From an uncultured Sphingorhabdus sp. (GTDB taxonomy: Bacteria > Pseudomonadota > Alphaproteobacteria > Sphingomonadales > Sphingomonadaceae): a DNA stretch of 37,623 nucleotides. The notes under the pieces were generated by a model. That model was not told the origin of the DNA, made no database searches, and was given only the letters and a program-made list of their open reading frames with translations. The stretch lies in the NCBI RefSeq assembly GCF_937872355.1, contig NZ_CALMSV010000063.1, forward strand, positions 1 to 37,623, written 5' to 3'. A program made the position numbers and the translations under genes. Below are positions 1 through 37,623 of the stretch, in pieces. Every line of letters starts with the position of its first letter. Positions within the stretch are counted from its first letter, which is position 1.

Positions 1-873
1 AATGGAGTCTGGGCGTTCCCAATATTTGTGAATAACTGAAGTGCCTCGGATCAATAATTCTCCGCGCTCTCCTGATGGAAGAAAATTTCCGCCATCATCA
101 ACCACCCCCAATTCAAGAACCGCGCTGACGCGACCGGAACTCGATGGCCTGCTCAGATAATCATCGCCTACGATAGATGTGCCGATGGAATTGGTCTCGG
201 TCATACCCCAGGCGGTACCAGGCTTAGCATTTTTGAATGTGTCATCAAGGCCCTTGACCTGCGATTCAGCGCGCGCAGCACCGCCCCCGCCAACGGCCAA
301 CAAACTTCCGACATCATGACCAGTGTCTTGGGCAGCCAGCATGATATCTCCCGTCATGGCCGGAGTGCCGACAAAGCTGATTATTTTCTCGCGTTCAACC
401 AGCTCAACCGCGCGCATGGGATCCCATTTGTACATGGCAACCACTTTTCGCTGTTTACGGTAACTGGCTAGTAAGACTGCCAATAAACCATTCACATGAA
501 ATAGCGGCATCCCTAATAGCGTCGAATCGGTATACGCTTTGCTGCCATTTTTTTTAGATTTCGTCCTGCCTTTCAAAACCGCCATGCAAGTTAAATCAAG
601 TTCCCATGACAGTAATGAGGCGAGGATATTTCGATGGGTGGACACTGAACCTTTAGGATGACCTGTTGATCCAGATGTAAACAGAATTACGGCATCATCG
701 TCCGGTCCCAGCTCAACCTCTGGCATATCGACTTTGCGACTTAGCAGAGGTTCGATCGGTTGGGCTCTCTCTTCAGGTTCGGATCGAACCGAGATGAGGT
801 GCATTTCATTCAAGCGGTCATTTCCAATTATACGGTCAAGCCGCTCTTGATCAACAATTGCAACTTTTGTTCG
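1..873 (-). pseudogene. Acyl-CoA synthetase (AMP-binding) fragment, both ends missing
   Basis: The reverse strand reads without stops from about 873 down to the window edge as a class I adenylate-forming enzyme, which activates a carboxylic acid as acyl-AMP and then acyl-CoA. Visible motifs in order are the ATP-binding TSGSTGHPKGS loop (about 640-690), GMPLFHVNG, a GTAWGMTETNS motif (about 195-225) and GELLIRGTSVIHKYW near the window edge. The C-terminal part lies outside the window. At the N-terminal side the reading frame meets TAA (874-876) exactly where unrelated sequence begins, so the gene is broken there and has no start. Substrate cannot be told. GC is visibly lower than in the backbone from 8.5 to 33.5 kb. 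Family assignment is firm; that it is dead in this copy is inferred from the missing 5' end. Confidence 0.85.
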
Positions 874-987
874 TTAGCGTCCGCGCTCGTGGTGTAATTT
901 CCGGTGTAGGCGATGGTGTATTCCGGGGTGGGGCATGCCCCACCCCGGAATGCGGCGTCGCTGGTGGCCACCGGGTTCATCGTTATG
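874..987. other. Foreign junction segment between the broken synthetase gene and the transposon
   Basis: About 114 bp that continue neither the acyl-CoA synthetase reading frame nor the Tn3 terminal repeat. It starts with GTTAGCGTCCGCGC, holds a large palindrome, and ends at the transposon. I see no gene. It may be the end of another insertion sequence left after a deletion, but I cannot assign a family. Confidence 0.4.
920..951. repeat. 32-bp perfect palindrome without spacer
   Basis: Every base from 920 to 951 pairs with its mirror position (arms ATTCCGGGGTGGGGCA and its complement, meeting at the central CATG). There is no loop and the pairing stops at 919/952. Uninterrupted palindromes of this length are rare by chance. 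It could be a protein-binding dyad, an IS end structure or a fusion point of two identical inverted ends. Confidence 0.75.
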
Positions 988-1024
988 GGCTTCAGTGCAT
1001 TATTGGGACACAGATATACGGTAG
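988..1024 (+). repeat. Tn3 left terminal inverted repeat
   Basis: Matches the reverse complement of 8479-8515 over 37 bp with two mismatches (991 and 1012). The core reads TCAGTGCATTATTGGGACAC. Pairing breaks at 987 and 1025. Confidence 0.88.
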
Positions 1025-1084
1025 CGGCGAAGCCGACATTCCAACAATGACCAGTGATTGGGTCATAGCGGACATTTAAATTTG

Positions 1085-1948
1085 TTAGATGGTGGCTGAA
1101 ATTGCTTCCAAAAGCGCATTCTGGGCGTGAAGAAGGAAAGCCTTGGCTTCAATGACCCGACATTGCGGTGCCTCCAGCGCCTCCACAGAGACCTCCTGGC
1201 CTCGAGTGACCGGTGGGCATGGAATGAAAAGCCCATTGGGGACATAGTTGTCGAGTAAAGAGCGGGTTACCTGATAAGCCAGCAACTCCGAAGCAGGCGC
1301 AGCTTTGGGCCAGCAATCGGTAATCACTATGTCACACCCTGTCATTGCGGCAAGATCAGTCGTAGCCGAAAACCGTTTAACATTGGCAAACCTCTTGGAA
1401 TGCAATGAAGTTGGAAACACCTGAACCACCTCAATCGGCAGCACAGCAGCAGCCTCCGCCCACGAGCCCAATATGTTATCGTCCGGGGCTATGACGCAAA
1501 CCCTTAGCCCGTCCAATGCGCGACCTTCGCTCAAGGCGAAGGCCAAATCGCCGAGTGTTTCGCAAGGATGATTGCTGCGCGTTCGCGCGTTAATGACTGG
1601 CGCGGTTGCGGCTGCGGCAAGCTCCCTGATTTTCCCTAAATCCGGCGTCCTGACAACAAGGATATCGAACCAGTTGTCAAGATAATGAGCCAAGTCAACA
1701 ACGTCCTCGGCCCCGCCGAGAGAAATCGGAGCGTGAACACAGACGCCGCCCATGGCGGTAATTCCAAGGTCAAATGCTGTAGTATTACGCCAGCCTGTAT
1801 CATCGACAATCAACCCAACGCGTATGCCTCGGAGTAAACGGGGCAAGCAACGATTGCGCCAACTCTCCGCAAGCTCTGTTGCGCGGCCTAGCACGGACGC
1901 AAGGTCCTCGACTTTGTGGTCATCGAGCGCGAGAAAATCGGTAAGCAA
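1085..1948 (-). CDS. Aspartate/ornithine carbamoyltransferase-like protein, transposon passenger
   Basis: 287 residues. The start MLTDFLALDD matches the usual N-terminus of ornithine carbamoyltransferases. Downstream, PVINARTRSNHPCETLGDL corresponds to the ornithine carbamoyltransferase HPTQ region, and PCPPVTRGQEVSVEAL plus the ending AQNALLEAI correspond to the HCLP motif and last helix. The carbamoyl-phosphate loop, normally STRTR, is instead read as DDTGWRNTTAF, keeping at most one Arg, so the ordinary transcarbamoylase reaction is doubtful. It may use another substrate or act as an inactive paralogue. Known resistance versions exist in the family (argK, phaseolotoxin-insensitive), but nothing here shows that role. 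It lies 3' of tnpA on the same strand inside the transposon and could be read from the tnpA promoter. Confidence 0.75.
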   Translation of the reverse strand: MLTDFLALDDHKVEDLASVLGRATELAESWRNRCLPRLLRGIRVGLIVDDTGWRNTTAFDLGITAMGGVCVHAPISLGGAEDVVDLAHYLDNWFDILVVRTPDLGKIRELAAAATAPVINARTRSNHPCETLGDLAFALSEGRALDGLRVCVIAPDDNILGSWAEAAAVLPIEVVQVFPTSLHSKRFANVKRFSATTDLAAMTGCDIVITDCWPKAAPASELLAYQVTRSLLDNYVPNGLFIPCPPVTRGQEVSVEALEAPQCRVIEAKAFLLHAQNALLEAISATI

Positions 1949-2182
1949 AGGAAGCTCCCAAAAAATCGCCGACTAGCATAGCAGATGATTGCATTCCAAC
2001 TCTCTTGAAAGGCGAGAATATTACAGGTCTCATGACCGGTAATGCAGCTACTCCTTCCGCACAGGTTCCGACACCAAAAACCCGCAGCGATGAATCTCGC
2101 CATTGTGCCCTTCGCCGCCGTGGCGGCTCTCTGGGGAATGTCTTATTTGTGGCAGCAATGCGTCGATGTTGGCCGTTGTCCA

Positions 2183-5137
2183 TCATTCCCGGCCAAGCCG
2201 TAGGGGCAAAAATCCGTCATCATCGAGCTGGGCATTATCGCTAAAGATGTAGTCGCCAGTCAGGTTGATATGATCCCAACCGAGTGGCGAGATCTGGCTG
2301 TAGCTTGCGCCAGTATCTGCCCCAGCAGAATTGCCAAGCTTCTCGACAGCGCGGCCCAGATAGCGGCAATTGAACAGGATGATCGCAGCGGTGACGAGGT
2401 TCACGGCAGCAGCCCTGATCTGCTGGTTCTCGGTGCCACGATCACGAAAACGGCCAAGCCTGTGAAAGGCAACCGCCCGTGCAAGCGTATTGCGGGATTC
2501 GCCCTTGTTGAGTTCCGCTGTGACCAGTTTCCGCAGCTCTGGGTCTTCAAACCACCGCAAGGTAAACAAGGTGCGCTCGATCCGGCCAACCTCGCGCATC
2601 GCGGCGGCCAGACTGTTCTGCTGTTTATAGGCAGAGAGCTTTTTCAGGATCAGCGACGGGGTGACCACCTTGTTCCGCATGGCGGTCACGACCTGATGGA
2701 TGTCATCCCAGTGGCTCCGGATGAGATTTTCATCAAGCCGTTGCCCGAAGAGCGGGGCGAGCTTCCCATATCGGGCGCGTGGCTCGAAGGCGTAGAGCTT
2801 TCTGTCGGATAGCCGTGGAATGCGCGGCTCAAAGTTCAGGCCGAGCAGATGCATCACAGAAAACACGATGTCAGACACCCCGCCGCCATCGACATGAAGG
2901 GCAGAGATTTCGGCTGAACTTTCATGGCCGAGAATTCCGTCAAGCGCGTGAATGGCCTCGCCAGCGGTGCCCGCAATCACGGTCTGATGGAGCGGCGCGT
3001 AACGATCCGTTATGGTGGTGTAGATCTTGATGATCGGATCGCGGCCATAATGGGCATTGACGGTGCCTCCGCTTTCCCCTGGCCCGCCGAGGTAGAAATG
3101 CTGGCCATCGGCAGAAGCGCGCCAACCTTCCCCAAACCATGCCGCCATTGGCTCGGCATGAATCGCGTCGGTGAGTGCACCCAAGGCGGCGCGGAATGTG
3201 TCTTCGCGCATGTGCCAGGTCTGCATCCTAAGCAGCGCCCTGCGCGATGCGACCCCGCAAATGTCAGCCATGCGGGACAGGCCAAGGTTGGTGGCTTCGG
3301 CAATCAAGGCTGCCAGAAAGCCGTTCTGGTCACTGGGCGGGACGCCGGTTGAGACATGACTGAAATGATCAGTAAAGCCCGTCCACTTCGCGACCTGTGA
3401 CAGAACATCTGTAATCCGTACTGTGGGCAGGATGCGGTAAGTCCGAACCGCGAGATCACGGGTTTCCTCACTATCATCCGCGTCTTCCTTCGGCATTTTC
3501 GGAAACCGGAGGCGGTCACCAGAGAATAGCGACGCATCCTTCCCGGACAGCCCGTTCATGGTGGACAATAGTGCCCGATCCAGCTGCGCCGACCGTTCTT
3601 CGAACCACTGGTCAAAAGATGGCTTGGAAATAACGGGCAAAGCGGTGACGCCTGTTACCGTGGCGGGCTGCAACAATTCTTCCAATGCGCGGTGCATCCT
3701 CGATGATGGCACCCACAGATCGCCGGACGCCAACGCGCTCGATACTGCAAAATAGGTCGCAAGCTCCCAGTAGGTGCGTTCAATCTTGCCGTCGGCGAAC
3801 AGATGGCGCTGCCAGCGGCGTTCAATATGCCCAAGCGGAATGTCCGCCGGCAAGGCTTTGCGCCAATTGCCATCGAGTTCGATCAAAAGGCCGATCGCGG
3901 TGCGCAACGGTGCTGTCGCGCGCCGACCTTCGAACGTAAAACTGCGCAGGAAACGGCTGCCAACCTGTTTGAATATCTTGTATTCAGGTGCAAGTTCTCC
4001 AGTGGCGTCAGGCCGACCAGGCTTTGTTGTGCGCTTGATCAGAAGTGCATCGGCTTCGATCAGATCGAGGCTGGCGACAGCGGTAACCGCTGCTTCAACA
4101 TCGTCACCCTTGCGAATAGCCTTTGCCATCGCACCCAAAACATCCGCAATGCGGACCAGGCGTTCTCGGCCCTGATCAGCGGATGCCAGGAGGGTTTCTT
4201 CAAGCCGCTTGCGCGCCCGAAGATGGGCTCGACCGACGAGTGAGCCGAACATCGCCAGAGCTGCATCGGTAAGGGTTGCTTCCAGCTCACCGATGGTGGC
4301 CACCAATGTAGCCATCCGGCGCGGAAGCGTCATTTGCTGCAACGCTTGCGCGGTATACCGCACGCCCTCACGCGCCAACTGGGAAAGCCGCAGCTTGAGA
4401 TAATCGGGAAGCGCCAGCTCGCCGATCCCTAACCTGCGGATATAGTCGATTTTGTCGAGAAGTTCGAACAGTCCCCGCGCACCGACGCGGATCGGCGGCT
4501 CGCGCAGCCAGCTCAATCGGCTCTGCTGGGCATGGGTCTTGTCGTCCAGCACCGCATTCAACTTCGCCTTTTGCTCCGTATTGAGCTGGGCCAGAATCTC
4601 AGAAGCAACTTTGGCATCGGCAGCGTGCATCGCCGACGCTGTCAATCGCTCGATGACGCTGACGCCGGGAATGATGATTTTTCGTTCACGCATTCTCGCG
4701 ATCAGGCGTTCGAGCAGAAGACGGCCATCGGTGCAGGACAATGCCTCGGCTTCGAGCCACTGCTTGAGTTCAGCGCGAACGGGATGCGTCAGATCAACAA
4801 ATCCATGGTTCCGCTTGATCGAGGCCAATTGTTCATATCGGGTGGGTCCGCGTTTGGCGAAGTCAGCAATGACGTCGGCATCGACGTCAATCTGCTCGGC
4901 AACATGATCGAGCATGATCGCAGGGAGCAATTCGCCTCGGCGAAGGTATCGCCCCGGAAAGCGAAGACAGCATAGCTGCAAGGCATAGCCCAGTTGGTTG
5001 GCCGGCGAACGCAATCGGGCGATTGCCGCACGCTCATTTTCGTCGAGGCTGTGGTGTGCAATGACCTCCTCCTCGGTCATTGGCAGCGCGAGCAAAGCCT
5101 CCCGCTGTTTGGCCGTCATGGGAATGCGCGCTGGCAT
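2183..5137 (-). CDS. tnpA: Tn3-family transposase TnpA
   Basis: 984 residues, the usual length for Tn3-family transposases, which bind the terminal repeats and carry out replicative transposition to form cointegrates. The N-terminal part (MTAKQREALLALP) is the DNA-binding region of the family. The C-terminal catalytic half shows DDE-type elements: an Asp in SADGQHF, an Asp in ALHVDGGGVSDIVF (compare the common YTDTGGFTDHVF), and a Glu in the RFRDRGTENQQIRAAAVNLVTAA stretch near the end. The start lies next to the res site, so resolvase bound there would be expected to repress it, as is known for Tn3. It appears complete, without frameshifts. Confidence 0.95.
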   Translation of the reverse strand: MPARIPMTAKQREALLALPMTEEEVIAHHSLDENERAAIARLRSPANQLGYALQLCCLRFPGRYLRRGELLPAIMLDHVAEQIDVDADVIADFAKRGPTRYEQLASIKRNHGFVDLTHPVRAELKQWLEAEALSCTDGRLLLERLIARMRERKIIIPGVSVIERLTASAMHAADAKVASEILAQLNTEQKAKLNAVLDDKTHAQQSRLSWLREPPIRVGARGLFELLDKIDYIRRLGIGELALPDYLKLRLSQLAREGVRYTAQALQQMTLPRRMATLVATIGELEATLTDAALAMFGSLVGRAHLRARKRLEETLLASADQGRERLVRIADVLGAMAKAIRKGDDVEAAVTAVASLDLIEADALLIKRTTKPGRPDATGELAPEYKIFKQVGSRFLRSFTFEGRRATAPLRTAIGLLIELDGNWRKALPADIPLGHIERRWQRHLFADGKIERTYWELATYFAVSSALASGDLWVPSSRMHRALEELLQPATVTGVTALPVISKPSFDQWFEERSAQLDRALLSTMNGLSGKDASLFSGDRLRFPKMPKEDADDSEETRDLAVRTYRILPTVRITDVLSQVAKWTGFTDHFSHVSTGVPPSDQNGFLAALIAEATNLGLSRMADICGVASRRALLRMQTWHMREDTFRAALGALTDAIHAEPMAAWFGEGWRASADGQHFYLGGPGESGGTVNAHYGRDPIIKIYTTITDRYAPLHQTVIAGTAGEAIHALDGILGHESSAEISALHVDGGGVSDIVFSVMHLLGLNFEPRIPRLSDRKLYAFEPRARYGKLAPLFGQRLDENLIRSHWDDIHQVVTAMRNKVVTPSLILKKLSAYKQQNSLAAAMREVGRIERTLFTLRWFEDPELRKLVTAELNKGESRNTLARAVAFHRLGRFRDRGTENQQIRAAAVNLVTAAIILFNCRYLGRAVEKLGNSAGADTGASYSQISPLGWDHINLTGDYIFSDNAQLDDDGFLPLRLGRE

Positions 5138-5148
5138 GTCCGAATCCC

Positions 5149-5257
5149 TTCACAAACGTCTTTCCATTCGCTACAGTTTTGAAAGAGGATTTTGAAAGAC
5201 GCAATCATGCTGCGACAGGCAGCATTGATCAGTCTTTCAAAAACGACCGTTTGTGAA
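5149..5257. promoter_or_regulatory. Probable res site (nested inverted repeats) and control region of the transposon
   Basis: The gap between tnpA and the rightward operon holds concentric dyads: TTCACAAACG (5149-5158) with CGTTTGTGAA (5248-5257), TTTTGAAAGAC (5190-5200) with GTCTTTCAAAA (5232-5242), and ATGCTGC (5207-5213) with GCAGCAT (5219-5225). A further partial copy, TTTTGAAAGA, lies at 5177-5186. Several resolvase subsites between divergent genes are what a Tn3-family res site looks like. The promoters of both tnpA and the tnpR operon should lie here. Exact subsites I, II and III are not assigned. Confidence 0.7.
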
Positions 5258-5270
5258 TGCGGAGCTGGTT

Positions 5271-5672
5271 GTGGCGACTGAAGGCAGCTGTCTGTGCGGC
5301 GCAGTGCGATATGAAATCGATAGGCTGGCCAGCCCGATTGGATTTTGTCACTGTCTTACCTGTCAGAAGGCACATGCTGCCGCATCGGCGCCGACCGCGA
5401 GAGTTAGGCGCGAACATTTCCGTTGGCTGTTAGGGCGTGAGTCCGTTGCGGGCTACGAGTCCTCACCGGGCAAAATTCGTCATTTCTGCAAGCGTTGTGG
5501 GTCGCACATTGTCTCTGAGAAAAGTGGACTAGATGAATTTATTTTGCGCGTTGCGACACTCGACTCGGATCCTGGAATGCGACCGGTCGTCCATATCTGG
5601 ACCTCGCATGATGTGCCCTGGTTAGAGGAGGTGGACTTGCCGAAGTTAGCTGAAGGCTTTTCTTCAACATGA
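5271..5672 (+). CDS. GFA/CENP-V family zinc protein (first copy)
   Basis: A small protein of the GFA family, named after glutathione-dependent formaldehyde-activating enzyme, though most members have unknown reactions. Zinc-ligand cysteines are in CLCGAVRYE, in CHCLTCQKAHAA and in FCKRCGSHI, the full pattern of the fold. I chose the GTG at 5271 because GGAG (5261-5264) precedes it and the product then begins just before the usual GSCLCG start. A longer in-frame GTG at 5253 has no ribosome binding site and lies in the outer res repeat. The stop overlaps the tnpR start (ATGA at 5669-5672), so it is the first gene of a coupled operon. The substrate is unknown. Confidence 0.82.
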   Translation: MATEGSCLCGAVRYEIDRLASPIGFCHCLTCQKAHAAASAPTARVRREHFRWLLGRESVAGYESSPGKIRHFCKRCGSHIVSEKSGLDEFILRVATLDSDPGMRPVVHIWTSHDVPWLEEVDLPKLAEGFSST

Positions 5673-6247
5673 ACTCCCCACCATTTTTGATCGGCTACGC
5701 CCGCATCTCCAAAGGTGATAACCAAAGCACGGCCATGCAGCTACGTGCTCTCAAGGAGGCTGGGTGCACGCGGGTCTTTGAAGAGGCGGCCAGCGGTGGG
5801 CGCTGGGATAGGCCTGAATTGCACCGGATGCTCGACCAGCTCCGCAAAGGCGATGTCATTGTTGTCTGGAAACTGGACCGGCTATCCCGATCGCTCAAAG
5901 ATCTGCTGCATCTGCTCGACCGGATCGAAGGTGCCAATGCCGGGTTTCGTTCGCTCACCGAAAGCATCGACACGACCACTCCGGCAGGCCGGATGATGAT
6001 GCAGATGGTTGGCAGTTTCGCAGAATTCGAGCGTGCGATGATACGTGAGCGGACCAAGGCAGGTCTCGACCAAGCCCGTTCGGAAGGCCGAATTGGCGGT
6101 CGCCGCCCCAAGCTCAACGCCAAACAGCGTGCGGAGATTGCCGAAAGCGTGATCTCGGGCCGCAAATCTGCCGCTGAAATGGCACGTATTTTCGGCGTGA
6201 GCCAGCCCACCGTATCACGGATTGTCGCACTGGTGCGCCATGGCTGA
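5669..6247 (+). CDS. tnpR: Serine resolvase TnpR
   Basis: 192 residues. It resolves Tn3 cointegrates by recombination at res. The N-terminal catalytic domain has GYARISKGDNQSTAMQ, with the nucleophile serine expected in ARIS, then VWKLDRLSRSLKDLL and the E-helix region MVGSFAEFERAMIRERTKAGL. The C-terminal end has a helix-turn-helix (SAAEMARIFGVSQPTVSRIV). Start ATG overlaps the previous stop by four bases, and its own stop overlaps the following GNAT start (6240) by eight bases. Having tnpR as the second gene of a passenger operon is unusual, since it is more often a stand-alone gene next to res. Confidence 0.95.
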   Translation: MNSPPFLIGYARISKGDNQSTAMQLRALKEAGCTRVFEEAASGGRWDRPELHRMLDQLRKGDVIVVWKLDRLSRSLKDLLHLLDRIEGANAGFRSLTESIDTTTPAGRMMMQMVGSFAEFERAMIRERTKAGLDQARSEGRIGGRRPKLNAKQRAEIAESVISGRKSAAEMARIFGVSQPTVSRIVALVRHG

Positions 6248-6713
6248 CCCAATCATCCGGCGCGCGGTAGAGGAGGATATCGCCGACATCCGGACATTGA
6301 CGATCCGCGCCTACACCAAATGGGTCGAGATTACACCCAGACCGCCTCGGCCGATGACAGCAGATTATAACCAAGCTTTTGCCGATCACCGCTTCGACTT
6401 GCTGGTCGACCAGGGGCGGTTGATCGGTCTTGTCGAAACTGTTGCGGAGGGCGACGAACTGATGATCGTCAATGTTGCGGTCGAGCCTGAACGGCAAGGC
6501 CAAGGCCATGGGTTCACGCTGATGCGCCACGCCGAGGAGATCGCGCGCTTGTCCGGTTTGGCTGGAACGCGTCTTTATACCAACAAACTCATGACATCGA
6601 ACATCGCACTGTATGAGCGATTGGGGTATGAATTTGAGAAAGAAACCCACCACGATCTCGGGACCGTCGCCGTGCATATGAAATATTCATTCAGCCCAAG
6701 ACGTGACAAATGA
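6240..6713 (+). CDS. GNAT family N-acetyltransferase
   Basis: 157 residues from the ATG within the end of tnpR (MADPIIRRAVEEDIADI). The product has the GNAT layout: IRRAVEEDIADIRTLTIRAY as the first strand and helices, VNVAVEPERQGQGHGFTLM as the acetyl-CoA binding motif A (the usual Q/RxxGxG/A is QGQGHG), and TRLYTNKLMTSNIALYERLGYE as motif B. It would transfer an acetyl group from acetyl-CoA to an amine, but the substrate cannot be read from sequence. An antibiotic or toxin substrate is possible in a transposon, yet nothing here shows it. Coupled to tnpR by an eight-base overlap and to the next gene by ATGA at 6710-6713. Confidence 0.88.
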   Translation: MADPIIRRAVEEDIADIRTLTIRAYTKWVEITPRPPRPMTADYNQAFADHRFDLLVDQGRLIGLVETVAEGDELMIVNVAVEPERQGQGHGFTLMRHAEEIARLSGLAGTRLYTNKLMTSNIALYERLGYEFEKETHHDLGTVAVHMKYSFSPRRDK

Positions 6714-7102
6714 CCGAGAAATCGCGCGAAGCCCGGTGTAATTGTGGACAGCTCTCGGCGATTTGCGCTGGTCCACCCCAGCGTGTGTCTGTTTGCCACT
6801 GTAATGCGTGCAAGCGCCGCACCGGCAGCGCATTCGCATGGAATGCGACTTGGGATGAAGCAAAGGTGACTATATCCGGTAATTCCAGTAGCTTCGAACG
6901 GACGACCGATACCAACAGGACCAATCGGTATCACTTCTGCCCAGAGTGCGGGTCGGTGGCGTATTATTTTGTCGAAATGAGGCCCGGCACTATATCGATC
7001 CCTGCCGGATTATTTGCAGATGAGACATTCCCATCACCGACCGTTGAAGTTTTTGGCGAGCGAAGGGTGAAGTGGTGCACGCGGGGAGACGAGGGAACAT
7101 GA
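6710..7102 (+). CDS. GFA/CENP-V family zinc protein (second copy)
   Basis: 130 residues. Like the first GFA gene of this operon it carries the zinc cysteines in order (CNCGQLSA, CHCNACKRRTGSAF, FCPECGSVAYYF) and ends with VEVFGERRVKW. The two copies are clearly diverged, so they are not a recent tandem duplication. The start overlaps the GNAT stop and its stop TGA overlaps the next ATG at 7099, so it is translationally coupled on both sides. Reaction unknown; members of the family are often linked with thiol adducts of aldehydes, but this is only a family association. Confidence 0.85.
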   Translation: MTEKSREARCNCGQLSAICAGPPQRVSVCHCNACKRRTGSAFAWNATWDEAKVTISGNSSSFERTTDTNRTNRYHFCPECGSVAYYFVEMRPGTISIPAGLFADETFPSPTVEVFGERRVKWCTRGDEGT

Positions 7103-8454
7103 AGTCCGGCTATGATCTCTCCCGCCTGATCAAGTTCACTTTGCGCGAGGATTGGCGCGATGCGCTGGAAGACGCGATGGCCGAGCATGTTGGCCTTGCT
7201 CAGGAAGAGTTTGGCGTCGAGTTCGAGGAAATCGGCGACATTCTTGGCGATCACTATGAAGGACTTCTGTTTGGCTGTGCCCTCGAAGACCTGATGACCC
7301 GCCGCTTTGAGCCCGATGGTATCAATCTGGTTGACGATTATCTCAAGCGTCGGGGCTGGAACGAGTCCGCACCCGCCAAAGCCTATATGCGCGCGCTGCG
7401 TGATTCCGTGTGCAGCCTTTACGAGGTCAGCGATGTCATCCCGGGGGTATCCTTCCTTGCCCGCGATCTGGTGCGGGGCGGTGAACCAATCCGGGTAAGC
7501 GAACGGACCGCCACGCAAACGCTCAAGCAATGGGACAAGATATCGGCAAGGATCGTCCCGGAACGCAAAGGACATGTCTTATCGGGCGCACTGCTGCCTT
7601 TCTCAGCCGAAGGCGCTGACACACTTTTGACGGGATTGCGCAAAGCCGAAGGCAAACGACGAAAATCCGGTCCCCTTGATATCGATGAAGACACACTGGC
7701 GACCATCGCCCACCTCTTCACCATTGGCTGGCTCTATGATGTCCTGCCCAAGGCGCTCGGCCTCCGGCGGCCCGCCATCCAGAACAGCGATGGTGACGAA
7801 CTGATGTTCCACAAGGTCCGCTTCCGGCTTGTGAAAAGCGCGTCACCCGCCGACGTTGCAACCCAGATCAATGGGCATCCGGAATTTTCGCCCGAATCCG
7901 ACCACTTCTGGAACTGGCTGAAACCGTCAAATGGTTCGTTGCCTCGCGCCAAAGGCTCCGGCACTTTAGCGATGAGCACGACGATGGACAATGGCCAGAC
8001 CGTTTATGGGACGGTGGAAATCAAAGGCCGCACCCTCTTGCTCGCCGTCAATTCGGCACAGCGCGCGCAAGAAGGCATAACGGTGATCATGTCTTTGGTC
8101 GGCAACATGGTGGGCAAACCGCTGACCGAAATCGAAACCGTCGAACAGGCCATGCACGATCAAAGGCAACGCGCACCCGAAGAAGCGGCTTTTCCGCCCG
8201 AAATTGCAACCGAGATCATTCACCAGACCATGGACCGGCACTACCGCGAAACGCTCGATCAACCAGTGGGCATGCTCAATGATCAAACGCCACGTCAAGC
8301 GACCAAAACTGCAAAGGGCCGTAAAATGCTCGTCGAATGGCTCAAGTTCATCGAAAATCACTCCGGACAACAACCTGACCCCAATGATCCAATGGCAACC
8401 TACGATTTTGCATGGCTATGGGCGGAACTCGGCGTCGAAAGACTCCGAAAGTAG
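7099..8454 (+). CDS. Large passenger protein of unknown function with a ParS/MbcA-like C-terminus
   Basis: 451 residues from the ATG overlapping the previous stop (MKSGYDLSRLIKFTL). A longer reading from GTG 7072 is less likely because the whole operon is coupled by such overlaps. I do not recognise the N-terminal three quarters: it is acidic and helical at the start (EDAMAEHVGLAQEEFGVEFEEIGD) and has no membrane segment or obvious enzyme motif. The end, PVGMLNDQTPRQATKTAKGR followed by VEWLKFIEN and YDFAWLWAELG, resembles the short toxin-binding module of Xre/MbcA/ParS-type antitoxins, where a PxxxLxxxTPxxA pattern is common. It is the last gene of the operon, ending 25 bp before the right terminal repeat. 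Function unknown. Confidence 0.8.
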   Translation: MKSGYDLSRLIKFTLREDWRDALEDAMAEHVGLAQEEFGVEFEEIGDILGDHYEGLLFGCALEDLMTRRFEPDGINLVDDYLKRRGWNESAPAKAYMRALRDSVCSLYEVSDVIPGVSFLARDLVRGGEPIRVSERTATQTLKQWDKISARIVPERKGHVLSGALLPFSAEGADTLLTGLRKAEGKRRKSGPLDIDEDTLATIAHLFTIGWLYDVLPKALGLRRPAIQNSDGDELMFHKVRFRLVKSASPADVATQINGHPEFSPESDHFWNWLKPSNGSLPRAKGSGTLAMSTTMDNGQTVYGTVEIKGRTLLLAVNSAQRAQEGITVIMSLVGNMVGKPLTEIETVEQAMHDQRQRAPEEAAFPPEIATEIIHQTMDRHYRETLDQPVGMLNDQTPRQATKTAKGRKMLVEWLKFIENHSGQQPDPNDPMATYDFAWLWAELGVERLRK

Positions 8455-8478
8455 CCATTTCTGGCTGCGCACGATTGT

Positions 8479-8515
8479 CTACCGTATATCCGTGTCCCAA
8501 TAATGCACTGAGGCC
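8479..8515 (-). repeat. Tn3 right terminal inverted repeat
   Basis: Inverted partner of 988-1024, 35 of 37 positions matching. The sequence beyond 8515 belongs to a different gene, the primase remnant. Confidence 0.88.
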
Positions 8516-8953
8516 GTAGCGGTCCGGGAAGGTCCGCGGCTGACTGCCATTCAGCGCATCTTCCTCGACGCGCAAACCGCGTCTTACCGCATGAAGCTGA
8601 TGCTCGGCAGGCCCGCGCGCGGCGCCTGGCAGGGGGGAGGGGCGGGGCAGGGGACGCTCGCACTTGCCGAGGGCTTCGAAACGGCGCGGGCCTTCACGAT
8701 CCTCAACGAGATACCCTGCTGGGCCACGATGGGCGCGCGCCGCTTCGATCAAATCCAGTTGCCATCATCGATCGAGCGCCTGATCCTCGCGATCGACAAT
8801 GATGCGGAAGGGCGGCGCGGGGCTATCAAAGCGGAAGAGTGCTATGCGCGTCCGGGGCTTTCGATCGAGCGCATGCCCCCTAAGGCCGGCTTCAAGGATT
8901 GGGCCAAGATTCTGGAGACTGGTGAGCGGCGTTGTCTCAAGCCACCGCTCTGA
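8516..8953 (+). pseudogene. Toprim-domain primase, C-terminal remnant
   Basis: An open frame entering from the transposon edge (VAVREGPRLTAIQRIF) and stopping at 8951-8953. It contains a Toprim fold: the first glutamate in LALAEGFETARAF and the acidic pair in LILAIDNDAEGRRGA, followed by PPKAGFKDWAKIL. This is the C-terminal part of the DnaG-like primase commonly carried by conjugative plasmids, which would make primers for the transferred strand. The N-terminal zinc and primase regions are missing because the Tn3 element interrupts the gene, and they are not found left of the transposon. An internal ATG at 8591 could start a short product, but it would lack most of the enzyme. Confidence 0.8.
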
Positions 8954-9041
8954 AGCTCCAGCGTCTCATTCGCCGAAACCGACCAGCGCGCCAACCATAG
9001 CAGCGCCTTGCTTCCGAGCCCCATAATTCCATCCCGTAACC

Positions 9042-9058
9042 GGAGGAAAGGGGAGAGG
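9042..9058 (+). other. Orphan purine tract like those in the backbone gene leaders
   Basis: The run GGAGGAAAGGGGAGAGG resembles the purine tracts placed 45-70 bp upstream of five backbone genes (see the leader features from 10538 on). Here no rightward gene follows, because 9111-10387 is read leftward. It may be the leader of a gene lost during insertion of the toxin-antitoxin pair, or chance. The rest of 8954-9110 holds nothing I recognise. Confidence 0.3.
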
Positions 9059-9110
9059 TCCCACCGTTTGCCGGTACATTTCGGACCCGTCGACTCATAT
9101 GGCCGCGCCG

Positions 9111-9692
9111 CTATCTGCGCAGTTCAATGCTCAACGACTTCAGGGCTGGAACGAGATCGGCCAGACGGAGGAGTTCGACCACGGGGCAGGCCGGGTCGAG
9201 GGTCGTGGTCACAGCCCTGTCGTAGACCGCCACACACGCCGCGTTGGTGATGCGCGACATGTAGATGATCCCGTCGAAATCCGTGTCGTCATAAAGTTCC
9301 TGACTGAACCTGCGTCCAGCGAGCTGCGATCGCCCGCGCGCCGCGTCGGTCGGAATGCCGAGGCGAGTCGCGCCGCTTGTCCGAAGATCGAGCAGCTTGA
9401 GAGGCGATCGTGCAGAAAGACTCGCAACCACGAGATCGTCGACATCCGATTCGAGAAGCACGCGTTTCGTTTTGCCCTGAAAACGGTCCCGCACGATCCG
9501 CTCAGCGAGGGCGGTCGCCAGGTCCTGCGCCGCATAGAGCAATGCGAAGCTGTCGGACTGGCTGGAGAATCGCGTTCGGCCAAAGCCCATGCCCATCGGC
9601 GCCGCCCGATAGCGCGCGTCGAGAATACGGAGGTATCCGCTCGGGTCGATTCCGACCGCAAGCTCCCGCAGTATTGAGCTGTCCAGCGTCAC
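9111..9692 (-). CDS. RES-domain toxin (NAD+-degrading family)
   Basis: 193 residues from a GTG that overlaps the antitoxin stop (GTGA at 9689-9692). A longer version starting at 9809 would overlap the antitoxin by 120 bp and is unlikely. The N-terminal half shows the RES pattern YLRILDARYRAAPMGMGFGRTRFS followed by FALLYAAQDLATALAERIVRDRF, with the Arg, Tyr and Glu positions typical of the family. Characterised RES toxins break down NAD+ by phosphorolysis and stop growth. Position directly after an Xre/ParS-type gene matches the known RES-Xre module. It appears intact. Confidence 0.82.
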   Translation of the reverse strand: MTLDSSILRELAVGIDPSGYLRILDARYRAAPMGMGFGRTRFSSQSDSFALLYAAQDLATALAERIVRDRFQGKTKRVLLESDVDDLVVASLSARSPLKLLDLRTSGATRLGIPTDAARGRSQLAGRRFSQELYDDTDFDGIIYMSRITNAACVAVYDRAVTTTLDPACPVVELLRLADLVPALKSLSIELRR

Positions 9693-10387
9693 GGGTAAGC
9701 GAAAACCGTCCGCGCCGCGTCCGCCACATCCTGGCGACGATCCTGCTTCAACAGATCGATCGGCCGCTTCTCGCCGAGCAAAGGGCTCTGTTGAACGAGC
9801 CAAAGCCACGCGCGCCTCGGATTGCCCGCGATCTCCAGCACATCGCTGATCCCTTGCACGGGCCGTCCGTCAACGAACTGCTCGAGCGGGAACGCATGTT
9901 TGCGTGCGCCCGACAGAAGCGCGATGACCTCGCCCCGCTTCTGCCAGTCGTGCAAGGTCGATCGGGCGATACCCCGTTCATGCAGCATGGTTGATCCGGC
10001 CACCGGACCAGCCCAATCCTCGAGCGATCCCTCGGTCACGTAGCCCGCGAGCCGGCGGCGTCCTTCATCAACGTCGACAAGCTCACCAAAGCCCGAACCC
10101 TTTCGAGCTTCCGTCTGAGCAGGCGCCGGTATCCGGATTGCTGTCGCCGGTCTCTCTTCGCGCGCGAACGCGGCGATCATGGTCGCAACATCTGCACTCT
10201 TGCCCTTGAGGCGCTTTTGCTGGGCCGCGGGCAGTCCGATGACCGCAGCGGCAACGGCGGCGACGATCTGCGCGGTGTTCGCGACGGCTTCCTTGGCGAG
10301 CCCGGACTGGCGACCAAGCACCTCGGTCACTTCGCTCGCCACCAATCGACGAACACCCGCATCTGCATTTCGGACCTGCGCTACCAT
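9689..10387 (-). CDS. Xre/MbcA/ParS-type antitoxin, long form
   Basis: 232 residues from ATG 10387, chosen because AAGGAG lies eight bases before it; an ATG at 10411 has no such site. The last part (NPRRAWLWLVQQSPLLGEKRPIDLLKQ, then VADAARTVF) is the C-terminal toxin-binding region of ParS/MbcA antitoxins. A middle segment (ERGIARSTLHDWQKRGEVIALL) can form the DNA-binding helix-turn-helix. The N-terminal 100 residues (VTEVLGRQSGLAKEAVANTAQIVAAVAAAVIGLP) are an Ala-rich extension not usual in these antitoxins, which are commonly about 130-160 residues. It would neutralise the RES toxin and repress the operon. Confidence 0.78.
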   Translation of the reverse strand: MVAQVRNADAGVRRLVASEVTEVLGRQSGLAKEAVANTAQIVAAVAAAVIGLPAAQQKRLKGKSADVATMIAAFAREERPATAIRIPAPAQTEARKGSGFGELVDVDEGRRRLAGYVTEGSLEDWAGPVAGSTMLHERGIARSTLHDWQKRGEVIALLSGARKHAFPLEQFVDGRPVQGISDVLEIAGNPRRAWLWLVQQSPLLGEKRPIDLLKQDRRQDVADAARTVFAYP

Positions 10388-10429
10388 CGCGATCACTCCT
10401 TCCCGGTCCATATAGGCCGCTGTGCCTAC

Positions 10430-10497
10430 ATTGTCCAGATTGTCCGATATATCCGGAATGTGCGGACCGCTATATGCTGACCAGGTCCTCGCTTCAA
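10430..10497 (-). promoter_or_regulatory. Likely promoter and operator cluster of the RES/Xre operon
   Basis: On the reverse strand TTGAAG (10497-10492) and TATAGC (10474-10469) are 17 bp apart and fit a sigma70-type promoter reading toward the antitoxin. Downstream of it lie the repeated half-sites ATTGTCC (10430-10436 and 10439-10445) and the dyad GTCCG (10442-10446) with CGGAC (10463-10467), spanning ATATATCC. Such repeats between promoter and antitoxin fit autoregulation by the antitoxin. Confidence 0.5.
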
Positions 10498-10537
10498 CGC
10501 ACGCGAACCCGCCCGACGGACAAACGAGCCTGAAGCC

Positions 10538-10599
10538 GGAGAGGGAAGGGGGATCTGGGCTGAGGCTGCCGACGGGGCAGTCAGTCCGGAGACCCCATC
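10538..10599 (+). promoter_or_regulatory. Structured leader of the strawberry-notch gene (purine tract, hairpin, RBS)
   Basis: Purine tract GGAGAGGGAAGGGGGA (10538-10553), hairpin with CTGCC (10566-10570) pairing to GGCAG (10576-10580) and an outer CTG/CAG, then GGAGACCCC (10588-10596) before ATG 10600. The same order recurs before four other backbone genes. Confidence 0.5.
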
Positions 10600-13500
10600 A
10601 TGTCCGATCTATTCGACGCGCCGATCAATGCCGAAATCCGTGCGGCCGTCCTCATCGCCACCCACCTGAAATCCGGTGGCCCGCTCTCCCGGGCCGACCT
10701 CAATACGGCGATGACCGAAGCCTTCCATGGCACCGACGCCGATGGCCTCTGGACCCAGCGCCAGAGTTTCGAGCTCCTCGAACTCGCGCTCGTTCACCAC
10801 CTCCAGTCCGCACCCTATCCGCTGCGCGTTCTCGACGATGCGCATGCCGCTTGCGATCTTCTCGACCGCTTGCCGACGCAGACCGTCCGCAGCGAGAGCC
10901 AGATCGAATGGCAGCAATTCTCGACGCCGGTCGATCTTGCGGCCATCGCGGTCCTCCTCGCGAACATCCAGGGTGACGACGTCATCCTCGAGCCGAGCGC
11001 CGGCAACGGCCTTCTGGTCGCCCAGTGCGGCGCCCACGCAGAACTCCAGCTCAACGAATATGCCCCCGAACGCCGCGCCCGGCTGGTCCACGCGTTTCCC
11101 GGCGCCAAGGTAACCGGGCATGACGGTGCCGCGATCAATTCCACGCTGGCCAATGCGGCAAGACCGACATTGATCCTGATGAACCCGCCATTTTCGCGGT
11201 CCGTGGGCCTGGGCGCGGACGCCCATGCAGCCGTCCGCCACCTCCAGGCAGCTCTTCGGCGCCTCAGCCCGGGCGGTCGCCTCGTCGCGATTATGCCCGA
11301 CTGGTTCGGCCCCAACGCACGCATGCGCGACCTCTTCGAGACCAGCTTGCGCGACGTCCAGCTCCGTACCTCCGTCCGTCTAGAAAAATGCTATCTGAAA
11401 CATGGCACCTCGATCGCCGTCCGCCTCTACGTCATCGACAAGGTGCCCGGCGGTGCGATCCCGGCCACAATCCAGCGGTCTTCCATCCGGGAGCTGATCG
11501 GTGCCCTGGCGATACCCGCGCGCGCCACGCTGGTGATGGCGCCGGCGGCACCCCCGCGCCGGTCGGCAAACCCTTCGCTGTTCCGTGCCATGAAGAGCCG
11601 CCCGCCAAGGCCACGGCCCTTTCATGCGCCCATACGCAACAATGTCCTGCCGGTCGCCTATTCGTCGCTCGCAACGCCTGCCCCGTTGCTCGAACAGGTG
11701 GGTGTCTATCTCCCGTATCGACCGAGCCGCATCGTATTCGACGCCGCTGGCGAGCATCCGACCGCGCTCGTCGAATCCGTCGCGATGGGCTCGATCGCCG
11801 CGCCGGTCCCCGACTATGTGCCGCACCTGCCCGAGCGGTCGGTCAGCGAGCGCTTGCTCTCCGCGTCACAGCTCGAAACGGTCGTCTATGCGGGCCACGC
11901 CTGGTCGCTATACCTTCCGGGCACATTCAGTCCCAGCAAGGAAGGCGTCGGCCTCGAGGCGGCTGAAGACGGGCGCGCTTATCGAAAGGGCTATTTCCTC
12001 GGCGACGGTACCGGTGCGGGCAAGGGCCGCCAGATCGCCGCCTGCATCCTCGACAGCTGGCTCCAGGGACGCCGCCGCAACATCTGGATCTCGAAGAACG
12101 AGGCGCTACTCGAAGACGCGCGGCGCGACTGGACCGCGCTCGGGGGCCTTGCGGCCGACATCCAGCCCCTGGCGAACTGGACGATCGACAAACCCATCCC
12201 CCTCGAACAGGGCGTCCTGTTCGTCACCTATCCAACGCTCCGATCCGTCCGCGGCGACCATAGCCGGCTCCAACAAATCCTCGACTGGGCCGGCCCGGAC
12301 TTCGAAGGGATCATCGCCTTCGACGAAGCCCATGAGATGGGCGGGGTCGCCGGCGGCGAAGGGGCGCTCGGCCGGAAGGAGGGATCGCAACAAGGCGTTT
12401 GCGGTGTCCTCCTCCAGAACCATCTGCCGGGCGCGCGCGTCCTCTATGCCTCGGCCACTGGCGCATCGGACGTCAACAATCTCGCTTACGCGGTCCGGCT
12501 TGGCCTCTGGGGGCCGGGAACGGCCTTTGACGATCGCGAACAGTTCATCGCGGGCATTCGCAAGGGCGGCATCGCGGCCATGGAACTCGTCGCCCGCGAC
12601 CTGAAGGCGCTCGGCCTCTACACCTCTCGGGCGCTCAGCTTCGCCGGCGTCGAATATGAGATCCTGCGCCACGCGCTGACCACCGAGCAGATTGCGATCT
12701 ACGATAGCTATGCTGACGCCTGGTCGATCATCCACCGCAACATGGAACGGGCGCTCGAACTGACCGCCATTGTCGATGGCCTCGAGAACGCCACGCTCAA
12801 CAGCGGCGCCAAGGCCGCGGCGCGCTCCCGCTTCGAATCCGCAAAGCAGCGCTTCTTCGGCCAGCTTCTTCTCAGCATGAAGCTGCCGACAGTGATCGCG
12901 GCGGTCCGTCACCACCTCGGCGAGGGCAAATCGGTCGTTCTCCAGCTCGTCACGACCGCGGAATCGATCCTCAATCGCCGGCTCGCCGAACTGAGCCCCG
13001 AGGAACGGGCCGACCTCGAAATCGATCTCTCGCCGCGCGAATATGTGATCGACTATCTGGAGCGCGCCTTTCCCACGCGCCAGATGCGGATCTTTACCGA
13101 CGACACGGGTACGCCGCGCTCGGTCCCCATGCTCGACGATGAAGGACAGCCCGTCTACAATCCCGAAGCGGAAACCGCCCGCGCCGAACTCATCGAGCGG
13201 CTTTGCGCGCTGCCGCCGATCATGTCGGCGCTCGACGCACTCCTCGGACATTTCGGGCACGACAATGTCGCCGAGGTGACGGGGCGCACCAAGCGGCTCG
13301 TCACCGCGGGCGATGGCCGCCAGAAGCTCGAATCCCGCTCGGCGCGCACCAGCCAGGCCGAGGCCGCCGCCTTTATGGCCGGGCGCAAGCGCGTCCTGAT
13401 CTTCTCGGACGCGGGCGGCACGGGACGGAGCTACCACGCTTCGCTCGACGCGGTGAACCAGGAGCAACGTGTCCATCTGCTGCTCGAGCCGGGCTGGCGT

Positions 13501-14820
13501 GCCGATCGCGCGATCCAGGGACTGGGTCGGACGCACCGGACGCACCAGGCGTCGACCCCGCTGTTCCGGCCCGTCACGACCGATTGCAAGGGCGAGCTCC
13601 GCTTCACCAGCACGATCGCGCGGCGCCTCGACACCCTTGGGGCGCTGACGCGCGGTCAGCGCCAGACCGGAGGGCAGGGGCTTTTCGATCCCGCCGATAA
13701 TCTCCAGAGCGAATATGCGTGCAGCGCTCTTCTGAGCTGGTTCCACCTCCTCGCCGCCGGAAAGCTCGCGAGTACCAATTTGGACGACTTCCAGAATCGG
13801 ACCGGCCTCGAACTCGTCGACAAGGACGGCGTCATGAAGGACGAGATGCCGCCGATCCAGCGCTGGCTGAACCGGATCCTGGCTCTACCGATCGCGTTGC
13901 AGAATAACATCTTCGAGGAATTCCTCTCGCTCACCGAGACCCGTGTGGCGGCGGCGCGGGACGCGGGTCGCCTCGATGTCGGCGTGGAAACCATCCTTGT
14001 CGATACGGCGCGGCTGGTCGACGATGTCGTTCTGCGCACCGATCCCGGGACGGGGGCAACCTCGCACCTCCTGACGATCGAGATCGAGCGCCGCCGCAAT
14101 CCCGTCTCGCTTGAGCGGATCATGCGGATTGCCGAGGGCGACCAGAGCGCGGCGTTCATGATCAACCGGAAGTCGGGCAAGGCGGCGCTCCGGACGCAGG
14201 CCCGCTCGCTCATGGAGGAGAAGGAAGGCACGCCGATCCCGCGGGTCGAACTCATGCGTCCGTCGCGCAACGACTATATGCGTTCGGCCGACCTGTTCGA
14301 ATCCTCATGGGAGGAGATCGACCGGGCAAGCTTTATCGCCCTCTGGACGCAGGAAGCCGAAACCTTGCGGCAAAAGGTCGACACCGAGACGCTTCGCCTC
14401 GCGACCGGGCTGCTCCTGCCGATATGGTCTGCGCTGCCGAGCGACCATCTCGCGGTCAACCGGATCGTCGATGGGGAAGGGCGGTCCTGGCTCGGGCGCC
14501 TCGTCTTCGACGATCATGTGCTTAGGCTTTTCTCGGCGCTCGGAATCGATCGCAAGGAGACCCTGCCTGCTTCCGCGATCGCCAAGGCGGTTGCTGCCGG
14601 GCGCAGTATCGACGTCACCCATCCGTTTCCGCTCACGATCAACAGGAGCATCGTCAACGGCTCCCAGCGTATCGAGCTCGTCGGCTTTCCAGCCGACCGG
14701 CTTGCATGGCTGAAGGCGGCGGGGTGTTTCACCGAAGTGATCCAGTATCGCACGCGGGTCTTCGTCCCCGTAGCGCTGGCCGAGGCTATTCTGGAGACTG
14801 TCCTGGAGGCGACTACATGA
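10600..14820 (+). CDS. Strawberry-notch-type helicase fused to a DNA methyltransferase domain
   Basis: 1406 residues. The N-terminal domain is an N6-adenine-type methylase: motif I VILEPSAGNGLLVAQ at about 128-141 and catalytic NPPF in LILMNPPFS at about 190-197. The middle is the strawberry-notch AAA-like helicase: LGDGTGAGKGRQIA at about 466-479 (P-loop variant of the family) and the DEAH-like FDEAHEMGG at about 573. The C-terminal helicase half has DAGGTGRSYHASLDA and GLGRTHRTHQ (motif VI). In bacteria such proteins are known almost only from mobile elements, with suspected roles in DNA protection or transfer that remain unproven. It stands alone on the forward strand with its own leader and no frameshift. 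Confidence 0.9.
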   Translation: MSDLFDAPINAEIRAAVLIATHLKSGGPLSRADLNTAMTEAFHGTDADGLWTQRQSFELLELALVHHLQSAPYPLRVLDDAHAACDLLDRLPTQTVRSESQIEWQQFSTPVDLAAIAVLLANIQGDDVILEPSAGNGLLVAQCGAHAELQLNEYAPERRARLVHAFPGAKVTGHDGAAINSTLANAARPTLILMNPPFSRSVGLGADAHAAVRHLQAALRRLSPGGRLVAIMPDWFGPNARMRDLFETSLRDVQLRTSVRLEKCYLKHGTSIAVRLYVIDKVPGGAIPATIQRSSIRELIGALAIPARATLVMAPAAPPRRSANPSLFRAMKSRPPRPRPFHAPIRNNVLPVAYSSLATPAPLLEQVGVYLPYRPSRIVFDAAGEHPTALVESVAMGSIAAPVPDYVPHLPERSVSERLLSASQLETVVYAGHAWSLYLPGTFSPSKEGVGLEAAEDGRAYRKGYFLGDGTGAGKGRQIAACILDSWLQGRRRNIWISKNEALLEDARRDWTALGGLAADIQPLANWTIDKPIPLEQGVLFVTYPTLRSVRGDHSRLQQILDWAGPDFEGIIAFDEAHEMGGVAGGEGALGRKEGSQQGVCGVLLQNHLPGARVLYASATGASDVNNLAYAVRLGLWGPGTAFDDREQFIAGIRKGGIAAMELVARDLKALGLYTSRALSFAGVEYEILRHALTTEQIAIYDSYADAWSIIHRNMERALELTAIVDGLENATLNSGAKAAARSRFESAKQRFFGQLLLSMKLPTVIAAVRHHLGEGKSVVLQLVTTAESILNRRLAELSPEERADLEIDLSPREYVIDYLERAFPTRQMRIFTDDTGTPRSVPMLDDEGQPVYNPEAETARAELIERLCALPPIMSALDALLGHFGHDNVAEVTGRTKRLVTAGDGRQKLESRSARTSQAEAAAFMAGRKRVLIFSDAGGTGRSYHASLDAVNQEQRVHLLLEPGWRADRAIQGLGRTHRTHQASTPLFRPVTTDCKGELRFTSTIARRLDTLGALTRGQRQTGGQGLFDPADNLQSEYACSALLSWFHLLAAGKLASTNLDDFQNRTGLELVDKDGVMKDEMPPIQRWLNRILALPIALQNNIFEEFLSLTETRVAAARDAGRLDVGVETILVDTARLVDDVVLRTDPGTGATSHLLTIEIERRRNPVSLERIMRIAEGDQSAAFMINRKSGKAALRTQARSLMEEKEGTPIPRVELMRPSRNDYMRSADLFESSWEEIDRASFIALWTQEAETLRQKVDTETLRLATGLLLPIWSALPSDHLAVNRIVDGEGRSWLGRLVFDDHVLRLFSALGIDRKETLPASAIAKAVAAGRSIDVTHPFPLTINRSIVNGSQRIELVGFPADRLAWLKAAGCFTEVIQYRTRVFVPVALAEAILETVLEATT

Positions 14821-14836
14821 CCGCCGCGGAGGTTCG

Positions 14837-15139
14837 CTAGGCTTCGTCCATCTCGGAGAGCCAATCCTCGCGTGCATGACGGACGCGCAATATCAGCACG
14901 TTGTCATTCGGCCCGAGTTCGTAGACGATGAGATGAGCTTTGTAGGGATAGATGCGGACGGGCGACCGGATTTCCTCACGCTCGCGCGCCGCGCGGGGAT
15001 ATTCTACAAGAAAATTGAAGGTCGCCTCTAGCCCATCGTGATATCCGTCGGCCTGTGCCGGCCCGAACCTTTCGAGCCCGTATAGGTAAACCGCGACCAG
15101 ATCATCGCTGGCAGCACGCGTCAGCTGATACGATGGCAC
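14837..15139 (-). CDS. parE: ParE/RelE-superfamily toxin
   Basis: 100 residues from a GTG two bases after the antitoxin stop. The sequence YQLTRAASDDLVAVYLYGLERFG, then REREEIRSPVRIYPYKAHLIVYEL and VLILRVRHAREDW, is the standard ParE/RelE fold with its C-terminal basic strand. ParE toxins poison DNA gyrase, while RelE relatives cut mRNA. Pairing with a ParD-type antitoxin favours ParE. It converges with the strawberry-notch gene, whose stop is 17 bp away. The pair serves for plasmid or island retention. Confidence 0.88.
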   Translation of the reverse strand: MPSYQLTRAASDDLVAVYLYGLERFGPAQADGYHDGLEATFNFLVEYPRAAREREEIRSPVRIYPYKAHLIVYELGPNDNVLILRVRHAREDWLSEMDEA

Positions 15140-15141
15140 GC

Positions 15142-15387
15142 CTATGACTGCGCGCGTGCTTGTTCGAGCGCTCGAGTGCGGATGTCCGCCATGGATTCAG
15201 TGCTGACTCCGCTGCTCCGCGCCTCGTCAACCAACCGCTGCATATTGGCAATCTTTCCCGCCCGTTCCTGATCGCGACGGATAAGATCTCGCACATAATC
15301 GCTAGCATTGCTGTAGCGCCCCGTGTCGGCTTGGCCTTCGACCCAAAGCTTCATCGGATCCGGCAAAGAGATGTTCATTGTCGCCAT
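15142..15387 (-). CDS. parD: ParD-family antitoxin
   Basis: 81 residues starting MATMNISLPDPMKLWVEGQA, a ribbon-helix-helix protein typical of ParD (NISLPDPMKLWV as the strand, YSNASDYVRDLIRRDQ as the helices), with a charged tail (MADIRTRALEQARAQS) that would bind the toxin. The start at 15387 is chosen because AAAAGGAG lies ten bases upstream. A longer in-frame version from 15450 would run through the promoter. It neutralises the neighbouring ParE and represses the operon from the dyad just upstream. Confidence 0.88.
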   Translation of the reverse strand: MATMNISLPDPMKLWVEGQADTGRYSNASDYVRDLIRRDQERAGKIANMQRLVDEARSSGVSTESMADIRTRALEQARAQS

Positions 15388-15407
15388 GGGCGCTTCGCTC
15401 CTTTTGG

Positions 15408-15441
15408 CAATCTTTATAAGAAAATTGGCAAAGATTGTCAA
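15408..15441 (-). promoter_or_regulatory. parDE promoter with overlapping operator dyad
   Basis: On the reverse strand TTGACA (15441-15436), a 17-bp spacer and TATAAA (15418-15413) form a near-consensus promoter. The perfect inverted repeat CAATCTTT (15408-15415) and AAAGATTG (15430-15437) overlaps both boxes, so ParD bound there would block the polymerase. Confidence 0.8.
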
Positions 15442-15548
15442 GTTGCGCACCGCCCGGAATTACCGGATCAGTTCTGATTGGGCTAGCGAGGACTCATCAC
15501 TCTGAGGCCTCAAACGGCTGACTGAATTCGTGGTCCGCAGGGGCCGGC

Positions 15549-15770
15549 TCAGTTCGCAGGCGCAAATTGCCGGTCGAGGAGACCCTGAGCCGCCCGCTCT
15601 CCGGCACTGGGCGGCATCACGGCCGGAAGGGCGACGGTGACGATCCAGAAGGCCATCATTCCGAGAAACACGCCGCTCGCGATCTTCAACACATCCTGCA
15701 TGATACCGACATCCTCCCCGACCCCGACCAGATAATCTCTCATGGCCCGGCGGCCTCGCGGCCGGGACAA
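15549..15770 (-). CDS. Small predicted membrane protein, unknown
   Basis: Up to 73 residues; an internal ATG at 15743 (MRDYLVGVGEDVGIMQDVL) is an alternative start and may be better, since the preceding residues are Arg-rich and neither start has a good ribosome binding site. One hydrophobic segment, IASGVFLGMMAFWIVTVALP, is long enough to cross the membrane, followed by a short charged tail ending DRQFAPAN. No motif is recognised. The 15451-15548 gap beside it holds nothing apparent. It may be real, as it keeps a clean amphipathic-plus-membrane layout, but a chance frame is not excluded. Confidence 0.45.
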   Translation of the reverse strand: MSRPRGRRAMRDYLVGVGEDVGIMQDVLKIASGVFLGMMAFWIVTVALPAVMPPSAGERAAQGLLDRQFAPAN

Positions 15771-15911
15771 AACACCGTCAGCCTAATCGCCGGGCGCGGC
15801 ATGATCGAGCCCATATCCGGTCCAGAATGGCAATCGAGATAGCCGGCCCGCGCCGAGATGGTGCTGCCGCAGACGGTCCGGTCGGCGGCTCGAGGCGTCC
15901 CGGGCGCCACG

Positions 15912-15974
15912 AAAAGGGGAGGGGGAGGGGAGCCGGTGTCCGGGCTGTTCCGGACGCCAGAAGGACTTCATCCG
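15912..15974 (+). promoter_or_regulatory. Structured leader of the ParB-like gene
   Basis: Purine tract AAAAGGGGAGGGGGAGGGGA (15912-15931), then a 9-bp hairpin GGTGTCCGG (15935-15943) with CCGGACGCC (15950-15958) including one G-T pair, then AAGGA (15961-15965) before ATG 15975. Same layout as at 10538, but the hairpin sequence differs. Confidence 0.5.
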
Positions 15975-16490
15975 ATGACCATTACGGTAAAGCTTTCGAA
16001 GCTTTCGCTTTCTCCGATCAACGTACGATCCCGCCCCGAAGAGCTCCTCGAGATTCCGCAGCTGGCCGCCGATATCGAGGCGCGCGGCATCCTCCAGAAC
16101 CTGCTGGTCAATCCGGTCAAGAAGCCGCGCGGCTCGTTCGAGGTGTTCGACGGCGGTCGCCGCCTTCGCGCTCTGATGAAGCTCGTCCAGGACGGTGTCA
16201 TCGTTGCCGAGAGCTATGACGTCCCCGTCAAGGTTCTGACCGGCGACGAAGCGACCCTATCGGAGACGTCGACCGCGGCGAACTTCCATCAATTGAAGAT
16301 GACGCCTGCGGAGGAATGCCGGGCGTTCCAATATTTCATCGGTCTCAAGGGCGATATCGACGGCGTCGCCAAGCGTCTCGGCGTGACCCGCCGTTTCGTG
16401 GAAGGGCGCCTACGCCTCGCTACCCTGGCCGAACCGATCTTTGATGCTCTGAGCGAGGGCGGGATCACGCTCGATATCGCCAAGGCCTAA
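15975..16490 (+). pseudogene. ParB/Spo0J-like protein, 5' part only
   Basis: 171 residues that stop early. Visible are the N-terminal ParB-like nuclease/CTPase region (SPINVRSRPEELLEIPQLAADIEARGILQNLLV, and FEVFDGGRRLRALMKLV, where GGRRLRAL matches the GxRRxxA motif) and the HTH region (MTPAEECRAFQYFIGLKGDIDGVAKRLGVTRRFVEGRLRLATL). The chain ends LDIAKA-stop, where relatives on such plasmids continue for several hundred residues. Directly downstream another frame resumes an unrelated-looking but protein-like tail, so I infer a deletion that joined this gene out of frame to later sequence. DNA binding might survive; the C-terminal part is lost. Confidence 0.75.
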
Positions 16491-16710
16491 CCTCTATGCC
16501 GCCGTCAGCCGCGAGACCCTGATGCGCGAGATTGCCGAATTCTGCCGCGAATATTGGAGCGAGATCGCCAATGATCGCGATTCGGACACGCTCGATGACG
16601 AGGACATCGCGCGCATCTACTTCGAGCTCCACCCCGACGAGTCTCTCCAGACCGACCGCGTCGCGATCGATGCGCCACCCGCCGCTCTCGTCACGGGAGA
16701 ACAGCCATGA
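16486..16710 (+). pseudogene. C-terminal remnant of an unidentified gene joined behind the ParB fragment
   Basis: In the +1 frame relative to the ParB-like gene, an uninterrupted acidic reading starts at the fusion point (NLYAAVSRETLMREIAEFC) and continues with REYWSEIANDRDSDTLDDEDIARIYFELHP to a stop overlapping the next ATG (ATGA at 16707-16710). The composition is plainly protein-like and it has the ATGA coupling used elsewhere in this element. ATG 16522 could start a 62-residue product. Most simply it is the 3' end of the gene that once followed or formed the end of the ParB-like gene. Confidence 0.5.
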
Positions 16711-17222
16711 ACGCCCGTTCGGCCCGGGCCGAGGTTCGCAATCCGGTGCTCGCCTTGCCCGCGTTCCGCGCGTTGCAGTCGCTCCTGCCGGAACAGCGCG
16801 TGCTTCTCGCCGCGCTGTTGCTCGACCTTCAGAGCGACGCGCGCGATCGCGCCGCCCGAAGCTGGGCAAGCCGCAAGACCATGATTGCCGCCTACTGGTC
16901 CGCCGTCGCCGTCTATTCCGGGCATCTCGCCCGCTGCCTTGGCGAACGCAGAGGTCGCCGTCCCCGCGCGCGCTTCGAGCTTGTCCAGGAGGGCTTTCCC
17001 GACCTCGTCGTGACGGGATGGGAGGCGGCTTCCACCACATACTCCGTACGCCGCGAAGAATGCGGTCTCGGCGCGCGAGACTTTCCCAGAGGCACGGTCA
17101 AGCTTGGCGGGATCGCGATCGCGCACGTCAGCTATAAGGGCCGATTTTGGCCCCGCCACGAATGGGAGCCGAACGATATGCCCATCTATGACAATCGCGG
17201 TCCTTCTCGCGATTGCGGTTGA
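16707..17222 (+). CDS. Hypothetical protein of the mobile backbone
   Basis: 171 residues. GGGAGAA lies eight bases before the ATG, and the start overlaps the upstream stop. The N-terminal half is helical (FRALQSLLPEQRVLLAALLLDLQSDARDRAARSW, then KTMIAAYWSAVAVYSGHLARCLG), and the second half is richer in strands (DLVVTGWEAASTTYSVRREECG, KLGGIAIAHVSYKGRFWPRHEW). No enzyme motif or membrane segment is recognised. It sits between the deleted ParB region and a new leader, so it was probably the last gene of the ParB operon. Confidence 0.65.
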   Translation: MNARSARAEVRNPVLALPAFRALQSLLPEQRVLLAALLLDLQSDARDRAARSWASRKTMIAAYWSAVAVYSGHLARCLGERRGRRPRARFELVQEGFPDLVVTGWEAASTTYSVRREECGLGARDFPRGTVKLGGIAIAHVSYKGRFWPRHEWEPNDMPIYDNRGPSRDCG

Positions 17223-17227
17223 GCGGC

Positions 17228-17285
17228 AAGGAGAGGGGGAGGGAAGGGGCGAGCGGATGTCCGCTCGAGAGCCGGAGACCCCCTC
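17228..17285 (+). promoter_or_regulatory. Structured leader of the 17286 gene
   Basis: Purine tract at 17228-17249, perfect 8-bp hairpin CGAGCGGA (17250-17257) with TCCGCTCG (17260-17267), then GGAGACC (17274-17280) before ATG 17286. The tract and the ribosome binding site match the 10538 leader, while the stem sequence is different. Confidence 0.5.
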
Positions 17286-17930
17286 ATGAGCTATGATCTC
17301 GCCTTTCGCTTCCAGCAGGCCCTCGACCCCAGTGCGCTTATGGATATCGCCGCCTCGCTTCACGCGATCGAGGCGGCGATCACGGACTGTCGCAACGCCG
17401 GGATCGCCACTGAAAGCGACCCTGCCATCATACTTCTGTGCCGGCACCTGGCTACGGTGTGCGCGGACCGCGGCGACGACGCGCTTTTGCGACAGGCTTG
17501 CATGGAACGGATCGGTGATCTCCGGTCAAAGCCCGCGCTCAGGACCTTGGCGCTTCGCGGCGTCGCCTATGATGAACCGGCAAAGCGCCTGTTTCACACC
17601 GAGGGACGCGCCGCGCTGCAGGTGCTCGCCAAAGCGCTGGCGCTCGGTGCCGGCAGTTTCGACGTCCGATCCAACAAGGCCGGCCCCGCGGTCTCGGGAG
17701 AGGTGACCCTTCATGCCGAGATGCTGTGGGTCCAGCTCTCGCTTGGGCCTTTCGGTCCGGGCCGCGAGATCTGCTTCCGCCGGGTCCAGGGCCGAGGCGA
17801 CCATATCGGGGAGCGCAACCATTGGGGATCGATGAGCGAGCTGCTGGCTCCAGACCGCTTCGCCGAACGCATCCGCCGCGAGCTGCGCCTGCCATCCACC
17901 GTCCCCGCCGAACCCCGTCTCGTCGCCTAA
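17286..17930 (+). CDS. Hypothetical protein of the mobile backbone
   Basis: 214 residues starting MSYDLAFRFQQALDPSALMD, preceded by a GGAGACC ribosome binding site. The product looks globular with alternating helices and strands. The second half holds VSGEVTLHAEMLWVQLSLGPFGPGREICFRRVQGRGDH, which reads like a beta-rich domain, and it ends with a basic helix (FAERIRRELRLP). I recognise no family or catalytic pattern. The next gene begins 10 bp downstream on the same strand, so the two are probably co-transcribed. Confidence 0.7.
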   Translation: MSYDLAFRFQQALDPSALMDIAASLHAIEAAITDCRNAGIATESDPAIILLCRHLATVCADRGDDALLRQACMERIGDLRSKPALRTLALRGVAYDEPAKRLFHTEGRAALQVLAKALALGAGSFDVRSNKAGPAVSGEVTLHAEMLWVQLSLGPFGPGREICFRRVQGRGDHIGERNHWGSMSELLAPDRFAERIRRELRLPSTVPAEPRLVA

Positions 17931-17940
17931 ATCTCCTGCT

Positions 17941-19307
17941 ATGACCGCAGCCTTCGATCCCGCCGATGCCGCCGCATGGATCGCGCACGGCCGTCCGCCC
18001 GCGCTTGCCCGATCCCTTGCCGATGTCTGGCGCCGTCACCCCGATCTCCCGGCCTCGTCCCCTGCAGATGCGCGCCTAGCAAGGATGCGCGACCGCGCCG
18101 CCGCTTTGCGTCCCGTGATCGACGCGATGCGAACCGTCACCAAGGCCGAGCGCCACGTGCGCAATTTCGCCTTCACCGCCGCGCAGTTCGGCGAGGGCAA
18201 GGCCGGTCCCCGCGAAGCGGCGATCCTGCGGGGGCGCGACCTTCACGGTTATGACTGGGACCTTGCGGTCCGTTATGCCTCCGGCTGGTATGCGGCCGAC
18301 GCCGGATGGGACCCAGAAGTGCACAGGCCGGGCAACCGATCCGCGGCGAACGCCGCTTACGACCGGGGATTTGGCGACGGCGGCGGCAACCGAGACGATC
18401 CTTTCGACACCGCCCGCCGCGCATTGTCCGCGACCGGTGTGCCAGGGCCCCGGCGCCCCCCGGCACCGGCAAGGCCGCGCCCCAGTGACTGGCCGCAACC
18501 GACCGATGCCGCGCTGCCAGTGCGATGGGCCCGCCGTCTTCTCATCTTCGGTGCCCCCGAGATCGGCATTGCTGGTGATCGCGCCAAAACACCTATCTCT
18601 TCGGCGGTGCTGCTCCCGGCCCTCGTCGCAGCCGCCGGTCACGAAGACGCTCTCGTCATCGTCATCTCGGGCGACGGCTTCATCCCCTTGCCCGACGCAA
18701 TGGCCGGTTTAACGCCGCTCAGCGCTGGAGCGTTCGCCAAGCTGGCTGCCGACACGGGGCAGGCCGCGAACTTGCGCGGGCTCCTGGAAGGCCGCGAGTT
18801 CGATGATATCCTCGTCGCCGCCCAGGGACCATATCTCGCGCTACTCGACGCGCACGCGTCGGCAATCCCGCTGTGCCGGACGATGGCCCGGACCCGAAAC
18901 AGCGTCCTGTTGCAGAAAGCACAGTTCCGCACCTGGATCGGACGCGGCATCGCCGCCGGACAGAGTGTCGGCGCCGGCCATATCCGCTGGGGCAAGGCGA
19001 TCAAGGGACTGACCGGCCGCCTGGGCGAATTCACGGCGCGCTATACTGGCAAAGTACCCGGCCGCGGCCACAGGATCATTGTCGAGGTGGCCGCTTCCGC
19101 GCCGGCAAGCGGATATGCGACAGCCACGGGCGAACCCCTCGAATGGGAATGGTTCATTTCCAACCGCGCGCAACTTCGCGCCGCCATGGCTGCCCGCCTC
19201 TCCGGCACGAGGAATATGACGTCTTGCAGCTCCTCCTCTGCGACCCCGCCGGCGTCTATCCCGATGAACCCGAATGCGCCCCGGGCTTCGATGTTCCGCT
19301 TGCCTGA
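17941..19307 (+). pseudogene. Hypothetical protein with a single-base frameshift near its 3' end
   Basis: Starts MTAAFDPADAAAWIAHGRPP and reads well to about 19203 (420 residues), including LLIFGAPEIGIAGDRAKTP and EDALVIVISGDGFIPLP. After AARLSG the frame degenerates (TRNMTSCSSSSATPPAS) and runs into the next gene. The -1 neighbouring frame instead gives HEEYDVLQLLLCDPAGVYP and a stop at 19305-19307, just before the next leader. Restoring one C in GGCAC at about 19204 (SGHEEYD) would give a normal protein of about 455 residues. So this is a one-base loss in the gene, or a sequencing error. The family is unknown to me. Confidence 0.7.
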
Positions 19308-19337
19308 CGCCGGGGGATCCGTGGCCCGCGACGAGCC

Positions 19338-19399
19338 GGGAAAGGGAAGGGGGTTCGATGGGGATGCGGCCGATGAGGCCGGGCCCAGGAGATCCCAGC
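19338..19399 (+). promoter_or_regulatory. Structured leader of the 19400 gene
   Basis: Purine tract GGGAAAGGGAAGGGGG (19338-19353), short hairpin CGGCC (19367-19371) with GGCCG (19377-19381) around GATGA, then AGGAGATCCC before ATG 19400. Fourth example of the shared leader plan. Confidence 0.45.
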
Positions 19400-19861
19400 A
19401 TGGCAACTGTCCTTTCCTTCGACACCGCGGCCGACAAATGGTCGGTCCCCATCGGTTCCCATTCGCGAGGCGAGCTCAGTCTCCAGCTCGAGCGGCTGAT
19501 GGCGGGACGCCTCATCTTCCCTTCGAAAGAGGGCCTAAGCGCGGGCGATCTGTTGCGCCTGCTGGAGGGCGCCTGTTTTTCGGCTAGCCCGGACAGCGAT
19601 GCTGACAGCTGGGAAACTCAGAACAATCGCTTCCTTGCCGATGCGCGTGAAATCGCAACCAGCCTGCTCGAAGGCGAAGATGCCGCGCTCATCGAGAGGA
19701 CCCGCGCCATTCTTTCCGATCAAGTCCAATGGTTCGTGCCCGAAGGCCGCCGGCTCTTCGCCTCGATCGATCGCGCGAGGCTCGACGTCCGGTTCGAGCC
19801 GGCCCTGTCCGACCCTCCTGAGGCCGTCGTCCCGAACCCGGCGGATGACCGCAATCCATGA
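19400..19861 (+). CDS. Hypothetical protein of the mobile backbone
   Basis: 153 residues from ATG 19400 (MATVLSFDTAADKWSVPIGS), chosen because AGGAGA lies 6-7 bases upstream. Longer in-frame starts would overlap the hairpin and the preceding gene. The product is acidic; helical stretches are SLQLERLMAGRLIF, GDLLRLLEGACF and NNRFLADAREIATSLLEGEDAALIERTRAIL, and the tail is Pro-rich. No family recognised. Its stop overlaps the next ATG (ATGA at 19858-19861), so it heads a three-gene coupled operon. Confidence 0.68.
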   Translation: MATVLSFDTAADKWSVPIGSHSRGELSLQLERLMAGRLIFPSKEGLSAGDLLRLLEGACFSASPDSDADSWETQNNRFLADAREIATSLLEGEDAALIERTRAILSDQVQWFVPEGRRLFASIDRARLDVRFEPALSDPPEAVVPNPADDRNP

Positions 19862-20049
19862 GGGTCATTCGACCAGCCGACTCCGCGGATCGGGCTCGGA
19901 TGGCTGCGGCTCTTGACCATTTGCGCGCCGCGCGCGATCTCTTGCGCCAATGCGGATCGCCTCGTGCCGTCGCGGCCGCGCGCCGGGCGCTCGCCAGCGC
20001 TTCGGGCGCTGCCCGTCATCTCGATCACCGCGTTGCGAGGAGCGAATGA
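19858..20049 (+). CDS. Small hypothetical protein, coupled
   Basis: 63 residues starting MRVIRPADSADRARMAAALD, Ala- and Arg-rich and predicted helical throughout (HLRAARDLLRQCG, AAARRALASASGAARHL). The ATGA overlap on both sides (19858 and 20046) is the main evidence that it is translated. It could bind nucleic acid because of its basic helices, but nothing specific is visible. Confidence 0.6.
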   Translation: MRVIRPADSADRARMAAALDHLRAARDLLRQCGSPRAVAAARRALASASGAARHLDHRVARSE

Positions 20050-20378
20050 TGAGCCGCCATATTCTCACCCCGAGGCCGGACCAGCCGGAAATTGTCGCTA
20101 TCGTTGTTGGTTGGGATCGCCCTCTTCAGACCTTCTTCGCGCAGGTCTTCGCCCGTACCGAGGCCGAGCCGGATGAGGGCGAGGCGACCATCTGGGTCGG
20201 AACCGAGCCCGGCGAACTCGCAACGCCCGAGGCCGCGATCGCTGTCATCGCCCTCTTCGCCGACGTGCCGGACACGCTGGCGTCGCTGCTTGATGCAGAG
20301 ATGCGAGCAGGCCGCGCTTCCGCCGATGGCGCCTTGCAGTCCGAAATGAAACGACGCCTCTTCGGGTCGATTCACTGA
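20046..20378 (+). CDS. Hypothetical protein, last of the three-gene operon
   Basis: 110 residues from ATG 20046 (MMSRHILTPRPDQPEIVAIV), which overlaps the previous stop. A longer frame from 19950 would run inside the upstream gene. The protein looks like a small alpha/beta domain: IVAIVVGWDRPLQTFFAQVF, then TIWVGTEPGELATPEAAIAVIALF and PDTLASLLDAEMRAGRA. The first part reads like proteins that convert a number into a time or dose, but I do not claim this. Family not recognised. Confidence 0.68.
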   Translation: MMSRHILTPRPDQPEIVAIVVGWDRPLQTFFAQVFARTEAEPDEGEATIWVGTEPGELATPEAAIAVIALFADVPDTLASLLDAEMRAGRASADGALQSEMKRRLFGSIH

Positions 20379-20446
20379 TTTCGGAACGGCACGTACCTCG
20401 ATCTATCAGAACTCTATGTTTGAATCCCCCGGACCGGCATGTTCAG

Positions 20447-20551
20447 ATGGCCTTATCCCGCAGCGCGCCGAAGGTGGAGCACCGCATACGGCGCGACGAA
20501 ATTGTCGCACTTATCCAGCTCTGGCGGCCTGCCCACACCGAGGCCGCCTGA
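20447..20551 (+). CDS. Possible 34-residue protein
   Basis: A short frame, MALSRSAPKVEHRIRRDEIV with continuation ALIQLWRPAHTEAA, that is charged and helical and ends just before the promoter-like region of the next small gene. There is no clear ribosome binding site, so it is only a candidate. Confidence 0.22.
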   Translation: MALSRSAPKVEHRIRRDEIVALIQLWRPAHTEAA

Positions 20552-20596
20552 CACCCTTTCCTCGCCGCGGGTCGGACAATCTGCTATAACGATTCG

Positions 20597-20794
20597 ATGG
20601 CCGAGATCGATCCTCATACGCTGCGTGTTGCTGCCTCGCTCGTCCGGTCGCGCATCGCCGGCCTTACCCGCGACACGCGCATGGACGGCCTGCAACGCCT
20701 GGGTGCCCATCGCACGCTGACGCAACTCGCGATCGATCTCGAAGTGTCGGCCGACCATGCCGGTCCGCCAAAGCGCCGGTCCCGCCCTAGGTAG
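20597..20794 (+). CDS. Small hypothetical protein
   Basis: 65 residues, MAEIDPHTLRVAASLVRSRI followed by AGLTRDTRMDGLQRLGAHRTLTQLAIDLEVSADHAG and a basic tail. The regular spacing of hydrophobic residues suggests a helical domain. A TATAAC box lies at 20583-20588, too close to the start for a standard leader, and no strong ribosome binding site is visible. Real translation is plausible but not certain. 20795-20965 holds no other gene. Confidence 0.4.
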   Translation: MAEIDPHTLRVAASLVRSRIAGLTRDTRMDGLQRLGAHRTLTQLAIDLEVSADHAGPPKRRSRPR

Positions 20795-20965
20795 ATCGGC
20801 GTCCGCATTTCGCCTGCCGATGCCAGCGTCGGTAGGCGCCTTCCTAGCCATCCATGATCGCTCTCTGGACCTCTGATTGGAGGTCCAACAGCCCCTTGGG
20901 CATCCCGAGGCCGCGTTCGCGTGCCCCGGAAATGGGCGCTCGCGCGCCCGCTCGGCCGAACGGCC

Positions 20966-21035
20966 GAGGAGGAAAGGAGGAGCTTGGAGGGTGGTCCGGA
21001 CATGAGGTCCGGGGCCATCATCCAGGAGACCTTCC
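20966..21035 (+). promoter_or_regulatory. Structured leader of the DUF736 gene
   Basis: Purine tract at 20966-20991, hairpin CCGGAC (20996-21001) with GTCCGG (21007-21012) around ATGAG, then CAGGAGACC before ATG 21036. Fifth example of the shared leader plan. Confidence 0.5.
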
Positions 21036-21545
21036 ATGAATATTGGTTCGATCAAGCAAAACGACGCCGGCATTTTTGTCGGCAAGATCGCAACGCTCAC
21101 GATTGCGATGACAATTGCCCTGCGCGAAGTGCAGTCGTCCAATCCCAAGGCGCCCAAATATGAAGTCCTCGCGCTTTCCGCCTCGCGGGCGTGGGTCAGG
21201 GTCGGCGCGCTCTTCGAGCTCTTCTCGAACGGGACCGGCGAATCGTTCCTGAACGGCAAGATCGAGGATCCGAGCCTTGCGGCTCCGCTCTACATCTCGG
21301 CTTTCCGCCAAGAGGACGGATCCTTCAACCTCGTCTGGTCGCGCCCGACCCGCCGCCGCGATCTTGCAGCCGAAGTCGCTGCGAAGACCGATGATGCGCT
21401 GCCGCCGCTGCCTGGCGACGCGACCGAGGCCCCTCCGGTTCAGGAAGGTCTTGGCGAATCCTCGGCCGAGCATGGCTTCGGCGGCGAGCAGCAGGAACCC
21501 GGCCGCCGTCAGCGCAAGCCCCGCGAAACCGCCGCCGCTGAATAG
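21036..21545 (+). CDS. DUF736 family protein
   Basis: 169 residues. The N-terminal 105 match the DUF736 family: MNIGSIKQNDAGIFVGKIATLTI, then YEVLALSASRAWVRVGALFEL, and FLNGKIEDPSLAAPLYISAF followed by GSFNLVWSRP. The family is found on plasmids and integrative elements of alphaproteobacteria and has no known biochemical role. The C-terminal 60 residues are a Pro/Glu/Ala-rich, probably disordered tail (PPLPGDATEAPPVQEGLGES) not typical of the short family members. It has its own structured leader and is followed by a strong terminator, so it is a single-gene transcription unit. Confidence 0.88.
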   Translation: MNIGSIKQNDAGIFVGKIATLTIAMTIALREVQSSNPKAPKYEVLALSASRAWVRVGALFELFSNGTGESFLNGKIEDPSLAAPLYISAFRQEDGSFNLVWSRPTRRRDLAAEVAAKTDDALPPLPGDATEAPPVQEGLGESSAEHGFGGEQQEPGRRQRKPRETAAAE

Positions 21546-21600
21546 GTCGAACCGGCCGCCTCTCCCGATCCCCGCGCTTCGAGCCCCGGCGCGGGGCAAT

Positions 21601-21641
21601 GGGCCCGCTTCGCCTCTCGCCGGCGAAGCGGGCCCTTTTTT
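21601..21641 (+). terminator. Intrinsic terminator after the DUF736 gene
   Basis: Perfect 14-bp stem GGGCCCGCTTCGCC (21601-21614) with 21622-21635, a seven-base loop and six T's (21636-21641). Confidence 0.92.
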
Positions 21642-22306
21642 CTTCGCCAATAGGAGCCCGCTCCGTTTCGGCTTTTCGGTCCAATATAGTCGGTCTGGCT
21701 GGGTGGATCTGAAGACGACCGCCGTCGCCCCCGCGACAAGGCTAGTCGACAGCGCTGATTGTCATCGCGCCTTTCATCTCATTTTCACGCTTCCAGGGTA
21801 TCCGGTCTCTGCTCTTCCGCGACCCGAAGAGCGACCCGGCCCCGTCGAGCTCGAGAGCTCGGCGGGGTTTCTCCTATCCTTGCGGCCGGCTTCCCAAATC
21901 AGCCAGTCGCTGGGCACGCCCATCCGCGGAGCCCCCGCCCACCGCGAGCTCCAGCCATGCAGGGCAGGACCCGACCGGTGCGGTGAGTCATTGCCCCCGC
22001 CAGGCCAAGGACGAGTTTTGCATATCGAGCCGGAGCCGACGGCGGGCCTTCGATTCGCGCCGCCGACGATAGCGCCGTGCGTGACCCGCAAGACACCTCA
22101 TTCCTGTGAACGCTCCCGCCCGGCACCTCGGGCGACCCCGCAGTCAGGGATGAACGCTACGCCCGTGCGGACCCGGCGCAACCTCGATTGTCCGGCCGTG
22201 TTGTCGGCCTGACGGCCTCCGCCCGCACCCCCCGAAAAATCGAAGTTCCCCTCGCTGCGCTCGGTGCGCCGCGCCCTCGAACACGGGCTTTCGCTTGAAG
22301 TTCATC
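21642..22306. other. Intergenic region without a recognisable gene
   Basis: About 660 bp between the DUF736 terminator and the ssb leader. All frames give only Pro/Arg/Ser-rich low-quality readings. It holds a hairpin at 21840-21867 (CCCCGTCGAG with CTCGGCGGGG, followed by TTT) that may be a weak terminator, and a first copy of a dispersed motif, CCGAAAAATCGAAGTTCCCC, at 22232-22251. Possibly regulatory or origin-related, but there is no direct sign of iterons. Confidence 0.4.
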
Positions 22307-22327
22307 CCAGCGGGATCGGCCCGCTGG
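22307..22327 (+). promoter_or_regulatory. Hairpin in the ssb leader
   Basis: Perfect 8-bp stem CCAGCGGG (22307-22314) with CCCGCTGG (22320-22327) and a five-base loop, 8 bp before the ribosome binding site GAAGGA (22335-22340) of ssb. Similar in position to the hairpins of the purine-tract leaders, but without the tract. Confidence 0.5.
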
Positions 22328-22347
22328 CGCAAGCGAAGGACAGGCAC

Positions 22348-22677
22348 ATGAACAAGGTTTTTCTCGCGGGCCGCATCACTTCCGACGTCACCCGCTTCGG
22401 CAACGATACGAAGAGCGGCGTCAGCTTCACCCTCGTCACCAGCAAGCCCGTCATCAAGGACGGCCAGGTCCAGAAGGACGGCAACGGCTACACCGAAACC
22501 TGGGACGAGTTCCACACCGTCAAGGCCTTTGGCGGTCTCGGCAAGTCCGTCGGCGGCCACAAGAAGAAGGGCGATGAACTGATCGTCGTCGGCGAGATCC
22601 GGTACAGCCGCAACGAGCGCGACGGCCGCACCTACTACAACACCGACATAATCGCCGATGAGATCAAGTTCATCTGA
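22348..22677 (+). CDS. ssb: Single-stranded DNA-binding protein, short form
   Basis: 109 residues starting MNKVFLAGRITSDVTRFGND, with GAAGGA seven bases before the ATG. The chain is one OB fold: VFLAGRITSDVTRF, SGVSFTLVTSKPV, TWDEFHTVKAFGGLGKSVGGH, KGDELIVVGEIRYSRNE and TYYNTDIIADEIKFI, each matching a strand of SSB. It lacks the disordered tail and acidic tip that chromosomal SSB uses to bind partners, which is common for plasmid or phage versions. It would coat the single strand made in transfer or replication. It is a single-gene unit with a hairpin leader and its own terminator. Confidence 0.93.
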   Translation: MNKVFLAGRITSDVTRFGNDTKSGVSFTLVTSKPVIKDGQVQKDGNGYTETWDEFHTVKAFGGLGKSVGGHKKKGDELIVVGEIRYSRNERDGRTYYNTDIIADEIKFI

Positions 22678-22684
22678 CGCCACG

Positions 22685-22711
22685 GGGCGGTCGCTTGCGG
22701 CCGCCCTTTTT
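22685..22711 (+). terminator. Intrinsic terminator after ssb
   Basis: Stem GGGCGGTCGC (22685-22694) with GCGGCCGCCC (22697-22706), one T-G pair, followed by five T's. Confidence 0.88.
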
Positions 22712-22727
22712 CTATGGGAGACACGTC

Positions 22728-23057
22728 ATGCTGCAATTCCGCCCCTTCGACGCCATGCCCGATATCGTCGACGGCATCGAACTCGACAATCCGGCTATGG
22801 TCGCGCGCATCCGCCGCGCCGCCGATAAGCTCAGCCACTATGAAATCTCGGCCCATCTCGCCAACGCCATCACCGGCGCTGCCGACGCTGCGCACGCGCG
22901 TGCCTGGGAGGAATCCAATTTCGGCGAAGCCAGCGCCGACGCGATCGTCGATGCCGAGTATCACGACGAGCTTGCAGCGGCCTGGTCGCTGGTTGCCGCA
23001 GAGCACCAGCTCATCGGGCCGGACATCTATCTCGCGCTCGGCGGGTCGATGCACTGA
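22728..23057 (+). CDS. Hypothetical acidic protein of the mobile backbone
   Basis: 109 residues starting MLQFRPFDAMPDIVDGIELD, with GGGAG seven bases before the ATG. Acidic and mostly helical (NPAMVARIRRAADKLSHYEI, ISAHLANAITGAADAAHARAWEE, DAEYHDELAAAWSLVAAEHQL). It could be a DNA mimic or a small partner protein by its charge, but no family is recognised. It lies between the ssb terminator and a large hairpin, so it is a unit of its own. Confidence 0.7.
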   Translation: MLQFRPFDAMPDIVDGIELDNPAMVARIRRAADKLSHYEISAHLANAITGAADAAHARAWEESNFGEASADAIVDAEYHDELAAAWSLVAAEHQLIGPDIYLALGGSMH

Positions 23058-23073
23058 CCCGTTGTTCGTTAAA

Positions 23074-23103
23074 CCGGCGCCGAGACAAACGTCTTGGCGC
23101 CGG
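23074..23103 (+). terminator. Likely terminator hairpin after the 22728 gene
   Basis: A 13-bp stem CCGGCGCCGAGAC (23074-23086) with GTCTTGGCGCCGG (23091-23103), one wobble pair and an AAAC loop. It is followed only by CGCTTATT, so the T tract is weak. Confidence 0.55.
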
Positions 23104-23669
23104 CGCTTATTCGCGGTAGCCGCGACCTGCGCGCAGCCTCACATTAGCTGATCCCAACCGGGCTCCGTCCGGACGTTACCCTGCCAGCGCCATCACGTGG
23201 ACGGCGCTTCCAAATCCCCGCCCTCCTCAACCGATCGAGAGCCTTCGACTCACTTCCTGCGCATCATCTGATAGTCGTGCGGGACGAGTTCGGCGTGCTC
23301 CCCGCTGCCGAACTCGTCCCGCGCGGCGCGCCTGATTCATACCAGCCTGTTCACAGATTCCGGCGCGGCACGCTGAACCGCGACCCACCATTAGGACAAC
23401 GCCATAGGGCTCATCTCCCGGTACAGCTGGGCTATCCGGCATCACCCAATACCCCTGTAATTTCCTATCTTCATGTTAGTCCAAGTTTGCCATGCGGGGT
23501 TGGCGGTCCGTCAGCATGAGCGGTCCCCCCAATTTTCCCCGTCGCTCGCTTTGCGGCGCCGAAAAAAATCGGTTCCCCCACTCCCCGCGAGGCGGCGTTA
23601 ACCGAGGTCCGGCGTTGCCGGCTTCCCGGTTAACGTGCCCGACCTCCCTGACCACCGCATGCCCGAAAT
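23104..23669. other. Intergenic region rich in inverted repeats, no recognisable gene
   Basis: About 570 bp. It holds a 16-bp perfect inverted repeat (23279-23322), a second copy of the CCGAA..AAATCG motif (23559-23579), and CGTTAACCG (about 23597) facing CGGTTAACG (about 23627) around an inner CCGGC/GCCGG hairpin. The density of dyads without coding potential makes it a candidate for an origin of transfer or replication control, but no nick-site sequence can be assigned. Confidence 0.4.
23279..23322. repeat. 16-bp perfect inverted repeat with 12-base loop
   Basis: GCGGGACGAGTTCGGC (23279-23294) pairs exactly with 23307-23322. With one T-G step, pairing extends three more positions outward (23276-23278 with 23323-23325). 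No T tract follows, so it does not look like a terminator. Confidence 0.75.
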
Positions 23670-23715
23670 TGAGCCTCATCGAACGGATGAGACCTGTCCA
23701 ACATCTGGAGGCTCA
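23670..23715 (+). promoter_or_regulatory. Leader of the DUF2493 gene with two competing stems, one hiding the RBS
   Basis: TGAGCCTC (23670-23677) can pair perfectly with GAGGCTCA (23708-23715), which contains most of the ribosome binding site GGAGG (23707-23711). CTCATC (23675-23680) can instead pair with GATGAG (23686-23691). Bases 23675-23677 are shared, so the two folds exclude each other, as in a translational switch. Confidence 0.45.
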
Positions 23716-23716
23716 A

Positions 23717-24769
23717 ATGACCAAGTTTTTCGACAACTTCGCTGATCTCGCCAGCTTCATCGCGACCGAGACCGGAGATCATGACCGCAGCTCGACATAT
23801 GAACGCGCCTTTCTCGAACATGACGAGCGCGCCAAACTGTCCCCGGTTGAAGACACGTCTCCGCTGGAGACGCCCGATCCCGATCAGAGCCGCGCTGCCG
23901 TCGAAATGGTGATGGCGACGCTCTTCGACGTCTTTCGCGACACCCGCCTCGAGCCGTTCACGGCCGATCTTGCCTGGGGCTTCGTCAACAGCTTCCACGT
24001 CGTCGCCAAGCGGATCAACGACCGTGAGGACGATGCGGCAAAGGAGCTCGGTGACCTCGCCCGCAGCTTCGACCCAAGCGAGATCTACGCGCAGCAGATC
24101 GAGGACGCGCAGATCCTCTGCCAGACTCTGCAAAGCTGCCGCGATGCCATGGAATGCATGCGCGACCATGCCGCCGAAGTCTTCCGGGTGGAGACCGGAC
24201 GCCCCTATGCGCCAACACGCGGAAGCCGGGTCTCGTCGGGCGTCACCGCGTCGATGATCGACGCCCGCGACTTCCTCGCCGCTCGGTCCCGGGAACGCCG
24301 GGAGCAGTACCTCCCCGAGGGACCTGTGGTGATCTTCTCCGGAGGACAAATCTGGGAGGATCATGACCTGCTCTGGAGGGGCCTCGACAGCATCCGGGCG
24401 CGTGTCCCCGAAATGGTCCTCGCAACCACCGCACAGACCAAGGGCTGCGATGCCATCGCGCAGGCCTGGGCATCCGCTCGCGGCGTCAAATCGATCCAGT
24501 TCCGGCTCGACCGGCGCCTCGGCGCAAAGGCGGCTTTCGTCCGAAACGACCGTCTACTCATGCTCAACCCGGTGGAAGGGGTCATCTGTGAAGGCTCTGG
24601 CATCCAGATGAACCTCGCCCAGAAGCTCCGCCGGGCCGGTGTCCCGCTCCACGTCGTCAAGCTCGACCAGCAAAAGCACGTCGCCGCGCCCTCTAAAGGG
24701 CGGGGCCGAGTGTCAGGCGCCACGATCGACGAACGCCCGAGCAATCCGCGCACCGCAAACCATATGTGA
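23717..24769 (+). CDS. DUF2493 (SLOG-like) domain protein
   Basis: 350 residues from ATG 23717 (MTKFFDNFADLASFIATETG), preceded by GGAGG. The N-terminal 200 residues are acidic and helical (FDVFRDTRLEPFTADLAWGF, QILCQTLQSCRDAMECMRDHAA). The C-terminal domain at about 195-325 fits DUF2493, a Rossmann-like SLOG family member: GPVVIFSGGQIWEDHDLLWR, LATTAQTKGCDAIAQAWA, and NPVEGVICEGSGIQMNLAQK with VPLHVVKL. SLOG domains bind nucleotides or their derivatives, but this subfamily's ligand is unknown; it is commonly found on plasmids. It is a single-gene unit ending in a terminator-like hairpin. Confidence 0.88.
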   Translation: MTKFFDNFADLASFIATETGDHDRSSTYERAFLEHDERAKLSPVEDTSPLETPDPDQSRAAVEMVMATLFDVFRDTRLEPFTADLAWGFVNSFHVVAKRINDREDDAAKELGDLARSFDPSEIYAQQIEDAQILCQTLQSCRDAMECMRDHAAEVFRVETGRPYAPTRGSRVSSGVTASMIDARDFLAARSRERREQYLPEGPVVIFSGGQIWEDHDLLWRGLDSIRARVPEMVLATTAQTKGCDAIAQAWASARGVKSIQFRLDRRLGAKAAFVRNDRLLMLNPVEGVICEGSGIQMNLAQKLRRAGVPLHVVKLDQQKHVAAPSKGRGRVSGATIDERPSNPRTANHM

Positions 24770-24780
24770 TCCTCGAAACT

Positions 24781-24810
24781 GAGGGGCTCTGGCCATCGCC
24801 GGGGCCCCTC
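24781..24810 (+). terminator. Likely terminator hairpin after the DUF2493 gene
   Basis: A 13-bp stem, GAGGGGCTCTGGC (24781-24793) with GCCGGGGCCCCTC (24798-24810), loop CATC, two wobble pairs. The following CTTCC is poor in T, so it would be weaker than the terminators at 21601 and 22685. Confidence 0.55.
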
Positions 24811-24992
24811 CTTCCATCACATCCAGAGGAAAGCGGGCCAGCGGCTGGGCAGGGACTTCCCTGCTACTCTGCCTGCATCGCGACCCACCCGGTCCGCAGC
24901 CGCGGCATGATCCCGGGAGGAAAGAAACTCTCTCACAGAATTCCGATTCTGTCAGACGTCCGGGACCGCCTCAAGGACGGCGGGGCCCCACC

Positions 24993-25055
24993 ATTTTCTT
25001 CGGCGGATCACGCGCAGCGAATATCCTCGCAGATCCGGTGGCCGCCGAAGAAAAT
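24993..25055. repeat. 14-bp inverted repeat around a 35-base spacer
   Basis: ATTTTCTTCGGCGG (24993-25006) is the exact complement of 25042-25055. The right arm is the third copy of the CCGAA..AAATCG motif, so two copies face each other. The remaining part of 24811-25124 holds no gene. Confidence 0.65.
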
Positions 25056-25124
25056 CGTGACCCCCACCGCCGCTTCGCGGTCGCTGCGCGATCCTTGACC
25101 CGGCCCCGGACGCCCGACGCGCCG

Positions 25125-25150
25125 CTCCTGTCATTCAAGACAGACAGGAG
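25125..25150 (+). promoter_or_regulatory. Hairpin that hides the RBS of the 25157 gene
   Basis: CTCCTGTC (25125-25132) pairs perfectly with GACAGGAG (25143-25150), whose AGGAG is the ribosome binding site of ATG 25157. Loop ATTCAAGACA. When folded, the site would not be reachable by the ribosome. Confidence 0.6.
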
Positions 25151-25156
25151 CACATC

Positions 25157-25381
25157 ATGTTGAACATCTCGACAAGCGCCGCCGCCGCCAATGCCGCATA
25201 CTTCGCAGCCGTCGCCAACGCCGAGCGCCGGGCGCTCTCCAGCTACTTCGATCAGCATGTCATCGCCGACGAAGACCATCGCTACATCGCCATCGACGAG
25301 GGCGACTATGGCGCGCTGTCGCAGGGGTTGATCGACCGCATCGTCTACACGGCGGCGGGCGGCCTCATCGACGAACATTGA
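25157..25381 (+). CDS. Small hypothetical protein of the mobile backbone
   Basis: 74 residues, MLNISTSAAAANAAYFAAVA followed by NAERRALSSYFDQHVIADED and an acidic second half (YIAIDEGDYGALSQGLIDRIVYTAAGG). AGGAG precedes the ATG by six bases. Small helical protein without a recognised motif. It is a single-gene unit: the ribosome binding site is in a hairpin and a strong terminator overlaps the stop. Reality is supported by the frame of both signals. Confidence 0.7.
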   Translation: MLNISTSAAAANAAYFAAVANAERRALSSYFDQHVIADEDHRYIAIDEGDYGALSQGLIDRIVYTAAGGLIDEH

Positions 25382-25413
25382 GGGGGAGAGGCGGTAACGC
25401 CTCCCTCTTTTTT
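25380..25413 (+). terminator. Intrinsic terminator after the 25157 gene
   Basis: Stem with AGGCG pairing to CGCCT around GTAA, extended by GAGGGGGAG against CCCTC with one bulge, followed by six T's (25408-25413). Confidence 0.82.
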
Positions 25414-25426
25414 GCTCGACAGGAAT

Positions 25427-25461
25427 GCGGACACGGGGGGCATCGAGCCCCCCATGTCCGC
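25427..25461 (-). terminator. 15-bp hairpin, probable terminator of the leftward 25710 gene
   Basis: GCGGACACGGGGGGC (25427-25441) faces GCCCCCCATGTCCGC (25447-25461). The single mismatch is a G-U pair on the reverse-strand RNA, so the fold is perfect there and favours leftward use. No T tract follows. Confidence 0.55.
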
Positions 25462-25484
25462 GCCGCGAAGGAAGCATTCGCGGC
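25462..25484 (-). repeat. 8-bp hairpin next to the previous one
   Basis: GCCGCGAA (25462-25469) pairs perfectly with TTCGCGGC (25477-25484), loop of seven bases. It lies between the stop of the leftward gene (25492) and the larger hairpin, so the two form a tandem. Confidence 0.55.
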
Positions 25485-25491
25485 AATATGG

Positions 25492-25710
25492 TCAGGCCGT
25501 CAGCCTTTTCTCGACTTCCGCTATACCCAGCGCCCTGATGCGCCCGAGAAGTCGACCGAGCCGTCCTGCGTCAAGCTTCAGAAGCCCGGCTTTGTCGTTA
25601 TCGGCGATCGCCTGCTCGCGCTCTCGTTCCTCGAGCCGTTGTTGGCGCTCCTCAAGCTTCCGCGCCTCGGCGGCGATCGCCGCTCGTTCCTGTTCCAATG
25701 TACGTGCCAT
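25492..25710 (-). CDS. Small coiled-coil protein, unknown
   Basis: 72 residues. The first half, MARTLEQERAAIAAEARKLE followed by ERQQRLEEREREQAIAD, is a charged heptad-like coiled coil. The second half (LLKLDAGRLGRLLGRIRALGIAEVEKRL) is a basic helical region. GAAAGGG lies about ten bases before the ATG. Length and layout suggest a small DNA-associated or regulatory protein such as those found beside mobilisation genes, but no family is recognised. It converges with the 25157 gene, with terminators between. Confidence 0.62.
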   Translation of the reverse strand: MARTLEQERAAIAAEARKLEERQQRLEEREREQAIADNDKAGLLKLDAGRLGRLLGRIRALGIAEVEKRLTA

Positions 25711-25816
25711 GACCGGCCCTTTCGTTCACGCTGATCGGGCTGCGAACGAGAAGGACTATATGCTGCGCGGCGCGCTCGGTCGAGAGTGTGAGCGGCCCCG
25801 ACCGCCGCCGCGCCTG

Positions 25817-26119
25817 CTAGTGCCGCGCCCAATCCGAGCGATCCGGCCCGCCCGCGTCCTGCAGGATCAAGTCGCGGGGCATCCCCATACGCAGATGATA
25901 GCCGCGCGGCGCAAGTTCGAGTGGCCCGAGGATGCGATTGGCAAGCTCGGAATCGAAGATGTCGTGTTCGGTCATCGGCCGCTGTCGCTCGGCGATGTCG
26001 ATAGCATGCTGAAGCGCCGCCGAAGCGTCGGACCCCCCGCCGGAATCGAAAAGCTCCAGCGCTTCGCGCATCAGCGCAATGGCTCTCGCTTCGAGAACAT
26101 CGGCCGCCACATCAGCCAT
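25817..26119 (-). CDS. Hypothetical protein
   Basis: 100 residues from ATG 26119 (MADVAADVLEARAIALMREA), chosen because AGGAGG lies eight bases upstream. A longer in-frame start at 26257 has no such site. The N-terminal half is helical (LELFDSGGGSDASAALQHAIDIAE), the second half reads MTEHDIFDSELANRILGPLELAP. No family recognised. It is divergent from the transfer operon; 25711-25816 between it and the next leftward gene holds nothing clear. Confidence 0.62.
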   Translation of the reverse strand: MADVAADVLEARAIALMREALELFDSGGGSDASAALQHAIDIAERQRPMTEHDIFDSELANRILGPLELAPRGYHLRMGMPRDLILQDAGGPDRSDWARH

Positions 26120-26691
26120 CGTCGGTTCCTCCTCTCGGACCAGTCGTTCGCGCCCTGCCAGACACCCGAACTCCCGCGCGTTCCGCGCGGGAGCCGCCGG
26201 GGTTGGTAACATGCGAACACACATGCGCCGAAACTTTTGGCCCGAGGGCTTGGACATATGTCACGGCACCCCGGAAATCAGATTTCCGAGTTGCTGTGTT
26301 CGCGGGATTACCAGTCCCGACGCCGCGCATTTCCGCGGCGCCACATCCGCCTAGCAGACACCCGCAACCCAGCCAAGGCGCTTCGGCGCTGGAGGTTGGC
26401 GCGGCGCTGCCAATTCGCTTCCGTCCGCCGGACGGAGCCATGCCTCGCCGGACGCGGTTTCGCATGCGAGCCGGTCAACACCCCTGAACTTCCAACATCC
26501 CGATTCAGCCTGGTACAGAGGCACACCGAACGCACCTGAAGGTGCCTGGTTTCGCTTATAAATCAGCGTGATATGCTAGGTGTCAGACGTGTGCTCTCGT
26601 GGGACAGCCAAGGGATTGGCGAGAAGTCCCGGAAACGCGGGGCCTTGGCGTGTTCGCCCGGAACACGGCTCCCGCGCCGGCCACGGCAATC
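26120..26691. other. Intergenic region upstream of the transfer operon, hairpins but no gene
   Basis: About 570 bp. Contains a 9-bp hairpin (CTCCCGCGC at 26171-26179 with GCGCGGGAG at 26185-26193) and an odd 17-bp palindrome CGGAAATC-A-GATTTCCG at 26272-26288. In F-type systems the origin of transfer usually lies on the side of the relaxosome genes, so this region is one of two candidates, but no nick-site sequence is recognised. Confidence 0.4.
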
Positions 26692-26720
26692 TTGTTCGCC
26701 GTGCCAAATTCCGCTATAAT
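26692..26720 (+). promoter_or_regulatory. Promoter of the ribbon-helix-helix, traD, traI operon
   Basis: TTGTTC (26692-26697), a 17-bp spacer and TATAAT (26715-26720), a perfect -10 box, about 50 bp before the TTG start of the first gene. The best sigma70-type match I found in the GC-rich part apart from parDE. Confidence 0.75.
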
Positions 26721-26746
26721 CGCCAGCAGTTCCTGAGACCCCGCCA

Positions 26747-26764
26747 GCCTCCCTGCCAGGAGGC
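26747..26764 (+). promoter_or_regulatory. Hairpin that hides the RBS of the first transfer gene
   Basis: GCCTCC (26747-26752) pairs perfectly with GGAGGC (26759-26764). AGGAGG (26758-26763) is the ribosome binding site of TTG 26770. A bulged outer CCA/TGG can extend it. Confidence 0.55.
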
Positions 26765-26769
26765 CTGGT

Positions 26770-27060
26770 TTGTCTACTCCCAACAAGCATTGCACGGTGC
26801 GGCTCGACCGCGCCAAATATGAGCGGATCGTGCTGCTCGCCGCAGAAGGCGACTGCACGCCTTCGGACATCATCCGGGCCGCCGTTGACCGGTATCTCGC
26901 GGGGAGCGATCTGCTTGCGTCGAGCTGTCGGCGCATGGCCCGCATCGGCGAGTATCAGCACCTCGCGCTCGACATCATCATCCGCGAGCAATTCCCTGAA
27001 TATCGTGACCGCCTGGTGGCGGAAACCGACCGGCGACTGGAGCAGTTCCATGGCGCATGA
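26770..27060 (+). CDS. Ribbon-helix-helix protein, likely relaxosome accessory
   Basis: 96 residues from TTG 26770, which is preceded by AGGAGG at six bases. The first 45 residues (CTVRLDRAKYERIVLLAAEG, then CTPSDIIRAAVDRYLAG) form a CopG-like ribbon-helix-helix, and the rest is a charged helix (IIIREQFPEYRDRLVAETDRR). Being first in an operon with a coupling protein and a relaxase, it is likely the TraY/MbeC-like protein that binds the origin of transfer and positions the relaxase, and may regulate the operon. Overlaps traD by 11 bp. Confidence 0.78.
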   Translation: MSTPNKHCTVRLDRAKYERIVLLAAEGDCTPSDIIRAAVDRYLAGSDLLASSCRRMARIGEYQHLALDIIIREQFPEYRDRLVAETDRRLEQFHGA

Positions 27061-28753
27061 GGACATCCGCTCGGACGGTCGGCCCATCCCTCTGACCCAT
27101 CATTCGGCGCGCGGAAACGTCCAGCGCAATGCCGGGAATTTCACGCGCGGCAGCCAGCTCCTGACCCATGAACTCCTGATGTGGATCTCGGGCGCGCGGT
27201 TGCCCGTGATCCTGTGGTTCTTCCTGTTCGTTGCGGCCTGGCTCATCATCATGTCGATCAAGCTCGACGAGCACGGATTCCAGCTTGTCTGCATGAAGAT
27301 CTATTCGGCCTTTTGGGGTTGGGTCGACCTCGATCCCGCCAAGCGGGTGAATGTCACGCTGCCAACCGGCGAGATCGAGCGCACGGTCATGCAGGCGGTC
27401 CCCTATATCCCCGAAGTCATCAGGGCCTGGGATACCGCAACGCGCGGTCTTCTGGGCGCTTTCCTCATCTCGATTTTCATCGCGATCCCGACGGCGATAT
27501 GGTTCATCGACCTATCGCATCGGCGGGGCCGGTCCATCCTGCAGGAGCGCCACGAGCGCGGCGCCATGCTCGTCGACCGCGCGCTCCTGCGCGCTGAGAT
27601 CCTCGAACATAACCAGGCCCGGTACGAGGAGGATGTGCATGCGCATTGCCCCGGGCACTCGCCTGCCGCGGTGCTCGCGATGCCGTTCCGTGCCCGCAAG
27701 GAAGCTGGCATCCACCACCCTTATCTGCTCGCCGGGATTCCCTTTCCGCACCGCACCGAGCAGTCGCATGTCATGCTCATCGGCACGACGGGATCGGGCA
27801 AGACCACGGAACTCAGGAGCCTCGTCGCGCAGATGACCCTGCCGCGCACGCGGTCCCTGCGCACATGGTTCATGTTCGACGAGCTTGGTGCGCTGCACCG
27901 ATTGCCCGCGATCGAGAACGGGCTCCAGACGGGCCGCGCCTTCGGCGGTGCGATGGTCCTCGGCATCCATAGTTTCGAAAAGCTGGTCGAGGTTTATGGC
28001 GAGCAGGGTGCGCGCAATCTCGCCTCGCTCGCGCGCACCAAGCTCATTCTTGCGACCGCGGATCTGGACACCGCGGAGCAATGCGCACGCTATATCGGCA
28101 ACCGCGAAGTCCGGCAGATGGATGAGGCCTATAGCTATGGCTATAACAACACGCGCGACGCCTCGACGCTGACTCCGCGCAAGCAAGTTGAGCCGCTCGT
28201 GATCGCCGACGACATCACCAATTTGCCCGCGCTTCACGGGTTCGTGAAATTCCCCGACGGCTTTCCCGCGGCGCGCATCCTGCTCGAGTGGAAGGACTAT
28301 CCGGCCGTGGCCGAAGGCCATGTCGCGCGCGCCGATGTCAGCCCGGTTCGCTCGAAGCGCGCCGAAGAGGCGTTCGGGCAAGAGGAGGATGGCGAAGCGG
28401 GCGGACGGGATGGCGCATCGCAGGTGTCGGAGGGTGAGGCCGAACCGCGCAATGTCGCGCGCGATCTGGCCGCCCGTATCCTTTCTGTCGAGCCAGAGCC
28501 GAGCGAGGAGACGGCGCCGCGCGAGGCGCCGACCACGGGCGCGCCGGGCGGGGCGCCGGCACCCGCGAGCGAAGCACCAGCGCGGTACGCAGGCCAGCCG
28601 TCGGCGGAGGCTGAAGCGCCAGCGCCGAGCCGGGATCCCGGTGCCAAGGGACAGGTCGCAACGCCGCCTGTTCCGGAGGATTTGACGCTTTTCGAACTGC
28701 GACAGGCGTTCGGAAACGGGCGAGAGGATGACGGCCTCGATATCGGCATCTGA
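27050..28753 (+). CDS. traD: TraD-type coupling protein with a large internal in-frame deletion
   Basis: 567 residues from ATG 27050 (MAHEDIRSDGRPIPLTHHSA). Two N-terminal membrane segments (LPVILWFFLFVAAWLIIM and GLLGAFLISIFIAIPTAIW) are followed by Walker A GTTGSGKT at 245-252. Walker B, FMFDELGAL with D277 and E278, comes only 25 residues later, whereas in F TraD about 190 residues lie between them. The joined ends, LRSLVAQ and MTLPRTRSLRTW, match the two sides of that gap. Later parts (GGAMVLGIHSFEKLVEVYGE, EAYSYGYNNTRD, LPALHGFVKFPDG) are normal for the family. The tail from about 440 is Ala/Pro/Glu-rich and probably disordered. The motor domain is very likely non-functional although the frame is kept. 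Confidence 0.9.
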   Translation: MAHEDIRSDGRPIPLTHHSARGNVQRNAGNFTRGSQLLTHELLMWISGARLPVILWFFLFVAAWLIIMSIKLDEHGFQLVCMKIYSAFWGWVDLDPAKRVNVTLPTGEIERTVMQAVPYIPEVIRAWDTATRGLLGAFLISIFIAIPTAIWFIDLSHRRGRSILQERHERGAMLVDRALLRAEILEHNQARYEEDVHAHCPGHSPAAVLAMPFRARKEAGIHHPYLLAGIPFPHRTEQSHVMLIGTTGSGKTTELRSLVAQMTLPRTRSLRTWFMFDELGALHRLPAIENGLQTGRAFGGAMVLGIHSFEKLVEVYGEQGARNLASLARTKLILATADLDTAEQCARYIGNREVRQMDEAYSYGYNNTRDASTLTPRKQVEPLVIADDITNLPALHGFVKFPDGFPAARILLEWKDYPAVAEGHVARADVSPVRSKRAEEAFGQEEDGEAGGRDGASQVSEGEAEPRNVARDLAARILSVEPEPSEETAPREAPTTGAPGGAPAPASEAPARYAGQPSAEAEAPAPSRDPGAKGQVATPPVPEDLTLFELRQAFGNGREDDGLDIGI

Positions 28754-28756
28754 GCC

Positions 28757-31700
28757 ATGCTGTCGATCGCACCCGTACGCTCGGCCGCAGGCGCTGCGAA
28801 CTATTTCGCGAAGGACGATTATTACACCGTCGAGGGCTCCTCCGAGGTCAGTCTTTGGGCGGGGGAAGGTGCAACCGATCTCGGGCTTTCTGGAGAGGGC
28901 ACGAAAGACGGTTTCGAAGCGATATTGAACGGGAGCCTTCCAGACGGCGAGGCGGTCGCGCAGGTCGAGAACCGGCGCGCAGGATTCGACCTTACCTTCT
29001 CGATGCCAAAGTCCGCGTCGGTGATGGCCTATGTCGCAGGGGACAAGCGCATCCTCGCCGCCAACATGGCCGCGGTCGCCAAAACCATGGCATGGGTCGA
29101 GAAGAATCTCGCGGAAGGACGGCGCGATGTGGAGGGCCGCAAGGTTCCGGTCCAGACCGGCAATCTCGTCTATGCCCTCTTCCAGCACGACACGAGCCGG
29201 GCTCTCGATCCCCAGGGTCATATCCATGCCGTAATCGCCAATCTCACACGCATGCCGGGGGGCAAATGGCAGGCGCTGCACGCCGACAAGCTGTGGAGCC
29301 GCAACACCGTCATTGGCGCGATCTATCACGCGCATCTGCGCGGCGAGCTGGAGCGCCTCGGATATAGCCTCGACATGAAGGGAAAGCATGGAACCTTCGA
29401 GATCGCGGGGGTCCCGAAGGCTGTTCTTGCGGAGTTCAGCCAGCGGCGCGCGGAAATTCTCGAGCGCGCGACGCATCTCGGCATCAAGTCGCCGGAGGGC
29501 TTGCGCGAGATCACGAAACGGTCGCGCGATCCCAAGCTCGGCGTCGAGGATCGTGCGGCGCTGAAACAGGAATGGGCCAGCCGGGCGGCCGCACTCGGTT
29601 TCGACGGCAAGGCGCTCGCCGCGGCAGCCGAAGCGCGGTCCGTCTTCGTTCCCGCGGACAGCATTTTCGACAAGGGTTATCGCGCGATATCGGACGCGAT
29701 CGACACGGCGCGCCAGCGGCTCGGCGGGCCGCTCCGCCCCCCCCATCCCCTCGTCGGCACCGGCCCCGCCCGTGCGGTAGCCTCGCCCGCCGCGGCGAGG
29801 ACCCAGCCTGCCGTTGCATCGGCGGTTCGCATCCTTGGCGAGCGGGAAGCAGCCTGGCCTGTCGATACGCTCGCCAAGACCGCGCTCGATCTCGGTCTGA
29901 AGGGCGTCACGATCGATGGTGTCGAGCGCCGGATCGTGACGCTCGTCGACAGGAGACAGCTCATTCCTGGCGTCGCGGCGGCTGCCGACCGGACCGGGCG
30001 CATGGTGACGACGCGCGAGGCGCTCCAGACCGAGGAGACGATCCTCGCGGCCGTCGATAAAGGGCGGGGGTCGGCGAGCCCTGTCGTCTCGGCGGAAGCC
30101 GCGCCGGGCCGCCTCCAGGACGCGGCCGAGCGGCCCCTCAATCCGGGCCAGCTCGCGGCCGCGACGATGATTCTTTCTTCCCCCGATCGTTCGGTCGTTG
30201 TGCAGGGCGTCGCGGGCGCCGGAAAGTCGACCATGCTCCAGGCGGTCGCGCGTGTCGCGCAGGCTGAAGGGCGTGTGATCATGGGGCTTGCCTTTCAGAA
30301 CAAGATGGTTGCCGACCTTGCCGAGGGGGCGGGGATCAAGGCGCAGACGATCGCCTCTTTCGTGCTGGCCAACGAGCGGTTTATCGCGGAGCAGGGGACG
30401 GATCGACACCAGGCGGCGCGCGCGTCTTTCGCTGGCAGCATGCTTGTTGTCGATGAGACTTCGATGGTCTCGAGCAGCGACATGCTGAAGCTCCACGGCA
30501 TCGCCGAGGCGCTCGGCGTGGACAAGCTCGTTCTCGTCGGCGATCGGCAACAACTGTCCTCGATCGACGCAGGCAAGGCGTTCGCGATGATCCAGGCGGG
30601 CGGCGGCACAATGGCGCGAATGGACATGAACATCCGTCAGCGCACCGATCAGCTGCGCACGGTCGCGGCGCTCGCCAATATCGGCAAGGCTGGGGCCGCA
30701 CTCGCGGTACTCGGCGACAACGTCATCGAGGAAGCCGATCCCGCCTCGGCAGCGGCTGATCGCTGGCTCGCGCTTCCGCCCACGGAACGCGAGGTGACCG
30801 CGATCTTCGCTTCGGGCCGCGACGCCCGGACCGTCATCAACGAACGCATCCAGGACGGTCTGGTCGCCGAAGGGAGCGTGAAGGGCGAGGCTTTTCAGGT
30901 CACCGTTTATGAGCGGATCAACACGACCCGCGAGGAGCTGCGACATGTCTCGACCTACCGCCCCGGCGAGACCCTTGAAGTGGGCGCCGGCGGTGCGCGG
31001 GATGTCGGCATCGCGGCGGGGCGGCCCGACGTCGGCAGGATAGTTCGCAGCGGGAACGCCGAGCTCGCCGATGGGCGACGACGGATACGCTTCGATCCGC
31101 TCAAATTGTCCCCGACCGAACAGCGCGACCGCCTGCAGCTCGCCGAGAAGAAGTCGCTCGCGCTGCGGGAAGGCGATCGCATCCGCTGGACCGCCAACGA
31201 CAAGGCGCGCGGCCTGTTCAATTCGGCCTTGGCCCGTGTCGCGACGGTCGAGAGCGGCGCGATCGTAGTGGAGACGGCGGATCGGCAGCAGCTGCGGCTC
31301 GCGGAGGGCGATCCGATGCTGTCGCGGCTCGACCTTGCCTATAGTCTAAACATGCACATGGCGCAGGGGATCACGACCGACAAGGCCATAACCGTCATGT
31401 CGTCGCATGAGCGGCATTTGTCGAACCAGCGGCTGTTCAACGTCGCCGTGACGCGCGTCCGCGACGCGCTCACCATGATCGTCGACGACAAGGAGAAGCT
31501 GTCGCGCCAGCTCGATATGAATCCGGGCAATAAGACATCCGCCCTGGAAACTCTCGGCCGCATCGATATCGATGGGCGCCGGGGCTCGGCGCCGGAGGCG
31601 CCGTTCGATCCTGGGCCGATCGACGGTCTGGGGCTGCCCGATATACCCGCGGCTGGAGGCGAATTGCCGCCATTGCCGGCGGGTCCAGCAACCGAGGGCG

Positions 31701-31795
31701 CCGGCAACGGCAAGACACCCGACGCGCCCGACAAGAGCGGCCGTAGTGACACTTTGCCCCCGCTGCCGGAGCGGAGCCTGGGGCTCGATCTATAG
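28757..31795 (+). CDS. traI: MobF-family relaxase/helicase TraI
   Basis: 1012 residues starting four bases after traD. The relaxase domain has Tyr16, Tyr22 and Tyr23 (NYFAKDDYYT) and the metal histidines H144, H155 and H157 (FQHDTSRALDPQGHIHAVIANL), equivalent to those of F TraI. The helicase part has Walker A GVAGAGKST at about 484-492, MLVVDETSM at about 563, GDRQQLSSIDAGKAF, and a final NVAVTRVRDALTMIVDD (motif VI). It nicks the origin of transfer, stays bound to the 5' end and unwinds the strand. It appears complete; its Pro/Gly-rich end (LPPLPAGPATEGAG) is likely flexible. A complete relaxase beside a damaged coupling protein is notable. Confidence 0.93.
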   Translation: MLSIAPVRSAAGAANYFAKDDYYTVEGSSEVSLWAGEGATDLGLSGEGTKDGFEAILNGSLPDGEAVAQVENRRAGFDLTFSMPKSASVMAYVAGDKRILAANMAAVAKTMAWVEKNLAEGRRDVEGRKVPVQTGNLVYALFQHDTSRALDPQGHIHAVIANLTRMPGGKWQALHADKLWSRNTVIGAIYHAHLRGELERLGYSLDMKGKHGTFEIAGVPKAVLAEFSQRRAEILERATHLGIKSPEGLREITKRSRDPKLGVEDRAALKQEWASRAAALGFDGKALAAAAEARSVFVPADSIFDKGYRAISDAIDTARQRLGGPLRPPHPLVGTGPARAVASPAAARTQPAVASAVRILGEREAAWPVDTLAKTALDLGLKGVTIDGVERRIVTLVDRRQLIPGVAAAADRTGRMVTTREALQTEETILAAVDKGRGSASPVVSAEAAPGRLQDAAERPLNPGQLAAATMILSSPDRSVVVQGVAGAGKSTMLQAVARVAQAEGRVIMGLAFQNKMVADLAEGAGIKAQTIASFVLANERFIAEQGTDRHQAARASFAGSMLVVDETSMVSSSDMLKLHGIAEALGVDKLVLVGDRQQLSSIDAGKAFAMIQAGGGTMARMDMNIRQRTDQLRTVAALANIGKAGAALAVLGDNVIEEADPASAAADRWLALPPTEREVTAIFASGRDARTVINERIQDGLVAEGSVKGEAFQVTVYERINTTREELRHVSTYRPGETLEVGAGGARDVGIAAGRPDVGRIVRSGNAELADGRRRIRFDPLKLSPTEQRDRLQLAEKKSLALREGDRIRWTANDKARGLFNSALARVATVESGAIVVETADRQQLRLAEGDPMLSRLDLAYSLNMHMAQGITTDKAITVMSSHERHLSNQRLFNVAVTRVRDALTMIVDDKEKLSRQLDMNPGNKTSALETLGRIDIDGRRGSAPEAPFDPGPIDGLGLPDIPAAGGELPPLPAGPATEGAGNGKTPDAPDKSGRSDTLPPLPERSLGLDL

Positions 31796-31908
31796 GGCCA
31801 AAGGTTTCGGCCTTGTCTCTGGATCGACGGGACGGCGGGTGCCACAAGGTCCGCGGCAACGCCTTTGCCCGGTCGCCTGCACCGGCGCCGGCCGGCAGGA
31901 GATGAAGA

Positions 31909-32675
31909 TTGGCGAAGAGTCCTGTGGGCGGCGGCATCCCGCTTACGCTGCCGGTAACGGTAAATCTCATGAAGCTCGCTACCTCGATCGAAGTAAAAGG
32001 CGGCGACAAGAGAATCTCAAGCGCGCTGAGGCAAGCCTGGAGAGCGCAGTCGTGCAGCGCGGATCTTGAGCAGCCCCAAGGGGCCTGCGATGCGCTGGCC
32101 CAGGTGACCAAGGCAGCCGATGGCATCGATCCCCTTGCCCTGCTTCATGTGCAGAGCGGTTTGTTGACGACCGCTATATTGCTTTATGCCCGCGCCACCG
32201 CACCAGCGGGTCGAAGAGTGAACGCGGGTCGGTTCAGCTCGATGCGTCGAAGCTCTTGCCGGAACAGCAGGCCGATCACGACATGATCGTCCGGCTGCGG
32301 AACGGCGCGATAGGCCATGTCGAGCAAGGCGCCAGGATCGCAGGCGACCTCTGGCACCGGGATTTTCTATTCGCGAAGGGGAGGGGCGCGGGAAACTGGG
32401 AGTCCTCCAGCGCGTCCCTCAGTATCGGATTCCATCTCGAAGTGAGCGAAACCTTGCGGCGGCAGCTTCCCGTCGCGTCGGCGATCGTAAAGGCGAAGTG
32501 CCATGAGCGTCTGGATAAGGCGATCATCGTGATCAGGGACGCGAAGCTTAGCGATCAGGATCTGCTGCGCTACAAGGTCGATCCGGTGGAATGGTTCGGT
32601 TCGATCGAAGCGGCGTTGATGGTCTTCTCCGGAGGACCGGGAACCGAGACGTCGGCCTGGCTGCCGCTTCGCTGA
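31909..32675 (+). pseudogene. Hypothetical gene after traI, with a frameshift
   Basis: Starts at TTG 31909 (LAKSPVGGGIPLTLPVTVNL), with AGGAG seven bases before. The first frame is sensible to about 32205 (MKLATSIEVKGGDKRISSAL, ATKAADGIDPLALLHVQSGL, TTAILLYARATAPAG). Beyond this the same frame degenerates (RFSSMRRSSCRNS), while the next frame reads SKSERGSVQLDASKLLPEQQ, ADHDMIVRLRNGAIGHVEQG and on to a stop at 32673-32675. One lost base near 32205 explains both, giving an original protein of about 255 residues. The second half (VDPVEWFGSIEAALMVFSGG) is well kept. No family recognised; likely a frameshift mutation or sequencing error. Confidence 0.65.
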
Positions 32676-32705
32676 GGAGCGCCAACTTTCGGTGATTGTC
32701 GCCAA

Positions 32706-32733
32706 TGACACTTTACCCTCGGGCAAAGTGTCA
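32706..32733. promoter_or_regulatory. Dyad upstream of the 32806 gene, operator or origin candidate
   Basis: TGACACTTT (32706-32714) and AAAGTGTCA (32725-32733) are perfect complements, and CCC (32716-32718) faces GGG (32721-32723) inside. A 3' neighbour ACATGACAAAGG (32736-32747) repeats part of it. No T tract follows, so it is more likely a protein-binding site than a terminator. Confidence 0.55.
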
Positions 32734-32805
32734 CACATGACAAAGGTCCGGTGAGGACGATTTTGGGGATTCACTTTTCGTTCCTCATGTGCTTGATTCG
32801 TTCCG

Positions 32806-33384
32806 ATGCTGGAAACCGCCCTTCAATCCCGTTCGGATAATAGCTCGCTCGATATGCCGGGGCTGCTCGAGGTCCTGGCGCACAGCTCCGCGCGGCCGCG
32901 CTATGCCTTCATGGTGCTCAACCTCATTGCCAAGGCAGCCGGACCCAATGGCAGTGCGGGCCCGCTCATCATGAATGAAGGCGAGCAAGTGACGGTCCGC
33001 GACTGGCTGTGCGATGCGCTGGCGCCTATGGGCCACCGGGATCCGCGGCGGCAGGCTCTTCAGGAACGCGTTCGCGGCGAACTGGCAGGGGAGGGGACCC
33101 TTTCTGCCGATCCTGCTGAAGCCGAGCGCGCGATCGACAGCGAGGTGCGTTTGCGTGTCCGCGTATCGGGCAAAACGAACGTGAGCCGCGCGGTGTCGGA
33201 TCTCGTTCGCGCTGGCCTCCTCTTCAGGCATTATCAGGGCTACTGCGTCGATCATCATAATCGCGGCGGGCAACGTCAGGCGGTCTATACGCTTTCTCCC
33301 GCTGCGCGCGGGCTTCTCCAGGCCGATACGCGAGCCGTGCCCGCACGGCCGCGCTACAGGCAGGCATCGCTTCCGTTCAATTGA
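32806..33384 (+). CDS. Winged-helix-like hypothetical protein
   Basis: 192 residues starting MLETALQSRSDNSSLDMPGL. The ribosome binding site is poor. Middle segment VSGKTNVSRAVSDLVRAGLL with FRHYQGYCVDHHNRGGQRQA and VYTLSPAARGLL has the order of a winged helix, with recognition helix and wing, so DNA binding is likely. The N-terminal half (GLLEVLAHSSARPRYAFMVL, TVRDWLCDALAPMGHRDPRR) is helical. The dyad at 32706-32733 just upstream could be its own operator. It may be a regulator or a replication-associated protein; I do not recognise the family. Last backbone gene before the insertion sequence. Confidence 0.65.
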   Translation: MLETALQSRSDNSSLDMPGLLEVLAHSSARPRYAFMVLNLIAKAAGPNGSAGPLIMNEGEQVTVRDWLCDALAPMGHRDPRRQALQERVRGELAGEGTLSADPAEAERAIDSEVRLRVRVSGKTNVSRAVSDLVRAGLLFRHYQGYCVDHHNRGGQRQAVYTLSPAARGLLQADTRAVPARPRYRQASLPFN

Positions 33385-33523
33385 ACTTGGGGGGGGCGGC
33401 AAAGCAAGGCCCAGATCTTCTGCCATGGCTGATTGAGCGCGGCGCCTCAAGCCGGTCGCTCATGCAAGTCTGGTTCCGTCCTGAAAACAGACGGAGACAG
33501 CAATACGTCGTTGCCTTGGATTA

Positions 33524-34372
33524 GGCCGTGTTGACAAAAGGGATTCCCAAGCCCGCCTCCTTCTGATTCAAGACTGCTTTTTGAGGAGCAGTCATGGGTC
33601 GCGGGGATTTGTCGGATGCGGAGTGGGACCTGATCGGGCCGCTGCTGCCGCCAGAGCGCGGTCGTTGGGCGCGGCCGGCGGGCGATAACCGGCTTTTCCT
33701 CAATGGAATGCTTCACGTGCTGCGGGTCGGCTGTCCCTGGCGCGACATGCATGAGCGATACGGCAAGTGGACCTCCGTCTATGTGCGCTTCCGTCGCTGG
33801 GCCGAACAGGGTGTCTGGGATGCCTTGCTGCAAACGCTGGTCGATCTGGGTCTAACCGACGACTGGCAACACATGATCGACAGCACCAGCGTTCGCGGCC
33901 ACGTCTCGGCAGCGGGCGGAAAAGGGGGGCTTGTGCGAACGCTCTTGGTCGATCACGCGGCGGCTTTACGAGCAAGATCCACGCCCGCTGCGACAATCAA
34001 GGACTGCCTGTCGGCTTCATCCTGACCGGCGGCGAGGCCTCTGATTACACGGCCGCCGAACCGCTGATGGCGATCCCCGTCGCCACACCCAAGGCGCTGC
34101 TCGCGGACAAGGGCTATGATGGTAATCGCTTCCGCGACAGCCTGCTCGTCCGGGGCATCCTGCCGATCATCCCGCCCCGCTCGAACCGCAAGGTGCCAGA
34201 GCATCCCGACTATCGACGCTACCGGGACCGCAACCGCGTCGAGCGAATGTTCGGCAAGCTCAAACAGCAACGACGGATCGCCACCCGATACGACAAGACA
34301 CTTCTCTCGTTCGAGAGCTTCCTCAACCTTGCCGCCACGCGCCTATGGCTGAAGTCTTTTGTCAACACGGCC
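33524..34372 (+). mobile_element. IS5-family insertion sequence at the GC junction
   Basis: Terminal inverted repeats GGCCGTGTTGACAAAAG (33524-33540) and the exact complement at 34356-34372, with TA on both outer sides (33522-33523 and 34373-34374), the short duplication known for the IS427-like members. Total length about 850 bp fits. Left of it is GC-rich backbone, right of it low-GC sequence, so it marks or created the junction. Confidence 0.88.
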
Positions 34373-34375
34373 TAG
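33594..34375 (+). CDS. IS5-family transposase read through a -1 frameshift
   Basis: Two overlapping frames encode one DDE transposase. The first (33594-34025) begins MGRGDLSDAEWDLIGPLLPP after GAGGAG and ends its useful part at the DSTSVRGHVSAAGGKGG stretch. The second, shifted by -1, continues with ANALGRSRGGFTSKIHARCD, then LLADKGYDGNRFRDSLL and RNRVERMFGKLKQQRRIATR to the TAG at 34373-34375, which lies just outside the right repeat. The shift point is the run AAAAGGGGGG (33920-33929), a slippery sequence as used by IS427-type elements for programmed frameshifting. DDE residues are in DSTS, ADKGYD and ERMFGKLK. Likely active rather than dead. Confidence 0.85.
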
Positions 34376-34409
34376 ACGTTAGCTGGCGATAGACAACCCT
34401 TAATTCCTG

Positions 34410-34420
34410 TGGTAATACCA
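34410..34420. promoter_or_regulatory. Distal TGGTAATACCA operator
   Basis: Matches TGGT-N3-ACCA, the recognition pattern of FadR-group GntR regulators such as PdhR. Identical in all 11 bases to the copy at 34495, 85 bp away, close to eight helical turns. Confidence 0.72.
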
Positions 34421-34494
34421 GTTTGTGTTTCCATTTATTTTCTTTAGAGCTCTATTTGAATGAATACGTCTATAGTTTCTCATTATGTAAAAAC

Positions 34495-34505
34495 TGGTAA
34501 TACCA
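34495..34505. promoter_or_regulatory. Proximal TGGTAATACCA operator over the gntR start
   Basis: Second identical copy, ending one base before the ATG at 34507. It occupies the place where a ribosome binding site would be expected, so the mRNA has none there. It fits autoregulation by the downstream GntR protein. Confidence 0.75.
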
Positions 34506-34506
34506 G

Positions 34507-35271
34507 ATGATTAGCGCTAACGACCCGTTCTATCAGGATGTGGCCAGGCAGTTGGAAGCCTTGATTCTAGACAGAACATTGCTCCCGGGGAGCAAAATCC
34601 CTTCCGAGCGCCAGTTGGCCCAAAGACTCTCTGTATCGCGGCCGGTAGTGCGTGAAGCGCTGAAGGAGTTAAGAGGCAGGGGAATTATCGAGACTCAACG
34701 TGGCCGGGGATCCTTTGTATCAGAAATGTTACCGGCAGCGTCCGATCAGTCGCCGCTTCGGCACCTATTTCGAGACCACTCAAGGGCCGTATACGATCTC
34801 CTTGAGGTCCGAGAGTTACTGGAGGGACAATCCGCCTTCTACGCTGCTTTACGCCTGACGCCGGCTGATCGCTATCGTATTTCCAAGGCCTATGAAGCAA
34901 TGGACCATTCGACCTCGGGTGAGATTGACGTGAACATCGAAGCAAAGCTGGATCACAACTTTCATCAAGCGATATCAGAAGCAACCCACAATCCCTTCCT
35001 GGCATACACGTTGCGTAGTTTGTCCCAACTGCTATTAGATTCTGTTATCACATCAGTAAATAATCTCTATCATCGGCCAGAACAGCGAATGATGTTGAGT
35101 GCACAACATCACTCTATCTTTGTGGCCATTATGGACCAGAAGCCAGATGAAGCACGTGCCGCAGCAGTTCTCCACATTCAGGAAATTCGAAAGAGCCTGC
35201 AAGCCATTGAAATGGAAAATCAACGGCTGGAGCGCGCTGGAAAGTGGGAACTAATAAGGGAAAAACAATAG
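34507..35271 (+). CDS. GntR-family transcriptional regulator, FCD (FadR/PdhR) type
   Basis: 254 residues. Residues 8-75 form the GntR winged helix (PFYQDVARQLEALILDRTLL, LPGSKIPSERQLAQRLSVSR, PVVREALKELRGRGII, TQRGRGSFVSE). The rest is an FCD ligand domain (RAVYDLLEVRELLEGQSAFY), with the metal-site residues of the family in LDHNFHQAISEATHNPF and in AQHHSIFVAIMD and AAVLHIQEIRKSL. Such proteins sense small organic acids. The two operators upstream are of PdhR type. It faces the LysR gene, which ends 20 bp away. GC and codon use differ from the backbone. Effector unknown; a role in control of the nearby glycyl radical enzyme is only suggested by position. Confidence 0.88.
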   Translation: MISANDPFYQDVARQLEALILDRTLLPGSKIPSERQLAQRLSVSRPVVREALKELRGRGIIETQRGRGSFVSEMLPAASDQSPLRHLFRDHSRAVYDLLEVRELLEGQSAFYAALRLTPADRYRISKAYEAMDHSTSGEIDVNIEAKLDHNFHQAISEATHNPFLAYTLRSLSQLLLDSVITSVNNLYHRPEQRMMLSAQHHSIFVAIMDQKPDEARAAAVLHIQEIRKSLQAIEMENQRLERAGKWELIREKQ

Positions 35272-35291
35272 CTTGCAGATTCAGTGTAATC

Positions 35292-36230
35292 TTAGTTCCT
35301 CTGACCTCGAATACTATTTTGGTGTTCAGCAAGCTCGTTGATAAACCATTGATGAAATGGATCTTTAGACCGACTCTTATGCCAGTACAGACGAAACTCA
35401 AACCCTATATTGTTGAAAGGCGGATCGAAACGCTGCAGTTCCCCCGATTCAACAAGCGGTAAAACTAGTCGGGTAGACAGCGTGGCAATAAGGTCTGTTG
35501 TCGCGACGATCTCAGGAATAGCGAGCGAACTGGCCACCCTGAGACCAATATTCCTTGTAGGCAAGTCACCTCCGACGATGTACTCAACGGGAGTTACTTC
35601 TCCAGCTGTTTGACCAGCAGAAAAGCTGGGGCGTGGGACCAGCGACACATGCGGAAGCGACGTGTATTGCTCCAGGGAGAGACTTCCCTTGATGCTCGGG
35701 TGACTCTTGGCACAAATAACTGACAGGGTTTCGTCCGCAAAATGAGCCGAATCAAACTCATCGGATAAGACTGGCCCATACTCCAATGCATAGTTCAAAC
35801 GCCCATCCTTCAAACGCCCAGCAATGTCCGGAATATGGTCAGGATGGAACCGAATCCTAAGGTTTGGAGCCACCGGAAGCAGTATCCCTAGCACATCAGG
35901 AGCGAAAACATACTCCGCTGCAATATCCATGGAGATATCCAACGTCCTATCTGATACTTCTGGACTAAAGGTTTGATCGTCGAACGTATGGCTGAGTGAC
36001 TCCAGAACAGGTGCTATAGCCTCATGCAGCTCCACTGCGCGCTGGGTTGGCTTCAGCCCCCGTCTTGTCCTGACAAATAGATCATCCCTGAAGCTGATTC
36101 GGAGACGTTTCAATGCATTACTAACTGCAGGCTGGCTCATACACAACCGTTCCGCCGCCCTGGAAAGCTGCTGCTCCTGCATCAATGCATCAAATATGGG
36201 CAAGAGATTCAAATCCTGGTTTCGAAGCAC
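35292..36230 (-). CDS. LysR-family transcriptional regulator
   Basis: 312 residues from GTG 36230, chosen because AAGAGG lies six bases before it. A TTG start at 36248 would lack a ribosome binding site. The N-terminal helix-turn-helix is typical (DLNLLPIFDALMQEQQLSRA, AERLCMSQPAVSNALKRLRI, FRDDLFVRTRRGLKPTQRAV), and the rest is the ligand domain with SLPHVSLVPRPSFS and RVASSLAIPEIVATTDLIAT. It resembles the NodD/LinR-like branch that includes activators of aromatic degradation. It is divergent from the glycyl radical enzyme gene, the usual LysR target arrangement, so it likely controls that gene. Confidence 0.9.
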   Translation of the reverse strand: MLRNQDLNLLPIFDALMQEQQLSRAAERLCMSQPAVSNALKRLRISFRDDLFVRTRRGLKPTQRAVELHEAIAPVLESLSHTFDDQTFSPEVSDRTLDISMDIAAEYVFAPDVLGILLPVAPNLRIRFHPDHIPDIAGRLKDGRLNYALEYGPVLSDEFDSAHFADETLSVICAKSHPSIKGSLSLEQYTSLPHVSLVPRPSFSAGQTAGEVTPVEYIVGGDLPTRNIGLRVASSLAIPEIVATTDLIATLSTRLVLPLVESGELQRFDPPFNNIGFEFRLYWHKSRSKDPFHQWFINELAEHQNSIRGQRN

Positions 36231-36242
36231 CGACCACCTCTT

Positions 36243-36285
36243 ATTCAAATAACTGATAATACTCTTATATATTATCTATTTGAAT
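36243..36285. promoter_or_regulatory. Dyad between the LysR and glycyl radical enzyme genes
   Basis: ATTCAAATA (36243-36251) is the exact complement of TATTTGAAT (36277-36285) with 25 AT-rich bases between. Perfect 9-bp arms in a divergent LysR intergenic region suggest the regulator's binding site, although LysR sites are usually shorter T-N11-A dyads. Confidence 0.5.
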
Positions 36286-36410
36286 TAATATCAACTCCTT
36301 GTACTCTCCATAGTATGTGCTTCGTTTAAGACGGGGCGACATGTAAAGCAACCGTAGCTTCAAAAACAATATTAAACTTTTGAGTCAAGCGCTGAGACGC
36401 GAGGTGAAAT

Positions 36411-37623
36411 ATGAATGCAATTACTAATGTCGTTGGTCAGTCACTGGAAGATGGTGCTCGAGTCGCTCGCCTGAAGAAAGCTGTCGACGAGGCTACCTAC
36501 GGTGGCTGCATCGAGCGCGCAGTGCTTTGGTCAGAGTATTACATGGATGAGGCCAACGATGGGAAATCTACGGCCGTTCAGATAGCTGAAGCGACACGCC
36601 ACGTCCTGGCCAACAAAACGGTGAAAATCTATCCTGACGAGCTGATTGTTGGCAACTTCACCGCCAAACGGGTCGCCGGCATCTGTTATCCGGAGTTGGG
36701 CGGTCTGGGCATAATGATTGGTGTCGACAAACTACCCACCCGCAAGGTCAATCCTCTCGAGATCAGCGAAGACGAGCAGGCAAAACTCCAGTCATATATT
36801 CCGTTCTGGATGGACAAGAATATGGTTTATCTTGCCTTTGACGGGCAGGAAGAGCAGATGCGCTTTGTTAAGGAGCAGATTGAAGCACTGCAGTACCAAT
36901 TGTATGAGGCTGGTGGTATTGCTCACCTGGCACCCGGCTACGAGAAAGTGATCAAACTGGGTGCCGAGGGCATCATCGCCGAGGTGGAGGCCTTCGAGGC
37001 ACAAACCAACGATCCCTCCAAGCTGGACTTCTACCAGTCTGTGAAAATCTCAATGAATGCGCTGGCAGAGTTTGGTGACCGCTATGCGACCGAGGCGCGT
37101 AGGCTGGCAGAGGCTGAAGCGGACCCTCAGCGGAAACTTGATCTAGAGCGGATTGCGGAGGTCTGCGCTCGCGTACCACGTTATGGCGCAACCAGTTTCT
37201 ATGAAGCGGTCCAATCAATGACCCTCACCCACATCGCCATTTTCCAGGAGACAATAGGTGAAACCACCTGTCCGGGCCGCGTGGACCAATTCCTGAATTC
37301 CTACTATGAAGAGGATTTGGCGGCTGGACGTATTTCAAGACAAGAGGCGAAAGATATTCTGGGAGCTTTCTGCGTAAAGCTATGCGAAACCATCCCCATG
37401 TACTCCGACGAGCTGACCAGCATGCTCGGTGGATTGACCAGCTGGGAGGTAGTGACCATCGGTGGTCAGGACTCCGAGGGCAACGATGCGACCAATGAAC
37501 TGAGTTTCATTTTGTTGGAGCTCGCCGATGAGTTGCGCATGCGCCAGCCCAACTTCCACGTCCGTCTCCACGAGAACACACCCAAGGCATTCTACGATGA
37601 GGTCATCCGGGTGAACTTCGGCC
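36411..37623 (+). CDS. Glycyl radical enzyme (PFL2-like), 5' part
   Basis: An open frame of 404 codons from ATG 36411 (GAGGTG at 36401-36406 before it) to the window edge. It reads as the PFL-like N-terminal domain of glycyl radical enzymes: TYGGCIERAVLWSEYYMDEA, IYPDELIVGNFTAKRVAGIC with YPELGG, CARVPRYGATSFYEAVQSM, and GGQDSEGNDATNELSFILLE. Members cut C-C, C-N, C-O or C-S bonds with a radical made by a partner activase, and the radical is destroyed by oxygen. The active-site Cys and the C-terminal glycyl loop lie outside the window, so the substrate class (pyruvate, diol, choline, hydroxyproline, isethionate or arylacetate type) cannot be assigned. It is unusual next to an element of aerobic alphaproteobacteria. 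Confidence 0.88.
   Translation, partial: MNAITNVVGQSLEDGARVARLKKAVDEATYGGCIERAVLWSEYYMDEANDGKSTAVQIAEATRHVLANKTVKIYPDELIVGNFTAKRVAGICYPELGGLGIMIGVDKLPTRKVNPLEISEDEQAKLQSYIPFWMDKNMVYLAFDGQEEQMRFVKEQIEALQYQLYEAGGIAHLAPGYEKVIKLGAEGIIAEVEAFEAQTNDPSKLDFYQSVKISMNALAEFGDRYATEARRLAEAEADPQRKLDLERIAEVCARVPRYGATSFYEAVQSMTLTHIAIFQETIGETTCPGRVDQFLNSYYEEDLAAGRISRQEAKDILGAFCVKLCETIPMYSDELTSMLGGLTSWEVVTIGGQDSEGNDATNELSFILLELADELRMRQPNFHVRLHENTPKAFYDEVIRVNFG

What the first reader, a model, noticed from the sequence alone, without database searches (positions are those of the whole stretch)
10538..21035. A shared leader plan (purine tract, variable hairpin, GGAGACC RBS) before five backbone genes
At 10538, 15912, 17228, 19338 and 20966 the same order occurs within about 60-70 bp of a start: a purine run of the GGGAAGGGGG type, a hairpin whose stem sequence differs each time while pairing is kept (CTGCC/GGCAG, GGTGTCCGG/CCGGACGCC, CGAGCGGA/TCCGCTCG, CGGCC/GGCCG, CCGGAC/GTCCGG), and a GGAGACC-like ribosome binding site. 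Kept pairing with changed sequence suggests RNA structure under selection. The purine tract could bind ribosomal protein, Hfq-like protein or a pyrimidine-rich small RNA and so control all five genes together.
Basis: partly seen in the sequence, partly recalled or inferred. Interest (0 to 1): 0.75.

Follow-up and report, generated by a model that had tools for sequence, protein, structure and literature searches.

The report
Shared RNA leaders on sphingomonad plasmids
Five genes in this plasmid-like segment, and genes of more than a dozen families on related sphingomonad plasmids, start with the same kind of short leader (a G-rich stretch, a hairpin whose pairing is kept while its letters change, then the ribosome-binding site), which likely acts in the messenger RNA and is predicted to meter how readily ribosomes start translating these plasmid upkeep and anti-restriction genes.

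Summary
GGAGACC is at three of five sites; the ParB leader lacks GGAG. The same plan precedes orthologues and other plasmid genes. A covariance model built from one gene's leaders finds the four other window sites (DUF736 weakly). Stems stay paired beyond shuffled and slid controls, with G-U rather than A-C oppositions (44 to 5). No Rfam match. At 29 of 34 checked plasmid places the model ends exactly at an annotated start.
Best reading: a new family of structured leaders acting on translation initiation. The tract's 3' G-run is predicted to clamp the spacer before AUG, with the Shine-Dalgarno site between clamp and hairpin; its 5' part could dock ribosomes. Clamp support is moderate, the sign of the effect is unproven, no partner is identified. 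Quadruplexes and SuhB got no support. Single matches before ardC-type genes in eight genomes argue against a plasmid-encoded regulator.

The parts
10538..10599 (+). Leader of the strawberry-notch-type helicase gene: tract 10538-10553, stem 10566-10570/10576-10580, outer stem reaching the GG of the SD, SD 10588-10594, C-rich spacer
   Evidence: 32.8 bits; 44.1 bits
10600..14820 (+). Strawberry-notch-type helicase gene (1406 aa; AAA_34, Helicase_C_4)
15911..15974 (+). Leader of the ParB-like gene: tract 15911-15932, stem 15935-15943/15950-15958; no GGAG, AAGGAC as RBS
   Evidence: 26.2 bits; 48.2 bits; DNA similarity to several plasmid ParB genes begins about here
15975..16490 (+). ParB-like gene, open frame of only 171 aa here (cluster median 687 aa)
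17228..17285 (+). Leader of an unnamed plasmid gene: tract 17228-17249, stem 17250-17256/17261-17267, SD 17274-17280, spacer CCCCCTC 17279-17285 complementary to GAGGGGG 17233-17239
   Evidence: (72.4 bits, in the training set); tract begins 5 nt after the stop codon of ORF 16707-17222
17286..17930 (+). Unnamed plasmid protein, 214 aa, no Pfam family; matched in 119 plasmid records, most of them sphingomonads
19338..19399 (+). Leader of an unnamed gene: tract 19338-19353, stem 19367-19371/19377-19381, SD GGAG 19388, GGGGUU/GAUCCC clamp
   Evidence: 23.3 bits; 38.6 bits
19400..19861 (+). Unnamed gene; open frame of 153 aa here, 403 aa behind a near-identical leader in L017
20966..21035 (+). Leader of the DUF736 gene: tract 20966-20982 (no run of four G), stem 20996-21001/21007-21012, SD 21025-21031
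   Evidence: 18.2 bits, E 0.2; 30.5 bits
21036..21545 (+). DUF736 protein gene, 169 aa

Best explanation
The five leaders belong to one family of structured leaders of sphingomonad plasmids and related elements, which likely act in the messenger RNA and are predicted to meter translation initiation by folding the ribosome-binding site into a hairpin. Shown: a purine tract with a consensus near GGGRAGGGGG, a hairpin kept through changes on both sides in many of the gene families, then SD and AUG, before genes of many families. Predicted by folding and supported by a swap test of moderate strength: the 3' G-run of the tract pairs with the pyrimidine spacer between SD and AUG, so that the SD lies between this clamp and the hairpin, its first two G usually paired. 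Inferred: the 5' part of the tract, which is SD-like, docks a 30S subunit (standby), and the ribosome-binding site opens when the docked or an upstream terminating ribosome melts the clamp, so that plasmid backbone and anti-restriction genes are set to related initiation rates.
For: Orthologous leaders (26 rows): stem cells paired 89.6% against 79.8% shuffled (0 of 500) and 26-44% when slid; cells with two-sided changes 17 against 6.5 shuffled (0 of 500). Model-fitted set of 126 distinct leaders: 86.9% against 64.6%; 117 against 36 such cells (both 0 of 500; the alignment leans to the structure). Stems of 63 leaders hold 44 G-U against 5 A-C; composition predicts 1.26:1. 136 strict composites on the + strand of 77 loci, 0 on the -; 1 and 4 with pyrimidine tracts. 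Clamp: Watson-Crick runs between tract and spacer are longer in a leader's own pair than in swapped pairs for the nine hairpin families (68 leaders, 4.35 against 4.04, P 0.0008; within family P 0.0011). SD first two G mean unpaired 0.37 and 0.36, last five spacer bases 0.29 (62 leaders). Nine ardC-type leaders: consensus fold pairs GGGAG with CUCCC and UCCUGA with the SD-bearing UCAGGA. Native tracts pair with the 16S 3' tail better than shuffled tracts (-14.9 against -14.3 kcal/mol, P 1e-6). Of 34 model matches on four plasmids that I compared with annotation, 29 end exactly at an annotated start and 5 lie near one.
Against: The number of pairs with a two-sided change does not exceed shuffles (3 of 7, 114 of 500 shuffles reach it; 7 of 7, 166 of 500); only the cell counts and pairing do. 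Removing the tract in silico makes the SD less, not more, accessible (0.55 to 0.37), so the fold may present rather than hide it. The clamp shows no specific pairing in the other 35 leaders (P 0.53); over all 103 leaders the within-family test is borderline (P 0.05), and the count of runs of 6 or more in hairpin families is not significant within families (P 0.11). Tract-shuffled folds keep most of the clamp (3.1 against 2.6 pairs, P 0.02). The ardC set shows no two-sided changes. Nine of 34 checked leaders have no same-strand gene directly upstream, so coupling cannot be the general release. No expression data.
Confidence: 0.55

Rival explanations
1. The tract is the recognition site of a trans-acting factor (a pyrimidine-rich small RNA, or an RNA-binding protein) that switches the whole gene set; hairpin and clamp only present it.
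For: Tract letters are more ordered than 'purine-rich'; families without a strong hairpin keep the tract; a CCUCCUCCC loop pairs native tracts slightly better than shuffled (P 0.004), as carried by rhizobial alpha-r14 sRNAs (PMC10746234, passages); in Sphingopyxis the sRNA SuhB represses thnR through its 5' UTR with Hfq (PMC6563040, passages), and G000 has a suhB-like match below the cut-off.
Against: The suhB-like loop pairs native tracts no better than shuffled (P 0.64). CCTCCTCCC is not in excess in G000 (20 matches, 25 for the reversed pattern; contexts not examined). Eight genomes whose single match is an ardC-type leader show no plasmid set in that search, whose strict filters can lose weak matches; a plasmid-coded factor thus looks unlikely. 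The 17286 protein has no clear fold match.
Confidence: 0.25
2. The element works as single-stranded DNA of the sense strand, as a conjugation-linked promoter or recombination site, not as RNA.
For: Leaders precede anti-restriction and ParB genes; F and ColIb-P9 use ssDNA promoters for such genes and pLS20-family plasmids have large structured upstream regions (PMC8708921, abstract and sections 3.3, 3.7, 4.1). G-T oppositions in folded sense-strand ssDNA could give the same bias as G-U in RNA.
Against: The element runs into SD and AUG and ends at the start codon; no -35/-10-like excess upstream (ssDNA promoters inside the hairpin were not scanned for).
Confidence: 0.1
3. The hairpin and G-tract stabilise the mRNA (5' barrier to ribonucleases) and have little to do with initiation.
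For: Hairpin near the 5' side of each gene and G-tract upstream of it.
Against: Pairing of the spacer next to AUG with the tract is not expected for a pure stabiliser; predicted G-quadruplexes, one way of blocking nucleases, are no commoner than in shuffled tracts.
Confidence: 0.1

Closest known systems
EGeRS1 upstream regions of establishment genes on pLS20-family plasmids (PMC8708921)
   Same: One structured upstream element repeated before several operons of a conjugative plasmid, among them ardC; no strong promoter found before ardC there; mechanism unknown there.
   Different: EGeRS1 is 400-600 bp, in Bacillus, multi-branched; here about 60-75 nt, ending at the start codon, with a G-rich tract. 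Sequences were not compared.
SD-sequestering structured leaders and ribosome standby sites (E. coli tisB; PMC7708055, abstract)
   Same: Structured ribosome-binding site with an upstream site where the 30S could dock.
   Different: tisB uses a single-stranded site about 100 nt upstream and a pseudoknot; here an SD-like tract lies next to the hairpin and is predicted to pair with the SD-AUG spacer. Standby is not shown here.
Candidate structured RNAs of the 2010 comparative-genomics set, e.g. radC, Bacillus-plasmid, msiK (PMC2864571, passages)
   Same: Cis-regulatory RNA candidates found by comparative genomics; msiK has a predicted RBS in its basal pairing.
   Different: No Rfam family matches the window; here one plan serves more than a dozen plasmid gene families.

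Membership tests
Known Rfam families | Covariance-model match at E up to 1 | tested here: not met
   cmscan of the window, 4227 families, 0 matches
Cis-regulatory structured RNA leader (class, not a family) | Base pairing kept through changes among homologues, beyond shuffled and slid controls | tested here: met
   the count of pairs with two-sided changes alone does not exceed shuffles
Cis-regulatory structured RNA leader (class, not a family) | Change of expression when the structure is altered | not testable with these tools
   no experiment or expression data
SD-sequestering leader | SD or its spacer paired in the predicted fold | tested here: inconclusive
   SD GG and spacer mostly paired, SD paired in the ardC-type consensus, but tract removal lowers SD accessibility
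Ribosome standby site | 30S bound upstream of a structured RBS | not testable with these tools
   only indirect: native tracts pair the 16S tail a little better than shuffled tracts
SuhB (RF00519) target | Tract pairs with the suhB-like loop better than chance | tested here: not met
   -14.04 against -14.12 kcal/mol for shuffled tracts, P 0.64
RNA G-quadruplex | Tract predicted to form a quadruplex more often than shuffled | tested here: not met
   0.37 against 0.39 (103 tracts)
EGeRS1 | 400-600 bp conserved region with several inverted repeats | tested here: not met
   the conserved part is about 60-75 nt; sequence not compared

The most novel reading that the evidence does not exclude
A plasmid-wide translational regulon for establishment: ParB, helicase, ArdC, other anti-restriction and unnamed backbone genes all carry one self-contained RNA gate read by the host ribosome alone, so that a newly arrived plasmid sets the output of its whole starter kit without any regulator of its own, and host genes of that kind can join by keeping the leader.
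Probability: 0.3. Interest if true: 0.8.

Novelty: new variant of a known kind. Interest (0 to 1): 0.62.

Why it matters
How plasmids of non-enteric Gram-negative bacteria co-ordinate their establishment genes is, to my knowledge, little explored. A leader that can be found by a covariance model gives a searchable mark for such genes (also questioning some annotated start codons and pointing to unnamed genes), and offers a simple testable case of many genes sharing one translational gate. The carriers include pNL1, pSWIT01 and pTK1.

Full report
What is there. The window is a contig of a draft genome (G000, contig 63) with a conjugative-plasmid-type gene set: strawberry-notch-type helicase, ParB-like, DUF736, SSB, TrwB-type coupling protein and TrwC relaxase. 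Details differ from the finding: ParB has AAGGAC instead of GGAGACC, 19388 is GGAGATC, and the DUF736 tract lacks the G5 run.

More than chance. A strict composite is found 3 times on the + strand of the window, never on the other, and 0.013 times per dinucleotide-shuffled window (300 shuffles). In 77 loci (window, three plasmid stretches, 73 genome contigs found with the 17286 protein alignment; 1,286,494 bases) the same composite before a frame of 60 aa or more occurs 136 times on the + strand and 0 on the - strand; with a pyrimidine tract instead, 1 and 4. The + bias partly reflects that loci were oriented by one gene. A looser scan gave 262 leaders (254 on +), in 22 clusters of homologous proteins plus 25 singletons; some are spurious (cluster 6, annotated as a reverse transcriptase at its pNL1 member; in-gene GTG matches in cluster 5) and some clusters may be relatives of each other (4 and 8). 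For tests I kept the + strand, ATG, clusters of two or more, 40-95 nt: 218, and 103 after removing near-identical ones.

Which genes. Clusters include the 17286 protein (70 loci), ParB, DUF3768, DUF736, a HerA/DUF87-like ATPase, strawberry-notch helicase, ArdC (ArdcN plus MPTase-PolyVal), Antirestrict and DUF7007 proteins, and several without family. On whole plasmids model R2 finds 8 (pTK1), 8 (pNL1), 13 (pSWIT01) and 7 (a Qipengyuania plasmid) places at E up to 1e-3, 1 on a Mesorhizobium plasmid and 0 on pAt15955. I compared 34 of the 36 on the first four with annotation (counted by hand; the two others, on pTK1, were not looked up): 29 end exactly at an annotated CDS start, 5 within about 110 nt of one. 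In 10 of the 34 the preceding same-strand gene overlaps the match by 3 nt or ends at most 30 nt before it; 9 of 34 have no same-strand gene directly upstream. In the window the tract at 17228 begins 5 nt after a stop codon. In many listed plasmids DNA similarity starts just at the tracts (about 17228 and 15915).

Structure. For the 17286 orthologues (26 rows, four of them misaligned pNL1-type rows kept in the count) the 7-bp stem is paired in 89.6% of cells, 79.8% shuffled, 26-44% slid; 17 cells carry two-sided changes against 6.5 shuffled (0 of 500), while the number of pairs with such a change (3 of 7) is reached by 114 of 500 shuffles. A model from this one family (R1) gave 166 matches at E up to 0.5 in 57 of the sources then held, 165 on the + strand, all five window sites among them, one of which (17228) was in its training set. 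On 150 of them, 126 distinct, 86.9% of cells pair against 64.6% shuffled and 29-43% slid; 117 two-sided cells against 36 (0 of 500); pairs with such a change 7 of 7, reached by 166 of 500 shuffles; this alignment is fitted to the model. A separate stem finder on 68 hairpin-family leaders found stems in 63, with 44 G-U and 5 A-C oppositions; composition predicts 1.26:1 (P 3.5e-7), and shuffled segments give 17.6 to 11.6. On the two alignments the ratios are smaller: 14 to 4 and 57 to 16. That favours folding of the sense strand, in RNA or, not excluded, in ssDNA. Energy tests: 46 of 103 leaders have an inner hairpin with z below -2; nine protein clusters have medians of -1.7 or lower and the other eleven -0.9 or higher. 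So the tract is the commonest feature and the strong hairpin belongs to a subset; these nine, chosen by that value, are called hairpin families below.

Clamp. Folds often pair the 3' G-run of the tract with the spacer before AUG, e.g. GAGGGGG/CCCCCUC at 17233/17279, GGGGAUUU/AAAUCCCC in L037, GGGGGCGC/GCGCCCCC in L033. Since G-rich tracts pair with almost any pyrimidines, I swapped spacers among leaders and counted Watson-Crick runs only: own pairs win in the nine hairpin clusters (68 leaders; P 0.0008 overall, 0.0011 within clusters) and not in the others (35 leaders; P 0.53 and 0.99); over all 103 P is 0.0016 and 0.05. The duplex-energy version over all 103 is weaker (53 and 89 of 5000 permutations reach it). 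The support is moderate. Removing the tract in silico exposes the spacer (0.35 to 0.53) but buries the SD more (0.55 to 0.37), so whether the fold hides or presents the SD is open.

Distribution. R1 found nothing in 60 other genomes (strict filters), but the broader R2 finds 3 and 9 matches in two of them (G019, G029). I looked at ten matches of 75-76 nt: nine precede the same ArdC-type gene (Pfam run on one), six of them on contigs of 1.5 to 3.3 Mb and three on contigs of 0.30 to 0.42 Mb, with 94% identical leaders, whose consensus fold pairs GGGAG with CUCCC and UCCUGA with the SD-bearing UCAGGA, without two-sided changes. Eight of those nine genomes show one match only, which argues against a plasmid-encoded regulator, with the caveat of strict filters. 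Whether these genes lie in islands was not checked. In G000 the other matches are on contigs 109 (two), 122 and 150; of ten exact GGGAAGGGGG places in G000, I read eight and three (two in the window, one on contig 109) head a gene in this way.

Mechanism. Shown: a conserved structured leader ending at start codons. Predicted: clamp and SD pairing. Inferred: effect on initiation, docking of ribosomes at the tract (native tracts pair with the 16S tail a little better than shuffled, P 1e-6), metering of the gene set. SuhB and G-quadruplex readings got no support; a CCUCCUCCC-type sRNA loop pairs native tracts slightly better than shuffled (P 0.004), so an sRNA stays possible.

Known relatives. 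No Rfam family matches. The nearest idea is EGeRS1 of pLS20-family plasmids, a structured upstream region shared by establishment operons, mechanism unknown (PMC8708921: abstract and sections 3.3, 3.7, 4.1 read). Standby translation is known from tisB (PMC7708055: abstract read). I file the leader as a new family within the known kind of structured cis-acting leaders, unusual in serving so many gene families of one plasmid type.

Noticed in passing
window 15975-16490: The ParB-like open frame is 171 aa, while its cluster's median is 687 aa; the window's copy looks broken or carries an assembly error. Left as it is.
   Followed up: no
window 19400-19861 and 17941-19587: The 19400 frame is 153 aa against 403 aa in L017 behind a near-identical leader, and the 17941 frame runs past the next gene's start; possible further frame breaks.
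   Followed up: no
window 2183-6247: A 984-aa minus-strand frame that reads like a Tn3-type transposase and a resolvase-like frame at 5669-6247 (both by eye, not searched); nearby a short frame at 8591-8953 with a weak primase-like match below the cut-off.
   Followed up: partly
window 14837-15450: Two small minus-strand frames between helicase and ParB that look like a ParE/ParD-type toxin-antitoxin pair (by eye, not searched).
   Followed up: no
L118-L126: ArdC-type genes in nine genomes carry a 94% identical leader of this family; in eight of these genomes it is the only match.
   Followed up: partly
L097:2703-2789 and L097:1216-1307: A Mesorhizobium plasmid has tract-plus-hairpin leaders before ParB and a DUF932 gene, weaker than in sphingomonads (16.0 and 20.8 bits).
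   Followed up: partly
L014:19986 (pNL1), L015:12436 (pSWIT01), L096:4293 (Qipengyuania): The model's start codon differs from the annotated start; the leader may mark the true starts.
   Followed up: partly
L016, about 1501-1582: A suhB-like sRNA match in G000 (37.8 bits, below the RF00519 cut-off of 41).
   Followed up: partly
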